Source of the DNA: Sulfuricurvum sp. | Lineage (GTDB): Bacteria; Campylobacterota; Campylobacteria; Campylobacterales; Sulfurimonadaceae | Length of the DNA stretch: 64,000 nucleotides | Direction: 5' to 3' | Assembly: GCA_028714915.1 (NCBI GenBank) | Contig: JAQTLL010000001.1 | Span: 186,001 to 250,000, forward strand | Part shown: positions 1-64,000 of the stretch, piece by piece | Layout: each line of letters starts with the position of its first letter | How positions within the stretch are numbered: position 1 is the stretch's first letter | Translations under genes and position numbers: made by a program | Notes under the pieces: model-generated | What the model saw: only the letters and a program-made list of their open reading frames with translations | Told to the model about the DNA's origin: nothing | Database searches by the model: none

Positions 1-194
1 AAAGCCTCCCGTTCAAGTCTCACAACCGCATGGGTAATCCCGTAATCGCGTGCAACTTCAGCGATCATGCATGCTCCATGCCCATACGCATTGTCTTTTA
101 AAACCACCGCAATTTTATCTTTACCACCGACTTGGTGTGCAATAATGTCAAGATTAATCTTTAGAGCCTCACGGCTAAGTTTTATTTTTCCCAT
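1..194 (-). CDS. alr: Alanine racemase, N-terminal part (runs off the window)
   Basis: The first 64 codons of a minus-strand gene are present, starting with ATG at 194. The motif VLKDNAYGHG (residues 31-40) is the pyridoxal-phosphate lysine motif of alanine racemases, with Lys33 as the Schiff-base residue. The enzyme makes D-alanine for peptidoglycan in the cytoplasm. The rest of the gene lies outside the window. It is divergent from the agmatine deiminase gene, with only 26 bp between the two starts, so their promoters must overlap or lie inside the neighbouring genes. Confidence 0.9.
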   Translation of the reverse strand, partial: MGKIKLSREALKINLDIIAHQVGGKDKIAVVLKDNAYGHGACMIAEVARDYGITHAVVRLEREA

Positions 195-220
195 AACAAA
201 TTATAGTACAAGGTAAGTTA

Positions 221-1237
221 ATGCGCTATTTCCCCGCCGAATTTGAACTTCAAAGTTTTGTTCAACTCATTTTTCCCCATCCGCTAAGCGACTGGTCGCA
301 GTATCTTGAAGAGGCACGACAATGTTTTGTCACTATCGCCACTTCTATTGCCGCGTATCAGCCTTGTCTCATCGTATGTGATGATGTGGACGTTGTCAAA
401 AGCTATTTCATCTCACACGACAACCTTATTTTTATTCCCTACCAAAGTGATGATACGTGGGCCCGTGATTGCAGTGCATTAAGTGTCATTGATGAAGACG
501 AAGACGAAGCACTGTTGCTGGATTTCACTTTCACCGGCTGGGGTGGAAAATTTGACGCGACGCGTGATAATGCAATGAGCGAAAGCATCAAAAGCGTCTA
601 CGGTGCTCGTATGGAAAAAATCGACCTCATTTTAGAAGGGGGGGGAGTCGAATCCAACGGCGCAGGAAGTTTACTGACGACGGCTCAGTGTCTTCTAAAC
701 CCAAATCGAAATCCTCACCTCACAAAAGAACAAACCGAAGCACTTTTGAAAAAAGAGTTTGGAGTCGAGCAGATTTTATGGCTTTATCACGGTTATTTGG
801 CGGGGGATGATACCGATAGCCACATCGATACTCTTGCCCGTTTTATTGATACCGACACCATCATATACGTTAAATGCAATGATGAGAGCGATGAGCATTA
901 CACTGAATTGAAAAAAATGGAAGAAGAGCTTCAAGCCTTGCGTGATTTGGATGGAGAACCTTTCCGTCTCATTGCATTGCCGATGACTCAGCCCCATTTT
1001 TATGAGGGTGAACGACTTCCTGCAACGTACGCCAATTTTTTGATACTCAACGATGCCGTTCTTTTACCCGTCTACAATGATGTACATGATGCCGAGGCGA
1101 TTGCTATTTGTGAGAGAGCATTTCGCGGGCGTGACATCATCCCCATCGACTGCTCTGTCCTCATCCGTCAACACGGTTCGCTCCACTGTGTTACCATGCA
1201 ATTCCCCGAAGATGTATCCATTCGAATACCCTCTTAA
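221..1237 (+). CDS. aguA: Agmatine deiminase (peptidyl-arginine deiminase family)
   Basis: The 338-residue protein belongs to the Porphyromonas-type peptidyl-arginine deiminase family, whose bacterial members hydrolyse agmatine to N-carbamoylputrescine and ammonia for putrescine synthesis. Visible family motifs are EGGGVESNGAGS, GDDTDSHID with catalytic His201, YANFLILND, and a C-terminal HGSLHCVT in which Cys323 is the expected nucleophile. No signal peptide is seen, so it acts in the cytoplasm. The start at 221 follows an AAGGT ribosome site. No N-carbamoylputrescine amidohydrolase lies next to it, so the next step must be encoded elsewhere. Peptidyl-arginine deiminase activity is less likely without an export signal. 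Confidence 0.9.
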   Translation: MRYFPAEFELQSFVQLIFPHPLSDWSQYLEEARQCFVTIATSIAAYQPCLIVCDDVDVVKSYFISHDNLIFIPYQSDDTWARDCSALSVIDEDEDEALLLDFTFTGWGGKFDATRDNAMSESIKSVYGARMEKIDLILEGGGVESNGAGSLLTTAQCLLNPNRNPHLTKEQTEALLKKEFGVEQILWLYHGYLAGDDTDSHIDTLARFIDTDTIIYVKCNDESDEHYTELKKMEEELQALRDLDGEPFRLIALPMTQPHFYEGERLPATYANFLILNDAVLLPVYNDVHDAEAIAICERAFRGRDIIPIDCSVLIRQHGSLHCVTMQFPEDVSIRIPS

Positions 1238-1294
1238 CACTAATGTAACACTCTTTCTCTACAATATCTTCATATTATCTTAAGGATTTAAAGT

Positions 1295-3307
1295 ATGAAG
1301 AAGCTTTCCTTTCTCTCATTGGCTGCAATTGCTTCCCTCGCCTCTGAACCCGTCTCTATCCAAAAAATTACTGTTGAAGCTGCTATGCCCAAAGCCGATA
1401 GCAAGAATGTTGATGCGGATGAAATGGTTAAATTTTCCCGCCAATCCGATTTAGGGGAAATGCTCTCCCAGACTCTCCCTGAAATCAGTCATGTTCGCAG
1501 CAGTGCCGTAGGTAACGATATTGTTTTGCGCGGTCTGAAAAAAGACAACATCAATATCACGATCGATGATGCCAAAGTATGCGGTGCCTGCCCGAACCGT
1601 ATGGACCCTCCCGCAATGCACGTATCTTCCAGCCAGATTAAAAGTGTAGAAGTACAAGAGGGACCGTTTGACGTCACCCAGTTCGGAAGCCTCGGCGGTA
1701 AAATCAACGTTGTGACCAAAGATCCTGGAAAAGGGGTCGGAGGCGAAGTATCTGCAACGCTTGGCAGTTTCGATTATCACAAAATCGGCGGAACGGTATA
1801 CGGCGGTAACGATACCGTTCAAGCCCTTGTCGGATACAGCCGTGAAACCAGCGGCCAATACAAAGACGGCAACGGTAAAACGATGGCAGAACAAGCTGAC
1901 AGCGCTGCAACAGCAGGACAGCGTTATTCAACTGCCCATAGAAATGACAATGCGTACGAGCGTCAAAATTTTTGGTCAAAGATTATCGCCAATATCGGCA
2001 ATAACCAAAAATTGACTCTCAGCTATTTTGGTGACCGTGCGAATAATGTCCTCTATCCGCGCTATACCATGGATGCCCTCAAAGACAATACTGATATTTT
2101 TAATGCCAAATATCAACTCTTTCATCTTGCCTCTTTATCGGATGAACTCAAAGTCGAAGCATACCATTCGAAAGTTACCCACGAAATGGGAACCGATTTT
2201 AGAGCAGGGGCCACTACTCCTGCGGCAACTATGGTCTCTCCGATTGAAGCGACAATCAAAGGGGTTCGTGTCGAAAATAAAGCCCATATCAGCGATACAA
2301 AAGTAACCGTAGGGCTAGATACCTCTAACCGAAATTGGAATGGAACCAAAGGGTCACGTCTCAACCCGTATACAACCGTCCAAATTCCTGATGCCGATAC
2401 TGCCAATCTAGGGCTCTATGCAAAAGGATCTCAAGACATAGGAGCAGTGGATGTAAGCGGCGGAATGCGCTATGACAATACCCGCATCAATGCAAATCAA
2501 TCCTTAATGCCTGCCGTACTGGATCGAAAATTTAATGATCTCAGCGCAAACGCAATGGCACGCTATCACTATAGCAATAGAGGAAGTGTATTCTTCGGTT
2601 TAGGTCAGTCCATACGCGTCCCTGATGCAAAAGAGCTCTACTTTAACGGCAGCGGAAACACCAACCTAAACGAAACAATCAACCGTGAACTCGATTTAGG
2701 TATCGAGCAAACCCTAGGAAATCTTCACCTCAAAGGGACAGTATTCTACAGTGATTTGAAAAATTATATTTACGCCTATAATAAAACAGCATCTGCAACG
2801 TCTTTTGCTAATATTGATGCTACTATCATGGGTGGTGATATTACAGCCGATTACCTTTTAAGCAGCGAATGGTCACTTCAGTCGGGGATTGCTTGTCAAA
2901 AAGGGGTAAAAAAAGATCCTTCACAACTTTCCCGCATAACCGGAGTCACAGCGACCCAAACCGATAAAGATTTAGCCGATATTCCACCGATCAAAGGACG
3001 CGTTGCCTTGGTATTCGATGACGCTCAACATTATGCTGCTGCCGAATGGATCGGGGCAAAATCCCAAAAGTATGATCAAGACAACGGAGAACAAGCAATA
3101 AAAGGATACGGAATCCTCAATTTCAAATACGGGACAGAACTAGGAAAAGGATTTTCTATCAGCACCGGTATCAATAATTTCTTCAATCGTACCTATGCGG
3201 TCAGTAACAGTTATATCGGATTAACGACACTTACGGGAAGTACTCAGCCTCTTCTCCTCAACGATCCGGGACGTAACTTATATATGACGGTTAGTTACAA
3301 ATTTTAG
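1295..3307 (+). CDS. TonB-dependent outer-membrane receptor, OprC/NosA-like (probable copper receptor)
   Basis: The 670-residue protein has a signal peptide (about residues 1-17), an N-terminal plug (about 45-145, with DIVLRGLKKDNINITIDD and the GGKINVVTKDP end motif) and a 22-strand-type barrel ending in a terminal aromatic, SYKF. The plug contains CGACPNRMDPP, a CxxxM motif (Cys99, Met103), and the barrel carries HEM (His296, Met298), an HxM motif. This pair is the copper-binding signature described for OprC; NosA, which delivers copper to nitrous oxide reductase, is related. The start at 1295 has AAGGA upstream. The gene is monocistronic: a hairpin at 3302-3324 follows it and no TonB/ExbBD genes are nearby. 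The copper role is inferred from the motifs. Confidence 0.85.
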   Translation: MKKLSFLSLAAIASLASEPVSIQKITVEAAMPKADSKNVDADEMVKFSRQSDLGEMLSQTLPEISHVRSSAVGNDIVLRGLKKDNINITIDDAKVCGACPNRMDPPAMHVSSSQIKSVEVQEGPFDVTQFGSLGGKINVVTKDPGKGVGGEVSATLGSFDYHKIGGTVYGGNDTVQALVGYSRETSGQYKDGNGKTMAEQADSAATAGQRYSTAHRNDNAYERQNFWSKIIANIGNNQKLTLSYFGDRANNVLYPRYTMDALKDNTDIFNAKYQLFHLASLSDELKVEAYHSKVTHEMGTDFRAGATTPAATMVSPIEATIKGVRVENKAHISDTKVTVGLDTSNRNWNGTKGSRLNPYTTVQIPDADTANLGLYAKGSQDIGAVDVSGGMRYDNTRINANQSLMPAVLDRKFNDLSANAMARYHYSNRGSVFFGLGQSIRVPDAKELYFNGSGNTNLNETINRELDLGIEQTLGNLHLKGTVFYSDLKNYIYAYNKTASATSFANIDATIMGGDITADYLLSSEWSLQSGIACQKGVKKDPSQLSRITGVTATQTDKDLADIPPIKGRVALVFDDAQHYAAAEWIGAKSQKYDQDNGEQAIKGYGILNFKYGTELGKGFSISTGINNFFNRTYAVSNSYIGLTTLTGSTQPLLLNDPGRNLYMTVSYKF

Positions 3308-3324
3308 GCTTCCGTCGCCTAAAA
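3302..3324. terminator. Bidirectional terminator between convergent genes
   Basis: A perfect 8-bp inverted repeat, TTTTAGGC and GCCTAAAA, with a 7-nt loop. The T-rich and A-rich arms give a U-tract in either direction. It overlaps the receptor stop codon and lies just before the end of the convergent M23 peptidase gene, so it can serve both. Confidence 0.7.
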
Positions 3325-4512
3325 TGCTTTCACTTTAAACGACTCTTTATCTACATAATAGGTATCTTGGAAATCATATCCTCGACGTTTAAGTGGTTTG
3401 GTACGCAATTTTTCATTAAAAATACGGTCCAATTTGCTACGAATCGCAACAAAAGCCCTCTGTTCTTTACCGCTAAACCCTTCAGTTTTTTTCTTCATAA
3501 CTCCAATCGGATTAATGGGTGTACTCCCATCGTACATTCCAAAATGCAAATGGGGACCCGATGAAAGTCCGGATGAACCGACAAAACCGATAAGTTCTCC
3601 TTGTTTTACGCTTGACCCGACATGAATTCCCGGCTTGAACCCTCTTTGATGGGCATAAAGGCTGGTAAGTCCATTGGAATGACGAATTTTAATGGTTTTT
3701 CCATATCCGTTTGAATAACCGACGAAACACACACGTCCATCACCCGTAGACAAAATCTGCGTCCCCGGACGAGCTCCAAAATCTACTCCCACATGGGCAC
3801 GATAGCGATGCAAAACGGGGTGATACCGACTCTTCGTAAATCCAGATGTTATCCGTGCATTACGAATAGGGAGTTTGAAAATAAATTTTTCAAACTGAGC
3901 TCCCTTGGTATCGTAAAAACGCCCGTCACTATGACGATAAAGGGCATAACGTACTCCTCCGATTTCAATCATTGCACCCGAAACTTCAGGCATTGAAAAA
4001 AGCTTTCCCTGACGATATTTTTGCTCATAGACAATAACAAGAGGTTCTCCTGATTTAAGGTCTTTTTTGAAATTCACCCGCCCATTAAACATCTTTACAA
4101 AGATTGAAGCCAAATTTTTAGACCCGGTAGCTTTAAGAATGTCATCATAAGGAACACTGTTAATTTGTGTATAAAGCACTTCTTTGTAGCTCTCACTGAT
4201 AATAGGGATAACACGCATACTGTAACGGTTTTTGGGAGTTAAATAAATTTGAAGCTGAAGCTCATCATTGACAGGAACAAGGATTTGCTTGATGGTATTT
4301 TTAGAGCTTATCAACATCTGGCAATTAGCGGCGTAGGGAATATCTTCGGTAAGTTTTTGATCCTCTTTATCCATATTGTAATAAAGAGCCAGAGGGAGTT
4401 TTTTATGTTCTAAAAAGGTGAGAAAACTCTCTCCATTATTCCATTTAAACGGTTTGACTTGTGATGCAAAAATCAAAATGGGTAACACTAAAAATAGAAA
4501 TATTCGACCCAT
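3319..4512 (-). CDS. csd3: M23 family peptidoglycan peptidase, Csd3/HdpA-like
   Basis: The 397-residue protein has an N-terminal hydrophobic export signal (FLFLVLPILIFAS), an inhibitory-type N-terminal region and a C-terminal LytM/M23 zinc domain. Expected metal ligands are in HVGVDFG (His240, Asp244) and GPHLHFG (His321, His323). Length and architecture match Helicobacter pylori Csd3/HdpA, a D,D-endopeptidase/carboxypeptidase that shapes the cell in the periplasm. The order M23 peptidase, pgbA-like, glcD is the same around that gene in H. pylori. I chose ATG at 4512 because AAGGA lies 5 nt upstream; an ATG two codons earlier overlaps this ribosome site. Confidence 0.85.
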   Translation of the reverse strand: MGRIFLFLVLPILIFASQVKPFKWNNGESFLTFLEHKKLPLALYYNMDKEDQKLTEDIPYAANCQMLISSKNTIKQILVPVNDELQLQIYLTPKNRYSMRVIPIISESYKEVLYTQINSVPYDDILKATGSKNLASIFVKMFNGRVNFKKDLKSGEPLVIVYEQKYRQGKLFSMPEVSGAMIEIGGVRYALYRHSDGRFYDTKGAQFEKFIFKLPIRNARITSGFTKSRYHPVLHRYRAHVGVDFGARPGTQILSTGDGRVCFVGYSNGYGKTIKIRHSNGLTSLYAHQRGFKPGIHVGSSVKQGELIGFVGSSGLSSGPHLHFGMYDGSTPINPIGVMKKKTEGFSGKEQRAFVAIRSKLDRIFNEKLRTKPLKRRGYDFQDTYYVDKESFKVKAF

Positions 4513-4591
4513 TATCATCCTTGAACACTATTTTTTTGCAAAAAGAGTTTTAAATGATAGCAAAAAATCTGTTTACAAAGTCTCTATTAGC

Positions 4592-4597
4592 TATAAT
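4592..4597 (+). promoter_or_regulatory. Probable -10 element for the pgbA-like/glcD unit
   Basis: Perfect TATAAT 32 bp before the pgbA-like start, within the divergent region shared with the M23 peptidase gene. A TTTACA lies at 4572-4577 with a short 14-bp spacer, so the -35 is uncertain. Confidence 0.5.
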
Positions 4598-4629
4598 CTA
4601 TCGTATTTACCCCAACAAAGGTTACCCTA

Positions 4630-5424
4630 ATGCGCATTTGGTTTTTTTTACTCATCACGCTCGGAATGCTTGAAGCATCCTCTATTTCAACACCATTATT
4701 GGACGTACAAGAGCAACGAGGCTCGATTGAAGCACCGGAACTAAAGGTGGGAATGAGCGGTTTTGTTGTTCGCCATTTTGATGCCACACACAGCTCTATC
4801 ATTGCCAATGCACGTGTCACACAAATTAACTCTGCATCCAATCGTGGACTCGTCGAGTTCTCGCCGTATGACGGATTGCGTCAAAATTCTCTCCCCAGCG
4901 GTACATGGACACCAAAAGCCACTGACGAAGTTGTCATTGCCTACGATTATGCTCGTGCCTTGCTGATTGCACCCAATGACGATACGTATACCGCACTCAT
5001 TGCAAGTATCCCTAACGTCGAATGGATTCATCCCGATCTCTACGCCACGTATCTCTCTCATCAAGGGCATCCAACCCCTTTAGTAGAAGATTTTCGCCGT
5101 TTTTGTACCTCTGCTTCTATCGGATTACTTTTTGTTCAAAGTGCTGAAACGCTCTTTACTCTCGATTGTAAAAGCTTTACACTCCTCCAAAGTGTAGCCT
5201 CTCGTTCTGTCGGTAAAGAATCTGTAGCTCCTTTTTATACCCGTGTTCCTACTATCCGTGCTGCATGGTGGGGAGAGGGAAGCTCACGTCTTGAGTCGTA
5301 TGAACCCTATTATCTTCAACAAATTGCTTTAAGCAACCCAAAAAATAAAGAATTATATGAACTCTACAAAGTGAAATTTGGCGAGAAAAGTGCACTATTA
5401 CGCCATTTTAATACCAAGGAATAA
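4630..5424 (+). CDS. Exported PgbA-N domain protein (plasminogen-binding protein PgbA-like)
   Basis: The 264-residue protein has a signal peptide (MRIWFFLLITLGMLEASS). It resembles the N-terminal domain named after H. pylori PgbA and found across the epsilon group, with features such as ELKVGMSGFVVRHFD near residue 40. The long C-terminal tail that carries plasminogen binding in H. pylori is absent, so that activity should not be assumed in this probably environmental bacterium. The true role is unknown; a periplasmic or envelope function is inferred from export and from the conserved neighbours (csd3-like upstream, glcD 2 nt downstream). Confidence 0.7.
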   Translation: MRIWFFLLITLGMLEASSISTPLLDVQEQRGSIEAPELKVGMSGFVVRHFDATHSSIIANARVTQINSASNRGLVEFSPYDGLRQNSLPSGTWTPKATDEVVIAYDYARALLIAPNDDTYTALIASIPNVEWIHPDLYATYLSHQGHPTPLVEDFRRFCTSASIGLLFVQSAETLFTLDCKSFTLLQSVASRSVGKESVAPFYTRVPTIRAAWWGEGSSRLESYEPYYLQQIALSNPKNKELYELYKVKFGEKSALLRHFNTKE

Positions 5425-5426
5425 TC

Positions 5427-6812
5427 ATGCTGCCTTCTACTACGCTTGATTTTTTTACTGAACTGCTCGGGCACGAAAACGTTTACAGTGACAAAGCTCA
5501 CCTGATTGCCTACTCGTATGACGCAACACGTGAGAAATTTCAACCCGATGCCGTTGTATTCCCCCGTCATGAACAAGACGTAAGTGATATTTTACGCTAT
5601 TGCAATGAGCACCGAATCGTTATTGTTCCGCGCGGTGCAGGGAGCGGTTTTACCGGCGGCGCTCTCCCCTCATCCGGCGGAATTGTTTTAGCTTTTGAAA
5701 AACATATGAATAAAATCTTAGAAATCGATATGCAAAACATGGTTGCCATCGTCCAGCCGGGTGTCATCAACATGGAGCTACAAAAAGCCGTTGAAGAAGT
5801 CGGTCTTTTTTATCCGCCTGATCCCGCAAGTCAAGAGTACTCTACCATCGGAGGCAATGTCAACGAAAATGCCGGTGGAATGCGTGCGGCGAAATACGGT
5901 ATTACCAAAGACTACGTGATGGCTATTCGTGCGGTGCTTCCCAACGGTGATATTATTAAGGCAGGAAAACGCACCATCAAAGATGTTGCAGGATACAACA
6001 TCGCAGGAATTTTGATTGCCTCGGAGGGGACGCTCGCTGTCACCACCGAAGTCACTCTAAAACTCCTCTCAAAACCCAAAATGACCAAAACAGCCATGGG
6101 TATTTTTCCTACGGTAAGCGTTGCGATGGAAGCCGTTTATAAAACGATGGCAAGCGGTGTGACCCCTGTTGCCATGGAGTTTTTGGACAATCTCACTATT
6201 CGTGCCGTTGAGCAAGTGTATCATAAAGGGTTGCCCGTCGAAGCGGGAGCTATTCTCGTCACTGACGTGGATGGGAACCTCGAAGAGGACCTTGATTTTC
6301 AACTGGGTATCATCGAACAGGTATTCCGTGAAAATGGGTGCAGCGAGTTTAAAATCGCCCAGAACAAACAAGAAGCAAGCGATTTGTGGTTTGCGCGGCG
6401 CAATGCCAGTCAATCACTCTCGATTTATGGCTCTAAAAAAATCAATGAAGACGTCACCGTTCCCCGCTCTGCATTGCCTGAGCTGTTAGCGAAATTTAAT
6501 GCCATTGCCCTTAAATACAACATCAATATCCCCTGCTTCGGTCACACGGGCGATGGAAACGTCCATACCAATGTCATGGTCGACGGCAAAGATCCCCAAC
6601 AGGTCAAAATAGGTTACGAAGCCATCCGCGAAGTATTCCAAGCCACCATCGATTTGGGCGGAACACTCAGTGGGGAACACGGTATCGGTCTAGCCAAAGC
6701 CCCGTATATGTCGATGGCATTTACCCCTGAGGAGATGGCGCTGTTTCAATCCATTAAACGGGCATTTGACCCAAATAATATTCTAAACCCAGCTAAAATG
6801 GGGCTTGAATAG
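5427..6812 (+). CDS. glcD: FAD-linked glycolate/D-lactate oxidase subunit GlcD
   Basis: The 461-residue protein has the VAO/PCMH-type FAD-binding domain (PRGAGSGFTGGALPS near residue 70; STIGGNVNENAGG near 140) and a C-terminal FAD-oxidase domain (CFGHTGDGNVHTNV; GTLSGEHGIGLAK). The family oxidises glycolate or D-lactate and passes electrons to the quinone pool, usually with GlcE and GlcF-type partners, which are not seen here. AAGGA lies before the start, and the gene begins 2 nt after the pgbA-like stop, so the two are cotranscribed. Substrate (glycolate or D-lactate) cannot be decided from the sequence. Confidence 0.9.
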   Translation: MLPSTTLDFFTELLGHENVYSDKAHLIAYSYDATREKFQPDAVVFPRHEQDVSDILRYCNEHRIVIVPRGAGSGFTGGALPSSGGIVLAFEKHMNKILEIDMQNMVAIVQPGVINMELQKAVEEVGLFYPPDPASQEYSTIGGNVNENAGGMRAAKYGITKDYVMAIRAVLPNGDIIKAGKRTIKDVAGYNIAGILIASEGTLAVTTEVTLKLLSKPKMTKTAMGIFPTVSVAMEAVYKTMASGVTPVAMEFLDNLTIRAVEQVYHKGLPVEAGAILVTDVDGNLEEDLDFQLGIIEQVFRENGCSEFKIAQNKQEASDLWFARRNASQSLSIYGSKKINEDVTVPRSALPELLAKFNAIALKYNINIPCFGHTGDGNVHTNVMVDGKDPQQVKIGYEAIREVFQATIDLGGTLSGEHGIGLAKAPYMSMAFTPEEMALFQSIKRAFDPNNILNPAKMGLE

Positions 6813-6815
6813 CCA

Positions 6816-7622
6816 ATGAGCCTTAAAGCTTCTTGGCGCCATTTACGTCTTTTTATCATGATGATGTTTGATCGTGATATTACGGTGTATGCGTCTAGTC
6901 TTAGCTTTTATACTATTTTCACCGTCGTCCCCTTGCTGATTATTTCACTCAGCCTTATCGCGAATGTCCCTGTATTTAACGAACAATACGCCAAAATTCA
7001 GATCTTTATTTTTGATAATATCATGCCCGTACAAACCGAAGCGATTGCCGGGTATTTGGAATCTTTTTTTAAAAATTCTGTTCAGCTTGGAGTCATTGGA
7101 TTCGCAACGATGATTGCCTCATCCCTACTGTTTTTCCAGAATTTTGAACACATCGTCGGAAAAATCTTCAAAACTCCCAAACGGGGAGTTTGGGAATCCA
7201 TTACGACCTATTGGACACTCATTACCCTCACCCCGATCATTCTTATTGCCTCCATGAGCCTTAAAGCCTATTTACAAGCCAACATCACAGGTCTTGCCCT
7301 AAACGTACTCTCTGTTTTCCCTTTTTTACTGTTATGGGGGATTTTCTTTCTTATCTATAAAATTGCCGTTAACGCCAATGTCTCACTGAAATCTGCCGCC
7401 ATCAGCTCGTTTATTGTTGCAACTGTTTGGGGGTTGGCAAAAAACAGCTTTATCCAATACGTTTTTTACAACAAAACCTACGCAACCATGTACGGCTCGT
7501 TTTCAGCTCTCATTTTTTTCTTTTTATGGATTTACGTTTCATGGATTATCGTCATTTACGGAATGAAGCTATGCTATTTGATAAATCGCAGCACCAAGCG
7601 TTCCAATACCCAAAGCACCTAA
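6816..7622 (+). CDS. YihY/BrkB family inner-membrane protein
   Basis: The 268-residue protein has about six transmembrane helices and the family features ASSLSFYTIFTVVPLL near the N-terminus and YGSFSALIFFFLWIYVSW near the C-terminus. It was once called RNase BN by mistake; its function is not established. It follows glcD by 3 nt and probably ends that operon. Its last 54 bp overlap the 3' end of the convergent comEC-like gene. Confidence 0.85.
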   Translation: MSLKASWRHLRLFIMMMFDRDITVYASSLSFYTIFTVVPLLIISLSLIANVPVFNEQYAKIQIFIFDNIMPVQTEAIAGYLESFFKNSVQLGVIGFATMIASSLLFFQNFEHIVGKIFKTPKRGVWESITTYWTLITLTPIILIASMSLKAYLQANITGLALNVLSVFPFLLLWGIFFLIYKIAVNANVSLKSAAISSFIVATVWGLAKNSFIQYVFYNKTYATMYGSFSALIFFFLWIYVSWIIVIYGMKLCYLINRSTKRSNTQST

Positions 7623-8831
7623 CGCCCAAAACGCCTCTTTCCACCGCATAGCCATTAAAGCCACAAGAACACTCACATACCCAATCCACATCGGAATGAC
7701 TATTTTATGTACAACTCCTGAGTCAAACAACGTAATCAAATACGGATCAAAAAAATCTCCCCATGACGTCAAATGAAGCGCTAAAACAGCAGGATAATAG
7801 AGATTAAAGAGTAACGCGAGAGGAATCGAACCAAGATGCCAAAATCCAAATGTCCCAAAAATTGCTAATGAGATAGGAAGCATTACCAGATAGCACCAAA
7901 TATGCAGTGCCAAAAAGATTTGCCATGGTTTCCACTCTTCATAATAACGGACGAAAATAAAAATAGAGAGAACCCCAAAAGAAGAAAACCAAAATCCCAA
8001 TGAAAAAAAGAGTTTTGGAAAAAAGGCAAGCAAAATTCCTATCGTAATAAACAGCGTCTGAATCGACACAATCTTCATCCCGCGATCATAAAGCCAATAC
8101 CCCACAGCAATCATCCCAAATGATCGTACCATCGGAGGGATAAACTCCAATGCCCACAGATACAAAAACAGTAATCCAAGGACTATGAGAAAAAGATCAC
8201 GATTGCCGTGACGATAAGGAAAATAACGGTTGTGCAACCACCGATACGGCGGACGAAGGAGAAAATAGGCGATAATGCTCAAAATTCCAAAATGATACCC
8301 ACTGATGGAGAGAATATGACTCAACCCCATCGCCCCAACCAGCGTTTGAAACTCTTGGCTCATTGGAGTAGCCACAAACAACGCACCGTAGAGCTCCTGC
8401 ATCGTTTTATCCGTATGCATCGAGGCGATATGTCTATACCATTGCTCTTTGAGACTAAGCTGTGGATACACCTCAACGATAGAGGCACGCGCATTAAATC
8501 GGCTGAGATACTCCAAAAAAGTAACATTTTTGACTTGAAGTTCGACCAAAACTTCTCGTCCGCGTAAATCACGCAAATAGGGACTCATCACACATCGGCA
8601 CAGCGATCCATTATCCAGCTGTAATTTCATCGACGTTTTTGGTTGCTGCGCAATGAGGCGTATCTCTTGATCGATCACTTCTGCACGAATCAGAGGATCA
8701 TCAAAGCGTTTGAGTTGTGAGTATTTGTGATATTCATAGCTGAGGGAAAGTGAAGCGATAAAGAGAAGAAATAAAACAAAAAGGGAACCGCTTTTAAGGT
8801 CAAAGAGATCAATGCGTTCGAGTTTTGACAT
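7569..8831 (-). CDS. comEC: ComEC/Rec2-type competence membrane protein
   Basis: The 420-residue multi-spanning protein has the ComEC core signature MGLSHILSISGYHFGIL, part of the competence domain that forms the inner-membrane channel for incoming single-stranded DNA. It is much shorter than Bacillus or Neisseria ComEC: the C-terminal beta-lactamase-like domain is absent, as in other epsilon ComEC proteins. The start ATG at 8831 shares one base with the dnaB stop (TAATG), which suggests translational coupling. The 3' end overlaps the convergent yihY-family gene by 54 bp. It is the last gene of a long minus-strand run with pilin-like genes at its head. Confidence 0.85.
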   Translation of the reverse strand: MSKLERIDLFDLKSGSLFVLFLLFIASLSLSYEYHKYSQLKRFDDPLIRAEVIDQEIRLIAQQPKTSMKLQLDNGSLCRCVMSPYLRDLRGREVLVELQVKNVTFLEYLSRFNARASIVEVYPQLSLKEQWYRHIASMHTDKTMQELYGALFVATPMSQEFQTLVGAMGLSHILSISGYHFGILSIIAYFLLRPPYRWLHNRYFPYRHGNRDLFLIVLGLLFLYLWALEFIPPMVRSFGMIAVGYWLYDRGMKIVSIQTLFITIGILLAFFPKLFFSLGFWFSSFGVLSIFIFVRYYEEWKPWQIFLALHIWCYLVMLPISLAIFGTFGFWHLGSIPLALLFNLYYPAVLALHLTSWGDFFDPYLITLFDSGVVHKIVIPMWIGYVSVLVALMAMRWKEAFWALGALGIGTLGAAIYQIA

Positions 8832-10291
8832 TAAATTATCGGCATTGAAACATTTCCTGCGCCCATATTAATATCCATGTTCATATTGGCACTTTTCATA
8901 TCAATGCTCTCATAGACGATTTGTGCCGCACCAAAGGTAGGTTTATCCACAAAGCGGGTGAATTTTTTCTGGAAAACAAGTTTTATATGACCTGTCGGAC
9001 CATTACGCTGTTTGCCGATAATAATCTCTGCCTCTTCTTCTTCTTTTTCGGTGTATTTAGAGATAAATTCTTTCCCAGCGGAAATCGCCTCTTTTTCCCG
9101 CTCTTTTTCCTCTTTGTAGAGATATACATCATTGCGGTAGACGAAGAGAATGATGTCCGCATCCTGCTCAATAGAACCCGATTCACGAATATCGCTGAGC
9201 ATCGGACGTTTATCGGAGCGTGATTCCAGGCTACGGTTGAGCTGAGAGAGGGCAACAATAGGGATTTCAAGTTCACGTGCGAGCATTTTAAGTCCCCGCG
9301 AAATCTCACTCACCTCAAGGTGGCGATCTTTTCCCCCCGTACCGTTCATGATTTGGAGATAGTCGATAACGGCCAGTTCAATCTCAGGATGACGGCTTTT
9401 GAGCTTTCGCAGTTTCGAGCGAAGCTGATGGATATTGACCGAACCGTGATCGTCTACGAAGAGCTTGGAGTGGCGCATTTTATCGACCGCATCGTTAAGC
9501 CGTTTGTACTCTTCGGGGTTCATATCCCCCACACGAAGACGCTGAAGCTGTATCGAGGTCTGAACACTCAGTAGTCGCAACATCAGCTGTTCAGCAGGCA
9601 TCTCCAGAGAGAAAAATGCCACCCCTTTCCCTTTTTCGAGAAGATTTTGAACCATGTTGAGGGCAAAGGAGGTTTTCCCCATCGCAGGACGTGCCGCCAC
9701 AATGACCAAATCCCCTTTACCAAATCCTGTCGTCATTTTATTGAGTTCCGCATATCCGGTATCGACACCGACCAAAATCGCATCACCCCGCTCACGCATC
9801 TCTTCGATGTACGCCATCGTATCATCGGTAATTTTCGGGGCATCTTTAAAATCGAGTGATTGGGAATTTTGAGTAATCTCATAGAGCTTTTTCTCGACCA
9901 AATCGACAACATCATTGCCGTTTAAATTTTCTTCGAGGGTTACGCGCTTAATTTCCGTAGTGAGGGTGAGAAGATGGCGCTTGATCGCTTTGTCTTTGAT
10001 CTCTTGGACATATGCCGTGGTATTGGAAATCGGATTGGCGGTGAGGATTTCGACCAATACCCGTTCATCAAACTTTTGTTTTCCGCTGAGCTCTTTTTTG
10101 ATAAACTCCTCATCAATAGGGAGATCACGGTGAGAGAGGGAGAGCATCGCACGATAAATCTCTTGGTGCGCCGCGAGATAAAAATCCTCAGCATTGAGCA
10201 CCGCTTCAAACTCGTCAAATTGGGCAGGATCAAAAATGATGGAGCTAAGGACGGACCGCTCAAATGCCAAATTGTATAATGATTCTTCCAT
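8831..10291 (-). CDS. dnaB: Replicative DNA helicase DnaB
   Basis: The 486-residue protein has the N-terminal helicase-loader-binding domain (LYNLAFERSVLSSIIF) and the RecA-like ATPase core with Walker A ARPAMGKTSFAL, FFSLEMPAEQLMLRL, the LAVIDYLQIM Walker B and LSQLNRSLESR. It unwinds the fork ahead of the replicative polymerase. It overlaps ispG by one base at its start and comEC by one base at its end. I see no intein or insertion. Confidence 0.97.
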   Translation of the reverse strand: MEESLYNLAFERSVLSSIIFDPAQFDEFEAVLNAEDFYLAAHQEIYRAMLSLSHRDLPIDEEFIKKELSGKQKFDERVLVEILTANPISNTTAYVQEIKDKAIKRHLLTLTTEIKRVTLEENLNGNDVVDLVEKKLYEITQNSQSLDFKDAPKITDDTMAYIEEMRERGDAILVGVDTGYAELNKMTTGFGKGDLVIVAARPAMGKTSFALNMVQNLLEKGKGVAFFSLEMPAEQLMLRLLSVQTSIQLQRLRVGDMNPEEYKRLNDAVDKMRHSKLFVDDHGSVNIHQLRSKLRKLKSRHPEIELAVIDYLQIMNGTGGKDRHLEVSEISRGLKMLARELEIPIVALSQLNRSLESRSDKRPMLSDIRESGSIEQDADIILFVYRNDVYLYKEEKEREKEAISAGKEFISKYTEKEEEEAEIIIGKQRNGPTGHIKLVFQKKFTRFVDKPTFGAAQIVYESIDMKSANMNMDINMGAGNVSMPII

Positions 10292-11352
10292 TAATCCTCT
10301 TGTGCTTCCATTTTTTCAACTTCTTCAATAAATCGATCGACAAGCTTATCCTCATCCAAACGTGCAACCACTTCACCCTTGACCATCACGAGCCCTGAGC
10401 CTTTACCGTAGGCAATAGCCACATCGGCATGTTTGGCTTCCCCGATAGCATTGACCACACACCCCATCACCGAAATATCAAGCGGTTTTTTGATGTGCTT
10501 CGTCCGCTCTTCGATTACCGCAACCGCACTGACCAAATCGGCTTCTATCCGTCCGCACGTAGGACATGAGATGATATTAACCCCCTCGCGCGCGACGCCG
10601 CTGTCTTTTAAAATCGCACGACCAACTTTAATCTCTTCCTCAAGCTCTCCTGTAATGGATACACGCATCGTGTCGCCGATCCCATCGAGAAGCAGCGCCC
10701 CAAGTCCAATGGCACTTTTGATCGTTGCATGAAAAATCGTCCCTGCCTCGGTCACACCCAGATGAAACGGATAGTTATTTTTCGGACGCAGCATCCGATA
10801 CGCTTCTACCGTACGCTGTACATCGCTCGCCTTGAGAGAGACTTTGATGTCCGTAAACCCTAAATCTTCGAGAAATTTTATATTGTACTCGGCAGAAGCT
10901 ACCATCCCCTCAGCCGTTTGACCGTAACGCTGGTCAAACTCTTTTTCCAAACTCCCCGCATTGACCCCGATACGGATAGGGATATGGCGCTCTTCACACG
11001 CTTTGACAATCTCACGAATACGCGATTTTTCACCAATATTTCCGGGATTAAAACGGATACAATCAACCACTTCCGCCGCGATGAGTGCGAGTTTATAGTT
11101 AAAATGGATGTCTGCCACGAGAGGGAGAGAAATTTGTTCTTTTATCGCTTTAAGTGCTCGTGCATCCTCTTCATCAGGAACTGCCACACGGACAATATCA
11201 CACCCTGCGAAATGGAGCCGATTGATTTGTTCCACCGTGCTTGCCACATCCGACGTGCGTGAATAGGTCATCGACTGTACTGAGATCGGAGCATCACCGC
11301 CAATGGCAACATTTCCGACGTAAATTTTCTTGGTAGGGTATCGTGTAATCAT
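10291..11352 (-). CDS. ispG: 4-hydroxy-3-methylbut-2-en-1-yl diphosphate synthase IspG (GcpE)
   Basis: The 353-residue protein is the short bacterial form of the [4Fe-4S] enzyme that makes HMBPP in the MEP isoprenoid pathway. Visible features are [22 protein letters not shown] at the N-terminus, [20 protein letters not shown], and cluster cysteines in ISCPTCGR and [17 protein letters not shown]. It lies 30 nt after priA and shares one base with dnaB downstream, so it belongs to the same minus-strand run. Confidence 0.97.
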
Positions 11353-11382
11353 GAGGTGATTGTAGCTTGTTGGATGTTAATT

Positions 11383-13287
11383 TTACGTAAACTCTATAGG
11401 GTCCATATCAATTTCACAGTGAGGCGATTTCACCAACTTGATAGAGCGGATAAGCTCCGTACTTTTGTCGCTGCGAAGCAAGATTTGAAATCGGTATTTA
11501 TCGGCAATTTTTTCAATGGGGGAAGCTCCAAATCCGACAATCTCAATGGTCGATACCGTTTGCAAAATCTCGACTACTTTATCCATTTCACTTTTTGCTT
11601 TCATCCCATTTTTATGGGCAAACAGCAGACGTGCTAATTTTTTATAGGGCGGATACCGCCCCTCTCGGACTTTAAGCTCATCTTTTAAAAACAGCTCATA
11701 ATCCTCTAAATATTGGCTAAAAAATGACTCATTAAAACTCTGAACGATGACCGTAGAGTCATTCTTTCGTCCGCTTCGTCCTGCTATTTGAACGAGAAGG
11801 GAGAGTCCCTTCTCCCGCGCACGATAATCTGCTTGCCCCAACAGATTATCAATCCCCATCACTACCGCCAGTGCAATGTCGTGATAATCATGCCCTTTGG
11901 AGAGCATCTGTGTCCCCACGAGTAAATCAATCTCACGATTATTAAACGCTTTGAGCACTTTGGTCAGTTTGTTTTGAGTCGTAATCACATCTCGGTCAAA
12001 CTGCTGTATAGCAATTTCACCAAAATTCTTTTCAAAATGCTCCACCGCTTCTGCCGTCCCCAATCGTGAAGTACTCAAATGACCGCTTTGACATTTCGGG
12101 CAGACACGAGGAAGAATTTCCGTATAGTTGCAATAATGACATTTCAAGGCACGTGCGTTGCGGTGCAAAGACATCCCGACACTGCAAAACGGACATTCAA
12201 TAATATATCCGCACGAGTCGCACACCATGGTTTTAAAATTGGCACGCGTCGGAATAAAAACAATCCCTTGATGCCCTGCATGAAAATTTGACACAATTTG
12301 TTCATCAATAAAAGGGGTCAATGCTTCAATGGAGGGCTCATACACAAAAGAGCGCTTAGAACTGTAATAACCACCACGCAAACGAAAAAAAGGATATTTG
12401 GCGTAACTTCCCAAACTCGGTGTTGCACTTCCAAGCACTACAGGAATTTTTAGGATAGTCCCCATATATATAGCCATATCCCGCGCATTGTAACGGGGAC
12501 GTGAGGAAGATTTATAGCTCTCATCATGTTCTTCATCGACAACAATCAATCCCAAATTTTCGAGTGGTAAAAACAAAGCCGACCTTGGACCCGCAATGAT
12601 ACGTGCCGAACCGTCATGGATTTTTTCCAATGTCACTTTTTTTTGTTTTGGGGTCATTTTGGAGTGCCATAGCACGAACGACTCTTCAAAATGGTGTTTA
12701 AAACGTAACTCCATTTGAGGGGTGAGGGAGATTTCAGGGAGAAGCAATAGCGCTCTTTTCCCCTCATTTAAGATTTCATCCATCCGCTTCATATAGATTT
12801 CACTTTTACCTGCACCCGTGTCACCGAAAAGAAGCGATACGGGATGGGAACGGATAAAATTGAGAGCTTGGGATTGAGTAGGGGAAAGAGTGATATGTAC
12901 AGGAGAATAAAAGCACGCAAGCGTGCGTGGGCACTCTGCCGAAGAGAACTCAGCGTTAGCGTAGGCGAGCGGGACTTGTTCCGTCGCCGTATTGATATAA
13001 TGAAACGGGACAAACAAATTCAACGCCTCCCCAACAAAACACCCATAATACTCCGCCATAAACTGTGCTGTTTTGATTTGAGATTCAGAATAAACAAACG
13101 GGAGAATTTCCAAAATAGAGTTGGTTTTAAATTCAGGCTTTTCAACTTCCAAGAGGACAATACCTTCCACCTCACGACTGAAAAGAGGTAATGAAACCTT
13201 CATCCCTCTGGGCAAAACGGTATCTGAATGATAAGTGAGAAGTTCAAGCGGGGAGCCCAAAAGGGCTAAAGAGTAAAAATACGTCAA
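11383..13287 (-). CDS. priA: Primosomal replication-restart helicase PriA
   Basis: The 634-residue DEAH-type helicase has Walker A LLFGDTGAGKSEIYM, VVDEEHDES, and a zinc-binding insert with paired cysteines (CDSCGYIIECPFC, CHYC, CPKC). It reloads the replisome at stalled forks. The N-terminus MTYFYSLALLGSPLE matches PriA proteins; the only suitable start there is TTG at 13287, 9 nt after the pilin stop and without a clear ribosome site. It is shorter than the E. coli protein, as usual for epsilons. Confidence 0.93.
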   Translation of the reverse strand: MTYFYSLALLGSPLELLTYHSDTVLPRGMKVSLPLFSREVEGIVLLEVEKPEFKTNSILEILPFVYSESQIKTAQFMAEYYGCFVGEALNLFVPFHYINTATEQVPLAYANAEFSSAECPRTLACFYSPVHITLSPTQSQALNFIRSHPVSLLFGDTGAGKSEIYMKRMDEILNEGKRALLLLPEISLTPQMELRFKHHFEESFVLWHSKMTPKQKKVTLEKIHDGSARIIAGPRSALFLPLENLGLIVVDEEHDESYKSSSRPRYNARDMAIYMGTILKIPVVLGSATPSLGSYAKYPFFRLRGGYYSSKRSFVYEPSIEALTPFIDEQIVSNFHAGHQGIVFIPTRANFKTMVCDSCGYIIECPFCSVGMSLHRNARALKCHYCNYTEILPRVCPKCQSGHLSTSRLGTAEAVEHFEKNFGEIAIQQFDRDVITTQNKLTKVLKAFNNREIDLLVGTQMLSKGHDYHDIALAVVMGIDNLLGQADYRAREKGLSLLVQIAGRSGRKNDSTVIVQSFNESFFSQYLEDYELFLKDELKVREGRYPPYKKLARLLFAHKNGMKAKSEMDKVVEILQTVSTIEIVGFGASPIEKIADKYRFQILLRSDKSTELIRSIKLVKSPHCEIDMDPIEFT

Positions 13288-13296
13288 TATTAAAGT

Positions 13297-13734
13297 TTAG
13301 TTGGTTAATTGATTACAATAAGTTCCACTACACTGAAACTTTCCATCTGAAGGCGTATAAGTAAATGTATTATCCTCATTCATCACATGAAAAACATATA
13401 CTGTATCACTCGTTTTCGTCCAATGCCCATTACTGCTATCCGGAGAAATACCGTATTGTAAAAGAACACTTGTCCCGTTACCCTCAAAAAGCAAAGTACT
13501 GCTTCCCGTACTTCCCCCACTTAAAACTTGAATATACTTACTATCCCCCTGCATCAACCGCCCCTGACGCTCACTCACGATCGCCGCACGGATTGCTGCT
13601 ACATCACTGCGCCCTTTAGCAATTTGGGCATCATCACGTGTTGCTGCAAATTTTGGAATCGCAATCGCTGCCAAAATTCCCAGTACTACGATCACAAATA
13701 CCAGTTCGATCATTGTAAAAGCTTTTCGTTTCAT
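13297..13734 (-). CDS. Type IV pilin-like protein
   Basis: The 145-residue prepilin has the leader MKRKA, then FTMIELVFVIVVLGILAA, with Glu at mature position 5 and Ala (not Gly) before the cleavage site. The N-terminal helix is followed by IPKFAATRDDAQIAKGRSD, a pattern shared with the pilin just upstream. A cysteine pair (CSGTYC) is near the C-terminus. AGGA lies 7 nt before the start. It stands directly before priA and about 30 kb from the MSHA locus. It may belong to the DNA-uptake or another type IV pilus; its exact role is unknown. Confidence 0.8.
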   Translation of the reverse strand: MKRKAFTMIELVFVIVVLGILAAIAIPKFAATRDDAQIAKGRSDVAAIRAAIVSERQGRLMQGDSKYIQVLSGGSTGSSTLLFEGNGTSVLLQYGISPDSSNGHWTKTSDTVYVFHVMNEDNTFTYTPSDGKFQCSGTYCNQLTN

Positions 13735-13762
13735 TATTAATCCTATTGCACTGAGTTTTACG

Positions 13763-13792
13763 ATTATTTTATAATCTCAAAAATCAAGTCAA
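13763..13792 (-). promoter_or_regulatory. Possible promoter for the 13297-13734 pilin
   Basis: On the minus strand TTGACT (13787-13792) is followed after 18 bp by AATAAT (13763-13768); alternative -10 matches TAAAAT and TATAAA overlap it. It lies downstream of the palindromic repeat at 13810-13831, so this pilin can be expressed apart from the preceding one. Confidence 0.4.
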
Positions 13793-13809
13793 ATATAATG
13801 AAATATGCA

Positions 13810-13831
13810 TTCCCAAGCTCCAGCTTGGGAA
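13810..13831. repeat. Palindromic repeat, 10-bp perfect stem with CC loop (copy 1)
   Basis: TTCCCAAGCT, CC, AGCTTGGGAA forms a perfect hairpin between the two minus-strand pilin genes. A second copy differing at the outer stem and loop lies at 45298-45319, next to the MSHA pilins. It may work as a terminator or mRNA-processing hairpin between the pilins, or be a dispersed REP-like element. Confidence 0.8.
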
Positions 13832-13843
13832 CAAGAGAAAAAT

Positions 13844-14296
13844 TTACTGAACTATACTGGTTCCGCCAAAATGATGTACTTTAACCAAATTTGCTATTCT
13901 TGCAGCTACTGCAGTACAAATTGTACCTGTATTTCCACTTGCAACAGTCATATTACCATCTGTAAGCGTACCTAACGTAAGTGTTGCACAGGTATTAGTA
14001 CCATCTGTAATAGTTAATGCTGAACCAGCAGCTAAAGCAGTTGTAGCAGCAGTAGGAGAGGCTATTGTTCCAAATTGAACATTCGTAACATCTCCAACAT
14101 TAGCACCAGTATAACTCCCCTTCGAAGTAAAGTATGCAGCAAAATCAGATACCGCTGTTGCAGTATCTGCAGCAATTCTCGCAATTTTTGCATCATCACG
14201 TGTTGCTGCGAGTTTCGGAATGGCAACTGCTGCCAAAATACCAAGGATAACGATAACGAAGATTAGCTCGATCATAGTAAAACCAGAACGTTTCAT
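13844..14296 (-). CDS. Type IV pilin-like protein
   Basis: The 150-residue prepilin has the canonical leader MKRSG, then FTMIELIFVIVILGILAA, and the same IPKLAATRDDAKIA segment as the pilin downstream, so the two are paralogues. The rest is rich in Ala, Thr and Gly, with a cysteine pair (TCATL and TICTAV). A strong AGAAGGAG ribosome site precedes the start, as expected for an abundant protein. It is the first gene of the minus-strand run that continues to priA and comEC. Confidence 0.82.
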   Translation of the reverse strand: MKRSGFTMIELIFVIVILGILAAVAIPKLAATRDDAKIARIAADTATAVSDFAAYFTSKGSYTGANVGDVTNVQFGTIASPTAATTALAAGSALTITDGTNTCATLTLGTLTDGNMTVASGNTGTICTAVAARIANLVKVHHFGGTSIVQ

Positions 14297-14461
14297 GGCT
14301 TACTCCTTCTATATGTAAAATAGTAGTTACTCTTGTAACTCTAATTATTATTATGAGCCTCATAGTCTTACAAAGCGCTTAAATTCACACTATCCATGAT
14401 AATAATTTATTATGAACTGGGGCAACTTGCGTTCTTTAATTACGATTAAACATTGAAGGCG

Positions 14462-14467
14462 TATAAT
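14462..14467 (+). promoter_or_regulatory. Probable -10 element of pckA
   Basis: TATAAT 49 bp before the pckA start, in the divergent region shared with the pilin gene. No good -35 hexamer is seen, which is common for sigma-70 promoters in this group. Confidence 0.5.
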
Positions 14468-14516
14468 TCGCTTCACAATGTTGCTCATACATAGGGCTTA
14501 AAAGGCGAAATAGATC

Positions 14517-16103
14517 ATGAATACCGCAGAGATTGATACGTTAGGGATAAAAAACACCCAAAAGATTTTTTATAATTTAAGTTTTGATGAATTAATAGAA
14601 CATGAACTTCGTAACGGTGAATGCACCATGACAAGCAGTGGTGCAACCACCGTTGATACGGGGATTTTTACCGGCCGAAGCCCTAAAGATAAATATTTTG
14701 TCAACAATGACCCCTCCAATAAATACATTGCATGGGGTGATGTCAATAAAAAAATTGATAAAGCTGTTTTTGATGAACTACTAGAGGTTGCTCGTGAGCA
14801 ACTCTCCAGTAAAGATCTTTACGTTACCGATGTATTCTGCGGTTCAAGTGCATCAAGCAAGCGCTCAATCCGATTTGTCTCTGAAATTGCTTGGCAGTCT
14901 CACTTTGTTAAGAATATGTTTATTCGCCCTACATCCGAAGAGCTAACCAATTTTAAACCTCAATTTACCGTTCTCAATGCGTGTAAAGCGGTTAATAGCC
15001 AGTGGGAAAATCATGGTCTAAACTCTGAAGTGTTCGTCCTTTTCGACATCGAAGCCAATCTTTGTATCATCGGCGGTACATGGTACGGCGGAGAAATGAA
15101 AAAAGGGATTTTTTCAATGATGAACTACTGGCTCCCATTAGAGGGGAAACTTGCTATGCATTGTTCTGCTAATGTTGGTCCAGATGGTGATACCTGTCTC
15201 TTTTTCGGTCTTAGCGGTACAGGAAAAACCACCCTCTCTACGGATCCTCAGCGTGCACTCATCGGTGATGACGAACACGGCTGGGATGATGAGGGAGTCT
15301 TTAATTTCGAGGGAGGATGTTACGCCAAAGTCATCAATCTTGATCCGCAAAATGAACCGGAAATTTATGCTGCTATCCGAAGAGGGGCGCTATTAGAAAA
15401 TGTCGTCTATGACGAAGACGGTATCGTTAGCTACGAGGATGGCTCTAAGACTGAAAATACGCGTGTATCGTATCCTATTGAGCACATCGAAAATCATCAG
15501 CCATCACTTATGGCAGATCACCCAAAAAATATTATTTTTCTTTCTGCTGACGCCTTCGGGGTACTTCCCCCAGTGAGCAAGCTTTCCAAAGAGCAAGCAA
15601 TGTACTATTTCCTCAGCGGATATACAGCAAAAGTAGCAGGAACAGAGCGCGGCATTACTGAACCTGTTGCGACGTTTAGCTCATGCTTCGGGGAAGCATT
15701 TTTACCTTTACACCCAACGGTCTATGCTAAACTTTTGGGTGAAAAAATCGATACCCATAATGTCAATGTTTATCTCGTCAATACAGGGTGGACAGGCGGA
15801 GGATACGGTATCGGTAAACGGATGAGTATCAAAGACACTCGCGCGTGTATTCATGCTATTTTAGATGGCTCTATCAAGGAAAGCGAATTTGATACGACGA
15901 ATACATTTAGATTTAATATCCCAACAACTCTCAAAGGGGTGGATTCAACCATCCTTAACCCGCGCAATGCATGGACAGACAAAGATGCTTACCTCGTTCA
16001 GCGCGATCATTTAGCGGGATTGTTTATCAAAAACTTCAAGAAATATACGGATGGAACAAGTGGATTTGATTATTCTGCTGCGGGTCCAAAAGTTATCGAT
16101 TAA
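14517..16103 (+). CDS. pckA: Phosphoenolpyruvate carboxykinase (ATP)
   Basis: The 528-residue enzyme interconverts oxaloacetate plus ATP with phosphoenolpyruvate, CO2 and ADP. Signatures include [14 protein letters not shown], the kinase-1a P-loop [13 protein letters not shown], the metal-binding LIGDDEHGW, and [15 protein letters not shown]. It links the reductive or oxidative TCA cycle to sugar synthesis. The gene is monocistronic, with its own promoter and a hairpin behind it. Confidence 0.97.
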
Positions 16104-16115
16104 ATTCTTCTCTTC

Positions 16116-16141
16116 TAGGTTTCCGTAAATGCGGAAACCTA
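16116..16141 (+). terminator. Hairpin terminator behind pckA
   Basis: A perfect 10-bp stem, TAGGTTTCCG and CGGAAACCTA, with a 6-nt loop, 13 nt after the pckA stop. There is no good U-run after it on the plus strand, so termination strength is uncertain. Confidence 0.55.
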
Positions 16142-16205
16142 TCTCTTAAAAAACAATTTTTCTATATGATGGTATTGAATAAAAAACACGCAAGCGTATT
16201 TGTCT

Positions 16206-16261
16206 CCGTTCGTGGTGAGCCTGTCGAACCATGAACCCTTCGACAGGTTCAGGGCGAACGG
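16206..16261. repeat. Two-stem palindromic repeat (CCGTTCG...CGAACGG family)
   Basis: The outer arms CCGTTCG and CGAACGG enclose inner arms CCTGTCGAA and TTCGACAGG, giving a 56-bp cruciform. Sequences of this type are dispersed in many proteobacterial genomes. It sits 7 bp from the glnA stop and may act as its 3' hairpin. No second copy was seen in this window. Confidence 0.75.
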
Positions 16262-16267
16262 ACTATA

Positions 16268-17698
16268 TTAGCAAGAATAGGTAGTTTTAAACTCAAACGC
16301 CGTTGGACGTGCTTCGTTTGGCCATACTTGTGTTTCAAATTTGTAGTGCTGATACGTATCAACAAACTCAGGTGTCATAACCGGCTGAAGGAACTCATTA
16401 TCTTTGATCAAAGATTCCAATGCACCGCGAAGCGTATGTGGCATTTGTGGAATCCCTTTTTCACGGATTTCATCCAGACTTAGTTCAAACAAATCTTCAT
16501 CCATTGGTCCGATTGGAACTATTTTATTTTTGATACCATCAAGACCTGCAAGCAACATTGCTGTAAACGCAAGGTAAGGACATGCCGTTGAATCCGGGAA
16601 ACGCATCTCGATACGTGTTGCTTTTTCACCTGCACCGTATGGAACACGGCATGATGCTGAGCGATTTTGGCTTGAATAGGTCAAAATTGATGGAGCTTCA
16701 AATCCTGGGATAAGACGCTTGTATGAGTTTGTTGATGGATTTGTAAATGCTGAAACTGCACGTGCGTGAGCAAAAACACCGCCAACATAGTAGAGTGCTG
16801 CTTCAGAAAGATTACTGTAACCACCCTCTTTATAGAATGTATTTTTGCCGTCTTTCCAGATAGATTGGTGAACGTGCATACCGTTTCCGTTATCACCATA
16901 AAGTGGTTTAGGCATAAAGGTTACGGTTTTACCGTTTAGGTGTGCTACCATTTTGATGACATACTTAAGCTTTTGAACGTTATCCGCTGCATTTACAAGA
17001 GTATCAAATACGATACCGATTTCGCCTTGACCCTGTGCTACTTCGTGGTGACCCAAAATAACTTCAAGACCTACTTGCTCTAACACTAGCATCATCTCTG
17101 CACGTAAATCAACCATAGTATCGATTGGTGCAACCGGGAAATAACCCCCTTTGTTACGTGGGCGGTGACCTGTGTTGTAACCGTCTGCAAACGATTTACC
17201 ATCGTTCCATTCACCCTCTTCAGTATCTACTTCATAGTACGAGCAGTTTACTTCGTCACGAATTTTGACGTCATCAAATACGAAGAATTCATTTTCAGGA
17301 CCAAAATACGCAACATCACCAAATCCTGCTTGCGCAAGATGCTCTAACGCTTTTTTAGCAATTGAGCGTGGGCATTTTTCATACGCTTGACCTTTGTAGA
17401 TATCATAAACGTCACAGAACACAATAATGGTTGGATCGGCAGTAAATGGGTCCATGAATGCAGACTGTGCATCCGGCTTTAGGAGCATATCCGATTTATT
17501 AATTGGCTGCCATGCATCAATTGACGAACCGTCAAACGGTAAACCGCCTTCGAATTGTCCTGCATTCACTGCACTCATGCGGTAGCTGACATGATGCCAT
17601 GTTCCTTTCATATCTGTGAAACGAAAATCTACGAACTGAACATCATTCTCTTTACAAAAGCTGAAAAACTCATCTACACTGTTTACGAATTTACCCAT
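16268..17698 (-). CDS. glnA: Glutamine synthetase, type I
   Basis: The 476-residue enzyme makes glutamine from glutamate, ammonia and ATP. Signatures are [39 protein letters not shown] and NRSASCRVP. Where enteric enzymes have the adenylylated tyrosine (NLYDLP), this one reads DLFELS, so Phe replaces Tyr, as in Helicobacter and Campylobacter. I chose ATG at 17698, which has AGAGG 8 nt upstream; a GTG three codons earlier overlaps that site. The gene has its own promoter and lies downstream of the PHP phosphatase gene. Confidence 0.96.
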
Positions 17699-17729
17699 AC
17701 ATTTCACCTCTAAAAAATAAATTATAAAC

Positions 17730-17757
17730 AGTATATCAAATTAATATTAATTGTAAA
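17730..17757 (-). promoter_or_regulatory. Promoter of glnA
   Basis: On the minus strand TTTACA (17752-17757), a 16-bp spacer and TATACT (17730-17735), 32 bp before the glnA start. A second TATAAT (17721-17726) lies closer to the gene. Confidence 0.55.
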
Positions 17758-17769
17758 AAAAGAAAGTGT

Positions 17770-18549
17770 CTAAAATTTAATCATCTCTCTATCTCTGTTG
17801 CGATAAGTGGCACACGTACTGTACCCAAAAGATCGTGCCAATGCTTCACTTTCATCCGTAAACATCCCCACCTGATCGGGACGATGGGCATCGGAACTAA
17901 AAGTAATGGGTATCTCTAGCTGGGTTATGGATTCAAGTAATAACGGTGATGGATATGCTTCGCCTACTGGCTTTCGAAGACCTGAAACGTTGATTTCTAC
18001 TGTCATATTTGCTTTTTTGATTGCTTTTAGAGCATTTTTTGCCAAGATTCGGATATCCGTTTTGGGGAAAAATTTAAAAACTTTAAGCAAGTCCAAATGA
18101 CCGATAATATCAAATTTTCCGCTCAACGCCATTGCTTCAATCAGTTCAAAATAACGAGAATAGAGAACGTCCATATCTATCCCCTCATATTTATGAATAT
18201 ATTCAGGATTATCGAATCCCCACTCATCGATAAAATGAACACTTCCAATCAAATAATCGCATGATCTTTTTAAAACACGTTCATCCATATATCCGGGGAG
18301 ATAATCGACCTCATACCCCAATAAAACGGTGATTTTATCTTTATAGCGCTCTTGAGCCTCTCGTACCCATTGCTCATATATCTGCATCTGTAAAAAATCC
18401 ATTCGATACTCAGGGTCAAATCCCATCGGTGCATGATCTGAAAATCCAAAATATTCTGTTCCCCGTGCTATTGCAGCTTCTACATATGCATTCACACTCC
18501 CTGTTGCATGGTTGCACAAGACGGTATGATTATGAAGGTCAACTTTCAT
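17770..18549 (-). CDS. PHP-domain phosphatase, histidinol-phosphatase (HisK/HisJ) family
   Basis: The 259-residue protein begins MKVDLHNHTVLCNHATG, the first metal-binding motif of PHP phosphoesterases, and has FGFSDHAP, GSVHFIDEW, GHLDLLK and FSSDAHRPDQVG as later metal motifs. The family includes the Bacillus/Lactococcus-type histidinol-phosphate phosphatase for histidine synthesis. No other his genes are adjacent, so another phosphoester substrate is possible. I chose ATG at 18549 with AGGAAA upstream; GTG one codon earlier is equally possible. Confidence 0.8.
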   Translation of the reverse strand: MKVDLHNHTVLCNHATGSVNAYVEAAIARGTEYFGFSDHAPMGFDPEYRMDFLQMQIYEQWVREAQERYKDKITVLLGYEVDYLPGYMDERVLKRSCDYLIGSVHFIDEWGFDNPEYIHKYEGIDMDVLYSRYFELIEAMALSGKFDIIGHLDLLKVFKFFPKTDIRILAKNALKAIKKANMTVEINVSGLRKPVGEAYPSPLLLESITQLEIPITFSSDAHRPDQVGMFTDESEALARSFGYSTCATYRNRDREMIKF

Positions 18550-18560
18550 CACATTTCCTA

Positions 18561-18588
18561 TTGAAAATAATCATTTTAATGATATTAT
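18561..18588 (+). promoter_or_regulatory. Promoter of cheZ
   Basis: TTGAAA (18561-18566), a 16-bp spacer and TATTAT (18583-18588), 27 bp before the cheZ start. A TGAGGT ribosome site follows. Confidence 0.55.
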
Positions 18589-18615
18589 AGTGCAATTTTT
18601 TATGAGGTAACCATT

Positions 18616-19311
18616 ATGACGCAAGAAGAACTTGATGCTCTTATGAATGAAGAGATAGAGATGGATGAAATCAGTGAAAATGAAGAGATAGTTGATACTT
18701 CTGAAGTGAGTAATAACATCTTAAACAACATTGACAACCCCCAAGCTTATCGTGTTTCAGCAATGCACAGCTGGCCGCCGCCTCCACCGACAGATGACAA
18801 CAAAATGGTCCATCAGCTCGATGATGTCACCAAAGAAAGTGAAGAAAAAGCATCTGAGATTTTCGACCTCATCGAAGTCATTAGTAATGATTTAGGCGAT
18901 GGTGAAAAGTATATTAAAGATGTCAAAGCCATTATTGATTCTAATATTGCCCTTTTTACAACGTTACATGCTAAATTTCCTCACGTCGAAGCATTTGAAA
19001 TACAGCTGACCAAAAATGCTCAAGCCAAAGAAAAGCTGGATGCAGTAGAGCAAATCCTCCAAGATGGGGGAAATACTATTATGAGCGTTATGGATATTAT
19101 GCAATACCAAGATATTCACCGTCAAAAAATTGAGCGGGTTATCAATGTTATGCGTGCTTTATCCACCTATATGAATCATCTTTTCTCAGGAAAGATTGAT
19201 GATTCTAAGCGAGTTACCTCTGCAGTACACATTCACGGAGACACCACGACTGAAGATGTTGTTACCAGTGATGACATTGAAGCATTGCTTGCTTCGTTTG
19301 GACAGAAATAA
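18616..19311 (+). CDS. cheZ: CheZ-type CheY-phosphate phosphatase (epsilon type)
   Basis: The 231-residue protein is a remote CheZ like H. pylori HP0170. The central helical hairpin holds MQYQDIHRQKIERV, where Asp166 and Gln170 match the catalytic DxxxQ of CheZ. The acidic, proline-containing linker (WPPPPPTDD) is typical of flexible N-terminal regions. The C-terminus SDDIEALLASFG resembles the CheZ tail that docks on CheY. The N-terminus MTQEELDALMNEE resembles the FliM-type CheY-binding peptide. It removes phosphate from CheY at the flagellar motor or chemoreceptor pole. Position between glnA and a U32 gene is conserved in Campylobacter. Confidence 0.85.
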   Translation: MTQEELDALMNEEIEMDEISENEEIVDTSEVSNNILNNIDNPQAYRVSAMHSWPPPPPTDDNKMVHQLDDVTKESEEKASEIFDLIEVISNDLGDGEKYIKDVKAIIDSNIALFTTLHAKFPHVEAFEIQLTKNAQAKEKLDAVEQILQDGGNTIMSVMDIMQYQDIHRQKIERVINVMRALSTYMNHLFSGKIDDSKRVTSAVHIHGDTTTEDVVTSDDIEALLASFGQK

Positions 19312-19319
19312 CACCTCTT

Positions 19320-19431
19320 CGTCATTCTCGGACTTCACGTGCCCTTTAGGGTAGATCCGGGAATCCATCTTTAAAAAAGAGCTGAATTTACCCGCAAGGG
19401 GCACAATACCCGCCTTTTTACGAGAATGACG
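19320..19431. repeat. Long dispersed mosaic repeat, copy 1
   Basis: A 112-bp element with perfect 11-bp terminal inverted repeats CGTCATTCTCG and CGAGAATGACG. Its interior shares the block CTTCACGTGCCCTTTAGGG and GATCCGGGAATCCATCT with the copies at 20812-20927 and 33949-34039. It fills most of the gap between cheZ and the U32 gene. Confidence 0.85.
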
Positions 19432-19510
19432 ATTAACCCATAAATTTCATCCAATGAATACCTTTTTTACGCTAAAATTCCTTCAAATTATTAAAAATGA
19501 GAATCTATTT

Positions 19511-20803
19511 TTGAAAAAAGTTGAGCTCCTCTCCCCTGCGGGAAATTTAGAAAAACTTAAAATTGCTATTGACTACGGTGCAGATGCCGTGTACGGCGGA
19601 GTCAGCCACTTCTCACTTCGTATCCGTTCGGGTAAAGAGTTCGATTTGGAAAGCTTCAAAGAGGGGATCGATTATGCCCATGCGCGTGGGAAAAAAGTTT
19701 ACGTCACCATCAACGGTTTTCCTTTTAACTCTCAGCTAAAACTTCTAAAACAACATATTTCTACAATGGCTTCTCTCGAACCTGACGCGTTTATCGTGGC
19801 CACTCCCGGTGTTCTCAAGCTTGCTCACCAAATTGCTCCGCAGATTCCACTCCATCTCTCAACCCAAGCCAATGTGATGAATGTACTGGATGCACAAGTC
19901 TATTATGACATGGGGGCACGCCGTATTATCGCCGCACGGGAAATATCTCTCAAAGATTTGGTTCAAATCAAAGCTGAACTCCCTGATTTGGAAATCGAAG
20001 TGTTTGTCCATGGATCGATGTGTTTCGCCTATAGCGGGCGCTGTCTTATCTCAACACTTCAAAGCGGACGTGTTCCCAATCGCGGAAGCTGTGCCAACGA
20101 TTGCCGATTCCCCTACGAAATATATGCTGCCAATCCTGAAACGGGAACCCTCTTTAAACTCGAAGAGCATGAGGGAATCGGAACGTATATCATGAATTCC
20201 AAAGATCTCAATCTTGCTTCCCATATTAAAGAAATTTTAGAAAGCGGTGCTATCGATTCAATTAAAGTGGAAGGACGGACCAAAGCTCCCTATTACGCCG
20301 CCATTACTGCTAAAACCTATCGCCGTGCCATTGATGATTATTACGAAGGGAATTGTGACGTGGAAGCCTATCAGCGAGAACTTGGCACGATGCAAAATCG
20401 CGGGTTTACCGATGCCTATCTCATCAACCGCCCTTTTGAAAAAAATGATACCCAAAACCTTGATTACACGATGATGATGGGAACCCATCAAGTAGCGGGA
20501 ATGGTCGATGACTCAGGTGAGTTTTTTGAGTGTAAATACAAAACCTTCCCCAATGATGTGATGGAAATAGTTGCTCCGACGGATGCCCTCATTCAAGCGG
20601 TTGATAATGAAATCGGAACCGTTGAAAATCGAGACGGGCAATGGATCATCATCTTCAAACAGCTTCTTGCTGAAAATGGAAAAGTGTGGGATCAGGTACA
20701 CAGCGGTAATTTAAACCGCTTTAAACTTCCCTGTTCACTTCCACATTTTACCTTTTTTCGTATTCCTGCGACAGAAGATATGGGGATAGGAACGAGATGT
20801 TAA
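19511..20803 (+). CDS. U32 family peptidase-like protein (TrhP/YegQ type)
   Basis: The protein of about 430 residues starts VELLSPAGNLEKLKIAIDYGADAVYGG, the U32 family N-terminus, and carries the four cysteines of the proposed Fe-S site in HGSMCFAYSGRC and NRGSCANDCRFPY. E. coli relatives (TrhP, RlhA) hydroxylate tRNA or rRNA rather than cleave protein; length fits TrhP. I chose TTG at 19511 because family members start at this point. An ATG 19 codons upstream (19454) would add a tail unlike the family. The gene is framed by two copies of the long dispersed repeat. Confidence 0.82.
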   Translation: MKKVELLSPAGNLEKLKIAIDYGADAVYGGVSHFSLRIRSGKEFDLESFKEGIDYAHARGKKVYVTINGFPFNSQLKLLKQHISTMASLEPDAFIVATPGVLKLAHQIAPQIPLHLSTQANVMNVLDAQVYYDMGARRIIAAREISLKDLVQIKAELPDLEIEVFVHGSMCFAYSGRCLISTLQSGRVPNRGSCANDCRFPYEIYAANPETGTLFKLEEHEGIGTYIMNSKDLNLASHIKEILESGAIDSIKVEGRTKAPYYAAITAKTYRRAIDDYYEGNCDVEAYQRELGTMQNRGFTDAYLINRPFEKNDTQNLDYTMMMGTHQVAGMVDDSGEFFECKYKTFPNDVMEIVAPTDALIQAVDNEIGTVENRDGQWIIIFKQLLAENGKVWDQVHSGNLNRFKLPCSLPHFTFFRIPATEDMGIGTRC

Positions 20804-20811
20804 TGCACCCT

Positions 20812-20927
20812 CGTCATACCCGAAGGGCACAAGAACCTCTTGGTCCTCGGGCTTCACGTGCCCTTTAGGGTAGACCCGGGGATCCATCTTTAAAAATAGC
20901 TGAATTCCCGCCTTCGCGGGAATGACG
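20812..20927. repeat. Long dispersed mosaic repeat, copy 2
   Basis: A 116-bp element with CGTCAT at the left end and CGGGAATGACG at the right. It has the shared CTTCACGTGCCCTTTAGGG core, an extra left block (GGGCACAAGAACC and GGTCCTCGGG) and a right hairpin CCCGCCTTCGCGGG. It starts 9 nt after the U32 stop and ends 29 nt before purE. Confidence 0.85.
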
Positions 20928-20956
20928 GCATTCAAAAAATACAAGGAGAAAATAGT

Positions 20957-21451
20957 ATGAAATTTGTATCGATTATTATGGGAAGTAAAAGCGATTTTGA
21001 TGTGATGAAATCGTGTTCACAAACGTTTGAAGAATTTGGTGTTTCATATGAACTTATTATCTCATCAGCTCATCGCTCTCCTGAGCGTACCAAAGATTAT
21101 ATTATTACAGCAGAAGCTAAAGGGGCACAAGTATTTATTGCAGCTGCGGGTATGGCTGCCCATTTAGCCGGTGTTCTTGCTTCCAAAACGATTAAGCCTG
21201 TTATTGGTGTACCTATGAGTGCATCGGCACTTAGCGGTATTGACGCATTACTCTCCACAGTACAAATGCCTGCTGGAATGCCGGTTGCGACGGTTGCTAT
21301 CGGTAAAGCGGGAGCAATCAATTCAGCCTATCTTGCCATGCAGATTCTGGCATTGGAAAATGAAGAGTTACGGATGAAATTACAAGAAGATAGAATTTCA
21401 AAAGCAAAAAAAGTCGAAATGGATTCGATGGAAATTGAAACTATTTTATAA
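20957..21451 (+). CDS. purE: N5-carboxyaminoimidazole ribonucleotide mutase PurE
   Basis: The 164-residue enzyme of purine synthesis has IIMGSKSDFDVM, SAHRSPERT and AAAGMAAHLAGV, the substrate-binding motifs of the class I mutase. It moves the carboxyl group of N5-CAIR to give CAIR. AAGGAGAA lies before the start. No purK is adjacent. The order U32, purE, small coiled-coil protein, glyQ is the same in Campylobacter jejuni as I recall it. Confidence 0.96.
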   Translation: MKFVSIIMGSKSDFDVMKSCSQTFEEFGVSYELIISSAHRSPERTKDYIITAEAKGAQVFIAAAGMAAHLAGVLASKTIKPVIGVPMSASALSGIDALLSTVQMPAGMPVATVAIGKAGAINSAYLAMQILALENEELRMKLQEDRISKAKKVEMDSMEIETIL

Positions 21452-21499
21452 TAGGTACATCTTTTGCTTTAAACTTTTAAATGACAAGAAGGTAGCAAT

Positions 21500-21976
21500 A
21501 TGCACGAGCACTGGATGAGTATTCACGAATATGCCGATTTGACCCAAACGGATCCCGAAAGCGTGGAAGCATTGATTGTGCGCGGAAAATTGACAACAAT
21601 TGTTGAAGAGGGGGTAATCCTCATTGATCCGGCTCAAGCAATGGGAGGAATGGTTCCTGCCTCGATAACCGAGTTAAGTGCCTCCCATGCAGATATTACT
21701 ATTGGTGCGAGTTTTGTTGAGAAAACCATTGGTACCATTATTAATCTCCATGAAAAAGTACTTGTTGCCAAAGAAGAGACCATCGAGTCGATTAAAAATG
21801 AGAATGCATTTCTTAAAGAAGCACTCGACTCCCTCCAAGAGCTCTACGATGAAGATCGCCGAACCATCGCAATTCTCACAGAACAGCTCAAACTCTCTGC
21901 CCAAGAAGTAGAATTTATGCGTCGTAAGTACAAACTCATGTGGGGAAAAGTCATCGAAGAGCATGCCGCACAATGA
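21500..21976 (+). CDS. Small coiled-coil protein, DUF3972-like
   Basis: The 158-residue protein begins with a winged or helix-turn-helix-like segment (WMSIHEYADLTQTDPESVEALI, about residues 5-26), followed by a beta-rich piece (TTIVEEGVILI). A long coiled coil covers about residues 75-150, rich in Glu, Lys and Leu. It matches a family I associate with epsilonproteobacteria only and with no known function. AAGAAGG precedes the start. Its stop overlaps the start of the DUF89 gene (ATGA), so the two are coupled. Confidence 0.7.
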   Translation: MHEHWMSIHEYADLTQTDPESVEALIVRGKLTTIVEEGVILIDPAQAMGGMVPASITELSASHADITIGASFVEKTIGTIINLHEKVLVAKEETIESIKNENAFLKEALDSLQELYDEDRRTIAILTEQLKLSAQEVEFMRRKYKLMWGKVIEEHAAQ

Positions 21977-22830
21977 CCATTCAAAATGAATGTATTGGGT
22001 GTATCATTTCTCAAAGTGAACGTGTTTGCGATGCCATTGAAGCAGATGAAGCTTTAAGAGAAAAAATTGTCTCTTTTGTCGAAACCTCTCTTTCGAATGC
22101 CGATTTCACCCTTTCGCCTCCCGTCATAGCAGCGCCATTATATGAACAAATGGCTCTTTTTGCGAATAAAGTCGATCTTTATGATGAGCAAAAAAAACAC
22201 GCCACGGCGCAAGCGCAACACTACATACCCTTTTTACGTGAAACCATAGAACAAAGCAATAATCCTTTTATGGCACTGCTCAAAACGGCGGTAGTAGGAA
22301 ATGTCATTGATTTGGCAGCAGAAGTAGCGTTTGATTTACACGGTGCGATTAGCTCTGTCTTTGATACCCCGTTTGCTCATGATGACTCTGTAAAACTGGC
22401 TGTTTTGTTACAAAATGCAAAAACATTGCTCTACATCGGTGACAATACAGGGGAACATCTTTTCGACACCTTGGCAATAGAACACTTGAAAAAATTGTAT
22501 CCTGCATTAGAGATCACCTACATGGTACGAGGCAACTTTATCATCAACGATGTCACGATGAAAGAGGCGTACGAAGCCAATATGGATCAGGTTTGTACTT
22601 TGATGGACAGCGGTGTTAATACTCCCGGCTTTGTCTATGAACGTGCAACTCAAGAATCGCAAAAGCTCTTTGACTCTGCTGACGTTATCATTGCCAAAGG
22701 GATGGGAAACTATGAATGCATGACACCCACGCCACGAAAAAACATCTGTTTTTTACTCAAAATAAAATGCTCTGTTGTTTCTCACTCTTTAGGACATGAG
22801 ATTGGTTCTATTATCTGTAAGATAGACTGA
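21973..22830 (+). CDS. DUF89 family protein (ARMT1-like, metal-dependent phosphatase fold)
   Basis: The 285-residue protein starts MTIQNECIGCIISQ with an N-terminal CxxC, typical of stand-alone prokaryotic DUF89 members. The conserved metal site is visible in LLYIGDNTGEHLFD (residues about 155-168) and in ADVIIAKGMGNYE. DUF89 enzymes are thought to be damage-control phosphatases acting on sugar phosphates or modified cofactors; the substrate here is unknown. The ATG at 21973 overlaps the previous stop (ATGA). Confidence 0.8.
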   Translation: MTIQNECIGCIISQSERVCDAIEADEALREKIVSFVETSLSNADFTLSPPVIAAPLYEQMALFANKVDLYDEQKKHATAQAQHYIPFLRETIEQSNNPFMALLKTAVVGNVIDLAAEVAFDLHGAISSVFDTPFAHDDSVKLAVLLQNAKTLLYIGDNTGEHLFDTLAIEHLKKLYPALEITYMVRGNFIINDVTMKEAYEANMDQVCTLMDSGVNTPGFVYERATQESQKLFDSADVIIAKGMGNYECMTPTPRKNICFLLKIKCSVVSHSLGHEIGSIICKID

Positions 22831-22832
22831 GT

Positions 22833-22838
22833 TATAAT
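22833..22838 (+). promoter_or_regulatory. Probable -10 element of glyQ
   Basis: TATAAT 28 bp before the glyQ start and directly after the DUF89 stop. An ACGGAGAA ribosome site follows at 22854-22861. Confidence 0.5.
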
Positions 22839-22865
22839 CCCACCATTATTTAACGGAGAATTTTT

Positions 22866-23747
22866 ATGATAACTTTTGGCGATATGCTGTTAAAACTTCA
22901 ACAATTTTGGAATGACCAAGGGTGCGCGATTGTTCAGCCTTATGATATACCTGCGGGTGCTGGGACGTTTCACCCTGCTACTTTTTTGCGCTCACTGGAT
23001 TCACAACCGTGGTCAGTGGCGTATGTCGCTCCAAGCCGTCGTCCGACAGATGGTCGTTATGGCGAAAACCCAAACCGTTTGGGAAGCTACTATCAGTTTC
23101 AAGCCCTCATCAAACCAAGCCCTGAAAACATCCAAGAGCTCTATCTTAAAAGTCTCGAGTATCTGGGGCTGAACCTCAAAGATCATGACATCCGTTTTGT
23201 CGAAGACAACTGGGAATCTCCGACACTGGGTGCATGGGGTCTGGGCTGGGAAGTATGGCTCAACGGGATGGAGGTGACACAGTTTACCTACTTTCAGCAA
23301 GTAGGGGGAATCGCGTGTGATCCTGTCGCGGTTGAGATCACCTACGGAACAGAGCGTCTAGCGATGTATCTCCAAGGGGTTGATACGGTGTTTGACATCG
23401 TGTGGAGTGAAAACCAATACGGTAAGACACTGTACCGTGACATCCACAAAGAGGGTGAGATCGAGTTTAGCAAATACAATTTCGAAATCGCCGACACCGC
23501 AATGCTGTTTGCCGAATTTGAAGCCAAAGCAGCCGAGTGCAAACGGTGCCTTGAGGCCCAACTTCCTCTCCCCGCGTACGATCTGTGCATGATGGCGTCG
23601 CATACGTTTAACACACTCGATGCGCGCAAAGCGATTTCTGTAACCGAACGCGCCAACTATATTTTGAAAATCAGAGAACTCTCAAAAGGGTGTGCCGAGC
23701 TGTATAAATCCCAAGAGGCGGATCGGATTAAGCGAGTTAAAGCGTAA
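22866..23747 (+). CDS. glyQ: Glycyl-tRNA synthetase alpha subunit
   Basis: The 293-residue catalytic subunit of the alpha2-beta2 enzyme shows [50 protein letters not shown] and [13 protein letters not shown], all strongly conserved. It charges tRNA-Gly together with GlyS, which is not in this window; separation of glyQ and glyS is usual in epsilons. Confidence 0.98.
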
Positions 23748-25979
23748 TTGCAAACACTCATCGGTCAAATCGACAAAATCATCTATGAAAACGGCGGATT
23801 TTTCATCGCTGCCCTCAAAAGCGGTGAAAAAATCAGCGCACACTATCATGAAAGCGATGTCGAAAACCTCAAAGATGCCGCCATCACACTCAAAGGTGTG
23901 TGGGAAATACACAAAAGCTATGGCAAGACCTTCAAAGCCGAATCGCTCACCGTCAATCAAAATGAACTCTTCTTTTTTCTCAACCGCGTCGTCAAAGGGT
24001 TTACCAAAAAACTCACCGCCGAACTGATCGAAAAATATGGTCAAGATGGATTGGTTGAGATTTTAGAAAACAATGTTGAACAACTCCTAGAGATCAAAGG
24101 GATGAATGAAAAGCGGTTGGAGCGGTTGGCAAACGGCTGGAAACAATTTCGTTCTATGCGCCTCTTGGGAGAGTTTTTAGCCCCATTTGGTGTCACCCCT
24201 ATCCTGCTTCGTCTCATAGCAACCGCCATGAAAGAGATTAAAGAGCCTATAGAGACCATCAAAAAGAACCCTTACATACTGATGCGCATCCATGGAATCG
24301 GGTTTAAAAAAGCCGATGAAATTGCACTCAATATGAAACTGCATCATCATGACCCAAGACGGATACAAGCGGCGATGGAATTTACCCTCAGCGAATATTG
24401 TGACCAAGAGGGGAACAGCTGTATCGAGAAAAGCGTTCTCTTTGCAAAGCTCGATGGATTGCTGAATTTAGGAAACAGTGCTGTCTATGAAGAGGCACTA
24501 CTGGATAGAATCAACGAGGGGAGTATTGTTGTTTTATCCAGCGGAAAACTCGTACTTGATCGTATTTATGAAGCAGAAAAGTTTTTGGTGGATAATTTCA
24601 AAAAACGGACGAAAGGTACGGACAAAAGTCTCACCAATGATTTGGAGACCTTTTTAGACAAACATGCTCTGACTCTGGGAGAGCAACAGCGAAGTGCCTT
24701 GGAACTCATCAATCAAGGGTGCAAACTGTTGCTCCTCGTAGGCTACGCAGGGACGGGGAAAAGCACCACGGCTAAAGCTCTTTTAGATTTGTTGAACACA
24801 CGCCATACGAGAGAAACCATCATTACCTGTGCTCTCAGCGGTATCGCGTCCCAGCGGATTAAAGAGCGAAGCGGGTATGAGAGTGCCACTATCCAAAGTC
24901 TTTTGGTGAAATTTGAGGGTCAGGATAAAATGCCCTACAATGTTGTCCTTATCGATGAAGCCTCGATGATTAATTCCCTTCTGTTTGCACGGCTTGTCTC
25001 TAAAATCGACTCTGATGCTACCATCATCATCGTGGGGGATGACGCACAGCTTCCCCCTATCGGAGCAGGAAGTCCTCTGAGTGATTTTATTACTTTACAA
25101 ATTGCCTCAACCGTCACCCTCACCCATATTTATCGCCAGCGTTCCGATCAAGCTATCGCCCTTATCGCCAATGATGTTCGTCAAGGTGTTATCCCTGCGT
25201 ATCAAGAGGTGTATGATGATTTTACCTTTACCCCCGTCGATATTTCCAACCGATACGCCCTCAAACAAAACCTCAGCGGAAGTGAATTTGATGAAGTAGT
25301 GCAGACCAATACTCAAAATATTCTCGCCTCCATTGCTCACACTGCCCTCTCGCATCTGAGTGTTTCACGCACCTATCTCGAAACCAAAAAAATCAAAGAG
25401 TATCTCAACCATTTTCAAGTCATCTCTCCGATGCGCGGACATGCACTGGGGGTAGATAATCTCAATATCCTGCTGCAAGAGTATTTTAACCCCAATCCAA
25501 AAAAAAAGATAAAAACCCATAGGGGAGAATTTCGCCTCTTTGACAAAGTGGTTCATATCCGCAATGAAAATATGCCCACCCATACGACAGATGAGTTCAA
25601 AGAGCAAAGTAACCCCATAGAGCGGCGAATATTTAACGGTATGTGCGGATTGCTTTTTAAAATCGAGGAAGAAGAGGAGTTGTGCAGTGTCTATTATCCC
25701 AATGAAGAGCTGATTGTTCACTACACCTACGAAGGGGTTCGTGATTTGCTCAGTCTCTCGTATGCGCTAAGTGTTCATAAAGTTCAGGGAATGGAGTATG
25801 AGAATATCGTGATGGTGATGAGTTTTTCTCACCTCATCATGCTTAACACCAAGCTTCTCTACACCGCGATCACGCGAGCCAAAGGTCATTGCACCATTAT
25901 CGGTGAATCAGCTGCATTTGAGGTGGCGTGTAAACGGCTAGAAACCACCAAACGTCAAACAGTAATGCAAGAACTATAA
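23748..25979 (+). CDS. recD2: RecD2-type 5'-3' DNA helicase
   Basis: The 743-residue SF1B helicase has an N-terminal OB-like domain, tandem helix-hairpin-helix segments (LLEIKGMNEKRLERL; MRIHGIGFKKADEIAL), Walker A GYAGTGKSTTAK near residue 332, Walker B VVLIDEASMI, GDDAQLPPIGAG, and a C-terminal UvrD-like YALSVHKVQGMEYENIV. It is the RecBC-independent form of RecD, involved in DNA repair. The start is TTG directly after the glyQ stop, with no gap. The last 6 bp overlap the convergent L,D-transpeptidase gene. Confidence 0.88.
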   Translation: MQTLIGQIDKIIYENGGFFIAALKSGEKISAHYHESDVENLKDAAITLKGVWEIHKSYGKTFKAESLTVNQNELFFFLNRVVKGFTKKLTAELIEKYGQDGLVEILENNVEQLLEIKGMNEKRLERLANGWKQFRSMRLLGEFLAPFGVTPILLRLIATAMKEIKEPIETIKKNPYILMRIHGIGFKKADEIALNMKLHHHDPRRIQAAMEFTLSEYCDQEGNSCIEKSVLFAKLDGLLNLGNSAVYEEALLDRINEGSIVVLSSGKLVLDRIYEAEKFLVDNFKKRTKGTDKSLTNDLETFLDKHALTLGEQQRSALELINQGCKLLLLVGYAGTGKSTTAKALLDLLNTRHTRETIITCALSGIASQRIKERSGYESATIQSLLVKFEGQDKMPYNVVLIDEASMINSLLFARLVSKIDSDATIIIVGDDAQLPPIGAGSPLSDFITLQIASTVTLTHIYRQRSDQAIALIANDVRQGVIPAYQEVYDDFTFTPVDISNRYALKQNLSGSEFDEVVQTNTQNILASIAHTALSHLSVSRTYLETKKIKEYLNHFQVISPMRGHALGVDNLNILLQEYFNPNPKKKIKTHRGEFRLFDKVVHIRNENMPTHTTDEFKEQSNPIERRIFNGMCGLLFKIEEEEELCSVYYPNEELIVHYTYEGVRDLLSLSYALSVHKVQGMEYENIVMVMSFSHLIMLNTKLLYTAITRAKGHCTIIGESAAFEVACKRLETTKRQTVMQEL

Positions 25980-26654
25980 CTCACATTCTATCCCCGCAAA
26001 CTCTTTTTGATAACTCAGACATTCACTTTTAGGTATCTGTAATAGACGCGGATGACTTGCAGGATTTAACCATGATAATAATTCTACAAGAGGCTTTTCA
26101 TCCATCGCCGTACATCCGGAAGTCGGACGATAATCGGGACGATTCAAATGGAAAAAGATACAAGATCCTCTCCCTTTTTCACCCAGTCGGTTATACTCGA
26201 TAACCGCTCCATAACGATACAGATCATCGCTGCGACGCATATTTTCAAAACTTTTTGGGGGAGATGACGGATTTAGAAGAGCCATTTTATTGTAAAAGCG
26301 ATCATTTACATCGTCCACACAAATCAATGATTCGTCCGCATAAAAATACGGCATTGAAGAGTTAGATTCGCTTGCATACCCAAACGTCGAGCCAATCTCA
26401 AATACCCCAGCCGGTGATTTTCCATCCCCTTCATGCTTTTGCGGTTGACGCACCCCTTCCCAACCCAGTCCGCTTCGTCCAAGCGTCACATGAACCGTAT
26501 CGCCCACCTTAATCCATTTATCCTCTTTTTCATACCGTTTCAAAAAGCCGCTTGTGGCATTGAGTTCAGGTGAAAGTACAACAATAAGCTGCTCTCCACC
26601 CCATAAAGGGACCATTATGATAAAAATAAAAAAAATTGAAGCAAATTTAGACAT
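25974..26654 (-). CDS. Exported L,D-transpeptidase (YkuD domain) family protein
   Basis: The 226-residue protein has an N-terminal signal (ASIFFIFIIMVPLWGGE) and a YkuD-like domain with GDGKSPAGVFEIGSTFGYA, then FFHLNRPDYRPTSGCTAM, in which the SGC cysteine (about residue 183) is the expected nucleophile and the preceding His its partner. The family links or trims peptidoglycan peptides in the periplasm. The catalytic block is looser than in ErfK-type enzymes, so the substrate is uncertain. Confidence 0.75.
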   Translation of the reverse strand: MSKFASIFFIFIIMVPLWGGEQLIVVLSPELNATSGFLKRYEKEDKWIKVGDTVHVTLGRSGLGWEGVRQPQKHEGDGKSPAGVFEIGSTFGYASESNSSMPYFYADESLICVDDVNDRFYNKMALLNPSSPPKSFENMRRSDDLYRYGAVIEYNRLGEKGRGSCIFFHLNRPDYRPTSGCTAMDEKPLVELLSWLNPASHPRLLQIPKSECLSYQKEFAGIECEL

Positions 26655-26726
26655 ATTTCTAGCCTGAACTTAGTTTGTTTTAAAGTTAGGTAGTATAGCA
26701 TAATGAAAATCATGGGGGTAACGGGA

Positions 26727-27350
26727 ATGAGCATAACCATTCGAAAAGCCGAAGAAGCAGATGCAAAATTTATAGCTGAAGCTTTATTGGAAAGTTCCCG
26801 TGCCGGAAAAAAAGTGGGGATATTTGATTACATTTTTAAGACCAATGATGAAAAACAGCTTTTAGAGTTTCTTCAAAAATTCACCCTTACAAAAACCAAA
26901 AGCTACTGTCATTTTTCTAATTTTATGATTGCCGTATCAGGAGGGAAAAGTGTCGGAACCATTTGTGGTTATGAGCCTCGTATTGCAACGCATGATATTT
27001 TTGCACGTGCTCTCGAAGAGATAGGAATTGACGAGACGTATCACGAACGAATAGCTGGCTATTTGCTGTGTGAACCCGAAATCGATAACAAAACATGGGT
27101 ATGTGATTTTATGGTTATTCAGCCTGAGTATAAAAGTTTTGAGATTCTCAAAGAGTTGGTGGGGAAAAGCATGCTCACCGCACGGCTCAAAGGGTATCGA
27201 AAAGTACAAACGATGATTGAGATAGGGTCTGCGGAAGCTGAACTCATCTATAAAAAACTAGGTTTTAGTGTCATTGATGAAAAACGAAGTGAATATTATG
27301 AAGAGCAATTCGGTCGTGCAGGGTTAATGCGCCTACAAGTAATTCTATAG
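26727..27350 (+). CDS. GNAT family N-acetyltransferase
   Basis: The protein of about 207 residues begins MSITIRKAEEADAKFIAEAL, the usual GNAT first strand and helix, and has a central acetyl-CoA-type region (TWVCDFMVIQPEYKSFEILKELVG) and a C-terminal YKKLGFSVIDE. The acceptor is unknown. ATGs at 26703 and 26712 are alternative starts; I prefer 26727 because it fits the family and a G-rich stretch precedes it. The stop overlaps the GTG of the permease gene (TAGTG). Confidence 0.75.
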   Translation: MSITIRKAEEADAKFIAEALLESSRAGKKVGIFDYIFKTNDEKQLLEFLQKFTLTKTKSYCHFSNFMIAVSGGKSVGTICGYEPRIATHDIFARALEEIGIDETYHERIAGYLLCEPEIDNKTWVCDFMVIQPEYKSFEILKELVGKSMLTARLKGYRKVQTMIEIGSAEAELIYKKLGFSVIDEKRSEYYEEQFGRAGLMRLQVIL

Positions 27351-28750
27351 TGCACGAAAAGCCTCAGCCTTCCCTGCTCCAAGTCCTAGGACTTGGTACC
27401 GCCATTCTCCTCGTTGCCGGAAATATGATTGGCTCTGGAGTCTTTAAAAAAATTACCCCTATGTCTGCTAAGCTTATGGATGGAAATCTCATCTTGTGGG
27501 CATGGGTTGTTGCAGGTCTTATCACGATGCTGGGAGCATTTAGCTTTGCATCGCTGGCTACAACGACAAAAGAGGCAGGGGGACAATTCCAATACTTCAA
27601 AAATGTTTTTGGGGGATTTTTCGGATTTATCTACGGATGGAGTTTTTTTGCGGTTATCAGCACTGCTTCGATCGCGTCCATCGCCTACGTTTTCGCCGAA
27701 TCACTGAGTAATTTGTGTGGTGTCCCCCCTGTTTTTGAAGCGTACAACACGGTCAATATCGCAGGGGTAATCTTTCCGTTTCAAAATGCTTCCATTAAAC
27801 TCATCGCTATTTTGGCTTTGGTCTTTTTGACCCTCTTTAATATTCGCGGTGTTGAGGGTGGGGGATGGCTGAGTAATATTGTCACCAGTGCTAAAATCTT
27901 GGGAATTGTATTGCTCATCGTCTTAGGTCTAAGCTACAGCGGAAATAATGCCGTAGAACCTGTTTCAACGCCCCTGCTGCATCCAAATCAAATGGGGGAT
28001 GTCCTTCGCATCAGCGCCTTTTTTACAGCCATGTTGGGTGCATTTTGGGCGTATGACGGATGGGTCAATATCACCAATATGGCCAGTGAGTTTAAAAACC
28101 CCACCAAAAATGTCCCTAGAGCCATCATCATTGGAACAGCCATCACGATGTTGCTTTATGTCTTGGTCAATTATGCTTATCTCCAAGTCCTTACCCCTGC
28201 TGATTTTGCACGCCTAAGCTCCAAAGAGGGGAGTATTGCCGCCGTGGAAGTGGCAGGAATCGTTATGGGCTCTTTAGGGATTACCGTTATCTCCATACTC
28301 ATCATGGTTTCAACCTTTGGTGCGACGCAAGCCAGCACCATGTCAGCCGCACGGGTTTATTATCAAATGTCCAAAGAGGGGTATTTTTTCAAACCTTTTT
28401 CCAACGTCCATAAACGTTATCGTACCCCGCACGTCTCCTTGTACGGACAAATGACATGGGCATCTTTGCTCATTCTCAGCGGTACGTTCGATCAGCTCAC
28501 TGATATGCTTATCTTTGCCGCTTTCATTTTTTACGGACTTGGAGCAATCGCTGTGATCCGTCTCAAAATGCAAGGAAAATTAACCCTCACCTACGGCTAT
28601 CCGCTTGTCCCTATTTTATTTTTGCTCTGCTGTGCTGTTATCGTGGTCAATGCCATCTACACCCGACCGCTTGAATCCCTTACGGGGCTTGGACTTATCT
28701 TACTGGGGATACCGCTTTATCTCTATTTTCGTATACAACAATCGAAATGA
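27350..28750 (+). CDS. APC-family amino-acid permease
   Basis: The 466-residue protein has about twelve transmembrane helices. The first helix holds GNMIGSGVF, the substrate-binding unwound motif of APC transporters, and TTKEAGGQFQYFKNVFG follows helix 2. It looks most like amino-acid exchangers of the LAT/SteT and PotE groups; substrate not assigned. GTG start shared with the GNAT stop; its own end overlaps the response-regulator start (ATGA). This suggests an operon in which sensing and uptake are coupled. Confidence 0.85.
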   Translation: MHEKPQPSLLQVLGLGTAILLVAGNMIGSGVFKKITPMSAKLMDGNLILWAWVVAGLITMLGAFSFASLATTTKEAGGQFQYFKNVFGGFFGFIYGWSFFAVISTASIASIAYVFAESLSNLCGVPPVFEAYNTVNIAGVIFPFQNASIKLIAILALVFLTLFNIRGVEGGGWLSNIVTSAKILGIVLLIVLGLSYSGNNAVEPVSTPLLHPNQMGDVLRISAFFTAMLGAFWAYDGWVNITNMASEFKNPTKNVPRAIIIGTAITMLLYVLVNYAYLQVLTPADFARLSSKEGSIAAVEVAGIVMGSLGITVISILIMVSTFGATQASTMSAARVYYQMSKEGYFFKPFSNVHKRYRTPHVSLYGQMTWASLLILSGTFDQLTDMLIFAAFIFYGLGAIAVIRLKMQGKLTLTYGYPLVPILFLLCCAVIVVNAIYTRPLESLTGLGLILLGIPLYLYFRIQQSK

Positions 28751-29415
28751 AAAAAGCAAAGCTTCTCCTCCTAGAAGACGATCCAAACCTCTCTGAAAGT
28801 GTGAGCGAATACCTCGAAGAACAAGGCTATAGTGTCACATGCGTCTACGATGCCTCCTCTGCCGAAGATGCCCTCTATGAACACACCTTCGACCTCCTGC
28901 TTCTGGATGTCAATGTCCCTGACGGAAATGGTTTTTCGCTGCTTAAAAATTCGAGAAAAGCGGGAAATATGACCCCTGCCATTTTTCTCACCTCACGAAA
29001 TGCTATGGATGATGTCGAAGAGGGATTTGCTAGTGGGGCAGATGATTATCTGCGTAAACCTTTTGCCCTCAAAGAGCTGTTATTGCGCATCCAAACCATT
29101 CTAAAACGCAATTTTTATCATCCCCCCAGTGAAACCATTGATTTGGGAGAAGGTATCACCTACGATACCCTCAATCAAGTGTTAAAAATAGATGGCGTCG
29201 AACAAAGCCTTCAACTCAAAGAGCACAAACTTCTCAAACTTTTTTTACAGCATAAGGGGGAGCTTCTTCTCCATGAGATAATTATGGAGCATTTATGGGA
29301 ATTTGACGAAATCCCCAGTGACGGAAGTCTGCGTACCTATATTAAAACACTTCGTAAACTCTTAGGAGGTGAGCGTATTGTCAGCCACAAACGCCTCGGG
29401 TATCAATTCCGCTAA
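28747..29415 (+). CDS. OmpR/PhoB-type response regulator
   Basis: The 222-residue protein has a receiver domain (LLLEDDPNLSESVSEYLEEQG with the acidic pair, LLLLDVNVPDGNGF with the phosphorylatable Asp near residue 55, and the switch Lys in DDYLRKPF) and a C-terminal winged helix (LQLKEHKLLKLFLQH; IKTLRKLLGGERIVSHKRLGYQF). It overlaps the permease gene by 4 bp and the kinase gene by 38 bp. Confidence 0.93.
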   Translation: MKKAKLLLLEDDPNLSESVSEYLEEQGYSVTCVYDASSAEDALYEHTFDLLLLDVNVPDGNGFSLLKNSRKAGNMTPAIFLTSRNAMDDVEEGFASGADDYLRKPFALKELLLRIQTILKRNFYHPPSETIDLGEGITYDTLNQVLKIDGVEQSLQLKEHKLLKLFLQHKGELLLHEIIMEHLWEFDEIPSDGSLRTYIKTLRKLLGGERIVSHKRLGYQFR

Positions 29416-30562
29416 ATACCGCACGCTCAAACGCTTTTTGGCTTTGTATGGGGTAATGAGTGTTTTGATTCTAGCCCTTATCGGAACTCTCTATTATCAG
29501 TTTCAGCGCGATAAAATGCTCTCTTCCCACCGTCTCGCCATGCAGCTTCAAAGCGAAACCTATATCCCAAGAGTGAAAAAATGGCTCGAAAATAGGCATA
29601 ATTTAAAGGCTTTTCCACAAGACATAGCCTATAAAACGGCTCTGTATGGATACGATAAAGATTTTCTCATCGGAAATACTCTCAAACGCTCTATTGATTT
29701 TAACGAAAATATTTATCTTAACGCAGGGTACATCCACCTCGTTTTACCTCTCTCCCCCTACGGTTTGGGAGACTATTATCTCGTCTTTGAAACGCCGGAT
29801 GATGAACTGTGGCAAAGCCAGGTATTGAGATATTTTCTCATTTTTGGTTCACTGCTTTTTGCCGTTTTCGCGCTAGTAGGTTTTGGACTCTCACGCCTTC
29901 TTTTACGCCCTATGAACGAAGCCATTACTCTGCTTGATGATTTTATCAAAGATACTACCCATGAACTCAACACCCCCGTAAGTGCCATCCTTACCAATAT
30001 TGAATCACTAGGGGAAAGTGAGCTCCCTGAAACAGTCCAAAAAAAGCTCAAACGAATCGAAATTGCCTCACGCACCATCTCCACCCTCTACGACGATCTC
30101 ACCTACCTCATCCTAAACCACGACCTCGCCATCGTCAATCGTGAGTTTGATCTCAGCGTATTACTCATGGAGCGCATTGAGTATTTTCGTCATCGAATAG
30201 AGCAAAAGAAAATTGATTTGGACATACACATCACACCCGATATTAGTATCATCATCGATCAAACAAAAGCCATTCGTCTCATCGACAATCTCCTCTCCAA
30301 TGCAATCAAATACAACCATATGGGTGGAAAGATTACCGTGATGTTGGATAAAAACGGGTTATGCATCGAAGACAACGGAATCGGAATCCCACAGGATATG
30401 ATAGAACGGATATTTGAACGCTACACCCGCGCGGATAAAAGTGTCGGAGGATTCGGGATAGGATTGCACATCGTCGCGATGATTGCCAAAAGTTATAACT
30501 TTACCATCAGCATTCAATCCAAAGAGAAAAAAGGGACGAAGATTTGTGTAGGGTGGCATTAA
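29378..30562 (+). CDS. Sensor histidine kinase
   Basis: The kinase of 394 residues has two membrane helices (FLALYGVMSVLILALIGTLY; YFLIFGSLLFAVFALVGFGL) enclosing a periplasmic sensor of about 110 residues. The H-box is KDTTHELNTPVSAI, the N-box LLSNAIKYN, with DNGIGIP and GGFGIGL of the ATP lid. I chose TTG at 29378 because AGGAGGT (29364-29370) lies 7-8 nt upstream, inside the response-regulator gene. The ligand is unknown; the permease in the operon hints at an amino acid or related compound. Confidence 0.9.
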   Translation: MSATNASGINSAKYRTLKRFLALYGVMSVLILALIGTLYYQFQRDKMLSSHRLAMQLQSETYIPRVKKWLENRHNLKAFPQDIAYKTALYGYDKDFLIGNTLKRSIDFNENIYLNAGYIHLVLPLSPYGLGDYYLVFETPDDELWQSQVLRYFLIFGSLLFAVFALVGFGLSRLLLRPMNEAITLLDDFIKDTTHELNTPVSAILTNIESLGESELPETVQKKLKRIEIASRTISTLYDDLTYLILNHDLAIVNREFDLSVLLMERIEYFRHRIEQKKIDLDIHITPDISIIIDQTKAIRLIDNLLSNAIKYNHMGGKITVMLDKNGLCIEDNGIGIPQDMIERIFERYTRADKSVGGFGIGLHIVAMIAKSYNFTISIQSKEKKGTKICVGWH

Positions 30563-30571
30563 CATCCAACT

Positions 30572-30604
30572 TTGACACAATTCTTTGGATTTATCTACTA
30601 TAAT
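30572..30604 (+). promoter_or_regulatory. Possible promoter of the thioredoxin gene
   Basis: TTGACA (30572-30577) and TATAAT (30599-30604) are both perfect but 21 bp apart, longer than the usual 16-18. The -10 probably works with a weaker -35 or a factor. Confidence 0.4.
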
Positions 30605-30627
30605 AAATCAAAAATAGGAAATAGAGT

Positions 30628-31059
30628 ATGGATAAAATAACAATTGTTTGCCCACACTGCCTCAAAACAAACGCCTTACCAAAAAAGGAGAGTTATACAA
30701 AAGCAAATTGCGGGCATTGCAAAAAATCGCTTTTGGATACACACCCTATTGAACTTAAGGCAAATACTTTCGACCATTTTATTGCCAATAATGACATTGT
30801 TGTTGTTGTCGATTTTTGGGCACCATGGTGTGGTCCATGCAAGACGATGGCACCAACCTTCACCTCGGTTGCAGCACATTTCCCGCTAAAAGCGAGATTT
30901 GTCAAAGTCAACACCGAAAACGAACAAAGCTTGGCATCCAAATTTGGAATCCGAAGCATCCCAACCCTTATACTCTTCAAAAACAACAAAGAAATTGACC
31001 GAGTTTCTGGAGCCCTCGATACCAACTCACTCAAAAACTGGGTTAATAAAAATCTATAG
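30628..31059 (+). CDS. trxC: Thioredoxin 2 (TrxC type, with zinc ribbon)
   Basis: The 143-residue protein has an N-terminal CPHC and CGHC pair (about residues 9-30), the zinc-binding ribbon of TrxC, and a thioredoxin domain with DFWAPWCGPCKTMAP and the cis-Pro loop IRSIPTLILF. It reduces protein disulfides in the cytoplasm; in E. coli TrxC belongs to the oxidative-stress response. AGGAAA lies before the start. Confidence 0.92.
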   Translation: MDKITIVCPHCLKTNALPKKESYTKANCGHCKKSLLDTHPIELKANTFDHFIANNDIVVVVDFWAPWCGPCKTMAPTFTSVAAHFPLKARFVKVNTENEQSLASKFGIRSIPTLILFKNNKEIDRVSGALDTNSLKNWVNKNL

Positions 31060-31065
31060 TCAATA

Positions 31066-31362
31066 CTATTTTTTCAACGTGGCAATGTATTTAGCAAGTA
31101 CCTTCATATCTGCATCACTGACCGATGCGACTTGCCCTTTCATCAAGGCACCCATCCCTTTGGTATTACGCGTTCCTGCTTTATACCCTTTGAGAGCATC
31201 AAGAGTTTTAGCCTCTTTCCAGCCCGCGATAATCTCTGATTTTCCCAGAGCTTTTTTCTCAGCTTTTTGACCGTGACATGCGGTACATTTTTGAAACAGT
31301 GCAGAACCATCCGCAGCGTTTAACATAAGGGTAAGACCTAAAACGGCAAATAATGTTTTCAT
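31066..31362 (-). CDS. Small periplasmic c-type cytochrome (c553-like)
   Basis: The 98-residue protein has a signal peptide (MKTLFAVLGLTLMLNAA), one haem motif CTACH near residue 29, and a distal methionine region (NTKGMGALMKGQ). This is the class I cytochrome c553/c6 pattern, common in epsilons as electron carrier to terminal oxidases. The start has TAGGAGT 6 nt upstream, and a hairpin lies in the 5' leader. It converges with trxC with 6 nt between the stops. Confidence 0.9.
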   Translation of the reverse strand: MKTLFAVLGLTLMLNAADGSALFQKCTACHGQKAEKKALGKSEIIAGWKEAKTLDALKGYKAGTRNTKGMGALMKGQVASVSDADMKVLAKYIATLKK

Positions 31363-31380
31363 TTTGAACTCCTATTTTTA

Positions 31381-31406
31381 AAAGAACCTCTTAATAGAGA
31401 TTCTTT
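31381..31406 (-). promoter_or_regulatory. Hairpin in the leader of the cytochrome gene
   Basis: An inverted repeat with arms AAAGAA.CTCT and AGAG.TTCTTT around a 4-nt loop, directly before the ribosome site of the cytochrome gene. It could be an RNA stability hairpin or a dyad operator; there is no further support for either. Confidence 0.4.
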
Positions 31407-31455
31407 TTAGATATAAGCAGTATAAAAAAAGATTGTGAAGAAATTGTGAAGGGAA

Positions 31456-31671
31456 TTAAAGATTTTGAAGTTTATCAATCAAAATAGCAATTTGTTTCTC
31501 TTGCTCATAAAGGGCAAAACTTTGCCGAACGTAGGCGTACAGAAGTGTTTTGAGATCATTATTTCCATCAATATGGAAATCTTCTCTCATTTTAGTATTT
31601 AGAAAACGGGCAAAATCTTCCTCAACATCAATATCGTACCGTTTGGCATTGAGGGTAAGAGAAACGTTCAC
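31456..31671 (-). CDS. Small conserved hypothetical protein
   Basis: The 71-residue protein begins MNVSLTLNAKRYDIDVEEDFARFLNTKM and ends in a predicted helix (ALYEQEKQIAILIDKLQ). I do not recognise a known function. It lies 2 nt behind the coiled-coil gene upstream. A similar pair of tiny genes sits beside uvrB in Campylobacter, which supports both being real. Confidence 0.65.
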   Translation of the reverse strand: MNVSLTLNAKRYDIDVEEDFARFLNTKMREDFHIDGNNDLKTLLYAYVRQSFALYEQEKQIAILIDKLQNL

Positions 31672-31673
31672 GA

Positions 31674-31904
31674 TTATCCTAACAAGCTTTCAATTTTAGA
31701 GACAATGGCTTCAATCTCAATATCTTTTTCCAATAATTCATTACTTAACATAGCAATCTCATCGTCTTTACTCTTGATACTTGCTTGAAGCATTGCAATC
31801 TCTTCTTGAAGAATCTTAAGTTCATCATTTTCAGCAACGCGTTTTTCAATCAATTGTGTCGTAAGAGTAGTAAGACGTTCTATCGGTGTAGGATTAAAAA
31901 GCAT
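31674..31904 (-). CDS. Small coiled-coil hypothetical protein
   Basis: The 76-residue protein is almost all coiled coil (heptads of Leu/Ile with many Glu and Lys from about residue 8 to 74). Function unknown. It is divergent from uvrB and probably cotranscribed with the 71-residue gene that follows. The two may form a complex, but nothing in the sequence proves it. Confidence 0.65.
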   Translation of the reverse strand: MLFNPTPIERLTTLTTQLIEKRVAENDELKILQEEIAMLQASIKSKDDEIAMLSNELLEKDIEIEAIVSKIESLLG

Positions 31905-31932
31905 GATTAACCTTGGGTATGGATGTGTTGGT

Positions 31933-31938
31933 TATAAT
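31933..31938 (+). promoter_or_regulatory. -10 element of uvrB
   Basis: TATAAT 20 bp before the chosen uvrB ATG. A transcript starting about 31945 excludes the in-frame TTG at 31913 and so decides the start. TTGGGT lies at 31913-31918 with a short spacer. Confidence 0.5.
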
Positions 31939-31957
31939 TCTATCATATTTTCCCATT

Positions 31958-33943
31958 ATGGATGAGCAATTGCCAATATTTAAAGTTCATACCCCGTATC
32001 AACCTGCCGGTGATCAGCCTGTTGCTATTGATGCACTTAGCTCCAGTATTAAAGATGGTCAACGCTATGTCACGCTAGAAGGTGTAACGGGTAGCGGAAA
32101 AACCTATACGATGGCGAAGGTTATCGAGAGCGTACAGCTGCCAACTATCATCATGACGCATAATAAAACCCTTGCGGCTCAGCTGTACAGTGAGTTCCGA
32201 AGTTTCTTTCCTGATAATCATGTTGAGTACTTTGTGAGCTACTATGATTACTACCAGCCAGAGGCGTACATTCCCCGTCAGGATCTTTTTATCGAAAAAG
32301 ACAGCTCCATTAACGATGAATTGGAGCGTTTGCGCCTCTCCGCCTCTGCCAATCTCCTAAGCTACGATGATGTTATTGTTGTTGCTTCCGTCTCTGCCAA
32401 CTACGGACTGGGTGATCCTGAAGAGTACGAGAAGATGGTGCAGATTGTTGCCGTTGGCGATGAAATCAACCAAAAAAAGTTACTCCTACGTCTCGTTGAG
32501 ATGGGGTACTCTCGTAACGATGCCTATTTTGATGGAGGGGATTTCAGAGTTAATGGGGAAGTGGTGGATATTTATCCCCCTTATTGGCAGGATCAGGCGG
32601 TGCGTATCGAATTTTTCGGGGATGAAGTGGAACAGATACGTTTTTTTGAACCTCTTAGCAACACGATGACCGAGAAACAAGAGACTGTCACCATCTATGC
32701 TACCAGCCAGTTTGCCGTAGGTGCTGAAAAACTCTCACGTGCCATCAAGCGAATCGAGGATGAACTGGGGGAACGTCTTCAAGAACTTGAAGCGCAGGGT
32801 AAAATCGTGGAGGCGCAACGGCTTCGTCAGCGATGTGAGTTTGATCTCGAAATGTTGCAAGCTACTGGTATGTGTAAGGGGATTGAAAACTATTCACGTC
32901 TTTTGACCGATAAAAAAGCGGGGGAAGCACCGTATACATTGCTGGATTATTTCACCCTCCATCATGATAAATTTCTTATCATCGTCGATGAATCACACGT
33001 AAGTTTACCTCAATTTCGAGGAATGTTTGCAGCGGATCGAAGTCGAAAAGAGGTTCTTGTCGATTACGGATTCCGCCTTCCAAGTGCTCTCGATAACCGC
33101 CCCCTTATGATCGATGAATATCTTAATAAATCACCCCACTATCTTTTCGTCTCAGCGACTCCATCCGCTCAGGAACTGGAACTCAGCTCCACCATTGCCC
33201 ATCAAATCATCCGACCCACAGGTCTGCTTGATCCCCCTATCATCATCAAACCCTCCACCAATCAAGTCGAAGATTTGCACGATGAGATTAAAAAAACCGT
33301 AGCGCTGGGTGATCGGGTTCTGGTAACGGTACTCACCAAAAAAATGGCGGAAGCCCTCACTAAATATCTGGCTGATTTGGGGATCAAAGTCCAATACATG
33401 CACTCAGAGATTGATACGATTGAACGCAATCAGATCATTCGAGGACTTCGTGTAGGGGATTTTGATGTCCTTATTGGAATTAATCTCCTTCGGGAAGGTT
33501 TGGATTTACCGGAAGTAAGTTTGGTGGCGATTTTGGATGCGGATAAAGAGGGATTTTTACGCTCAGAGACTGCCCTTATCCAAACCATCGGACGGGCAGC
33601 ACGCAATGAGCATGGCCGTGTCATTTTGTATGCCCAAAGAATCACAGGTTCCATGGAACGTGCTATCAAAAAGACCAATGATCGACGTGCAATCCAAGAA
33701 GCGCACAATCTCCTTCATGGCATTACCCCCATCACAACCAAACGTTCACTGGATGAGAATCTCAAACTCGAAGATGTCGGTGATTTATACAACCGCTCTA
33801 AAAAAGCCAAAACACTCCCCGCAGCGGAGCGAAAAAAGCTGATCGATGAGTTAAGTCTCAAAATGAAAGAAGCGGCGAAAAAACTCGAATTCGAAGAAGC
33901 GGCACGCTTGCGCGATGAAATTGCAAAAATACGTAAATTATAA
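31958..33943 (+). CDS. uvrB: Excinuclease ABC subunit B
   Basis: The 661-residue DNA-repair helicase has Walker [14 protein letters not shown], the beta-hairpin that clamps DNA ([12 protein letters not shown]), DESHVSLPQ, helicase motifs SATPSAQE and QTIGRAARN, and a C-terminal UVR motif ([18 protein letters not shown]) that binds UvrC. The start ATG at 31958 gives [21 protein letters not shown], as in relatives. A long mosaic repeat begins 6 nt after the stop. Confidence 0.97.
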
Positions 33944-33948
33944 TCTTC

Positions 33949-34039
33949 CGTCATCCTCGGACTTCACGTGCCCTTTAGGGTAGATCCGGGAATCCATCTC
34001 CGAAAAGAAAGCTGGATTCCCGCCTACGCGGGAATGACG
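33949..34039. repeat. Long dispersed mosaic repeat, copy 3
   Basis: A 91-bp element between uvrB and dedA with CGTCATCCTCGG at the left, the shared CTTCACGTGCCCTTTAGGG core, and a right half GGATTCCCGCCTACGCGGG forming a hairpin. It probably ends uvrB transcripts. Confidence 0.85.
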
Positions 34040-34062
34040 AATCAAAACTACAAGGAATTAAA

Positions 34063-34623
34063 ATGGATGACATGTTAAACAACCTCGCGACGTACGGCTA
34101 TGCTGTTGTCTTTCTCTACTCTTTAGGCGGTGGCTTTCTCGCGCTCTTGGGTGCGGGAGTCCTCAGTTTTATGGGAAAAATGGATATAACTCTCTCCATT
34201 ACCATCGCGTTTATTGCCAACTTTATCGGAGATGGACTCCTTTTTTATATGGCACGCTATCATAAACGGGAGATGATGGAGTATTTGAGTAAACACAAAC
34301 GCAAACTCGCTTTTTCCCATCTCCTTCTCAAGCGTCGAGGCTCATGGATTATCGTCATCAAAAAGTTTATTTACGGTCTCAAAACACTTATCCCCCTTGC
34401 GGTTGGTTTGAGTAAATACAGTTTTTTGAAATTCAGCCTCTACAATGCGCTCGGAGCATTTATCTGGGCTATCGTCGTTGGGGGATTAAGCTATCTTTTT
34501 GGAGGAGCACTCATCGAGGGGTATAAAATGGTTTCCGACAAACCTTATTTAGCTCCCCTTACGCTGCTTCTTGTTGGCGGAAGCGTGTGGTTTTACCTCA
34601 CGCAGGCCACGAAAAGACGGTAG
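34063..34623 (+). CDS. DedA family membrane protein
   Basis: The 186-residue protein has about four to five membrane helices and the DedA motifs FIGDGLLFYMARYHKRE and VIKKFIYGLKTLIPLAVGLSKY with the conserved basic residue. DedA proteins are linked to lipid-carrier (undecaprenyl phosphate) recycling and membrane homeostasis. AAGGAATT precedes the start. The stop abuts the stop of the convergent PBP1A gene without a gap. Confidence 0.85.
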   Translation: MDDMLNNLATYGYAVVFLYSLGGGFLALLGAGVLSFMGKMDITLSITIAFIANFIGDGLLFYMARYHKREMMEYLSKHKRKLAFSHLLLKRRGSWIIVIKKFIYGLKTLIPLAVGLSKYSFLKFSLYNALGAFIWAIVVGGLSYLFGGALIEGYKMVSDKPYLAPLTLLLVGGSVWFYLTQATKRR

Positions 34624-36591
34624 TTAAAATACTAGTTTCTCGTTTGTTGTTGGTGCTTGTTCTTGTGTTGCATCAGGTGTTTGTGACACATCGGTAAAGT
34701 TTTCCGTCCCATTGCCATCCGCACTTCTACTTTCCGAATACACTCCATTGGGACGATCAAAATAACGTTTTGTATTGGGATAGATTCGGAACAGATCTTC
34801 ATAATAATATCGGAAGACCTGCCCCGCTGCCCGTCCGCCGGTTTCACTGCGTCGCATTGGCGTATTATTATCATTACCATACCAAATGACCGTTTCTACC
34901 GTAGGTGAATATCCGATAAACCATGCATCCACATTTTTATTGGTTGTTCCCGTTTTACCTGCAATCTCCACTCCCGCTACACGTGCCGCAGTACCGGTTC
35001 CAAATGAAACAACATCCTGCAAAATTGAAGTCATAAGATAGGTTTGTTCTCTCGTATTGACTTGACGGCGTTTATTTTCATATCGGAACGTCTCCCCCTT
35101 TGGGGTAATGACTTGACGGATTAGAATAGGATTGGTTTGAATCCCACCCGTCGCGAACATCGTATAATATTTCGCTAAATCATGCGGAGAGAGCATAATC
35201 GTTCCCAAAGCAATCGAAAGATCAGGAGGAAGATTTTCAACAATCCCATAACGGTGCAGCCCCTCTACTACTTTACCAAAGCCCATATCACTCACCATAT
35301 TGATCGTTGCAAGGTTACGTGAGTAGGTGAGTGCATTGCGGATAGTGACCATCCCTTTGTACTCATTCTTATAGTTTTTTGGTTTCCACGTTTTCTCTTC
35401 ACCATCATCACCGGCATACGTATACGTGCGCGCAATATCGGGAACGAGTGATGCCGGAGACATTCCGCTATCGAGGGCTACTTGATAGATGAACGGTTTA
35501 AAAGCAGAACCCGGTTGACGTTTGGCTTGGGTTACGCGGTTAAAAGGGCTCACCGAATAATCATACCCCCCTACCATTGCCAAAACTTCCCCAGTATTGG
35601 GATCCATACTCATCAATGCACCATTGAGCTGAGTCTGCATATTTTGATCCAGCTCACCTGCTTCTTCGGCACGTTTCAAAATCTCATTTCGTCCCGATTG
35701 GAGCGCTTTATAGCCCGCTTCTTGAAGTCTCATATCAATGGTGGTGTAAATCTTATATCCGCCGCTTCGAATATCGGGAAACGCATTCCCAAGCTGACGC
35801 ATAACCTCATCAATGATATAAGGACCTGAGTTTTTACTGAGTGTATCGTTGTAGACATTCGGGCGCTCTTGCGTCGCCTTATCGTACGTCTCTTGATCAA
35901 TCCACCCAAGATCCAACATCCGCTCGATAATCCGGTTGGCACGCCCAAGACTCAGTTCATAGTTTTTTGTCGGTGCATAAAAGTTGGGACCCTTAGGAAG
36001 AGCGACAAGCATTGCCATCTCTTTGAGGGTCAGCTCTTTAAGCTGTTTGTGAAAATAGCCGTCTGAAGCCGTTTTAATCCCATAGTAGCCGTGACCTAAA
36101 TAAATTTCATTGAGATAACGCTCTAAAATTTGCTCTTTGGTAAGTTCTTGTTCGATACGGATAGCGTATAAAACCTCTTTAAATTTACGGGTAAAATTCT
36201 TATCTCGTGTCAAAAGGGCATTTTTAACGAGCTGTTGCGTAATCGTACTTGCCCCCTCTTTGAGCTTTCCTGCCGATACGTCTTTGATGATAGCTCGAAA
36301 AATTGCATCCGGATTGACTCCGTGGTGCTCAAAAAAGTCGGTATCTTCGATGGCGATCAATGCCTCAATAAGACGGGGAGGAATATTCTCAAATGAGACA
36401 TAATAACGGTGCTCATCACTGAATAAATTGGCAATTTTTTCACCGTTTCGGTCATACACTTCTGTTGTAAGACGAGGTTTATAGTTGATAAGACGCTGCG
36501 TTTCGTACTCAAAACTGTATATAAGGTATCCCAAATACCCTACTGGTATCATGATGATAATTCCCAATGTAATCCATAATTTTTTATTCAT
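34624..36591 (-). CDS. Class A penicillin-binding protein (PBP1A)
   Basis: The 655-residue bifunctional peptidoglycan synthase has one N-terminal membrane anchor (LWITLGIIIMIPVGYLGYLIY), a glycosyltransferase domain with EDTDFFEHHGV and EGASTITQQLVKN, and a transpeptidase domain with SAFK (SxxK), SRN (SxN) and GKTGTTNKN (KTG). The tail is Gln/Thr-rich. I chose ATG at 36591, which has AGGA 6 nt upstream; a longer frame adds 16 residues without a signal. pbpA, maf and alaS are also neighbours in Campylobacter. Confidence 0.94.
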   Translation of the reverse strand: MNKKLWITLGIIIMIPVGYLGYLIYSFEYETQRLINYKPRLTTEVYDRNGEKIANLFSDEHRYYVSFENIPPRLIEALIAIEDTDFFEHHGVNPDAIFRAIIKDVSAGKLKEGASTITQQLVKNALLTRDKNFTRKFKEVLYAIRIEQELTKEQILERYLNEIYLGHGYYGIKTASDGYFHKQLKELTLKEMAMLVALPKGPNFYAPTKNYELSLGRANRIIERMLDLGWIDQETYDKATQERPNVYNDTLSKNSGPYIIDEVMRQLGNAFPDIRSGGYKIYTTIDMRLQEAGYKALQSGRNEILKRAEEAGELDQNMQTQLNGALMSMDPNTGEVLAMVGGYDYSVSPFNRVTQAKRQPGSAFKPFIYQVALDSGMSPASLVPDIARTYTYAGDDGEEKTWKPKNYKNEYKGMVTIRNALTYSRNLATINMVSDMGFGKVVEGLHRYGIVENLPPDLSIALGTIMLSPHDLAKYYTMFATGGIQTNPILIRQVITPKGETFRYENKRRQVNTREQTYLMTSILQDVVSFGTGTAARVAGVEIAGKTGTTNKNVDAWFIGYSPTVETVIWYGNDNNTPMRRSETGGRAAGQVFRYYYEDLFRIYPNTKRYFDRPNGVYSESRSADGNGTENFTDVSQTPDATQEQAPTTNEKLVF

Positions 36592-36604
36592 TCTTTGTCC
36601 TATG

Positions 36605-37303
36605 TTAAACTCTAAATTCTCGTGTTTTAAAATCAGCATCTATAAGACGGCGCGTGTAGCCATCTTGAGGATTTTGCAAGACGTTTTCCATCTTTCCCTC
36701 CTCAATGATTTTACCCTCTTTAAGAACGCAAATATCCTCACATAAATCCGATGCGACGCCCATATCGTGCGTTACAAAAAGAGTTGAAAAACCCAACCTC
36801 TCTTGTAATGATTTCAGCAATGTTGTCATCACTTTTTTTGCCGCAGGGTCTAATGCCGTCGTGGGCTCATCCAGCAAAAGCAATGAGGGACGGCTTGCAA
36901 GCGCCATCGCCACAACCACCCGTTGCAGCTGCCCCCCTGAAAGCTCACTGGGATAACGCTCTAATAACGCAATCTCCAATTCAAGCCATCCAAAAATTTC
37001 ATCCACCCGTTGGCGCGGATAAAACATCTGGTCTTTTATTTTTGTAAGAGGCGAAAGTGCCGTAAACGGATTTTGCGGGACAAGAGAGACGCTTTGCCCT
37101 CGAACCCACTCAAAATCAGATCGTTTTTGCAGCCGAACATCCAATGTGCTGTCCGACATTCCCAAAAGAGCTTTCAAAATTAATGATTTACCGCTGCCGC
37201 TTTGACCTACCAATGCCAGCGAAGAGCGAATCTCAAAAGAACACTCAACAAGGATTGACTCCCCATGGCGAATAATCAACTCGTCGATAGCAATAGACTT
37301 CAT
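36605..37303 (-). CDS. ABC transporter ATPase, peptide/nickel (DppD-like) type
   Basis: The 232-residue protein has Walker A GQSGSGKSLILK, signature LSGGQLQR, Walker B LLLLDEPTTAL and the H-loop FVTHDM. The spacing and PQNPFTALSP Q-loop fit the oligopeptide/nickel group. No permease or binding protein is adjacent, so the transport partners must be elsewhere. It starts 4 nt after bioF and ends 13 nt before PBP1A, so all three are probably cotranscribed. Confidence 0.85.
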   Translation of the reverse strand: MKSIAIDELIIRHGESILVECSFEIRSSLALVGQSGSGKSLILKALLGMSDSTLDVRLQKRSDFEWVRGQSVSLVPQNPFTALSPLTKIKDQMFYPRQRVDEIFGWLELEIALLERYPSELSGGQLQRVVVAMALASRPSLLLLDEPTTALDPAAKKVMTTLLKSLQERLGFSTLFVTHDMGVASDLCEDICVLKEGKIIEEGKMENVLQNPQDGYTRRLIDADFKTREFRV

Positions 37304-37307
37304 CGCG

Positions 37308-38414
37308 CTATTTTATCCAATTGTGACTAAAACGCTCACACACCCGCTTTAAAGTTTCCTCCGAAATATCCGTACGTGCAATCAGACGAAGTATTGCCCG
37401 CTTGACTGTCGGCTGACGAATCGCTCCCACTAAAACTTCACGTTCTTCTTTAAGTGCGGATTGAATCTCCATCACGGTACGGTTATCTCCGATTTCTATG
37501 GGGAGAATCAACCCCTCAATCTCAATATCAAGAACCTCTTTGATGATACGCTGCCGCCGTTTTATTTTTTCTTTTAAATCACAGAGGTTTTCTTGAATAT
37601 AGTTCAATGCGTGATGCGCTAACGCGGTATCGTATAAGGATGGTGCAGTCGCATAAATAACATTTTTAGCACGGTTTACGAGATATTCGCTGATGTGGGC
37701 AGATGAAAGAACATACGCCCCAAAACTCCCGTACGCTTTCCCCAGTGTCCCCATTTTTATCATGTTATGTGTAGGGGCAATCTCGTAAAAATCGAGAATC
37801 CCCATAAGATGCTCCCCAACCACCCCGCTGCTGTGCGCCTCATCAAGAATCACCAAAACATCATACCGTTCACACACCTCTAAAACAGCTTGCGGGAGAA
37901 TATCACCCCCCATCGAGTAAATCCCCTCAACGGCAACGATGATTCGTTTTTCACTTGCTTTAGCAATCGCGTTTTCCAAGGCACTCGCATCATTATGGGC
38001 AAAAAACTCAACCCGCCCCTCAGCCATTTTCGCACCCATCACACCGCTTGCATGATACTCTTCGTCCATCAACAGCAAATCGCCTTTGCGCACCAACGCT
38101 TCCATAAGTCCGATATTGGCATTAAATCCGCTCCCCATCACGATACCCGCTTCAAATCCATTGGCATCACACAATGCCCGTTCAAAATTTTGATGGATAG
38201 GGTGATAACCATTAACGAGCATGGAGGCTTTTGGGGCATGATACTCGTACTGTTTTAACGTTTCGCACGCCTTTTGGTGCAGCTCTTTATTATGTGCCAG
38301 CCCTAAATAATCGTTTGAGCTCATATCGATCAGCGTCTCATCGACAACGTTACGCACGCGATAACGTCCGGAGCGTTTTAGGGCTTTAAGCTCATTTTCA
38401 TAAGGATTATTCAT
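37308..38414 (-). CDS. bioF: 8-amino-7-oxononanoate synthase-type enzyme
   Basis: The 368-residue PLP enzyme of the alpha-oxoamine synthase family has NDYLGLAHN, GSGFNANIG, DEAHSSGVVG and the Schiff-base lysine in TLGKAYGSFGAY (Lys226). It condenses pimeloyl-ACP or -CoA with L-alanine in biotin synthesis. KBL-type glycine acetyltransferase is a close relative, but the sequence looks BioF-like. Its start overlaps the maf stop by 4 bp (ATGA). Other bio genes are not in the window. Confidence 0.85.
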   Translation of the reverse strand: MNNPYENELKALKRSGRYRVRNVVDETLIDMSSNDYLGLAHNKELHQKACETLKQYEYHAPKASMLVNGYHPIHQNFERALCDANGFEAGIVMGSGFNANIGLMEALVRKGDLLLMDEEYHASGVMGAKMAEGRVEFFAHNDASALENAIAKASEKRIIVAVEGIYSMGGDILPQAVLEVCERYDVLVILDEAHSSGVVGEHLMGILDFYEIAPTHNMIKMGTLGKAYGSFGAYVLSSAHISEYLVNRAKNVIYATAPSLYDTALAHHALNYIQENLCDLKEKIKRRQRIIKEVLDIEIEGLILPIEIGDNRTVMEIQSALKEEREVLVGAIRQPTVKRAILRLIARTDISEETLKRVCERFSHNWIK

Positions 38415-38959
38415 GATAAAAATGGCTTTAAAATTTCAATACTTAATCCCATCGCCGTACTCTCGTATCCTCTGGTCTCGCGAATATACGATTTACAAAA
38501 TCCCTCAACCATACAGGCACCTGCTTTTCCTTTCCACTCACCGCTTTGCAAATATGCGTCTACCGCTTCAGGGTCAAAGGTGTTGAAAAAATAGTGGGTA
38601 GAGGATATATCAAGGAGTTCCAATCGAGGTGTTTTGTAAATCATACACGTGATGATAGCAACTTCACAACCGCTTTGAATCTCTAAAATAGTGCGTGCAT
38701 CCGCTTCGTCTTTGGCTTTTCGCAAGATTTTACCCCCAGCCGTAACGACCGTATCGGCAACAAGAAGAGGATAATCGTTACATCCGTAACGCTCATAATT
38801 AACACGGTATTTTCCCAGTGTTGCTTGGTAGACAAAATTTTTGGGACAAGAAGAGACAATAGAGTCTTCATCAAAATCAATGGACTCTTGAAGAAAAGGG
38901 ATACCCACAGCACGAAGAAGTTGCGCACGAGTAATGGAAGAAGAGGCTAAACGGAGCAT
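38411..38959 (-). CDS. maf: Maf-family nucleoside-triphosphate pyrophosphatase
   Basis: The 182-residue protein begins MLRLASSSITRAQLLRAVG, the Maf signature, and contains VADTVVTAGGKILRKA and GKAGACMVEGFCKSYIRETRG. Maf proteins hydrolyse modified or canonical pyrimidine nucleotides to monophosphates, and house-cleaning is the likely role. Its 3' end overlaps bioF. Confidence 0.9.
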   Translation of the reverse strand: MLRLASSSITRAQLLRAVGIPFLQESIDFDEDSIVSSCPKNFVYQATLGKYRVNYERYGCNDYPLLVADTVVTAGGKILRKAKDEADARTILEIQSGCEVAIITCMIYKTPRLELLDISSTHYFFNTFDPEAVDAYLQSGEWKGKAGACMVEGFCKSYIRETRGYESTAMGLSIEILKPFLS

Positions 38960-38969
38960 TAAATCCCTT

Positions 38970-39024
38970 TGTCATTCCCGCGAAGGCGGGAATCTAGCTG
39001 GATCACCGCCTTCGCGGAGATGAC
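38970..39024. repeat. Short dispersed palindromic repeat (GTCATTCCCG family)
   Basis: GTCATTCCCGCGAAGGCGGG on the left, and CACCGCCTTCGCGG then GATGAC on the right: two hairpins in tandem between the CopD-like gene and maf. It shares end sequences with the long mosaic repeats but lacks their core. Confidence 0.8.
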
Positions 39025-39031
39025 GATATTC

Positions 39032-39568
39032 TTAATATGCATTCCTTAACACAACACCCATAAAAATAGCCGTGACACCAAGAACAATATTTAAGGGAAC
39101 TAAATATTGAGCGATAGGGGTCAACATTGCTTTAGCACGTCCCAAATTTCTATCCTCTAACGCTTTTTGGGCTTGACCTCTTCGGTAGATCATAACACCA
39201 AGGTTAATCGCCATTACCATCCAAATCGCCTCTTTGATATGGACCGTGTTATACAAACTCATGGCATAATCATCGATAACATTACCCATAACATCCATTG
39301 CAGCAGCTCTAAATCCAAGCCCTACTGCCATTATGATAGCCGTCACGATCAAAATAATCGCAAACGGGGTCACAATCGTAAAAAGACGCTTCAGAGTATG
39401 TACCGAGCGTTCCATTTTGAGTTTTGGATCAGTAATCATCGCACACGATTGATAGACAGCAAAACGGATAGCAATCATCCCACCGACCCAGATAACAGCA
39501 CTTAATACGTGCAAAAAGATAATCGTTAAACGATAATCAGCAAACAGTTGAACCATTAGATCTTTCAA
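39032..39568 (-). CDS. Four-helix membrane protein, CopD/HemJ-like
   Basis: The 178-residue protein has four membrane helices. Histidines in [14 protein letters not shown] (helix 1), SVHTLKRLF and [10 protein letters not shown] resemble the haem- or copper-related histidines of the CopD and HemJ families. The function is not settled; haem-protein assembly and copper handling are both possible. The start is TTG at 39568, overlapping the alaS stop, with AAGGA 6 nt upstream; ATG at 39556 is the alternative. Confidence 0.65.
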
Positions 39569-42117
39569 TTCAATTCCTTGGTAATATACGCCAATGCAGC
39601 CTCTAAGGCTTCATTGATTTTCGAGGGATCTTTTCCGCCCGCTTGCGCGAAATCTGGACGTCCTCCGCCACCGCCACCGACGATAGGTGCGATAGCTTTG
39701 ACCCAATCTCCCGCTTTTACGGACGAGTTTTTGACCCCGCTGGCGAGGTGAATCTTATCGTCTTTAACTTGGAACAACATTACACAAATGGAGTCGTGGG
39801 CATTCTTAAGCTCATCAATACGCTCTTTGATGTCGCCCAGTCCCAGTTCGGCAACGACAACCGCCGTAGTTCCCATCATCATGACACTAATCTCCTCTTT
39901 TGAAGAAGAAGCCAATGCGGTGATTTCCGATTTCAGAGTTTTTACCTGCTCTTTAAGTCGTTCAATTCCTGCCAATACATCACGGTTTTTGACCGATACT
40001 TCCACCTCTTCGAGAAGATGACGATTGGCTTTAAACGCATTGTATGCCGCATTTCCGCAGACCGCTTCGATACGTCGCACACCCGCACTTACACCGCTTT
40101 CTTTGGTAATGATAAACGTTCCGATAGATGCCGTATTATCCACATGGATACCGCCGCAAAACTCTACCGATGCCGTCCCGAAATTGACCACACGAACCGT
40201 ATCGCCGTATTTTTCACCAAACTGCGCTTTTGCTCCGCTTTTTTTGGCTTCCTCGATACTCATCTCTTTGGTCACACCCTCTAAGGCATGAAGGATATGA
40301 TAATTTACCCGTTCTTCAACGAGTGCAATCTCTTCATGACTCATCGCTTTGGGATGGGAAAAGTCAAAACGCAAACGGTTATGCTCAACCAAAGAGCCTG
40401 CTTGTGAAATATGCTCTCCCAACAGCTCGTACAGTGCCGCATGCAAAAGATGGGTTGCAGAGTGGTGTTTCGCAATTTCATGGCGTGACACATCCACAAC
40501 TGCTTCTACTGTTTCACCCACTGTTATCGTCTCTTTGACCTCGACATGGGAAAGATTTAATCCGTGAAATTTTTTCGTCTGAGTGACAACGGCTTTATGT
40601 GAGAGCATCCCATTATCGCCGCATTGTCCGCCGCTTTCTGCGTAAAACGGTGTTTCTTCCAACAAGACCCATCCCCGTTGCAAGGAATGTAAGGACTCAA
40701 CCTGCTCAAAATTCTCACCCAGCAAAGCTTGAATTTTGACCGGCGCTTTGGTGTAGGCATATCCAATAAATGTATTGACTCCGAACGTTTCCAAAAGCGT
40801 TTTAAAATCACCCTCTACCGCCGTATCGCCTGACCCTTTCCATGCCGCTTTTGCACGAACGCGCTGCTCTTTCATAAGAATTTCAAACGTATCGGTATCG
40901 AGTGCAAGATTTTTCTCTTTGAGCATATCTTCGGTCAAATCCAAAGGAAAACCAAACGTGTCGTACAGTTTAAACGCCACTTCACCGCTAAACGTCTCTT
41001 TGGTATTTTTAAGCTCTTCATTAAACAGCTCGATACCCGATGCAATGGTTTTGAAAAAACGCTCCTCTTCCAGCATAATTTGCTCTTTTAAGACGGAAAG
41101 TTTTTCAACGATATAAGGATATTGTTTCCCCATAAGTTCGGCTACGGTATCGGCAATCTCAAACATAAACGGTTTCGTAAATCCAAGGAGATACCCATGA
41201 CGAACCGCACGGCGTAAAATACGGCGAAGAACATACCCGCGCCCCTCATTCGAGAAGTTTGTCCCCTGCGCGAGAAGAAAGGTAACGGTACGGATATGAT
41301 CGGCGATAACACGGTACGAGGCACCGCTTGCATAATCGTATGGCTTACCGATTAGGGCTTCCACTTTACGGATAATCGGCATAAACAAAGTAGAATCGTA
41401 GTTGCTTCGGACACCCTCTAATACGGCAACCGCACGCTCCAATCCCATACCTGTATCAATAGAGGGTTTTGGCAACGGCTTGAGCACCCCCTTCGCATTG
41501 CGTTCATACTGCATAAATACGAGGTTCCAGATCTCCAAGAAACGATCCCCATCTCCCCCCATATAATCCTCAGCTCCGTTAAAATGTTCCGCACCCTGAT
41601 CGACAAAAATCTCCGAACACGGACCGCACGGACCCGTATCGCCCATTTGCCAAAAGTTATCTTTGTCACCCAAACGCATAATACGGTCGGCTGAAATATG
41701 CTTCTTCCACATCTCCTCCGCTTCATCGTCAGACTCATGCACCGTTACCCACAGTTTATCGACGGGGAGTTTCATCACTTGCGTAATAAACTCCCAAGCG
41801 TATGCAATCGCCTCTTCTTTGAAGTAATCGCCGAAACTAAAGTTCCCCAGCATCTCGAAAAAAGTATGGTGGCGTGCCGTATGACCGACGTTTTCCAAGT
41901 CATTGTGCTTACCGCCCGCACGCAGACATGTTTGTGAACTGGTCGCTCGCGGATTGGCAGGGGCAGGAATATCACCCGTAAAGACAGACTTAAACGGAAC
42001 CATCCCCGCATTGGTAAACAACAACGTTGCATCATCGGGAACAAGAGGCGAGCTTGCCACACGGGTATGGTTTTTTGATTCAAAAAAGGCTAAAAAAGCT
42101 TCGCGTACGTCCATCAT
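39565..42117 (-). CDS. alaS: Alanyl-tRNA synthetase
   Basis: The 850-residue enzyme has the class II core ([29 protein letters not shown]), the editing domain zinc motifs [12 protein letters not shown] and [13 protein letters not shown], and the C-terminal glycine-rich [18 protein letters not shown]. Two adjacent ATGs (42117, 42114) can start it. It has its own -10 at 42149-42154, so it is independent of the small structured locus upstream. The 3' end overlaps the membrane-protein gene by 4 bp. Confidence 0.97.
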
Positions 42118-42148
42118 GGGTTACTCTCATTTGGGTAAAATTGTCGCG

Positions 42149-42154
42149 ATTATA
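42149..42154 (-). promoter_or_regulatory. -10 element of alaS
   Basis: TATAAT on the minus strand, 31 bp before the first alaS ATG. It separates alaS from the leuA-side transcripts. Confidence 0.55.
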
Positions 42155-42200
42155 GCGAAGATGGGTTTAATAAAAGAAATTAGAAGGAAATATTAGGGGG

Positions 42201-42254
42201 GCCGAGGGAAAAACCCTTGGCGCTGCTCAATTGAGCAGAGGTGTAAAAATACAC
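42201..42254 (+). other. Row of three stem-loops antisense to the 19-codon ORF end
   Basis: On the plus strand GCCGAGGG/CCCTTGGC (42201-42221), CTGCTC/GAGCAG (42224-42239) and GTGTA/TACAC (42241-42254) are consecutive hairpins. The first pairs fully on the plus strand, with one G-U, but has an A-C mismatch on the minus strand, so a plus-strand RNA may be the functional molecule. A possible promoter is TTGTCG (42141-42146), spacer, TTTAAT (42166-42171). Confidence 0.4.
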
Positions 42255-42286
42255 ATAAGCAAAAGCGCGAGCATAAGCTTATCCAT
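42227..42286 (-). CDS. 19-residue hydrophobic leucine-rich peptide (toxin-like small ORF)
   Basis: ATG at 42286 encodes MDKLMLALLLMCIFTPLLN, then TGA. GGGGG (42293-42297) lies 6 nt before the start, an excellent ribosome site. Seven of 19 residues are Leu and a short hydrophobic helix is predicted. Size and composition resemble Ibs-type type I toxins of enteric bacteria, without sequence identity. The start codon and ribosome site lie inside the inverted-repeat structure at 42267-42398. A leader peptide is another option, but alaS has its own promoter and leuA lies upstream, so no target gene for attenuation is obvious. Confidence 0.5.
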   Translation of the reverse strand: MDKLMLALLLMCIFTPLLN

Positions 42287-42398
42287 AAGAAACCCCCTTT
42301 CATGCATTCTTTGGAGGGTAAAAAAAAAGGCCGAAGGGTAATTAATCCTCCGACCTTAATTCTACCGCTCCATTGAACGCATGAAAAGTTATGCTCGC
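42267..42398. repeat. Long imperfect inverted repeat enclosing a terminator hairpin
   Basis: The right arm 42363-42398 is continuous. Its outer 10 nt (TTATGCTCGC) pair perfectly with 42267-42276 (GCGAGCATAA), and its inner 26 nt pair with 42296-42320 at about 22 positions. The 19 nt between the two left blocks (42277-42295) are bulged out and hold the start codon and most of the G-run of the small ORF. The loop contains the hairpin at 42327-42357. Confidence 0.7.
42320..42398 (-). ncRNA. Candidate small RNA of about 80 nt upstream of the toxin-like ORF
   Basis: Minus strand. It starts near 42398-42401 after an extended -10 promoter and ends in an 11-bp hairpin (AAGGTCGGAGG and CCTTCGGCCTT, two G-T wobbles) followed by nine T (42320-42328). 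The 36 nt before the hairpin are complementary to the ribosome site and codons 4-7 of the 19-codon ORF. This is the layout of an antisense small RNA: seed, then terminator. The same hairpin could also simply end leuA transcripts. Confidence 0.45.
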
Positions 42399-42404
42399 AC
42401 TAAA

Positions 42405-42410
42405 ATTATA
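42405..42410 (-). promoter_or_regulatory. Extended -10 promoter of the candidate small RNA
   Basis: TGGTATAAT on the minus strand, a consensus extended -10, just behind the leuA stop codon. Predicted transcription start is 42398-42401, where the complementary arm begins. Confidence 0.5.
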
Positions 42411-42426
42411 CCACAAAACTAGAATA

Positions 42427-44094
42427 TTACGAAAACGCCCGATTCAAAGCACTAAACATCGCCTTGATCGACGCAACGGTAATATCATTATCGCACCCGA
42501 CACCAAAAAAATTCTGTCCATTTTCAGTCTGAATCTCGATATACGCAACGGCTTCGGCACTGGAAAGTTCTCCGCGTGAATGCTCGCTGTACGAAAGAAT
42601 CTTAAAATTATGTGAATACTCTACCATCAAAGCATTTTTACATGCATCGATCGGACCGTTCCCCTGCCCTTGCGAGCGAATTGTCTTGCCGTTATGGGTA
42701 TATTCTAAGACACATTTGGCAGAGTGCTCTTTGGCGCTCTCTGAAATCACCGAATAATCGACAAACTCGATGTCATGCGGTTCACCGAAATAAGTCTTCT
42801 CAAAAATATCCAAAATCTCTTGGGCGGAAAGTTCGCGTCCTGCTCCGTCGGTAACCTGCTGAACGATTTTCCCGATTTCAGGATGCATTTTTTTCGGCAA
42901 CGAGTAGCCGAATTTATCTTCGAGGACGTAGGCTACTCCACCCTTGCCCGACTGGGAGTTGATACGGATAATCCCCTCATAATTTCTCCCTACATCCGCA
43001 GGATCGATTGGGAGATACGGCACTTCCCAAAATGCGTCTTCTTTGCCCCGCTGATATTCCATCCCTTTTTTGATCGCATCTTGGTGTGAACCTGAAAATG
43101 CCGTATAGACCAACTCTCCAACATACGGATGACGCTCATGGGTTTTCATGTCGGTACACTCTTCGACAATACGGACCACTGTTTCCAAATCGCTAAAATC
43201 AAGCTCAGGATCAACCCCTTGGGTATACATATTAAGCGCCAACGTGATGATGTCCACATTTCCTGTCCGCTCGCCATTGGAAAGCAGCGTCCCCTCAACA
43301 CGATCCGCTCCCGCGAGCAATGCCAACTCCGTCGCCGCAACCGATGTTCCCCGGTCATTATGGGTATGGGTCGAAATCAACACGTGCTCACGGTTAGTCA
43401 AATGTCGGCTCATCCACTCGATCTGATCGGCATAGACGTTTGGCGTTGCCATCTCTACCGTTGCGGGAAGATTGATAATCACCTTACGATCCGCACTAAT
43501 CTCCCAACGATCAGTTACGGCGTTACAGATACGGGCCGCATATTCCAACTCCGTCCCCGTAAAACTCTCCGGTGAATACTCCAGGGCAATCTCGCCGTCA
43601 TGTTTAAGGGCGCGCGCTTTGACCATATCCACCCCTTCAAGAGCCAATGTGATAATCTCATCCTGCTCTTTTCCAAAGACGATTTTACGCTGTGCCGTAG
43701 AGGTAGAGTTATAGAGGTGCACAATCGCTTTTTTAACCCCCGCCAACGCTTCAAATGTTTTGTCGATCAAATGTTCCCGTGCTTGGACAAGAACCTGAAC
43801 GGTTACATCATCAGGAATTAAATTTTGCTCCACAAGAGTACGTAAAAAATCAAACTCGACTTTAGAGGCAGAGGGAAACCCCACCTCGATCGTTTTAAAT
43901 CCGAGGCGCAGCAAGAGGGAGAAGAGAGAGAGTTTTTGATCCAAATTCATCGGGGTGATCAACGCTTGGTTTCCGTCACGAAGATCGACACTGCACCAGA
44001 TTGGGGCGCGCGTGATGGTTTTGGTCGGCCAAATACGGTTTGGCAAATCAACTTGAGGATAAGGGCGGTATTTGCCTGTGGACATGTTTTTCAT
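42427..44094 (-). CDS. leuA: 2-isopropylmalate synthase, long (yeast/Corynebacterium) type
   Basis: The 555-residue enzyme condenses acetyl-CoA and 2-ketoisovalerate in leucine synthesis. It has the catalytic SVDLRDGNQAL, the metal motif HTHNDRGTSVA and a C-terminal regulatory LeuA domain that binds leucine. I chose ATG at 44094 with AAGGAAA upstream; the frame extends 47 codons further up but through the promoter. It is the class known as LeuA2 or TIGR00970-type, unlike the E. coli enzyme. The rest of the leu genes are elsewhere. Confidence 0.93.
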   Translation of the reverse strand: MKNMSTGKYRPYPQVDLPNRIWPTKTITRAPIWCSVDLRDGNQALITPMNLDQKLSLFSLLLRLGFKTIEVGFPSASKVEFDFLRTLVEQNLIPDDVTVQVLVQAREHLIDKTFEALAGVKKAIVHLYNSTSTAQRKIVFGKEQDEIITLALEGVDMVKARALKHDGEIALEYSPESFTGTELEYAARICNAVTDRWEISADRKVIINLPATVEMATPNVYADQIEWMSRHLTNREHVLISTHTHNDRGTSVAATELALLAGADRVEGTLLSNGERTGNVDIITLALNMYTQGVDPELDFSDLETVVRIVEECTDMKTHERHPYVGELVYTAFSGSHQDAIKKGMEYQRGKEDAFWEVPYLPIDPADVGRNYEGIIRINSQSGKGGVAYVLEDKFGYSLPKKMHPEIGKIVQQVTDGAGRELSAQEILDIFEKTYFGEPHDIEFVDYSVISESAKEHSAKCVLEYTHNGKTIRSQGQGNGPIDACKNALMVEYSHNFKILSYSEHSRGELSSAEAVAYIEIQTENGQNFFGVGCDNDITVASIKAMFSALNRAFS

Positions 44095-44152
44095 GTTGGT
44101 TTCCTTCAAAAAATCTCTTCTCACTGCTCTTGCGGGTGCAATAAGTAGCGTG

Positions 44153-44158
44153 ATTATA
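44153..44158 (-). promoter_or_regulatory. Extended -10 promoter of leuA
   Basis: TGCTATAAT on the minus strand, 58 bp before the chosen leuA start, in the gap shared with the divergent pilin gene. Confidence 0.5.
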
Positions 44159-44254
44159 GCAAAAAGGACTTTTATCACATTAAACATTAAGTTAATTCTG
44201 ACGATAATGACACAAGCATTTAAAAACAGGTGCATTTAAACTAGGAGTTTAGTT

Positions 44255-44716
44255 ATGAAACGTAGCGCGTTTACCCTTATCGAATTGATCTTTACGATCG
44301 TTATCATCGGTGTTTTAGCAGCCGTTGCAGTACCAAAGTTCAAAAATTTGAAGCAAAATGCTGAAGTAAAAGCAGTTATTAAAAATACGGTTGATACGGG
44401 CAGTGGTGCTGTAAGTGCAGCGGTCAATAAAAGCGATTTGGATGAGAATACTTCATACGAATTAAAAGATATAGTTGACTTGAGCGGTAAGGGATGGACG
44501 TATACATCGGGTGCAAATGCGGGCTCATATACTTATATAACAACAACGGGTACGGTATCGACAATTACTTTTGATCGTGCTGCTCGTACCGTATATTACG
44601 GTATTGATTGTGATAATTTTGCTGATGCATCAGGTACTAGTAAAGCCTTATGTTTAAAAGATTTGAATGTATCATCTATCAGCGGTGTAGATTTTAATAA
44701 AACCATTAGCTATTAA
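44255..44716 (+). CDS. Type IV pilin, likely major MSHA-type pilin
   Basis: The 153-residue prepilin has the leader MKRSA, then FTLIELIFTIVIIGVLAAVAVPKF, with Glu5. A cysteine pair near the C-terminus (GIDCDNF and KALCLKD) frames a D-loop as in type IVa major pilins. AGGAG precedes the start. It is the first gene of the MSHA locus and 7 nt before a second pilin. Best candidate for MshA, but which of the two forms the fibre is not shown by the sequence. Confidence 0.8.
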   Translation: MKRSAFTLIELIFTIVIIGVLAAVAVPKFKNLKQNAEVKAVIKNTVDTGSGAVSAAVNKSDLDENTSYELKDIVDLSGKGWTYTSGANAGSYTYITTTGTVSTITFDRAARTVYYGIDCDNFADASGTSKALCLKDLNVSSISGVDFNKTISY

Positions 44717-44723
44717 TCGATAA

Positions 44724-45203
44724 ATGAAACGCTCAACTCATTCAGGTTTTACCCTCATTGAGCTGATCTTCGTTATCGTCATCATCGGGGTTCTCTCGGC
44801 GGTGGCAATCCCCAAATTTGCCAACCTCACTGACAACTCCAAAATCGCTTCCGAGCTTGCTACCGCTTCATCAGTCCAAAGTGCACTTGATGCCATTCAC
44901 GGTGAATGGATCACCAATACCTGTGCTTTTGATTGGGGAAACGGACAAAATACCGCTACAAATCCCTTGAATGCTACCGGTTATCCCACAGCCCTTGGGG
45001 CAAGCAACGCCACTCCGCTCAATTACATCCTCAAAAATACGGAAAATGGGGATTGGGTACAGGTTGGAACTAAATATTACGGTCCCGCGACGAAAAACGG
45101 AACAAGCACCAAAAACCGCAATATCGCCAATAAGCCAGAGGGGGATGATTATTGGGATTATAATGCAACGGCAGGAACGTTTATCCTTCACGACACGCCG
45201 TAA
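44724..45203 (+). CDS. Type IV pilin-like protein of the MSHA locus
   Basis: The 159-residue prepilin has the leader MKRSTHSG, then FTLIELIFVIVIIGVLSAVAIPKF. It has a single Cys, many Asn, Thr and Gly, and no disulfide loop, so it differs from the pilin upstream. It may be a second major or a minor pilin (MshA/MshB type). Confidence 0.78.
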   Translation: MKRSTHSGFTLIELIFVIVIIGVLSAVAIPKFANLTDNSKIASELATASSVQSALDAIHGEWITNTCAFDWGNGQNTATNPLNATGYPTALGASNATPLNYILKNTENGDWVQVGTKYYGPATKNGTSTKNRNIANKPEGDDYWDYNATAGTFILHDTP

Positions 45204-45261
45204 TATTCGCCCCTCGCTTCCACTCAAGAAACTATTTTACCGATATTAGGTCAAAGTGTAT

Positions 45262-45267
45262 TATAAT
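45262..45267 (+). promoter_or_regulatory. Possible -10 element before mshQ
   Basis: TATAAT 75 bp before the mshQ start, between the second pilin and the palindromic repeat. The -35 is poor. Confidence 0.4.
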
Positions 45268-45297
45268 AAACGCAATGAGACATGTTTATGGTATACA

Positions 45298-45319
45298 CTC
45301 CCAAGCTCTAGCTTGGGAG
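45298..45319. repeat. Palindromic repeat, 10-bp perfect stem (copy 2)
   Basis: CTCCCAAGCT, CT, AGCTTGGGAG in the leader of mshQ. It is the same family as the copy at 13810-13831, with the compensated outer base pair changed. It lies 23 bp before the mshQ ATG and could act on the mRNA. Confidence 0.8.
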
Positions 45320-45342
45320 CAATAGAAGAAGGAAAGAAAGCG

Positions 45343-48300
45343 ATGAAAAAGGTTTTAATCTTAATGATGATTTTTTTTAATCTTTCTCTTTATGCTGCAG
45401 TAACATGCTCAAATTTTAAGAAGCAAAGTACTTGTGAAAATCATACAGAATGCAGGTGGGATACTATTATCCTTTTTATCGGCACATGTACTGATAACGC
45501 ATCCCCAGTCGCAAACGATGACATGGCGGCTACTTTTAAAAACTCTTCCGTTACCATCGATGTAACGATAAATGATACCGATGATGTAAGCATCAACAAG
45601 ACGACGGTAACCATTGTAGATCAACCTACCAACGGAATTGTCAGCGTCAATTCTACAACCGGTGTCGTAACGTATACGTCTAACAGTACTTTCACCGGGG
45701 ATACTTTTACCTATACTGTCAAAGATAATAATGGCGCACTCTCCAATACCGCAACCGTAACCATCACAGAGATCCTACCTATTGCCGACTATCATTTGGA
45801 TGAATGCGTCTGGAATGGGGTAGCCGGAGAAGTCAAAGACAGCGGTCCCAGTGGTTTGCACGCAATTGCTATAAATGGCGCAACCATTGATACAGGGAAA
45901 GTGTGCAAAAGCGGAAAATTTGACGGAACCAATGATTACGTTGATGTTGGGAATGTTTTAAATCCACTTAGTAGCAGCTGGAGTGTCAGTGTCTGGTTTA
46001 AGTGGAATGGAAAAGGCGGCGATAACATCATCTACAACAAAGAAAACCTTTATGAAGCCAGAGTATCGGGAGGATACTTTCAGTACGCCTGGATGCCTCA
46101 TTGGAATTGGGATGGGGGCACCAGTTTTCCGGTTACTCAGGATACTTGGTATCATGCAGTTGTAACCTATGACGGTATTACCCAAAAAGTCTATAAAGAC
46201 GGCGTAAAAGTTTATGAGAGAGCCCAAAGCGGAGCTATTGGAACCAATACCAATAAGCTTCTTATGGGAGCCAGAGGCTCTGGGAGCCCTGGCAGTTTTT
46301 TCGGTGGAAATATTGATGAAGTTCAAATATTTGACATGGCTCTGACTGCTGAAGAAATAACAAGTCTCTACAGCAATGAATCTACAGGAAAAAATTATAA
46401 CGGTACGGAGAGGGTGTGTTCAAACTGCGTCTCTAATATCAATGTTATTGAAGGTGACAGCGGTACTACCAATGCACTATTTACCCTGGCATTAGGGAAA
46501 CCTGTCAGCTCTTTAACAACTATCGATTATGCTACGGCAGACGGCACAGCAACCGTAGCAAATAACGACTACAATGAGACCCATGGAACCATTTCTTTTG
46601 CTGCCGGAGAGCAAACCAAAACAGTTACCGTAACCATAAACGGTGATTTGACATTTGAACAGGATGAAACTTTCAAGCTGATTTTATCAAATCCCACAAA
46701 CGGACTATCCATAAACAGTGAAGTAATCGGAACGATTATAAATGATGACATTCACTTCGCAGCCGACTATCATTTGGATGAATGCGTCTGGAATGGGGTA
46801 GCCGGAGAAGTCAAAGACAGCGGTCCCAGTGGTTTGCACGCAATTGCTATAAATGGCGCAACCATTGATACAGGGAAAGTGTGCAAAAGCGGAAAATTTG
46901 ACGGAACCAATGATTACGTTGATGTTGGGAATGTTTTAAATCCACTTAGTAGCAGCTGGAGTGTCAGTGTCTGGTTTAAGTGGAATGGAAAAGGCGGCGA
47001 TAACATCATCTACAACAAAGAAAACCTTTATGAAGCCAGAGTATCGGGAGGATACTTTCAGTACGCCTGGATGCCTCATTGGAATTGGGATGGGGGCACC
47101 AGTTTTCCGGTTACTCAGGATACTTGGTATCATGCAGTTGTAACCTATGACGGTATTACCCAAAAAGTCTATAAAGACGGCGTAAAAGTTTATGAGAGAG
47201 CCCAAAGCGGAGCTATTGGAACCAATACCAATAAGCTTCTTATGGGAGCCAGAGGCTCTGGGAGCCCTGGCAGTTTTTTCGGTGGAAATATTGATGAAGT
47301 TCAAATATTTGACATGGCTCTGACTGCTGAAAAAGTAATGAGTCTCTACAATAATGAAGCCGCAGGAAAGAATTATGATGGCAGTGGAAGAACATGTAGC
47401 AGTTGCCTCATTGCCGACTATCATTTAGATGAATGCGTCTGGAACGGTACGAGCGGAGAGGTAAAAGACAGCAGTGGAAACAATCTCAATGGAACAGCAT
47501 TCAACGGAGCGACAACCTTCAGTCCTGGCGAAAATGGATTTTATCGAGACGGTAATTTTACCAATTCTACCGATTATGTAGATTTAGGTCACCCGGACCT
47601 AGGTTTAGGCAATGCACTAACAGTTATGGGATGGATCAATTGGCAAATTCCACCTAGCACTGGCAACTCGTGGAGTAATATTCTCTCATATAATTCATCA
47701 ACGGTTTCAGACAGTCACCCTTTTGTATTACAACATAGTTCTAATAATAGCAAATACGAATTTGCCGTCACGACAGGGACCAATACCCGTAAATATGTCA
47801 CATCTTCGATCTCTACCCAGCAAAACGTTTGGCAGCACATTACAGGTGTTTACGATGGAAATACCCTCAAGATTTATGTTAACGGAAGCGATGCTTCCGC
47901 CAGCACTGTCACACAAACAGGGACCATTATGATTCCTCCGGCAAATGCCAAACTCGAAATTGGACAATGGGCTCTTTCAAGTTCTTCGAGAAATTTTAAT
48001 GGCTATCTCGACGAAATTAAAATTTTTAACGGCGCACTAACCTCGATTCAAATCAATAATATCTATAATTACGAAAAGGACGGTAAAAATTATGACGGTA
48101 CGCCGCGTGATCCTATCGTATGCATGCCTCCAGTGTCTCCAAACTGCACTACTTTCACCTATAATCTCTACCACCCCTTAAGTATAACCAACAAACTTCA
48201 AACCCGTATTGCGCAACAAGCGTTCGATCTCAATGTCACCGCTGCATGCAACAGTACCGGTGCAATCCCCTCGCGCAAAATCAAGAATATCTATGCTGTC

Positions 48301-49872
48301 AGCGGGACATGTCCTGTGGCAACAACCGGTTTACCGGTATTATGGACGGGATCGGCAGATATCAATGACACGGTTAAAACCATCACCCTCTCTAACCTCA
48401 ACAGCACCAAAGCTTATTCCAATATCAAACTCATGCTCGAAACCAACGCCAGCGAGCTCAATTGTTCCACCGATAATTTTGCCATTCGCCCCCCCTCTTT
48501 TAACATTACTTCTCCGCTAACCTCCGTTGCCGCAAATACTTTTACGTTGCAACTCTCTGCCCTCAACAGCGGCACCGGATACAATGGCACCGCAAACGTA
48601 ACAACAGCCCTCCAAACCCCCAATGCAAATTGTCCGACAGCCAGCGGCTTTTTAAAATCAAGCTTGGGAGCAGCAGAACCTCTCTCTATTCTATTTCAGA
48701 GTGATACCAATTCCTCCCAGATGAAAGCGACAGACGTAGGGGGAATTTATCTCAACGTGAAAGATTCCAATTGGACAACCGTGGATCAGCCGGCAAGCGA
48801 GTGTGTTGCCGGCAGTAATTCAACCATACTGAATGGACAAGGCTTAGTCGGCTGCAATATCGACAACAATCTCTCTTTAACCATCAAACCTGACCATTTT
48901 GACCTCAACGCCACCCTTTCCAACGCCGTAACCGGATTTACCTATCTCTCCACCGATCTCAATATGTCAGCACGTCTTGATCTCAATGTCACCGCCAAAA
49001 CAGCGGATGGAAATACGACGAAAAATTACAATTCGGGATGCTATGCGAAACCGACAAATTACACCATCAGTTACACTGCCCCCACCATCACCCCATCCGC
49101 CAATCTCACCAAACTAAATTATCTTGAGACCAATACCTCCACATCCGGTAATGTTGCTACGACGACAAATACTTTTAGTCTCACTGCTCTGCCCAAAATC
49201 ATCTTCGGAAGCGATACAAACGGTTCGGCAAATCTCAGTATCAAACTCAATTTTGATCGCAGCAACTCCTTGAGCGTCAATCCGTTTGATCTCAATATTA
49301 CCTCCGCCGTTGCTACCGATACCGACAGCGTAACCGGAAATGATACAACGGTCGGAAATGCCACCTTCGTTTACGGTCGAGTACGTGCGTATAATATCAC
49401 CACCAACGAAGCGTCTGCCCCCAATCCGGTCGAGTTCGAAGTGTACAGTACTACCTCCAGCGGATATGTGAGCGGTATGCCTCAAAATGTCCTCAAATGG
49501 TACCGCAACCTAAATCATGACAGTACCGTGGAAGGCAATATTATAAAAGGTGGGTTTAGTGCCGGAGCAAACGATGTCAACGTCAGTACCGCCGTTGCAC
49601 CGCAAAACGGTATTCAAAATGTCACCGTCACCTCATCCGTTGATAAAACCGTCCATCTCGACATCAGTTCGTGGTTATGGTATTCTCTCAATCCTGCAAA
49701 GATTTATAATTATGGGACTGATTGTACCCAGCATCCCTGTTTTATCTATGATTACACCGATACAACGATAACCTCAGTAAAAGGGGTCAGCAGCGGTACC
49801 TTCGGTGGAACCGATTTTACGATGACGCCGGCAAATAATATTATCAAGAAAGGGGTAAAAGTCTTTCGATGA
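45343..49872 (+). CDS. mshQ: MshQ-like giant multidomain adhesin with LamG domains
   Basis: The 1509-residue protein has a signal peptide (MKKVLILMMIFFNLSLYAA), a cadherin/Ig-like domain (about 53-146), LamG domain 1 (148-337), a Calx-beta domain (363-471), LamG domain 2 (474-663), LamG domain 3 (about 689-916), and a C-terminal region like the end of MSHA biogenesis protein MshQ (about 926-1509). LamG 1 and 2 are identical in protein and DNA. LamG and Calx-beta domains bind sugars, proteins or calcium, so a surface or pilus-tip adhesin is inferred. ATG at 45343 was chosen for its signal peptide and AGAAGGA site. The stop overlaps the next pilin gene (ATGA). Confidence 0.8.
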   Translation: MKKVLILMMIFFNLSLYAAVTCSNFKKQSTCENHTECRWDTIILFIGTCTDNASPVANDDMAATFKNSSVTIDVTINDTDDVSINKTTVTIVDQPTNGIVSVNSTTGVVTYTSNSTFTGDTFTYTVKDNNGALSNTATVTITEILPIADYHLDECVWNGVAGEVKDSGPSGLHAIAINGATIDTGKVCKSGKFDGTNDYVDVGNVLNPLSSSWSVSVWFKWNGKGGDNIIYNKENLYEARVSGGYFQYAWMPHWNWDGGTSFPVTQDTWYHAVVTYDGITQKVYKDGVKVYERAQSGAIGTNTNKLLMGARGSGSPGSFFGGNIDEVQIFDMALTAEEITSLYSNESTGKNYNGTERVCSNCVSNINVIEGDSGTTNALFTLALGKPVSSLTTIDYATADGTATVANNDYNETHGTISFAAGEQTKTVTVTINGDLTFEQDETFKLILSNPTNGLSINSEVIGTIINDDIHFAADYHLDECVWNGVAGEVKDSGPSGLHAIAINGATIDTGKVCKSGKFDGTNDYVDVGNVLNPLSSSWSVSVWFKWNGKGGDNIIYNKENLYEARVSGGYFQYAWMPHWNWDGGTSFPVTQDTWYHAVVTYDGITQKVYKDGVKVYERAQSGAIGTNTNKLLMGARGSGSPGSFFGGNIDEVQIFDMALTAEKVMSLYNNEAAGKNYDGSGRTCSSCLIADYHLDECVWNGTSGEVKDSSGNNLNGTAFNGATTFSPGENGFYRDGNFTNSTDYVDLGHPDLGLGNALTVMGWINWQIPPSTGNSWSNILSYNSSTVSDSHPFVLQHSSNNSKYEFAVTTGTNTRKYVTSSISTQQNVWQHITGVYDGNTLKIYVNGSDASASTVTQTGTIMIPPANAKLEIGQWALSSSSRNFNGYLDEIKIFNGALTSIQINNIYNYEKDGKNYDGTPRDPIVCMPPVSPNCTTFTYNLYHPLSITNKLQTRIAQQAFDLNVTAACNSTGAIPSRKIKNIYAVSGTCPVATTGLPVLWTGSADINDTVKTITLSNLNSTKAYSNIKLMLETNASELNCSTDNFAIRPPSFNITSPLTSVAANTFTLQLSALNSGTGYNGTANVTTALQTPNANCPTASGFLKSSLGAAEPLSILFQSDTNSSQMKATDVGGIYLNVKDSNWTTVDQPASECVAGSNSTILNGQGLVGCNIDNNLSLTIKPDHFDLNATLSNAVTGFTYLSTDLNMSARLDLNVTAKTADGNTTKNYNSGCYAKPTNYTISYTAPTITPSANLTKLNYLETNTSTSGNVATTTNTFSLTALPKIIFGSDTNGSANLSIKLNFDRSNSLSVNPFDLNITSAVATDTDSVTGNDTTVGNATFVYGRVRAYNITTNEASAPNPVEFEVYSTTSSGYVSGMPQNVLKWYRNLNHDSTVEGNIIKGGFSAGANDVNVSTAVAPQNGIQNVTVTSSVDKTVHLDISSWLWYSLNPAKIYNYGTDCTQHPCFIYDYTDTTITSVKGVSSGTFGGTDFTMTPANNIIKKGVKVFR
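45784..46353 (+). repeat. Perfect 570-bp direct repeat, copy 1 (LamG 1)
   Basis: Identical base for base to 46762-47331, including synonymous positions, with sharp borders at both ends. The repeat period is 978 bp, or 326 codons. Confidence 0.95.
46762..47331 (+). repeat. Perfect 570-bp direct repeat, copy 2 (LamG 2)
   Basis: Second copy of the LamG segment. A third, diverged LamG domain begins at about 47407 with nearly the same first 30 bases. Confidence 0.95.
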
Positions 49873-50513
49873 GAAAAGCCCTGACCCTGATTGAATTAAT
49901 CTTGTCCATGATGATCATCGGGATCGTCTTTACCGTCATTCCCCGTCTCGTGCAGTCGATGAACCAAAGTGCTCAAGTGACAGTCAAAGAGGAAGCGATG
50001 TACAACGCCATGACACAGATGGGTCAAATTATCAATCTCCCGTGGGATAATGGCAATACCCAAAATCCTCAAATTCTCAGTGTGACCAACGGAGTCACTG
50101 CGTATGATTGCAACACCACAAGCGGGTATCGCATCGGCGGCTTCATCGGGGGGCGCAACTGCATCGGAACTCCCCTCAGCGCCTCTACCGTCATAGGAAG
50201 AGAGGATGCCGAATACAATGATGTCGATGATTTTCACGATGCCAATATCTCCGCTGATAAAAACTGCTCCGGTGTCGTCAAAGGGATTTACCAAATCGGT
50301 ACTACCATAACCTATGTCGATGACCCTGCAAGCGTAGGAAATGCGACGCTCAATACCGCTCCCAAAGCGGCAAACCAATCTTCCAATACCAAGCGGGTAT
50401 TAGTTCGTGTCGGATACGGACCGGACAGCAAACTCAGCGGCTGTATCACCTCTCTCGAATATCACTCCTTTAATATCGGACATATTCAGATCAACTCACG
50501 GCCTTGGAACTGA
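49869..50513 (+). CDS. mshD: MSHA minor pilin, MshD/PilV-like
   Basis: The 214-residue protein has the leader MRKA, then LTLIELILSMMIIGIVFTVIP, with Glu5 and a non-aromatic residue at position 1. A Cys-rich central part (AYDCNTTSG, GRNCIGT, KNCSGV) follows. Length and position before the MshO-like gene fit MshD. It overlaps mshQ by 4 bp and shares one base with the next gene. Confidence 0.7.
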   Translation: MRKALTLIELILSMMIIGIVFTVIPRLVQSMNQSAQVTVKEEAMYNAMTQMGQIINLPWDNGNTQNPQILSVTNGVTAYDCNTTSGYRIGGFIGGRNCIGTPLSASTVIGREDAEYNDVDDFHDANISADKNCSGVVKGIYQIGTTITYVDDPASVGNATLNTAPKAANQSSNTKRVLVRVGYGPDSKLSGCITSLEYHSFNIGHIQINSRPWN

Positions 50514-51394
50514 TGAAACGCCCTGGATTTACCCTCATCGAAATCATCATCACCGTTGCAATTACGGGGATTCTCTCAGTCGGGATGTTCAAAGCGTTCG
50601 AGGCGATCACCCTGCGAAGCGAAAAAGCAAAAATTCTCAGTACCCTCTCGATCGATTCCCAAAGTGCCCTCGATCAAATCAGCATCCTCCTCTATAACCG
50701 CGCCCCCATGTCAGTCAGCGGGTACAATCTAGGGGATGCTGCTCGCACTTCGCTGGATTCCTCCACCAACAAAAAAATTATCGAATGGCTCGGTCTTGCC
50801 AGTGAGAGCTACGAAACAGGAGATTACAGCAGTTTTGTCGATATGAACCGTTCCGATTATGCAAGCAAAACACTCTATACTCCCGACACCAATGTTGCCG
50901 CCATTCAAACGACGCAAACCGCCAAATGGGGAAGTTTTAGCTGGAATAATATGGCATTGATTTTTTCGGGGACATTTGATGAGGGGAACTCCGCTACCTA
51001 TCCCATCAGTATGAGTACCAATAATCAAATCGTTATCACCGGTACCCCTGCTACGATCTATGAGAAGTACAATCTTATTGATTCTGCCTATGCCGTTGCT
51101 CGCGGTGCCGACATTGACCAAACGGCAAGCTGCATCACTGCCTTGGGACTAAGTGCTTCGGCTTTGGATAACACCCTGTTCCTCTTTTACGATTACCGTC
51201 CGTGGAAAACACCTACGGAGAGTTTTTGTGCCGACAGTGCAAATCGAATCGGTAAAGTGAGTATCCTTGCAACGAACATCAATGCCTTTCGTGCCCAAAC
51301 GATTAACGGTACTATCCGCCTTTCACTCGACGTGAACCGTACAGTTCGCGGAGGCAATCCGGTACGGCTATCCAAACAAAAGGTGGTGTTCTGA
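50513..51394 (+). CDS. mshO: MSHA minor pilin, MshO/PilW-like
   Basis: The 293-residue protein has the leader MKRPG, then FTLIEIIITVAITGILSVGMF. Its size matches PilW/GspJ-type pseudopilins. I chose ATG at 50513 (TGATG overlap with the previous stop), because it gives a leader of normal length; a TTG three codons upstream is less likely. Confidence 0.72.
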   Translation: MKRPGFTLIEIIITVAITGILSVGMFKAFEAITLRSEKAKILSTLSIDSQSALDQISILLYNRAPMSVSGYNLGDAARTSLDSSTNKKIIEWLGLASESYETGDYSSFVDMNRSDYASKTLYTPDTNVAAIQTTQTAKWGSFSWNNMALIFSGTFDEGNSATYPISMSTNNQIVITGTPATIYEKYNLIDSAYAVARGADIDQTASCITALGLSASALDNTLFLFYDYRPWKTPTESFCADSANRIGKVSILATNINAFRAQTINGTIRLSLDVNRTVRGGNPVRLSKQKVVF

Positions 51395-51831
51395 TGCGTC
51401 ACGCCTTCGGTCTCCCCCAAGTACTCCTCATCATCCTCTTTATCGGGGGAATTGTCAGTGTCACCATGCGCTATGCAAGTTTAGGGGCAAAACATTATGC
51501 CGACAGCTATACCCGTGAGCAGGCCGAATTATTTTTACAAAGCGCAGCGGAGGCAACCCTCTTACGTATCAGTGCCTATAATCGTAGCAGCGGCGGGTGC
51601 ATGAGTGATCTCAATATTACCTCATCCGATGGTCGTTTTAATGCCGTTGTCACCATAGAGCGCTATTACCTTGCCGATGGGACTGCGTGCAATAACGTGG
51701 CATATACACCCATCCAATCCGAAGAATCTCATGGGATGGTCAGTATGAAAGTTGTCGTCACTTCTGATAATACAAATACTAAAATCCTCCATCCTATCCG
51801 ATTAGAGCGAAGGAGCTTGCAACGCCCATGA
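51394..51831 (+). CDS. mshP: MSHA minor pilin-like protein, MshP/PilX position
   Basis: The 145-residue protein starts MRHA, then FGLPQVLLIILFIGGIVSV. Glu5 is replaced by Gln and Pro is at position 4, as in tip-type pseudopilins that lack Glu5. Position after the MshO-like gene and size fit MshP. It overlaps both neighbours by one to four bases. Confidence 0.65.
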   Translation: MRHAFGLPQVLLIILFIGGIVSVTMRYASLGAKHYADSYTREQAELFLQSAAEATLLRISAYNRSSGGCMSDLNITSSDGRFNAVVTIERYYLADGTACNNVAYTPIQSEESHGMVSMKVVVTSDNTNTKILHPIRLERRSLQRP

Positions 51832-52271
51832 GACATGCTTTTTCATTGATCGAACTTATCTTTGTCATTGTCCTCATCGGAGTCCTCACCGGTATCGGTT
51901 TTTATATGAGCCGCCCTGATTATGCCCGCCAAGATGCCCAATACACCCTCCTCAAACTCAAGGAGGCACGCTATCGTGCCATGGGATACGATGCCCTTGA
52001 TACGGCGGGATGTGTTACTCTGACCCCTACTGCCCTTTCCAGCAGTGATGAAGCTCCCCGTCACGACATCAAATCGACCATGACTATTACCCCTAATACG
52101 GTGAGCACAGTCTGTTTTGATGCTCTCGGGCGTCCGCATGACGGCAATTCGATCGCATTAGGGACCCTTATGCAAACAGAAATAACTATTTTATTTCAAA
52201 ATAGTGATAAAAACAGCACAATTCGTGTTTTTCCGCAAACAGGTTATGCTATAATCCCTTGCAATAATTAA
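51828..52271 (+). CDS. mshC: MSHA minor pilin, MshC/GspH-FimT-like
   Basis: The 147-residue protein has the leader MRHA, then FSLIELIFVIVLIGVLTGIGF, and a GspH/FimT-like segment (KLKEARYRAMGYDALDTAGC). A cysteine pair is in STVCFDALG and IIPCNN. It overlaps the previous gene (ATGA). An extended -10 promoter sits in its last codons. Confidence 0.7.
   Translation: MRHAFSLIELIFVIVLIGVLTGIGFYMSRPDYARQDAQYTLLKLKEARYRAMGYDALDTAGCVTLTPTALSSSDEAPRHDIKSTMTITPNTVSTVCFDALGRPHDGNSIALGTLMQTEITILFQNSDKNSTIRVFPQTGYAIIPCNN
52247..52255 (+). promoter_or_regulatory. Extended -10 promoter before mshI
   Basis: TGCTATAAT inside the end of the preceding gene, 46 bp before the mshI start. It could drive the assembly genes apart from the pilin genes. 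Confidence 0.45.
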
Positions 52272-52300
52272 TTTATTTTTTTAATTTTCCGATATAGAGT

Positions 52301-53788
52301 ATGACCAAAAACGTGGTAAGCAGGGCAATGGAACACCAAAAAAATCTTTTTATAGAGCATGATCGGCTTCGCACCTACCAAGAGAGCGGATTTGAAGAGT
52401 GCACGCCGCGTGAACTCAAATCGCTCCCCTCCAGTGCAATCGTACCTCTTTCATTGCTTGCTATTCACACCCTAAAACTCTCTGATAGTCTCAGTGATGA
52501 AGAGCTCAGACTCCAAGTCGAGATTCGGATGTATGAAGAGGGGAACCTCAATAGTGACGAAGAGTACACAATCGATTTTATCCGACATCACATCAATAAT
52601 GATAGTGACGCCCTCGTCGAAGTATTTGCCCTCTCTCACTCTAAAGCACGTGATTATTTTAGCGAGATGCTTACTAAAACTGGGGCTATAGATATTATCA
52701 CCCCTGGATTTATGGTGTACGGATCACTGTATGACACTCTTCCAAAAGGGAATGATCTTTTCATCTATTGGGGAGAAGAAGAGTCGTATGGCGTTATCTA
52801 CCAAGAGGGTCGATACATCGCTCACCGAGGGATTGAAACTCTCACCTCGATCGCTGTTGAGACGGGGCTGGATCTTGCTAAACTCAAACAGTACCTCTAC
52901 ACCAAAGGGCTTATCGAAGAAAATTACCTCCCCGAAGAGCTCAACAAATTTATCCTTCTTCAAGAGAGAGTTGCCAAAAATATTGAACGGCTTGTTCATA
53001 CAATCAACCATAAGAGGGGTCTCTTCGGTCTCACCGGTATCGATCACGTTTATCTCGATTTTGAGGGAGAAAGTATCCCTGGATTAGAGACGGTTTTCTC
53101 TGCTTACGGTATCGCGGACACCAAAATAATTCCCCTTACTCTTCCCAACGTCACCCCTGTACAATTCCATGAAACGCTGTGTGCTTCGTATCTTTTACAG
53201 GTTCAATCCCCTCTCAACCTTTCCCCGTTTGCCCGAAAAGCTCCATGGTATCACAGAGAGAGCGGAAAGTTTTTAGCATTTGGCGGGGGGGCAATGCTCC
53301 TTGTTTTGATTATATCTTTATGTGTAGCGTGGATGATCTCCTCAGAAGAGACACGGAAAGAAGAACTGACTGCCAAGCTCGAGACGTTACACAAAGAGAC
53401 CGCAAGCCTCTCAGTCATACTGAAAAAAAACAGTCTCCTTTTAGCAGAGCAACAAAGTAAGAACAAGGCTGTACAAGAGGAGATCACCCTCTATCATGCC
53501 GCAGAAGAGACCGCGGCATTGATCGATGATATGCACAGTAAACGACAGCAGTTTTTACTCGATACCACCGCCGAACTGGGTCGATACCGCTTGGGGGCGA
53601 TGCTGATGGAACAAAACAGCTCAAAACAGATGAGCCTCCTCGTCGTTTCTGACTATCGCAAGCGCGATGACATCGCCAAACTGATGAGTGGGTTGTATGC
53701 GCGCGGATACCAAGATGTCCAAACCCATGAAATCAAACTGGATAACAACAATACAACCTATAACAGTCTTGTGAAGGTGACACGATGA
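52301..53788 (+). CDS. mshI: MSHA assembly protein MshI (PilM/PilN-like)
   Basis: The 495-residue protein has an actin-like PilM/GspL-type N-terminal domain (about 1-310), one membrane helix near 325-348 (LAFGGGAMLLVLIISLCVAWM), a periplasmic coiled coil (about 352-410) and a PilN-like C-terminus. It forms the inner-membrane assembly platform with MshJ. The start ATG at 52301 has only a weak ribosome site; MEHQKN nine codons later is an alternative. Confidence 0.72.
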   Translation: MTKNVVSRAMEHQKNLFIEHDRLRTYQESGFEECTPRELKSLPSSAIVPLSLLAIHTLKLSDSLSDEELRLQVEIRMYEEGNLNSDEEYTIDFIRHHINNDSDALVEVFALSHSKARDYFSEMLTKTGAIDIITPGFMVYGSLYDTLPKGNDLFIYWGEEESYGVIYQEGRYIAHRGIETLTSIAVETGLDLAKLKQYLYTKGLIEENYLPEELNKFILLQERVAKNIERLVHTINHKRGLFGLTGIDHVYLDFEGESIPGLETVFSAYGIADTKIIPLTLPNVTPVQFHETLCASYLLQVQSPLNLSPFARKAPWYHRESGKFLAFGGGAMLLVLIISLCVAWMISSEETRKEELTAKLETLHKETASLSVILKKNSLLLAEQQSKNKAVQEEITLYHAAEETAALIDDMHSKRQQFLLDTTAELGRYRLGAMLMEQNSSKQMSLLVVSDYRKRDDIAKLMSGLYARGYQDVQTHEIKLDNNNTTYNSLVKVTR

Positions 53789-54414
53789 GTGGATTCGAAG
53801 ACCAACTCGACAATCTGGATGAACAGCTCCTCGGCTATGAGCCAAAAATACGATGGGCGCTTTATGCAGCAACTGCTCTAGGTATTTTAGTGATGGGATG
53901 GATGTTCTATCTCTCTGATTCACTGGATGAGCTGAGTGTGTTAGAAGAGCAAAACAGCGTTTTGGTACATCAGATCGCCGAAAACTCTCCCGAAGCATAC
54001 CGTGCCAAAATTTCCAAAAGCTCGGCAGCTATTGTCACGGAAGAACAGCGCGGTATTGTCCTTGAAAACGAAAAACACGCTTTGCTTCTCCAAATGGCTG
54101 CTACACAAGGGCTCATCTTCGACAATCGTCACTACGCCAAAATGTTGGATTTACTCTTGGAACGCTCTGTCAGATTGGGGCTTAAAATTGAATTGATGGA
54201 GTCCGAAGATACCGATAAAGCGTTTTTTGGGAAGGTTAAACAGTTCAAAAAACTTACCGTAACCGGAACAGGCAGTTTCCCAGCTGTCGCCGATTTCCTC
54301 ACCTTTCTCGAATCACAAAATACTCTGGTACAAATAGAGAGTGTCCAAATCCGATCCGATGAGGAAAAGCCCCGTTTCGTAGCCGTGATCCTCTATATGG
54401 GGGTCGCATTATGA
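53785..54414 (+). CDS. mshJ: MSHA assembly protein MshJ (PilO-like)
   Basis: The 209-residue protein has one membrane helix (about 25-44), a coiled-coil stretch (LEEQNSVLVHQIAEN), and a PilO-like ferredoxin fold with FPAVADFLTFLESQNTLVQIESVQI. It overlaps mshI and mshK by 4 bp each (ATGA). Confidence 0.75.
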   Translation: MSGFEDQLDNLDEQLLGYEPKIRWALYAATALGILVMGWMFYLSDSLDELSVLEEQNSVLVHQIAENSPEAYRAKISKSSAAIVTEEQRGIVLENEKHALLLQMAATQGLIFDNRHYAKMLDLLLERSVRLGLKIELMESEDTDKAFFGKVKQFKKLTVTGTGSFPAVADFLTFLESQNTLVQIESVQIRSDEEKPRFVAVILYMGVAL

Positions 54415-54761
54415 ATAAACTGACGACTTGGATTATTGTATGCGTATGTTCTTCCCATCTGGTACATGCACAGATGTACGATCCGTTTCACAAAACTGCA
54501 AAACCCCGTGCGGCATCAATATCAGGTCTTTTACCGCCTCCACTGATGGTGATACCGGAAATACCGCAGACGGTGGTAAGTGCTGTTATGAACAATAAAG
54601 CTTTTATCAACGGGGCATGGTACGGTGTTGGTGATCGGGTCAATAACCATGAAGTAACGTATATCCAAAATAATTTTGTCGGCCTTAAAGAAGGCAATCG
54701 ACTCACTATGATCGCTGTCGGCGGAACACGCCGCGTGCTCGGTACCAAGGAAGTTCCATGA
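54411..54761 (+). CDS. mshK: MSHA assembly protein MshK (PilP-like)
   Basis: The 116-residue exported protein (signal MNKLTTWIIVCVCSSHLVHA) has the MshK/PilP pattern: MYDPFHKT near the N-terminus, a proline-rich linker (LLPPPLMVIPEIP) and a small beta domain (AFINGAWYGVGDRVN; LTMIAVGGTRRVL). It connects the MshI-J platform to the secretin. It overlaps mshL by 4 bp. Confidence 0.75.
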   Translation: MNKLTTWIIVCVCSSHLVHAQMYDPFHKTAKPRAASISGLLPPPLMVIPEIPQTVVSAVMNNKAFINGAWYGVGDRVNNHEVTYIQNNFVGLKEGNRLTMIAVGGTRRVLGTKEVP

Positions 54762-56278
54762 AAAAAATTGTATCCCTTTTACTCCTCCTGTTGACATTAC
54801 TAAACGCACAAGAGTGTGACAACAAACGTTTCAGCCTCAGTGCCTATCAAAACCGAGGCTCTGCCTTGACCTTGATGGATCTATTGCGCGATGTTGGCCA
54901 AACCTGTCATATCAGTGTCGTGCTCGAAGATAAACGGGCAAAAGAGAAACTTTCTCAGCCGCTGGATATGGTTAATATCAGCGATTACACCCTCCCGGAA
55001 CTCTTTACGTTTATCTTTGATGAACATAACCTTTTTTATACGTACGATGAGGGGCAAAGAGTGATTCGTACCTCTTATGCCAAGACGGTCAATTTTAATG
55101 TTGACTACATCAATATGAACGTCCTCACGACCACCTCATCCAAATCGATCACGGTGGGACCGGGAGCCAGCAGCACTACATCCGGCACTGGCGGTAGCAC
55201 AAGTGGAGGTATGGTCGGCACAAGCAGCGGTAGCGGTTCATCCTCAGGAGCGGGTTCTCAGGGGAGCGGTTCAAATACTGACTACACAAACGTCCGTGCC
55301 ACGTCAACGTTTACCTTTTGGGACCAGCTGCACGACAATATTCAGCAAATTTTACAAGTCGATGATGAGTACAACGAAGCAATCAATAAAACCCTCGTCA
55401 ATCGTGATGCAACTGTTGTCACCGTCTCAGGAACCAAACGCCAAGTTGATTCAGTCAAACGCTACTTGGACAAACTTGAATCGCGTATGCACTCTCAGGT
55501 GATGATTGAAGCATACCTAATCGAGCTCACCTACAATGATTACAACACAACGGGTGTGAACTGGAGTAATTTTGCCCTTTCCCTCAATGGAAGTTATGCT
55601 TCAAGTATCAATAATATCGGTGCAGCCAGCCCCGTTTATTCTTTTGGTATGAATTTTGATCCCTTGGGGATGATCGATTTCCTTCGTCGTTATGGTGATG
55701 TCGAAGTTCTTTCAAATCCAAAAGTATTGACACTCAGCAATCAGCCCGCTGTTATCAACGTTGGTAAACAGTTGAGTTATCTTTATGAAAATGGCTCCAT
55801 TGCCTCATCCAATACTCTAACAAATGCTACGACCACTAAAACATTGGGTTCCGTCTTTGTCGGGCTAACGCTTAATATTATTCCCGAAGTGACCGAAGAT
55901 GGTTATATCATCATGCGGATCAATCCGGTATCGAGTGAACTCCTGGGGGAAGACAACAACGCGTCCAATTTCGACGGCTCGAACGTTGTAAGCAGTAATC
56001 GAACGATGCCTCCCGATACCCGTGTCAAACAGATGACTTCGATCGTTAAAGTAAAAGATTCTCAAAAAGTACTAATCGGTGGTCTGATCGAGAAAAAAAC
56101 CTATACGTACGATAATAAAGTTCCCGTTTTAGGTGATATTCCGCTTTTAGGAAGACTCTTCCACGGCTCAAAAGCATCAACACGTAAAAGCGAACTTTTC
56201 ATCCTGATTACCCCGACCCTGATCAAAAAAGATATATTTCCCTCTATCGATGATGCCATTTTGAAGCGGTTTAACTAA
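54758..56278 (+). CDS. mshL: MSHA secretin MshL
   Basis: The 506-residue outer-membrane secretin has a signal peptide (about 1-18), a short N-terminal secretin domain, a Ser/Gly-rich low-complexity segment (about 131-178) and a C-terminal secretin domain with VEVLSNPKVLTLSNQPAVINVG and VPVLGDIPLLGRLFHG. It forms the pore for the pilus. The low-complexity segment lies where other MshL proteins also have a flexible linker. Confidence 0.9.
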   Translation: MKKIVSLLLLLLTLLNAQECDNKRFSLSAYQNRGSALTLMDLLRDVGQTCHISVVLEDKRAKEKLSQPLDMVNISDYTLPELFTFIFDEHNLFYTYDEGQRVIRTSYAKTVNFNVDYINMNVLTTTSSKSITVGPGASSTTSGTGGSTSGGMVGTSSGSGSSSGAGSQGSGSNTDYTNVRATSTFTFWDQLHDNIQQILQVDDEYNEAINKTLVNRDATVVTVSGTKRQVDSVKRYLDKLESRMHSQVMIEAYLIELTYNDYNTTGVNWSNFALSLNGSYASSINNIGAASPVYSFGMNFDPLGMIDFLRRYGDVEVLSNPKVLTLSNQPAVINVGKQLSYLYENGSIASSNTLTNATTTKTLGSVFVGLTLNIIPEVTEDGYIIMRINPVSSELLGEDNNASNFDGSNVVSSNRTMPPDTRVKQMTSIVKVKDSQKVLIGGLIEKKTYTYDNKVPVLGDIPLLGRLFHGSKASTRKSELFILITPTLIKKDIFPSIDDAILKRFN

Positions 56279-56279
56279 G

Positions 56280-57074
56280 ATGTCACAATGGCTGGAAGCG
56301 GCAAATAAATTTGAAGAGCGCCGAGATAGCAATGATTATTTTGAGGTACAAGGCTCACTTGGGGCAATTGAAAAGATAAAAACTCTCCTTGGCGGGACAT
56401 TTCGCCAGCTTATCTTTCTTCTTGGTGAGCCGGGAAGCGGGAAAAGTTTTTTGTTGTATCACCTCAAAACAATATGGGGAGAAGAGCGAGACATCTTACT
56501 GATCGAAACTCCTTTTCTCACACCGCTGGATCTCTTAAAAAAACTGCTGCACCATAAAGGGATCGGTGTTGAGAATAATGATTTCGAACAGCTTCGCTTG
56601 ATGGCAACCCAGCTCTACGCCAACAGCAATCACCTGATAATGATCGATGAAGCTCAACTGCTCAGCTCCGAGATGAAAGAATTTATCCGTATTCTCAGCG
56701 ACTCCAAGGCATTTTGGTTTATCCTTGCAATGCACCGCAGTGAAGGGGAAGTGATATTACGGGCTCCCCATTTTAAAAGCCGTCCGCATCGGATTATTGA
56801 TCTCTCTGCTATCAATCCGATCGAAGGAAAAAACTATATCTACCGCGAATTGCTACGAATAGGATTCTCTGAAATTACCGAGGAATTGACTCCTAAACTC
56901 ATTACAAAAGCACACCAAATCAGTCAAGGAAATTTTCGTAATTTCAAAAAAATTTTTTACCATCTATTCCACTTGCTTCACTACACGAACACCCACAATA
57001 AAACAAAATACTTGCGTCCCTCATCGTGTATGATAACCATGGCGGCAATGAGTGCGGAGCTCCTTCATGATTGA
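56280..57074 (+). CDS. mshM: MSHA ATPase MshM (ExeA-like AAA)
   Basis: The 264-residue ATPase has Walker A GEPGSGKSF (residues 49-57), Walker B LIMIDEAQLL, and the ExeA-family pattern of Arg-rich sensor regions. It lacks the long periplasmic tail of ExeA. It probably assists secretin or pilus assembly. Begins 1 nt after the mshL stop and overlaps mshN by 8 bp. Confidence 0.8.
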   Translation: MSQWLEAANKFEERRDSNDYFEVQGSLGAIEKIKTLLGGTFRQLIFLLGEPGSGKSFLLYHLKTIWGEERDILLIETPFLTPLDLLKKLLHHKGIGVENNDFEQLRLMATQLYANSNHLIMIDEAQLLSSEMKEFIRILSDSKAFWFILAMHRSEGEVILRAPHFKSRPHRIIDLSAINPIEGKNYIYRELLRIGFSEITEELTPKLITKAHQISQGNFRNFKKIFYHLFHLLHYTNTHNKTKYLRPSSCMITMAAMSAELLHD

Positions 57075-57783
57075 TAATTTTGATCTGCTTGTACAGCGCT
57101 GCAGTGCCAGATACCGTGCTCGGATGATCCGCCTTTCATTGTTTATTGTAGGGACGATACTCTTAGTGCTTGCCTCAATCTCAGGGTATATACTATGGTC
57201 ATCACCTACTCCTGCCCCCGTTGTCCAAAAACCGACTCAAAAGCCACAAAAGATTATCGTTACTACTGCACCTGTTGTACCCGTTCAAGTAACCGAGTTG
57301 AACACAAGTGTCCAACCGCTCCCAAACAAACCGATAACAGCAACAGTTTTGACACCGCTCGTATCTCAGCCTCTCACTCCGCAGCCAGTTGTACCGGTCA
57401 AGAGCACACCCATCCCCGCACAAGTCCAAAATGAAGTGATTAAACCGCAAAACAGTCACCTTTTTGAAGTAAATACCCAATCTAAAACTACTGTTCTCGA
57501 TCCGTCAACTACTTTTAATAACAGTCCTAAGTACGAAACTGCCCTTACGATAGCACGTGACTTTTACACTAAAAACGAGTTTTCCGATGCGGCAGTTTGG
57601 GCAAAAAAAGCCAATCAGATGAATCGCGAAGGGGAAGAGGCATGGCTGTTATATGCTAAATCGTATTATGCCCAAGGGCGCAAAAATGAAGCAATCGGGG
57701 TTTTAGAACTCTATATGAACTACAAAGATTCCAAAGCGGCATCCGAATTGCTCCGCACATGGAAACAAACCCCCGTAAACTAA
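57067..57783 (+). CDS. mshN: MSHA protein MshN (TPR-containing, membrane-anchored)
   Basis: The 238-residue protein has one membrane helix (about 24-43), a Pro/Gln/Val-rich linker of about 100 residues and a C-terminal pair of TPR-like repeats (YETALTIARDFYTKNEFSDAA; AWLLYAKSYYAQGRKNEAI). ATG at 57067 was chosen because GGAG lies 7 nt upstream. The linker suggests a periplasm-spanning role. Confidence 0.72.
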   Translation: MIDNFDLLVQRCSARYRARMIRLSLFIVGTILLVLASISGYILWSSPTPAPVVQKPTQKPQKIIVTTAPVVPVQVTELNTSVQPLPNKPITATVLTPLVSQPLTPQPVVPVKSTPIPAQVQNEVIKPQNSHLFEVNTQSKTTVLDPSTTFNNSPKYETALTIARDFYTKNEFSDAAVWAKKANQMNREGEEAWLLYAKSYYAQGRKNEAIGVLELYMNYKDSKAASELLRTWKQTPVN

Positions 57784-57793
57784 GGAGAAGAGG

Positions 57794-59470
57794 ATGATTC
57801 GTCAACAGGTTCGATTAGGAGACTTGCTTATTTCTGAGGGTCTCATCTCTCAAGAACAACTCGAATATGCTCTCCAAGAACAAAAAAACTCCGGATTTTC
57901 AAAAAAACTCGGGGAAGTACTCGTCGATGAAGGGATGATCTCACACAAAGAGATGGCGCTACTCCTCTCCAAACAGCTAAAAATCGACTTTGTTGACCTT
58001 TTCGGTGAAAAAATAGATTTTAACTCTTTGTCTAAATTCTCTATGCCTCTGCTTATTTCAGCCAAAGCAATCCCATTCAAAGAGGACGAGGATTACGTCT
58101 ACGTTGCAACCTCCGATCCTCTAAATTTTGACGCTCTTGAGTCACTTGAACGTAATATTGCGACCAAACCTCTCAAAGTCTATCTCTCTATGAGCGAAGA
58201 TATTGCCCATATTTTTCAGCGTCTGGAAATCATCAAAAAAACTCAAACTATTGCGGCAGAGGTAAAAAAAGAGATAAACAACGAAGGGTCAAAGGGGGGT
58301 GAGGGGGATGCGAGTGCTGTCATGCAACTTATCAGCCTCATTATCAAAGATGCCGTATTGCGTCGTGCCAGCGACCTGCACATTGAACCGGAGCTGCGAT
58401 CCATGTCAGTACGCACCCGTGTGGACGGAATCTTGCAAGAGACCTTTGTCTTTGATCTCGATATCTACACGGCTCTCAATTCACGGATCAAACTACTAGG
58501 AAATCTCGATATTTCTGAACGTCGTAAAGCACAAGACGGTCGTTTCAGCCTCGAAGTTTCCGGGGGTAAATATGATTTTCGTCTCTCAACCACTCCAACA
58601 CTGTTCGGCGAATCGATTGTTATGCGGATACTCGATCAGCAAAAAATTCTCCTCAAACTTCATGAACTCGGATTTGAAGGTAAAAATTTAGAGAAATTTG
58701 ACGAAATCATCCATGCTCCTTTCGGAATCGTCCTCATCACAGGACCCACCGGAAGCGGAAAAACCACTACCCTCTATGCCGCCCTTAATGAGGTCAAAAG
58801 CATCGAGAATAAAGTGCTCACCATTGAAGATCCGATCGAATACCAGCTCCCTCTCGTCCAGCAGGTACAGGTCAACGAACGGGTAGGATTTGGATTTTTA
58901 GAAGCACTTAAATCGTTCTTGCGTCAAGATCCCGATATTATCCTCGTCGGTGAAATTCGCGATTTTGAAACTCTTAATTCGGCGGCGCAAGCTTCGCTTA
59001 CCGGGCATCTCGTATTTTCAACACTGCATACCAATGATGCAGCCAGCGCAATCGGACGGATGATACAAATGGGATTACAGTCATACCTGATCGCCGATTC
59101 ACTGGTCGGAATTGTCGCTCAACGATTGGTGCGTAAAATTTGTACCGAGTGCAAAAGTGAAACCAAACCGCATAAAAATTTATTACGCAAAGTAGAGCGA
59201 TGGATCGGTGAAAATGCTAAATTTTATGCCGGAAAAGGGTGCTCAAAATGTTCTAACACAGGATATTTTGGGCGATTGCTTATTTCTGAAATTCTTGTGG
59301 TGAACGAAACAATCGCAAAAATGGTTGCCGAGGAGTCATCCAAATATGATATTGCCCGCTATGCCCAAGAAAATGAAGGATTTGAACCCATGATCGTAGA
59401 TGGGCTTAGCAAAGTATTGCGTGGGATTACGACCCTCGATGAAATCCTGCGTGTGACCAAGGAGCAATAG
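57794..59470 (+). CDS. mshE: MSHA extension ATPase MshE (GspE/PilB type)
   Basis: The 558-residue ATPase has an N-terminal MshEN domain with two tandem motifs (RLGDLLISEGLISQEQLEYAL from residue 7 and KLGEVLVDEGMISHKEMALLL), the c-di-GMP-binding element known from Vibrio MshE. Then come the Asp-box region, Walker A GPTGSGKTTTLY (from residue 317), Walker B DPDIILVGEIRD and a tetracysteine zinc site (CTECK; GCSKCSN). It powers pilus extension. GGAGAAGAGG precedes the start. Confidence 0.92.
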   Translation: MIRQQVRLGDLLISEGLISQEQLEYALQEQKNSGFSKKLGEVLVDEGMISHKEMALLLSKQLKIDFVDLFGEKIDFNSLSKFSMPLLISAKAIPFKEDEDYVYVATSDPLNFDALESLERNIATKPLKVYLSMSEDIAHIFQRLEIIKKTQTIAAEVKKEINNEGSKGGEGDASAVMQLISLIIKDAVLRRASDLHIEPELRSMSVRTRVDGILQETFVFDLDIYTALNSRIKLLGNLDISERRKAQDGRFSLEVSGGKYDFRLSTTPTLFGESIVMRILDQQKILLKLHELGFEGKNLEKFDEIIHAPFGIVLITGPTGSGKTTTLYAALNEVKSIENKVLTIEDPIEYQLPLVQQVQVNERVGFGFLEALKSFLRQDPDIILVGEIRDFETLNSAAQASLTGHLVFSTLHTNDAASAIGRMIQMGLQSYLIADSLVGIVAQRLVRKICTECKSETKPHKNLLRKVERWIGENAKFYAGKGCSKCSNTGYFGRLLISEILVVNETIAKMVAEESSKYDIARYAQENEGFEPMIVDGLSKVLRGITTLDEILRVTKEQ

Positions 59471-60709
59471 GTGAAATTTTTTCGGGTGCGCTACAAACAG
59501 GCAAAAAAACGCTCTTCAGTCACTTTTGAAGCCGTACATAAAGCCGAAGCACTTAAACTATTTCGCACTAAAAATTTAGGCGTTCCTTTAGAAGTTCAAG
59601 AGGTCTCCGAGCCGTTTAATATGAAATTCGAGCGGTTTAAAAAACGTTTTACCGACCCGATCCAAAACCGCCGGGTAAAAGATGAGCCTTATATTGCTTT
59701 TTTGGATCAACTCTCGACTATGCTCGATGCTGGAATGCCGATCAATACCTGTTTGGCGGAAAGTATCAGTGATACCCATGATCCAATGATACGTTCTATT
59801 TTTACGGAAGTCCTCCGCGATATTGAAAGCGGTCAAAGCCTCAGTCGTTCCGTTACCGGATTTCAGCGTCAAATCGGAACCCTTTCCCTTTCAATGTTTG
59901 AACTGGGAGAGCAGACCGGAACCCTCAGCAATGCCATCGCCAAACTCTCGATGATCTTGCAACAAATTCATGAAAACCGCCAAAAACTTAAAAAAGCGAC
60001 CCGTTATCCTCTTTTTATTCTAATCGCTATGAGTATAGCCTTTACCGTCGTTATCACGTTTGTCGTACCGCAATTTCAATCCTTCTTCGAACAATCAGGG
60101 ATGGAGCTCCCCTTTCCGACCAAACTGCTCTTATGGACGGAACACGCGATCAGAACGTATGGTCCCTATATTTTAACAGGGTCGATTATACTGGCAACGG
60201 CGTTTAGTATCGCCTATTCCAAATATCCCGCACTTCGTCTCAAGACCGATCAGTATATGCTTAAAATTTATATCGTCGGTAAAGTAACCTATTATGCGAT
60301 GATCGGTCGTTTTATCTATCTTTTCAACGTCCTCACCGAAGCAGGTATCCCTATGATAGAATCTTTACAGATCGCAATGGGGGTTGTTGAGAATGACTAT
60401 ATCCGACAAGAACTCAAAAAAATTCCTACCGCCATTGAAGACGGCCGATCACTGGCACAAGGATTTTCCGAAAGTGCTCAATTTGAGGGGATGATTTTAC
60501 AGATGATTAAAGCCGGAGAGAGCAGCGGATCCTTAGGGGTAATGCTAGGCAAAGTTAATCGTGTGTATAATAACCGCTATACTTATATCGTCGATAACGT
60601 CGCCACCCTTATAGAACCGATTCTCATTGCAGCGATAGCTGGATTTGTGTTGGTACTTGCGCTGGGTATTTTTATGCCGATGTGGTCAATGGTCGATATT
60701 GCAGGATAA
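59471..60709 (+). CDS. mshG: MSHA inner-membrane platform protein MshG (GspF/PilC type)
   Basis: The 412-residue protein has two GspF domains (AFLDQLSTMLDAGMPINTCLAE; YLFNVLTEAGIPMIESLQIA) and three membrane helices (about 175-197, 224-246, 376-400). It transmits ATPase movement to the pilus base. GTG start directly after the mshE stop with AGGAG 7 nt upstream. Confidence 0.9.
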   Translation: MKFFRVRYKQAKKRSSVTFEAVHKAEALKLFRTKNLGVPLEVQEVSEPFNMKFERFKKRFTDPIQNRRVKDEPYIAFLDQLSTMLDAGMPINTCLAESISDTHDPMIRSIFTEVLRDIESGQSLSRSVTGFQRQIGTLSLSMFELGEQTGTLSNAIAKLSMILQQIHENRQKLKKATRYPLFILIAMSIAFTVVITFVVPQFQSFFEQSGMELPFPTKLLLWTEHAIRTYGPYILTGSIILATAFSIAYSKYPALRLKTDQYMLKIYIVGKVTYYAMIGRFIYLFNVLTEAGIPMIESLQIAMGVVENDYIRQELKKIPTAIEDGRSLAQGFSESAQFEGMILQMIKAGESSGSLGVMLGKVNRVYNNRYTYIVDNVATLIEPILIAAIAGFVLVLALGIFMPMWSMVDIAG

Positions 60710-60712
60710 TGT

Positions 60713-60808
60713 ATGGAACTCGAAACCGGAACAATCAGCGTCGCTGTTATGAGTACGATTATCCTCGCTTTCGGGTTGTGGATAATCCATAAAATTACAA
60801 ATATTTAA
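60713..60808 (+). CDS. 31-residue single-helix membrane peptide at the end of the MSHA locus
   Basis: ATG at 60713 begins MELETGTISVAVMSTIIL and continues to a single membrane helix of about 20 residues, then HKITNI and TAA. AGGA in the last codons of mshG lies 7 nt upstream. It is 3 nt behind mshG and overlaps the convergent murG stop by 4 bp. No known family is recognised. It may be a small subunit of the pilus motor or chance coding. Confidence 0.5.
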   Translation: MELETGTISVAVMSTIILAFGLWIIHKITNI

Positions 60809-61821
60809 GCTTTTTTTTCAATCTTTTTAAGTATCTTTACAGCACCTTCGGGTACGATCAGCTTACCTAATGCTTCACTTTTTACACCAATATCACTCAT
60901 TATTGCCTCTTTGAGTTTAGCTGCCAGCCCATTAGCTTGACGTTCACACCACCCTGCATTATGGTCGATGACATAGCGTGCATTATAGTACTGATGATCT
61001 GCCGCTGCACTGGGATAAGGGATATAAAATGCAGGAACTCTCGATGCACACAGCTCCCACAATGTACTTGCACCCGATCGGCTCACAGCAAAATCACTGC
61101 GCTCTATGAGTTCAGAAATTTTAGTGGTAAACCCATACACCTCTGCGTCAATACCAAGTTCATGATACGCATGACGGATACGCTCTTCTTCTTTAGCGCC
61201 GCATTGATGGATGATAGCAATCCCACTCTCGTGTAACCATGGGGCGATCTCCAAAGCCAAATCATTAATAAACTTCGCCCCCTGAGATCCACCCAAAAAG
61301 ATAATGGTTTTTACCTCTATCCGTGTACGTGCATTTTGAAAATAGGTTTCAGAAACAGGATAGTCGCAGTGATTTTCACCTTCCTCATAAGAGCTGAAAA
61401 AACCTTTGGCGTATGGTTTTAGAAGTGTATTTAGTTTTCCTGTTACTGCATTTTGCTCATGGATATACAAAGGGCATTTCATGCTAAGTGCGGCAATCGC
61501 TGCCGGAGCGGCTGAAAAACCGCCGACACTCACTACGGCATCGGTTTGAAATTTTTTGATAAGATTACGTGACGCAAGCACTGCTTTAAAAATCTTCCAC
61601 AATGCCCCAATCTTGCCAAGCCCCTTTTTGTTTACCACCCCTGTCGTTTCCAAAAAATGGGTCTCTTCAAACAAAGTACTGTTTCCAAACCATTGGCGGT
61701 CTTGTCCTGAAGTTGACCCGATAAAAAGGACACGATGCCCTCTCTCCCTCGCCGCCTCAGCAAGGCTTAGCGCAATTACAAGATGCCCTCCTGTACCGCC
61801 GCCGGTAAAAATAATATTCAT
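60805..61821 (-). CDS. murG: UDP-N-acetylglucosamine transferase MurG
   Basis: The 338-residue GT-B enzyme adds GlcNAc to lipid I to form lipid II on the inner face of the membrane. Visible motifs are FTGGGTGGHLVIALSLAE, VSVGGFSAAPAAIAAL, LYIHEQNAVTGKLN, FLGGSQGAKFIN and SRSGASTLWEL. It overlaps ftsW by 4 bp (ATGA), typical of the division cluster. Confidence 0.96.
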   Translation of the reverse strand: MNIIFTGGGTGGHLVIALSLAEAARERGHRVLFIGSTSGQDRQWFGNSTLFEETHFLETTGVVNKKGLGKIGALWKIFKAVLASRNLIKKFQTDAVVSVGGFSAAPAAIAALSMKCPLYIHEQNAVTGKLNTLLKPYAKGFFSSYEEGENHCDYPVSETYFQNARTRIEVKTIIFLGGSQGAKFINDLALEIAPWLHESGIAIIHQCGAKEEERIRHAYHELGIDAEVYGFTTKISELIERSDFAVSRSGASTLWELCASRVPAFYIPYPSAAADHQYYNARYVIDHNAGWCERQANGLAAKLKEAIMSDIGVKSEALGKLIVPEGAVKILKKIEKKA

Positions 61822-62996
61822 TTTTTATCCCCAGATTGATACTTGATTTTTTTAGAGAGCATCAACACCATCCCTATTCCCACCGATGATGCCAGCATTG
61901 ATGAACCGCCATAGCTCAAAAACGGTACCGAAATACCCTTAATCGGAGTAAGTCCGCTAATTCCGTAGGCATTAATCATGAAAGCAAAAGTAATGAGCAA
62001 CCCAACCCCCAAACTAAAGAGATAGTCGGTATCATCGGTCGAGCGATTGGCAATTTTAAACAGTCGGTGCAAGATGGCAATAAACAAAAACGTTACCGCA
62101 AATACCCCAATAAATCCAAATTCTTCGGCAATCCCCGCAAGAACAAAATCGGTATGCACTTCACTTAAAAATCCAAGTTTAAACGTCCCGTTTCCCAAAC
62201 CTGTCCCCCAAATGCCTCCATTATGAATAGCATTCATCGAGTGCCCGATTTGATATGCCTCTTCGCCGTTTGCAATGCGTAAATGTTTCGCAATCGATTC
62301 GGGGAAAAAAGCTAAAATAGTGCTTTGTGCCGATGCCCACCACGATAAAATACGGTTAACCCGATGGGGTGCCATCGCGATAAAAAGGAGAAAAAATCCC
62401 ACTGCCCCCGTAATAAGACTAAGAAAAAAGCGAAAGCTGCTCCCTGCAAAAAAAAGCATAAATGCCAAAGTGAGCGATAAGACAACAACCTGTCCCAAAT
62501 CGTTTTGAACCACAGCAATCAAAAACATAACAAGAATAAAAAGTGCGGCGTAGGGTAAAAAGCGCTTAAACTCCTCTTTGACTCCCATCCCGCCATGATG
62601 ACCCAGCTTTCGCGAAAAACTCCATGCCAAGAAATAGACAAACCCGATTTTAAAAAACTCAACAGGGGCTACCGAAAATCCTATAATTTTTATCCACCGC
62701 TTTGCTCCACCCACTTCACTTACCAAAAATGAGGGGAGGAAAGGCATCACAAGCATCAAAAAAACGCCCCCCCAAAACAGGGTCAACCCCAAAGGGTGAA
62801 GCCACTTATCAGGGTCCTGCTGAGCAATTATCCACATCAATGAAATGGAGAGAACCGCAATAAAGAGTTCACGTATTACAAAGTGAAAATTGTTGTATTC
62901 AAAAAGAATAACCGTATATGCTGAGAGGGTATACGAGCATATAACCCCTATCGTAATCAGCGCAGTCGTTAAAAGAAATAATTTTTTGTCAGGCAT
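61818..62996 (-). CDS. ftsW: Lipid II polymerase FtsW (SEDS family)
   Basis: The 392-residue SEDS protein has ten predicted membrane helices and the motifs GGAKRWI, AVVQNDLGQVV, GLGNGTFKLGFLSEVHTDFVLAGIAEEFGFIG and ISVPFLSYGGSSML. It polymerises lipid II with a class B PBP at the division site. Overlap with murG favours FtsW over RodA. Confidence 0.92.
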   Translation of the reverse strand: MPDKKLFLLTTALITIGVICSYTLSAYTVILFEYNNFHFVIRELFIAVLSISLMWIIAQQDPDKWLHPLGLTLFWGGVFLMLVMPFLPSFLVSEVGGAKRWIKIIGFSVAPVEFFKIGFVYFLAWSFSRKLGHHGGMGVKEEFKRFLPYAALFILVMFLIAVVQNDLGQVVVLSLTLAFMLFFAGSSFRFFLSLITGAVGFFLLFIAMAPHRVNRILSWWASAQSTILAFFPESIAKHLRIANGEEAYQIGHSMNAIHNGGIWGTGLGNGTFKLGFLSEVHTDFVLAGIAEEFGFIGVFAVTFLFIAILHRLFKIANRSTDDTDYLFSLGVGLLITFAFMINAYGISGLTPIKGISVPFLSYGGSSMLASSVGIGMVLMLSKKIKYQSGDKK

Positions 62997-63070
62997 GAAA
63001 AACTTTACTTGTTTAGTATATAATTACCCATAAGTATAGCGAGCTACGTTAAAGTGTCCATAAAATGAAA

Positions 63071-63088
63071 ACGGAATGAATTTTGCTT
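63071..63088 (+). promoter_or_regulatory. Sigma-54 (RpoN) promoter of flgBC
   Basis: CGGAATGAATTTTGCTT has the GG (63073-63074), 10 bp, GC (63085-63086) spacing and the TTTGCTT -12 element of sigma-54 promoters. In Campylobacter the rod genes flgB and flgC are RpoN-dependent, so both sequence and gene fit. Confidence 0.65.
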
Positions 63089-63106
63089 GGTATTAAATAA
63101 CGTTCT

Positions 63107-63157
63107 GTCATTCCCAACTAGATTGGGAATCCAGCTCTCTTAAATTTAAGGGATGAC
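63107..63157. repeat. Short dispersed palindromic repeat (GTCATTCCC family), in flgB leader
   Basis: GTCATTCCCAACTAGATTGGGAA and GATGACG at the right end: a 51-bp element of the same family as 38970-39024, with a diverged stem. It lies between the sigma-54 promoter and the flgB start, so it is part of the mRNA leader. Confidence 0.75.
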
Positions 63158-63181
63158 GAGACTAGAGAAAAGGAAAGTATT

Positions 63182-63613
63182 ATGGGGTTGAATATTTCAC
63201 GAGCGCATGAGCTAATGAAAGAAGCAATGGACTATCGTGCTGCGCGTCAAGATATGATTGCAAGCAATATTGCCAATGCAGATACCCCAAATTATCGTCC
63301 TCGTGACATCCGTTTTGAAGAAGCACTGGCACAAAAAAGTGCTGAAATCTATGCGGACAAAAGCAATACGTTGCAAATGACACAAACCTCAGGTGCGCAT
63401 CTAAGCGGTGTGAGCGGTGCAAGTGACACGAGAGCAACCACGTTTTTTCGTGATGGGCACATGGCACGCAATGACGGGAACAGCGTTGATTTGGATGTGG
63501 AAAGTTCAGAGATGGCAAAAAACTCCACGATGTTCAATGCCCTCACTGCCGCCATCAAAAAAGACTCTATGATTTTCAAAAGCGTTATTGACGCAAGTAG
63601 TAAAACCTCTTAA
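63182..63613 (+). CDS. flgB: Flagellar basal-body rod protein FlgB
   Basis: The 143-residue protein has the rod-protein N-terminal motif AARQDMIASNIANADTPNYRPRDI and a C-terminal rod segment (NSVDLDVESSEMAKNSTMFNALTAAIKK). It forms the proximal rod with FlgC, FlgF and FliE. AAAAGGAAAG precedes the start. Confidence 0.96.
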   Translation: MGLNISRAHELMKEAMDYRAARQDMIASNIANADTPNYRPRDIRFEEALAQKSAEIYADKSNTLQMTQTSGAHLSGVSGASDTRATTFFRDGHMARNDGNSVDLDVESSEMAKNSTMFNALTAAIKKDSMIFKSVIDASSKTS

Positions 63614-63623
63614 AGGATAGCAA

Positions 63624-64000
63624 ATGGCATTTTTAGACAGTTTTGATATCAGCGGTTACGGTCTATCCGCTCAGCGCGTCCGTGTAAATACCATCAGTTC
63701 TAATATTGCCAACGCTCAAACCACCCGTACAGACGAAGGTGGACCCTACCGTCGTCAAGAGGTCGTTTTTAAGGCGATTGATTTTAACAGTGTCTACAAT
63801 CAGGCACTGGAGCGAAGCACCAATCAGCTAAGTTATTCTGATCCGCTCAAAGAGGGGCTGGCAGGAATGAAACCAAGCCCAGCCATTATGAGTGTTGTTG
63901 TCGACAAACTGGTACGTGACGACAAAGCACCCAACATGAAATACGATCCCTCACACCCTGATGCGGATGCCAAAGGATACGTTGCTTACCCCAACATTAA
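63624..64000 (+). CDS. flgC: Flagellar basal-body rod protein FlgC, N-terminal part
   Basis: ATG at 63624, 10 nt behind flgB, starts MAFLDSFDISGYGLSAQRVRV, followed by NTISSNIANAQTTRTDEGGPYRRQEV, the conserved rod-protein N-terminus of FlgC. An AAAGGAT ribosome site precedes it. The frame is open to the end of the window (about 125 codons); the rest is outside. Confidence 0.95.
   Translation, partial: MAFLDSFDISGYGLSAQRVRVNTISSNIANAQTTRTDEGGPYRRQEVVFKAIDFNSVYNQALERSTNQLSYSDPLKEGLAGMKPSPAIMSVVVDKLVRDDKAPNMKYDPSHPDADAKGYVAYPNI

What the first reader, a model, noticed from the sequence alone, without database searches (positions are those of the whole stretch)
42227..42410. Candidate type I toxin-antitoxin-like unit: 19-residue hydrophobic peptide plus an upstream complementary small RNA
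Sequence: a 19-codon ORF, seven Leu, with GGGGG 6 nt before its ATG. Upstream on the same strand are a TGGTATAAT promoter, a 36-nt stretch complementary to the ORF's ribosome-binding site and codons 4-7, then an 11-bp hairpin with nine T. The predicted RNA start (about 42398-42401) coincides with the first complementary base. Known: Ibs, TisB, ShoB and Zor toxins are small hydrophobic peptides controlled by RNAs that pair near their ribosome site. Inference: the roughly 80-nt RNA represses the peptide in trans, or a read-through mRNA folds on itself and hides its start. Unusually, both parts are on one strand, so this would be a different architecture from the enteric systems.
Basis: partly seen in the sequence, partly recalled or inferred. 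Interest (0 to 1): 0.78.

Follow-up and report, generated by a model that had tools for sequence, protein, structure and literature searches.

The report
Same-strand RNA antitoxin and mini-peptide
A tiny repeated gene unit in sulfur-oxidising bacteria appears to make a short RNA that pairs with, and probably silences, the message for a 19-residue membrane peptide lying just downstream on the same strand; the two halves change in step from copy to copy, which points to a real toxin-antitoxin-like arrangement of a kind I did not find described, although toxicity has not been tested.

Summary
The 206-nt unit (42401-42196, minus strand) has two more copies in its own genome, relatives in 22 of 41 Sulfuricurvum genomes, in Sulfurimonas, Hydrogenimonas and two unnamed families. 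I compared 94 copies taken as intact: a 5' RNA arm, a terminator hairpin with a T run, a second arm with a Shine-Dalgarno (SD) sequence, and a short hydrophobic ORF; exact TATAAT precedes 74 of 94. In Sulfurimonadaceae the run is nine T and the ORF 19 codons in 83 of 83. Arms differ between copies but stay complementary (27 Sulfuricurvum copies: 96% paired for own partners, 60% permuted, 0 of 10,000), including codons 4-7, so the peptide changes too. The SD also matches a 3'-end element (91 of 94; shuffled 34%), as in hok and aapA. Best reading: a type I-like toxin-antitoxin whose RNA antitoxin is the terminated 5' product of the toxin's own transcription unit, a gene order known from type III systems. 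Toxicity, RNA ends and trans action are untested, and how a translatable message arises is unexplained. Novelty: new variant of a known kind.

The parts
42405..42413 (-). extended -10 promoter element TGGTATAAT
   Evidence: Sequence; exact TATAAT upstream in 74 of 94 copies, TG two bases before it in 47 of those 74; not reported by the generic scanner
42320..42401 (-). predicted antitoxin RNA (about 80 nt): 5' arm, terminator hairpin, T9
   Evidence: Arm, hairpin and T9 conserved; nine toxin-less copies keep this part
42389..42401 (-). 5' arm, helix 1: pairs with codons 4-8 (ORF nt 11-23)
   Evidence: Helix of 7-14 bp in 27 of 27 Sulfuricurvum copies, permutation 0 of 10,000
42375..42388 (-). 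5' arm, helix 2: pairs with the SD region (42309-42296); variable part plus conserved anti-SD
   Evidence: Copy-specific compensatory changes
42362..42372 (-). constant core TGGAG.GGTAG pairing with the CTCCA/TACC arm (42321-42312)
   Evidence: Near-invariant in 27 copies, two of its pairs covary
42327..42357 (-). 11-bp terminator hairpin
   Evidence: Sequence; covarying stem
42320..42328 (-). T9 run of the terminator
   Evidence: Exactly nine T in 83 of 83 Sulfurimonadaceae copies taken as intact, 8 of 14 broken ones
42293..42297 (-). Shine-Dalgarno GGGGG
   Evidence: Sequence; GGGAG-type variants elsewhere are matched at the 3' end
42227..42286 (-). ORF MDKLMLALLLMCIFTPLLN (19 aa), predicted membrane peptide, inferred toxin
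   Evidence: 19 codons in 83 of 83 family copies; median dN/dS 0.29 over 338 usable pairs; mean hydropathy of residues 4-18 is 2.75 over 94 peptides
42255..42282 (-). in-ORF hairpin ATAAGC/GCTTAT whose loop exposes the helix-1 target
   Evidence: Consensus fold of the message alone; one closing pair covaries CG/AU/UA
42241..42254 (-). in-ORF hairpin GTGTA-TTTT-TACAC (GTGCA/TGCAC in most other copies)
   Evidence: Change on both sides in the window copy
42223..42238 (-). stop-codon hairpin CTGCTC-AATT-GAGCAG
   Evidence: Window fold; covarying pairs in the consensus fold
42196..42221 (-). 3' hairpin followed by the C run: 3' anti-SD, fold-back lock on the SD
   Evidence: Perfect complement of at least 5 nt to the SD in 91 of 94 copies, 34% for shuffled tails; SD about 97% occluded in predicted folds of the message alone, 27 copies

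Best explanation
The unit is a type I-like toxin-antitoxin module with the gene order of a type III module. One promoter fires; most transcripts stop at the T9 terminator and become an ~80-nt antitoxin RNA with a partly open 5' tail (inferred). A minority read through and include the ORF (inferred). The antitoxin's 5' tail pairs with the looped codons 4-8 and with the SD of its own message, blocking translation (pairing supported by compensatory change, repression inferred). A message that has lost its leader, through processing or an unrecognised start site, is held off by its own 3' anti-SD and would need 3' trimming to be translated, as in hok and aapA (SD/3'-end match shown, processing inferred). 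The product would be a 19-residue membrane-inserting peptide that is toxic or growth-arresting when unrepressed (inferred). Copies keep private pairing sequences so that each antitoxin fits mainly its own message.
For: Copy-specific pairing: cognate duplex mean -41.5 against -21.8 kcal/mol non-cognate; the cognate partner is best for 27 of 27 RNAs and 26 of 27 messages, ties allowed; 85 of 94 RNAs over the wider set. Helix 1 in codons 4-7 in 27 of 27. Covariation exceeds 500 shuffles and all slid registers in 15 copies from other families (alignment fitted to the structure); in 27 Sulfuricurvum copies likewise on pairing percentage, double-changed cells and score, 4 and 5 of 500 shuffles reaching two weaker measures. 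ORF length and T9 held in 83 of 83. Hydrophobic 14-22-residue peptides occur in the same place in 11 copies from other families. SD to 3' element in 91 of 94; predicted SD accessibility 0.03 in the message alone, 0.35 without its last 14 nt. Nine leader-terminator copies without a usable ORF and none with an ORF but no leader among 39 Sulfuricurvum hits. At one shared locus (L045, L056) flank and ORF tail are 91% and 95% identical, arm 1 only 73%, both copies keeping strong cognate pairing.
Against: No transcript or growth data. No conserved promoter for a leader-free message (one weak promoter-like site inside the leader of the window copy), and the read-through RNA is predicted to lock itself (-92.2 kcal/mol against -23.6 and -41.1 for its parts, window copy), so the route to translation is unexplained. 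No conserved T run in the 12 bases after the 3' C run. SD/3'-end partner specificity is not significant in the 27 Sulfuricurvum copies (579 of 5000); 3 of 11 outside copies lack the 3' match. Permutation and shuffle controls do not remove relatedness. 9 of 94 RNAs have a slightly better non-cognate partner. Of four pairs compared as possible same-locus copies only one shows changed arms in a clearly shared flank; one has identical arms and two have flanks only 62-67% identical. In the outside copies another frame is open as well in 9 of 11.
Confidence: 0.72

Rival explanations
1. Cis-only control: the two arms act only within one long read-through RNA that folds on itself and hides its SD; the short terminated RNA is a by-product.
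For: Both arms lie on one strand and flank the terminator; the last T of T9 also belong to the pairing; the read-through RNA of the window copy folds at -92.2 kcal/mol.
Against: The arm pairing leaves the terminator hairpin intact, so it is no attenuation switch. The SD lock by the 3' end excludes the leader lock, yet both are conserved, which implies messages free of the leader. Nine toxin-less copies keep arm and terminator.
Confidence: 0.17
2. Same RNA control but the peptide is a benign small membrane protein, not a toxin.
For: No toxicity data; only resemblance in size and hydrophobicity to known type I toxins.
Against: Double locking of the SD, no ORF copy without its leader among 39 hits and nine with the RNA part kept but no usable ORF, sporadic multi-copy distribution.
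Confidence: 0.17
3. A selfish DNA repeat whose hairpin matters at the DNA level (as in folded-DNA recombination sites); the ORF is incidental.
For: Dispersed copies with different neighbouring ORFs; target-site duplications were not tested systematically.
Against: T9, SD, start codon, 19-codon frame and stop are kept; dN/dS 0.29; the SD also matches the 3' end.
Confidence: 0.04
4. A leader or attenuator belonging to the neighbouring leuA or alaS gene, or a chance hairpin.
For: It lies between them.
Against: Of 80 alaS loci (8 of them with under 400 bases upstream) only one holds a unit upstream, and it is toxin-less; other copies have other neighbours; 0 of 3000 random pairs as stable.
Confidence: 0.01

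Closest known systems
aapA/IsoA type I toxin-antitoxin family (Helicobacter pylori; PMC6733600, PMC8322730, passages read)
   Same: Same phylum (by recall), multi-copy, small hydrophobic peptide; message locks its own SD through a 5'-3' interaction and needs 3' trimming; 80-nt RNA antitoxin (IsoA3).
   Different: [quoted passage not shown] the AapA1 and AapA3 peptides have 30 residues. Here the RNA is upstream on the same strand.
Ibs/Sib type I family (Escherichia coli; PMC4147584, PMC8309996, passages read)
   Same: 19-residue hydrophobic peptide (IbsC), five copies in MG1655, antitoxin contacts in two domains: coding sequence and translation start.
   Different: Sib overlaps the whole ibs coding region, so it is encoded opposite to it; the Ibs profile (PF13956) finds nothing over its cut-off in 11 genomes searched.
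Type III systems such as ToxIN (PMC4147584, passages read)
   Same: Gene order: antitoxin RNA, Rho-independent terminator, toxin gene, cotranscribed; about 90% of toxIN transcripts stop at the terminator.
   Different: ToxI is a tandem repeat that binds a large toxin protein; here there are no tandem repeats, the RNA complements the message, and the product has 19 residues.
Divergent type I pairs tisB/istR-1, shoB/ohsC, zor/orz, dinQ/agrB (PMC4147584, passages read)
   Same: RNA antitoxin gene next to, not opposite, a small hydrophobic toxin gene.
   Different: Those are divergent and pair in the 5' UTR outside the initiation site; here same strand, one promoter seen, and pairing on SD and codons.

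Membership tests
Type I toxin-antitoxin | Antitoxin RNA complementary to the toxin message | tested here: met
   Copy-specific pairing with compensatory changes; that the RNA exists is inferred
Type I toxin-antitoxin | Small hydrophobic peptide product | tested here: met
   83 of 83 family copies encode 19 residues; mean hydropathy 2.75
Type I toxin-antitoxin | Antitoxin from its own promoter on the opposite strand (wording of PMC12390103) | tested here: not met
   Same strand; only one conserved promoter-like element seen
Type I toxin-antitoxin | Peptide toxic and repressed by the RNA | not testable with these tools
   Needs expression experiments
aapA/IsoA | Antisense RNA opposite the ORF | tested here: inconclusive
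   The complementary RNA found lies upstream on the same strand; whether an additional antisense gene exists was not searched systematically
aapA/IsoA | SD locked by the message's 3' end | tested here: met
   91 of 94 copies by sequence; predicted folds of 27
Ibs/Sib | Ibs_toxin profile PF13956 or a Sib-type Rfam model above cut-off | tested here: not met
   0 of 11 genomes over cut-off, 1 of 14 control genomes over it; no Rfam family at gathering score in the window
Type III (ToxIN-like) | Antitoxin RNA, terminator, toxin on one strand | tested here: met
   Sequence of 94 copies
Type III (ToxIN-like) | Tandem-repeat antitoxin binding an RNase protein | tested here: not met
   No tandem repeats in 42190-42450; 19-residue product

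The most novel reading that the evidence does not exclude
A family of RNA antitoxins that are the attenuated 5' product of the toxin's own transcription unit: type I pairing in type III gene order, spread over at least four families of Campylobacterota, with a private address code in each copy that is written jointly in the antitoxin and in codons 4-7 of the toxin, so that diversification of the RNA code also diversifies the peptide.
Probability: 0.6. Interest if true: 0.82.

Novelty: new variant of a known kind. Interest (0 to 1): 0.74.

Why it matters
RNA-antitoxin systems are sorted partly by gene arrangement: type I antisense or divergent, type III tandem with a terminator. This family would cross that line, and searches that look only at the opposite strand for a type I antitoxin (as in PMC12390103) would miss it. 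Several copies per genome with jointly diversified arms offer a natural data set for asking how RNA addiction modules stay insulated from each other, and the hydrophobic peptide would evolve under a double constraint (membrane insertion and base pairing). My searches for Sulfuricurvum and Sulfurimonas listed no described type I system there; Hydrogenimonas was not searched for in papers.

Tried and rejected
Known RNA families: no Rfam match at gathering score in the window. Permissive searches gave only matches far below gathering scores, 7 of 13 of them microRNA models, which favour long hairpins (best E 5.4e-6, 42 bits against a gathering score of 95). Known peptide families: only three peptides of 20-22 residues could be scanned (the tool needs 20); one Pfam match at E 2.6 and no NCBIfam match. 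Ibs_toxin profile: matches in 5 of 11 genomes at E up to 10, none over the cut-off. Mobile carriers: no match in plasmids or phages, no exact match of one ORF motif in viral contigs. A second promoter for the ORF: sites with at most one mismatch to TATAAT between leader and SD in 30 of 94 copies, against 51 of 94 in one shuffle of each. leuA/alaS leader: rejected by dispersal. Cross-talk of toxin-less RNAs with same-genome toxins: the one in G029 pairs strongly with L049 (-37.7 kcal/mol); other same-genome pairs, where there were toxins to compare, lie between -15.5 and -28.5, so a general 'orphan antitoxin' role is not supported.

Rows dropped: of 41 Sulfuricurvum hits at E below 1e-4, two (L072, L076) fell below the later threshold, leaving 39. 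Of 77 places scored in wider genomes, 10 had no ORF of 14-24 residues and were left out of the 94. The doubtful second hit in L234 was left out of the T-run comparison. My label 'Sfam' (56 copies) includes five copies from two more Sulfuricurvum genomes (L182-L186). One of the 94, L172, has a doubtful ORF. A first count of the SD/3'-end match (90 of 94) admitted cores shorter than five bases; I replaced it.

Full report
What is there. The minus strand between leuA (ends at 42427) and alaS (starts at 42117; both names by recall from the protein sequences) carries, in order, an extended -10 element, an arm, a hairpin with nine T, a second arm, GGGGG, a 19-codon hydrophobic ORF, a stop-codon hairpin and a 3' hairpin followed by a C run. 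The two arms pair at -51.3 kcal/mol; 3000 random segment pairs with the same spacing from the same window gave at best -34.0. The generic scanner did not report this promoter or terminator, and reported one weak promoter-like site inside the leader, with 0.9 expected by chance.

It is a repeated unit. The own genome has two more copies, 77-78% identical over some 220 nt, on another contig. By blastn, 20 of 37 genomes of the genus (own included) had a hit at E below 1e-4 and none of 23 genomes from other families did, although covariance models later found units in three of those 23. A covariance model (R1) found it in 20 of 41 genomes of the genus; blastn found it in 51 of 200 genomes of the family, 7 of 18 genera, and in 22 of the 41 Sulfuricurvum genomes. 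Record titles identify the genus as Sulfuricurvum. In the order, models R1 and R2 found it in 20 and 21 of 398 genomes, each time 6 of 87 genera in four families; R2 found it in 9 of 298 genomes drawn from the phylum. R1 and R2 are not independent tests, since R2 was built from R1 matches, and these large searches used stricter filters that lose weak matches. Of 30 genomes behind named loci, 7 carry it: two Sulfuricurvum (LH_M14, SulCav_FS06), four Sulfurimonas (one a Sulfurimonas crateris MAG) and Hydrogenimonas sp. MAG 80 (names).

Both halves change together. In 27 Sulfuricurvum copies the second helix can be laid out without gaps from fixed anchors. In nine variable columns of 23 distinct arm pairs, 96.1% of own-partner cells pair against 60.0% when partners are permuted, maximum 72.9%, 0 of 10,000 (one copy, L059, is shifted by one base and scores low in that register). 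Duplex energy averages -41.5 kcal/mol for own partners and -21.8 for others; for 27 of 27 RNAs the best message is their own and for 26 of 27 messages the best RNA is their own, ties allowed. The 5' end pairs with ORF nt 11-21 by 7-14 bp in 27 of 27; permutation 0 of 10,000; in this helix alone the own partner is best for 22 of 27 RNAs and 19 of 27 messages. Counting on the alignment gave 96.6% standard pairs against 84.0% shuffled and at most 59.0% for slid registers. Fifteen units from other families, alike in layout but hardly in sequence, gave 90.8% against 65.4% shuffled and at most 53.0% slid, with 31 of 37 pairs changed on both sides; that alignment was fitted to the structure, which favours it. 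Over 94 copies 85 RNAs have their own message as best partner. These controls do not remove common descent. Same-site copies help a little: at one shared locus (L045, L056) the flank is 91% and the ORF tail 95% identical, arm 1 only 73%, and each keeps cognate pairing (-41.6 and -36.2 kcal/mol). In a second pair (L061, L063) the arms are identical, and two further candidate pairs have flanks too different to be sure (62% and 67%).

The ORF looks selected as a peptide. All 83 Sulfurimonadaceae copies encode 19 residues; the 11 from other families encode 14-22, six of them 19, L172 being doubtful. I accepted only ORFs of exactly 19 residues in the first 27 and 14-24 in the rest, so the lengths are partly chosen. 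Median dN/dS over codons 2-19 is 0.29 (338 of 351 pairs usable), and 0.51 over codons 4-9 where helix 1 lies (259 pairs); RNA structure can bias this measure. The other two frames carry stops in 140 of 166 frame-copies of the family, but in the outside copies one other frame is open in 9 of 11.

The terminator run is nine T in 83 of 83 family copies taken as intact, against 8 of 14 copies whose ORF is missing or broken (Fisher 3e-6, relatedness not removed). Homopolymers change easily, so this suggests tuned termination. Outside the family it is 7 to 9 T.

The message may also lock itself. Consensus folding of the message alone shows a hairpin that presents the helix-1 target in its loop, a second in-ORF hairpin, a stop-codon hairpin and pairing of the SD with the 3' end. 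Predicted SD accessibility is 0.03 on average, 0.35 without the last 14 nt, 0.24 in the read-through RNA (27 copies). A perfect complement of at least five bases to the SD lies within 62 bases after the stop in 91 of 94 copies (83 of 83 in the family, 8 of 11 outside) against 34% for shuffled tails. By permutation of partners the match is specific in the 56 further family copies (0 of 5000) and in the 11 outside copies (2 of 5000) but not in the first 27 Sulfuricurvum copies (579 of 5000), where the SD barely varies.

Decay is one-sided. Of 39 Sulfuricurvum hits, 27 are taken as intact. Nine keep promoter, arm and terminator but have no usable ORF, including the copy at the leuA-alaS site of another genome; three are other fragments; none keeps SD, start and ORF without the leader. 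This fits an ORF that is harmful without its leader, whether the leader works in cis or in trans.

Mechanism. I favour a trans-acting terminated RNA. The leader lock and the 3'-end lock use the same SD bases and exclude each other, yet both are conserved; the 3' lock is only useful for a message without leader. What produces such a message is not clear: no second promoter is conserved, so processing of the read-through RNA is the likeliest source. The predicted 5' tail of the RNA is only partly open (mean unpaired probability 0.58 over 26 nt). This is the weakest part of the model.

Comparison with known systems. A 2025 paper words the type I rule as an antitoxin transcribed from its own promoter and encoded on the opposite strand (PMC12390103, passages). 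Type III loci place the antitoxin RNA, a terminator and the toxin in one transcription unit, with about 90% termination in toxIN (PMC4147584, passages). The aapA family of H. pylori shares the SD lock by the 3' end and 3' trimming, with an antisense RNA on the opposite strand (PMC6733600 and PMC8322730, passages). IbsC has 19 residues, and Sib recognises ibs through domains over the coding sequence and the start site (PMC8309996 and PMC4147584, passages). The hok comparison rests on mentions in PMC6733600. I also looked at passages of PMC5385501 and PMC11264685; other papers were seen only in search listings. The unit therefore works like a type I pair, is built like a type III locus, and fails or leaves open a defining feature of each named family. 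Ten library searches, of which I saw only the listed top rows, showed no paper describing it; many subscription papers and the contents of T1TAdb are not held, so earlier description cannot be excluded.

Noticed in passing
L079 2317-2417 (leuA-alaS site of another Sulfuricurvum-group genome; also L066): Same intergenic site as the window copy, but only promoter, arm and terminator remain and the ORF half is gone.
   Followed up: partly
upstream of alaS in L077-L081, L084, L086, L087, L089, L093, L096: In the eleven sequences read, the spacer upstream of alaS differs strongly between relatives, with apparently unrelated inserts, as if it were an insertion hot spot.
   Followed up: no
L199 348-491 and 660-798; L224; L178: Tandem units: two units about 170 bases apart in a Sulfurimonadaceae genome, an intact beside a broken one in another, and a second terminator-like hairpin just upstream of a unit in the Hydrogenimonas group.
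   Followed up: partly
L172 and L176 (Hydrogenimonas group): Copies with arms whose toxin start region seems disabled: a stop directly after ATG in one, ATA where ATG is expected in the other.
   Followed up: no
L054, L052, L060, L057, L068 terminator loops: Some terminator loops read GGTTCGAAACC or similar, resembling a tRNA T-arm (by recall); others read TTAATTA or TTGATCA. They are partly palindromic, meaning unknown.
   Followed up: no
window 44255-45203, plus strand: Two tandem type IV pilin/pseudopilin-like ORFs (start MKRSAFTLIELIF and MKRSTHSGFTLIELIF), named from the motif by recall.
   Followed up: no

Follow-up and report, generated by a model that had tools for sequence, protein, structure and literature searches.

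How two non-neighbouring domains of one large protein come to share a long run of perfectly identical coding DNA is the question raised by a Sulfuricurvum locus that lies within the 64,000-nt stretch of DNA analysed here (the window).

The repeated tract and the gene that carries it

The perfect repeat described in the original prediction was reproduced exactly: positions 45784-46353 and 46762-47331 form a maximal exact repeat at an offset of 978 nt, which is exactly 570 nt, or 190 codons, in length. The offset corresponds to 326 codons, and the tract runs from a first codon position to a third one. The expectation that an exchange between the copies would preserve the frame was confirmed in silico, as the removal or addition of the 326 codons left the frame open and changed the predicted protein from 1509 aa to 1183 or 1835 aa, respectively. 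A survey of 450 kb of the contig gave only two direct repeats that are exact over more than 127 nt, the 570-nt pair being the longest and a 129-nt repeat the runner-up, and no inverted repeats of at least 40 nt were found in the same 450 kb. Since the third codon positions are identical over all 570 nt and the other exact repeats do not exceed 129 nt, a chance match or selection acting at the protein level alone was ruled out. The 129-nt repeat (spacing 115 nt) is located outside the window, at ~49,178 of contig C1 (L086), and its copy number is equally uncertain. In addition, a 44-nt exact intergenic repeat (19327-19370 and 33956-33999) was observed just 3' of two genes, where it makes up part of a REP-like palindrome (GTCATTC...GGGAATC / GATTCCCGCC...GGGAATGACG).

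The mechanically called open reading frame around the tract begins with GTG at 45256. ATG 45343 is the likelier start, judging from its in-frame position, the purine-rich stretch upstream and the hydrophobic leader MKKVLILMMIFFNLSLYAA. The domain order of the encoded protein is Big_9, LamG1, Calx-beta, LamG2, LamG3 and a DUF6701-like region, and the gene and its surroundings comprise the following features.

44255-44716 and 44724-45203, + strand: two prepilin genes upstream (N_methyl and prepilin models)
45343-49872, + strand: MshQ/DUF6701-like putative pilus-tip adhesin gene, 1509 aa from ATG 45343 (open reading frame and translation)
45496-45768, + strand: Big_9 bacterial Ig domain (Pfam PF17963, E 1.3e-12)
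45781-46431, + strand: LamG1 cassette (Laminin_G_3 and local HMM)
45784-46353, + strand: identical tract, copy 1 (570 nt, 190 codons)
46354-46431, + strand: LamG1 tail, diverged from the LamG2 tail (51/78 nt)
46480-46710, + strand: Calx-beta, found once in the assembly (PF03160, E 3.9e-15, one stretch)
46762-47409, + strand: LamG2 cassette (Pfam and local HMM)
46762-47331, + strand: identical tract, copy 2 (exact repeat)
47332-47409, + strand: LamG2 tail (alignment to the LamG1 tail)
47410-48123, + strand: LamG3, directly adjoining LamG2 (34-38% aa identity to LamG1/2)
48106-49869, + strand: conserved C-terminal DUF6701-like region (588 residues; matches in 26 of 41 genus genomes)
49869-50513, 50504-51394, 51394-51831 and 51828-52271, + strand: four short downstream open reading frames with prepilin-like N-termini (N_methyl in 50504-51394, the others by sequence)
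52301-60709, + strand: MSHA-like assembly genes (GspM-like, weak; secretin; AAA; TPR; assembly ATPase with MshEN; GspF)

The LamG profile (PF13385, Laminin_G_3) matched the protein in three stretches at 7.5e-68. LamG3 is diverged, as had been predicted, and is 34% identical to the adjoining LamG2. An AlphaFold model computed from the LamG alignment was a jelly roll (pLDDT 79, pTM 0.84), and its best PDB matches by E-value were domain 4 of the arabinanase AbnA and other concanavalin A-like sandwiches. Although we are confident that the modelled fold is lectin-like, the match is generic and does not imply a ligand; matches to clostridial binding domains were set aside as the same generic jelly roll. 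A model of LamG1-LamG3 from the single sequence was discarded (pLDDT 31). The best NCBIfam match of the LamG regions was the TafC family fimbrial protein NF052521, but membership of this family was rejected (92.7 bits against a cut-off of 410), and the literature search found nothing that links TafC to pili or fimbriae.

The gene stands in an operon of MSHA type, with prepilins on both sides, a secretin for which MshL is the best model (234.8 bits; cut-off 250.2), an ATPase with MshEN and a GspF gene. The window protein itself does not match PF20419 (DUF6701), which we take to be the Pfam family of MshQ, whereas a homologue 52-54% identical to it (L036) does so with an E-value of 3.3e-13, above the cut-off. 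The adhesin label of the original prediction is thus reasonable as a putative function: a MshQ/DUF6701-like gene inside a MSHA-like pilus operon would reasonably code for a modular tip adhesin of a MSHA-like type IV pilus. The search for structural RNA within the 64-kb window gave no hits.

Origin of the identity and the number of units

The LamG domain extends 78 nt beyond the 570-nt tract, and there the two copies match at 51 of 78 positions and differ at 27, of which 12 are third codon positions. The claim that the LamG copies are identical including third positions was hence correct for the 570 nt and incorrect for the whole domain. Complete identity over 570 nt directly beside homologous DNA that has diverged to 51/78 is the pattern by which gene conversion is recognised. 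The Calx-beta domain occurs once in the assembly, so that 978 nt is a spacing and not a demonstrated repeat unit. Diverged tails and a single Calx-beta suggest that one of two older LamG cassettes was converted by the other, rather than that a unit was duplicated, and they do not support the part of the original prediction that spoke of a duplication with a 978-bp period, in the sense of a fresh tandem duplication. We consider that the identity probably stems from gene conversion inside the gene, or from a double exchange of equivalent effect, with two older LamG domains as the partners. In the window gene this is read from the edges of the tract only, and an orthologous pair for its LamGs was not found among the genomes compared.

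According to this scenario, two diverged LamG domains would have flanked the Calx-beta domain beforehand, and the core of one would have been copied onto the other, in either direction. The converted tract would reach as far 5' as the homology does and end 78 nt short of its 3' limit, and the outcome would be an A-X-A layout, in which two identical lectin-like domains are not neighbours. More generally, LamG cassettes, carried on the conserved C-terminal part, would be swapped within the gene by homologous recombination. The genome carries recA, and a RecA-type crossover between the copies would shorten or lengthen the frame by 326 codons without disrupting it, so that variants differing in their number of LamG-Calx units are to be expected. 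The occurrence of such length variants of the putative adhesin within a population, as originally anticipated, is a fair prediction. Gene conversion itself is an ordinary mechanism; as the cause in this gene, it is what we infer from the data, together with the adhesin function and exchange in living populations.

The perfect identity over 570 nt would also be expected from a recent simple duplication, either of one LamG or of a 978-nt unit, with the tails diverging afterwards. However, the adjoining 78 homologous nucleotides carry 27 differences against none in 570; had the entire 648-nt domain been copied in one event and drifted evenly, all 27 would be confined to the final 78 nt with a probability of about 10^-27. 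As the Calx-beta is moreover single, tandem duplication of 978 nt was rejected, and we regard any simple duplication as most improbable. We give just as little weight to the insertion of a cassette from another strain or species in place of internal conversion. Sister species do carry different LamG cassettes at the same place, which speaks for such an exchange, but this genome holds no other close DNA match to the window LamG, matches within the genus do not exceed 39% aa identity, and copying within the gene is simpler. A third LamG donor besides LamG3 was not found in the same genome, and a plasmid search returned distant LamG proteins only.

The remaining alternatives concern the assembly. 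Contig ends in this genome share exact 127-nt overlaps, the signature of a k=127 short-read de Bruijn assembly. The lack of a 16S rRNA gene was discarded as a sign of short reads, since contigs C19-C21 are given as N. Bubble removal by the assembler may flatten scattered differences between copies, and the true identity is possibly slightly below 100%. The set of 127-mers at the locus is identical for one, two or three LamG-Calx units, and an allele without the unit adds none to it. Thus, the assembly shows at least one LamG-Calx unit and cannot show more units or a mixture, and the risk of assembly error raised in the original prediction is not only real but can be stated more sharply. Two contigs outside the window, C9 (37,176 nt) and C10 (16,459 nt), have ends that overlap themselves by exactly 127 nt, which suggests that they are complete circular molecules, perhaps plasmids or phages.

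The exact 127-nt overlaps and the indistinguishable 127-mer sets leave room for a hidden tandem array, in which a series of identical 978-nt LamG-Calx units, closed by a LamG2 with the variant tail, was collapsed to one loop in the assembly; a LamG-Calx array whose last copy is a variant could be mistaken for the conversion scenario. Undercounting of this kind is documented in Yersinia ruckeri, where short-read genomes underestimate the identical Ilm repeats 4-5-fold (PMC6868369). Still, a positive sign of more than one unit is absent, and the differing tail of the second LamG would require a conversion or hybrid event in an array as well, so that we consider the array unlikely, though worth keeping in mind. 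The opposite error, a single such LamG in reality, is conceivable in a short-read assembly in which 570 nt exceeds k. Yet the loop requires a LamG core on either side of the Calx-beta and two contexts each upstream and downstream, the contig is free of Ns, and the same layout is found in an independent genome of another genus, all of which makes an artefact very improbable.

LamG copies and cassettes in related genomes

We compared the locus with 41 genomes of the genus, 33 homologous genus loci and 200 genomes sampled from the family, with one genome per species. A LamG of the window type was present in 37 of the 200 sampled family genomes, and the architectures of the relatives varied widely (LamG, cadherin, DUF11, PKD, Calx-beta and others). 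No comparable exact repeat was detected among the 33 genus loci, in which the best internal similarity was 91% over 259 nt. Most relatives with multiple LamGs are devoid of a long exact tract, and such tracts tend to break short-read contigs.

An A-X-A pattern with recent identity was observed in four genes, those of the window and of genomes G130, G044 and G078. In G130, which belongs to another genus, locus L159 (contig C52) contains a perfect 713-nt LamG pair (1520-2232 and 2957-3669) with an in-frame spacing of 1437 nt, and the pair surrounds a different LamG that is only 37% identical. This gene was not recovered with the DUF6701-region query, and the LamGs are the part in which its kinship to the window gene is seen. 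In G044, of a third genus, a 234-nt exact tract lies inside a LamG pair of 86% identity. The paralogues are 98-100% identical in the core, compared with 77-84% for the orthologues in G071, whereas at the edges the paralogues (42-61%) are less similar than the orthologues (60-72%). This reversal between core and edges is the standard mark of gene conversion. In the three genes with both copies fully assembled, another domain lies between the identical copies and adjoining LamGs are 22-37% identical. In G078 (L166, contig C70, 4183-4309) the contig breaks off after exactly 127 nt of the second LamG copy, which is a direct example of a LamG repeat breaking a short-read contig. Nine genes of relatives were broken by contig ends; a 127-mer in common with another contig was present only in those of G022 and G025, with no repeat beside it. 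Given these nine genes, contig breaks in relatives were not counted as proof of a repeat.

Variation between species was seen in both the number and the identity of the LamG cassettes. The loci of two sister Sulfuricurvum species, L034 (G027) and L035 (G025), mostly show 80-90% DNA identity in their flanks, and residues ~506-1085 of the G027 protein, including its LamG, represent a sharp replacement unrelated to the middle of the G025 protein. In the LamG tree, the LamG of G027 pairs with LamG2 of G022 and that of G025 with LamG1 of G022, both with 100/100 support. This pattern fits either differential loss from a LamG pair or the replacement of a cassette. The edges of the LamG domain are better conserved than its core (0.59 and 0.42-0.47 versus 0.13-0.36), and they could serve as seams that help exchange. 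A window-type LamG with in-frame stops (TGA, TAG) was found in G023 (contig C6, 21252-21851), possibly a decaying cassette.

Significance and comparison with known systems

It is possible, although we propose it only tentatively, that the LamG-bearing MshQ-like adhesins of Campylobacterota constitute a recombination-driven cassette system, in which LamG cores are repeatedly homogenised and swapped via conserved edges, identical copies stay separated by another domain in an A-X-A layout, and cells of one population differ in the number of lectin-like heads in a way hidden from short-read assemblies. If the pattern holds, a presumed pilus adhesin of free-living sulfur-oxidising bacteria alters its lectin-like heads by intragenic copying, and repeat counts in such genes are unreliable across most public short-read genomes.

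MshQ of Vibrio cholerae has been described as a putative MSHA adhesin (PMC7096442), and the length of MshQ varies among Shewanella strains (PMC7439477). The window protein resembles MshQ in being a large protein encoded among prepilins in a MSHA-like operon; it differs in that the Campylobacterota protein reaches PF20419 only via a homologue. The literature searched contained no case of conversion between LamGs within MshQ. The Ilm protein of Y. ruckeri is similar in having DNA-identical domain repeats that are miscounted by short reads (PMC6868369), but these are more than 20 tandem Ig-like repeats of ~300 bp in another protein family.

Among known phenomena, the variation of repeats in surface proteins of bacteria comes closest (PMC8201768). 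The Periscope Proteins (the SasG, Rib and Sgo_0707 class) likewise carry near-identical DNA repeats within a surface-protein gene, repeats of high DNA identity are considered to favour intragenic recombination, and recombination is expected to alter their length (PMC8201768). However, theirs are tandem stalk arrays, whereas the window gene has two non-neighbouring lectin-like copies in a MSHA-like pilus protein, the identical copies being separated by the Calx-beta and the adjoining LamG2 and LamG3 being dissimilar. Identical neighbouring domains have been proposed to misfold (PMC8201768), and the A-X-A layout is consistent with this idea and offers a direct test of it. The case described here is distinct from known repeat variation in its non-adjacent layout, its lectin-like domain and its pilus context.
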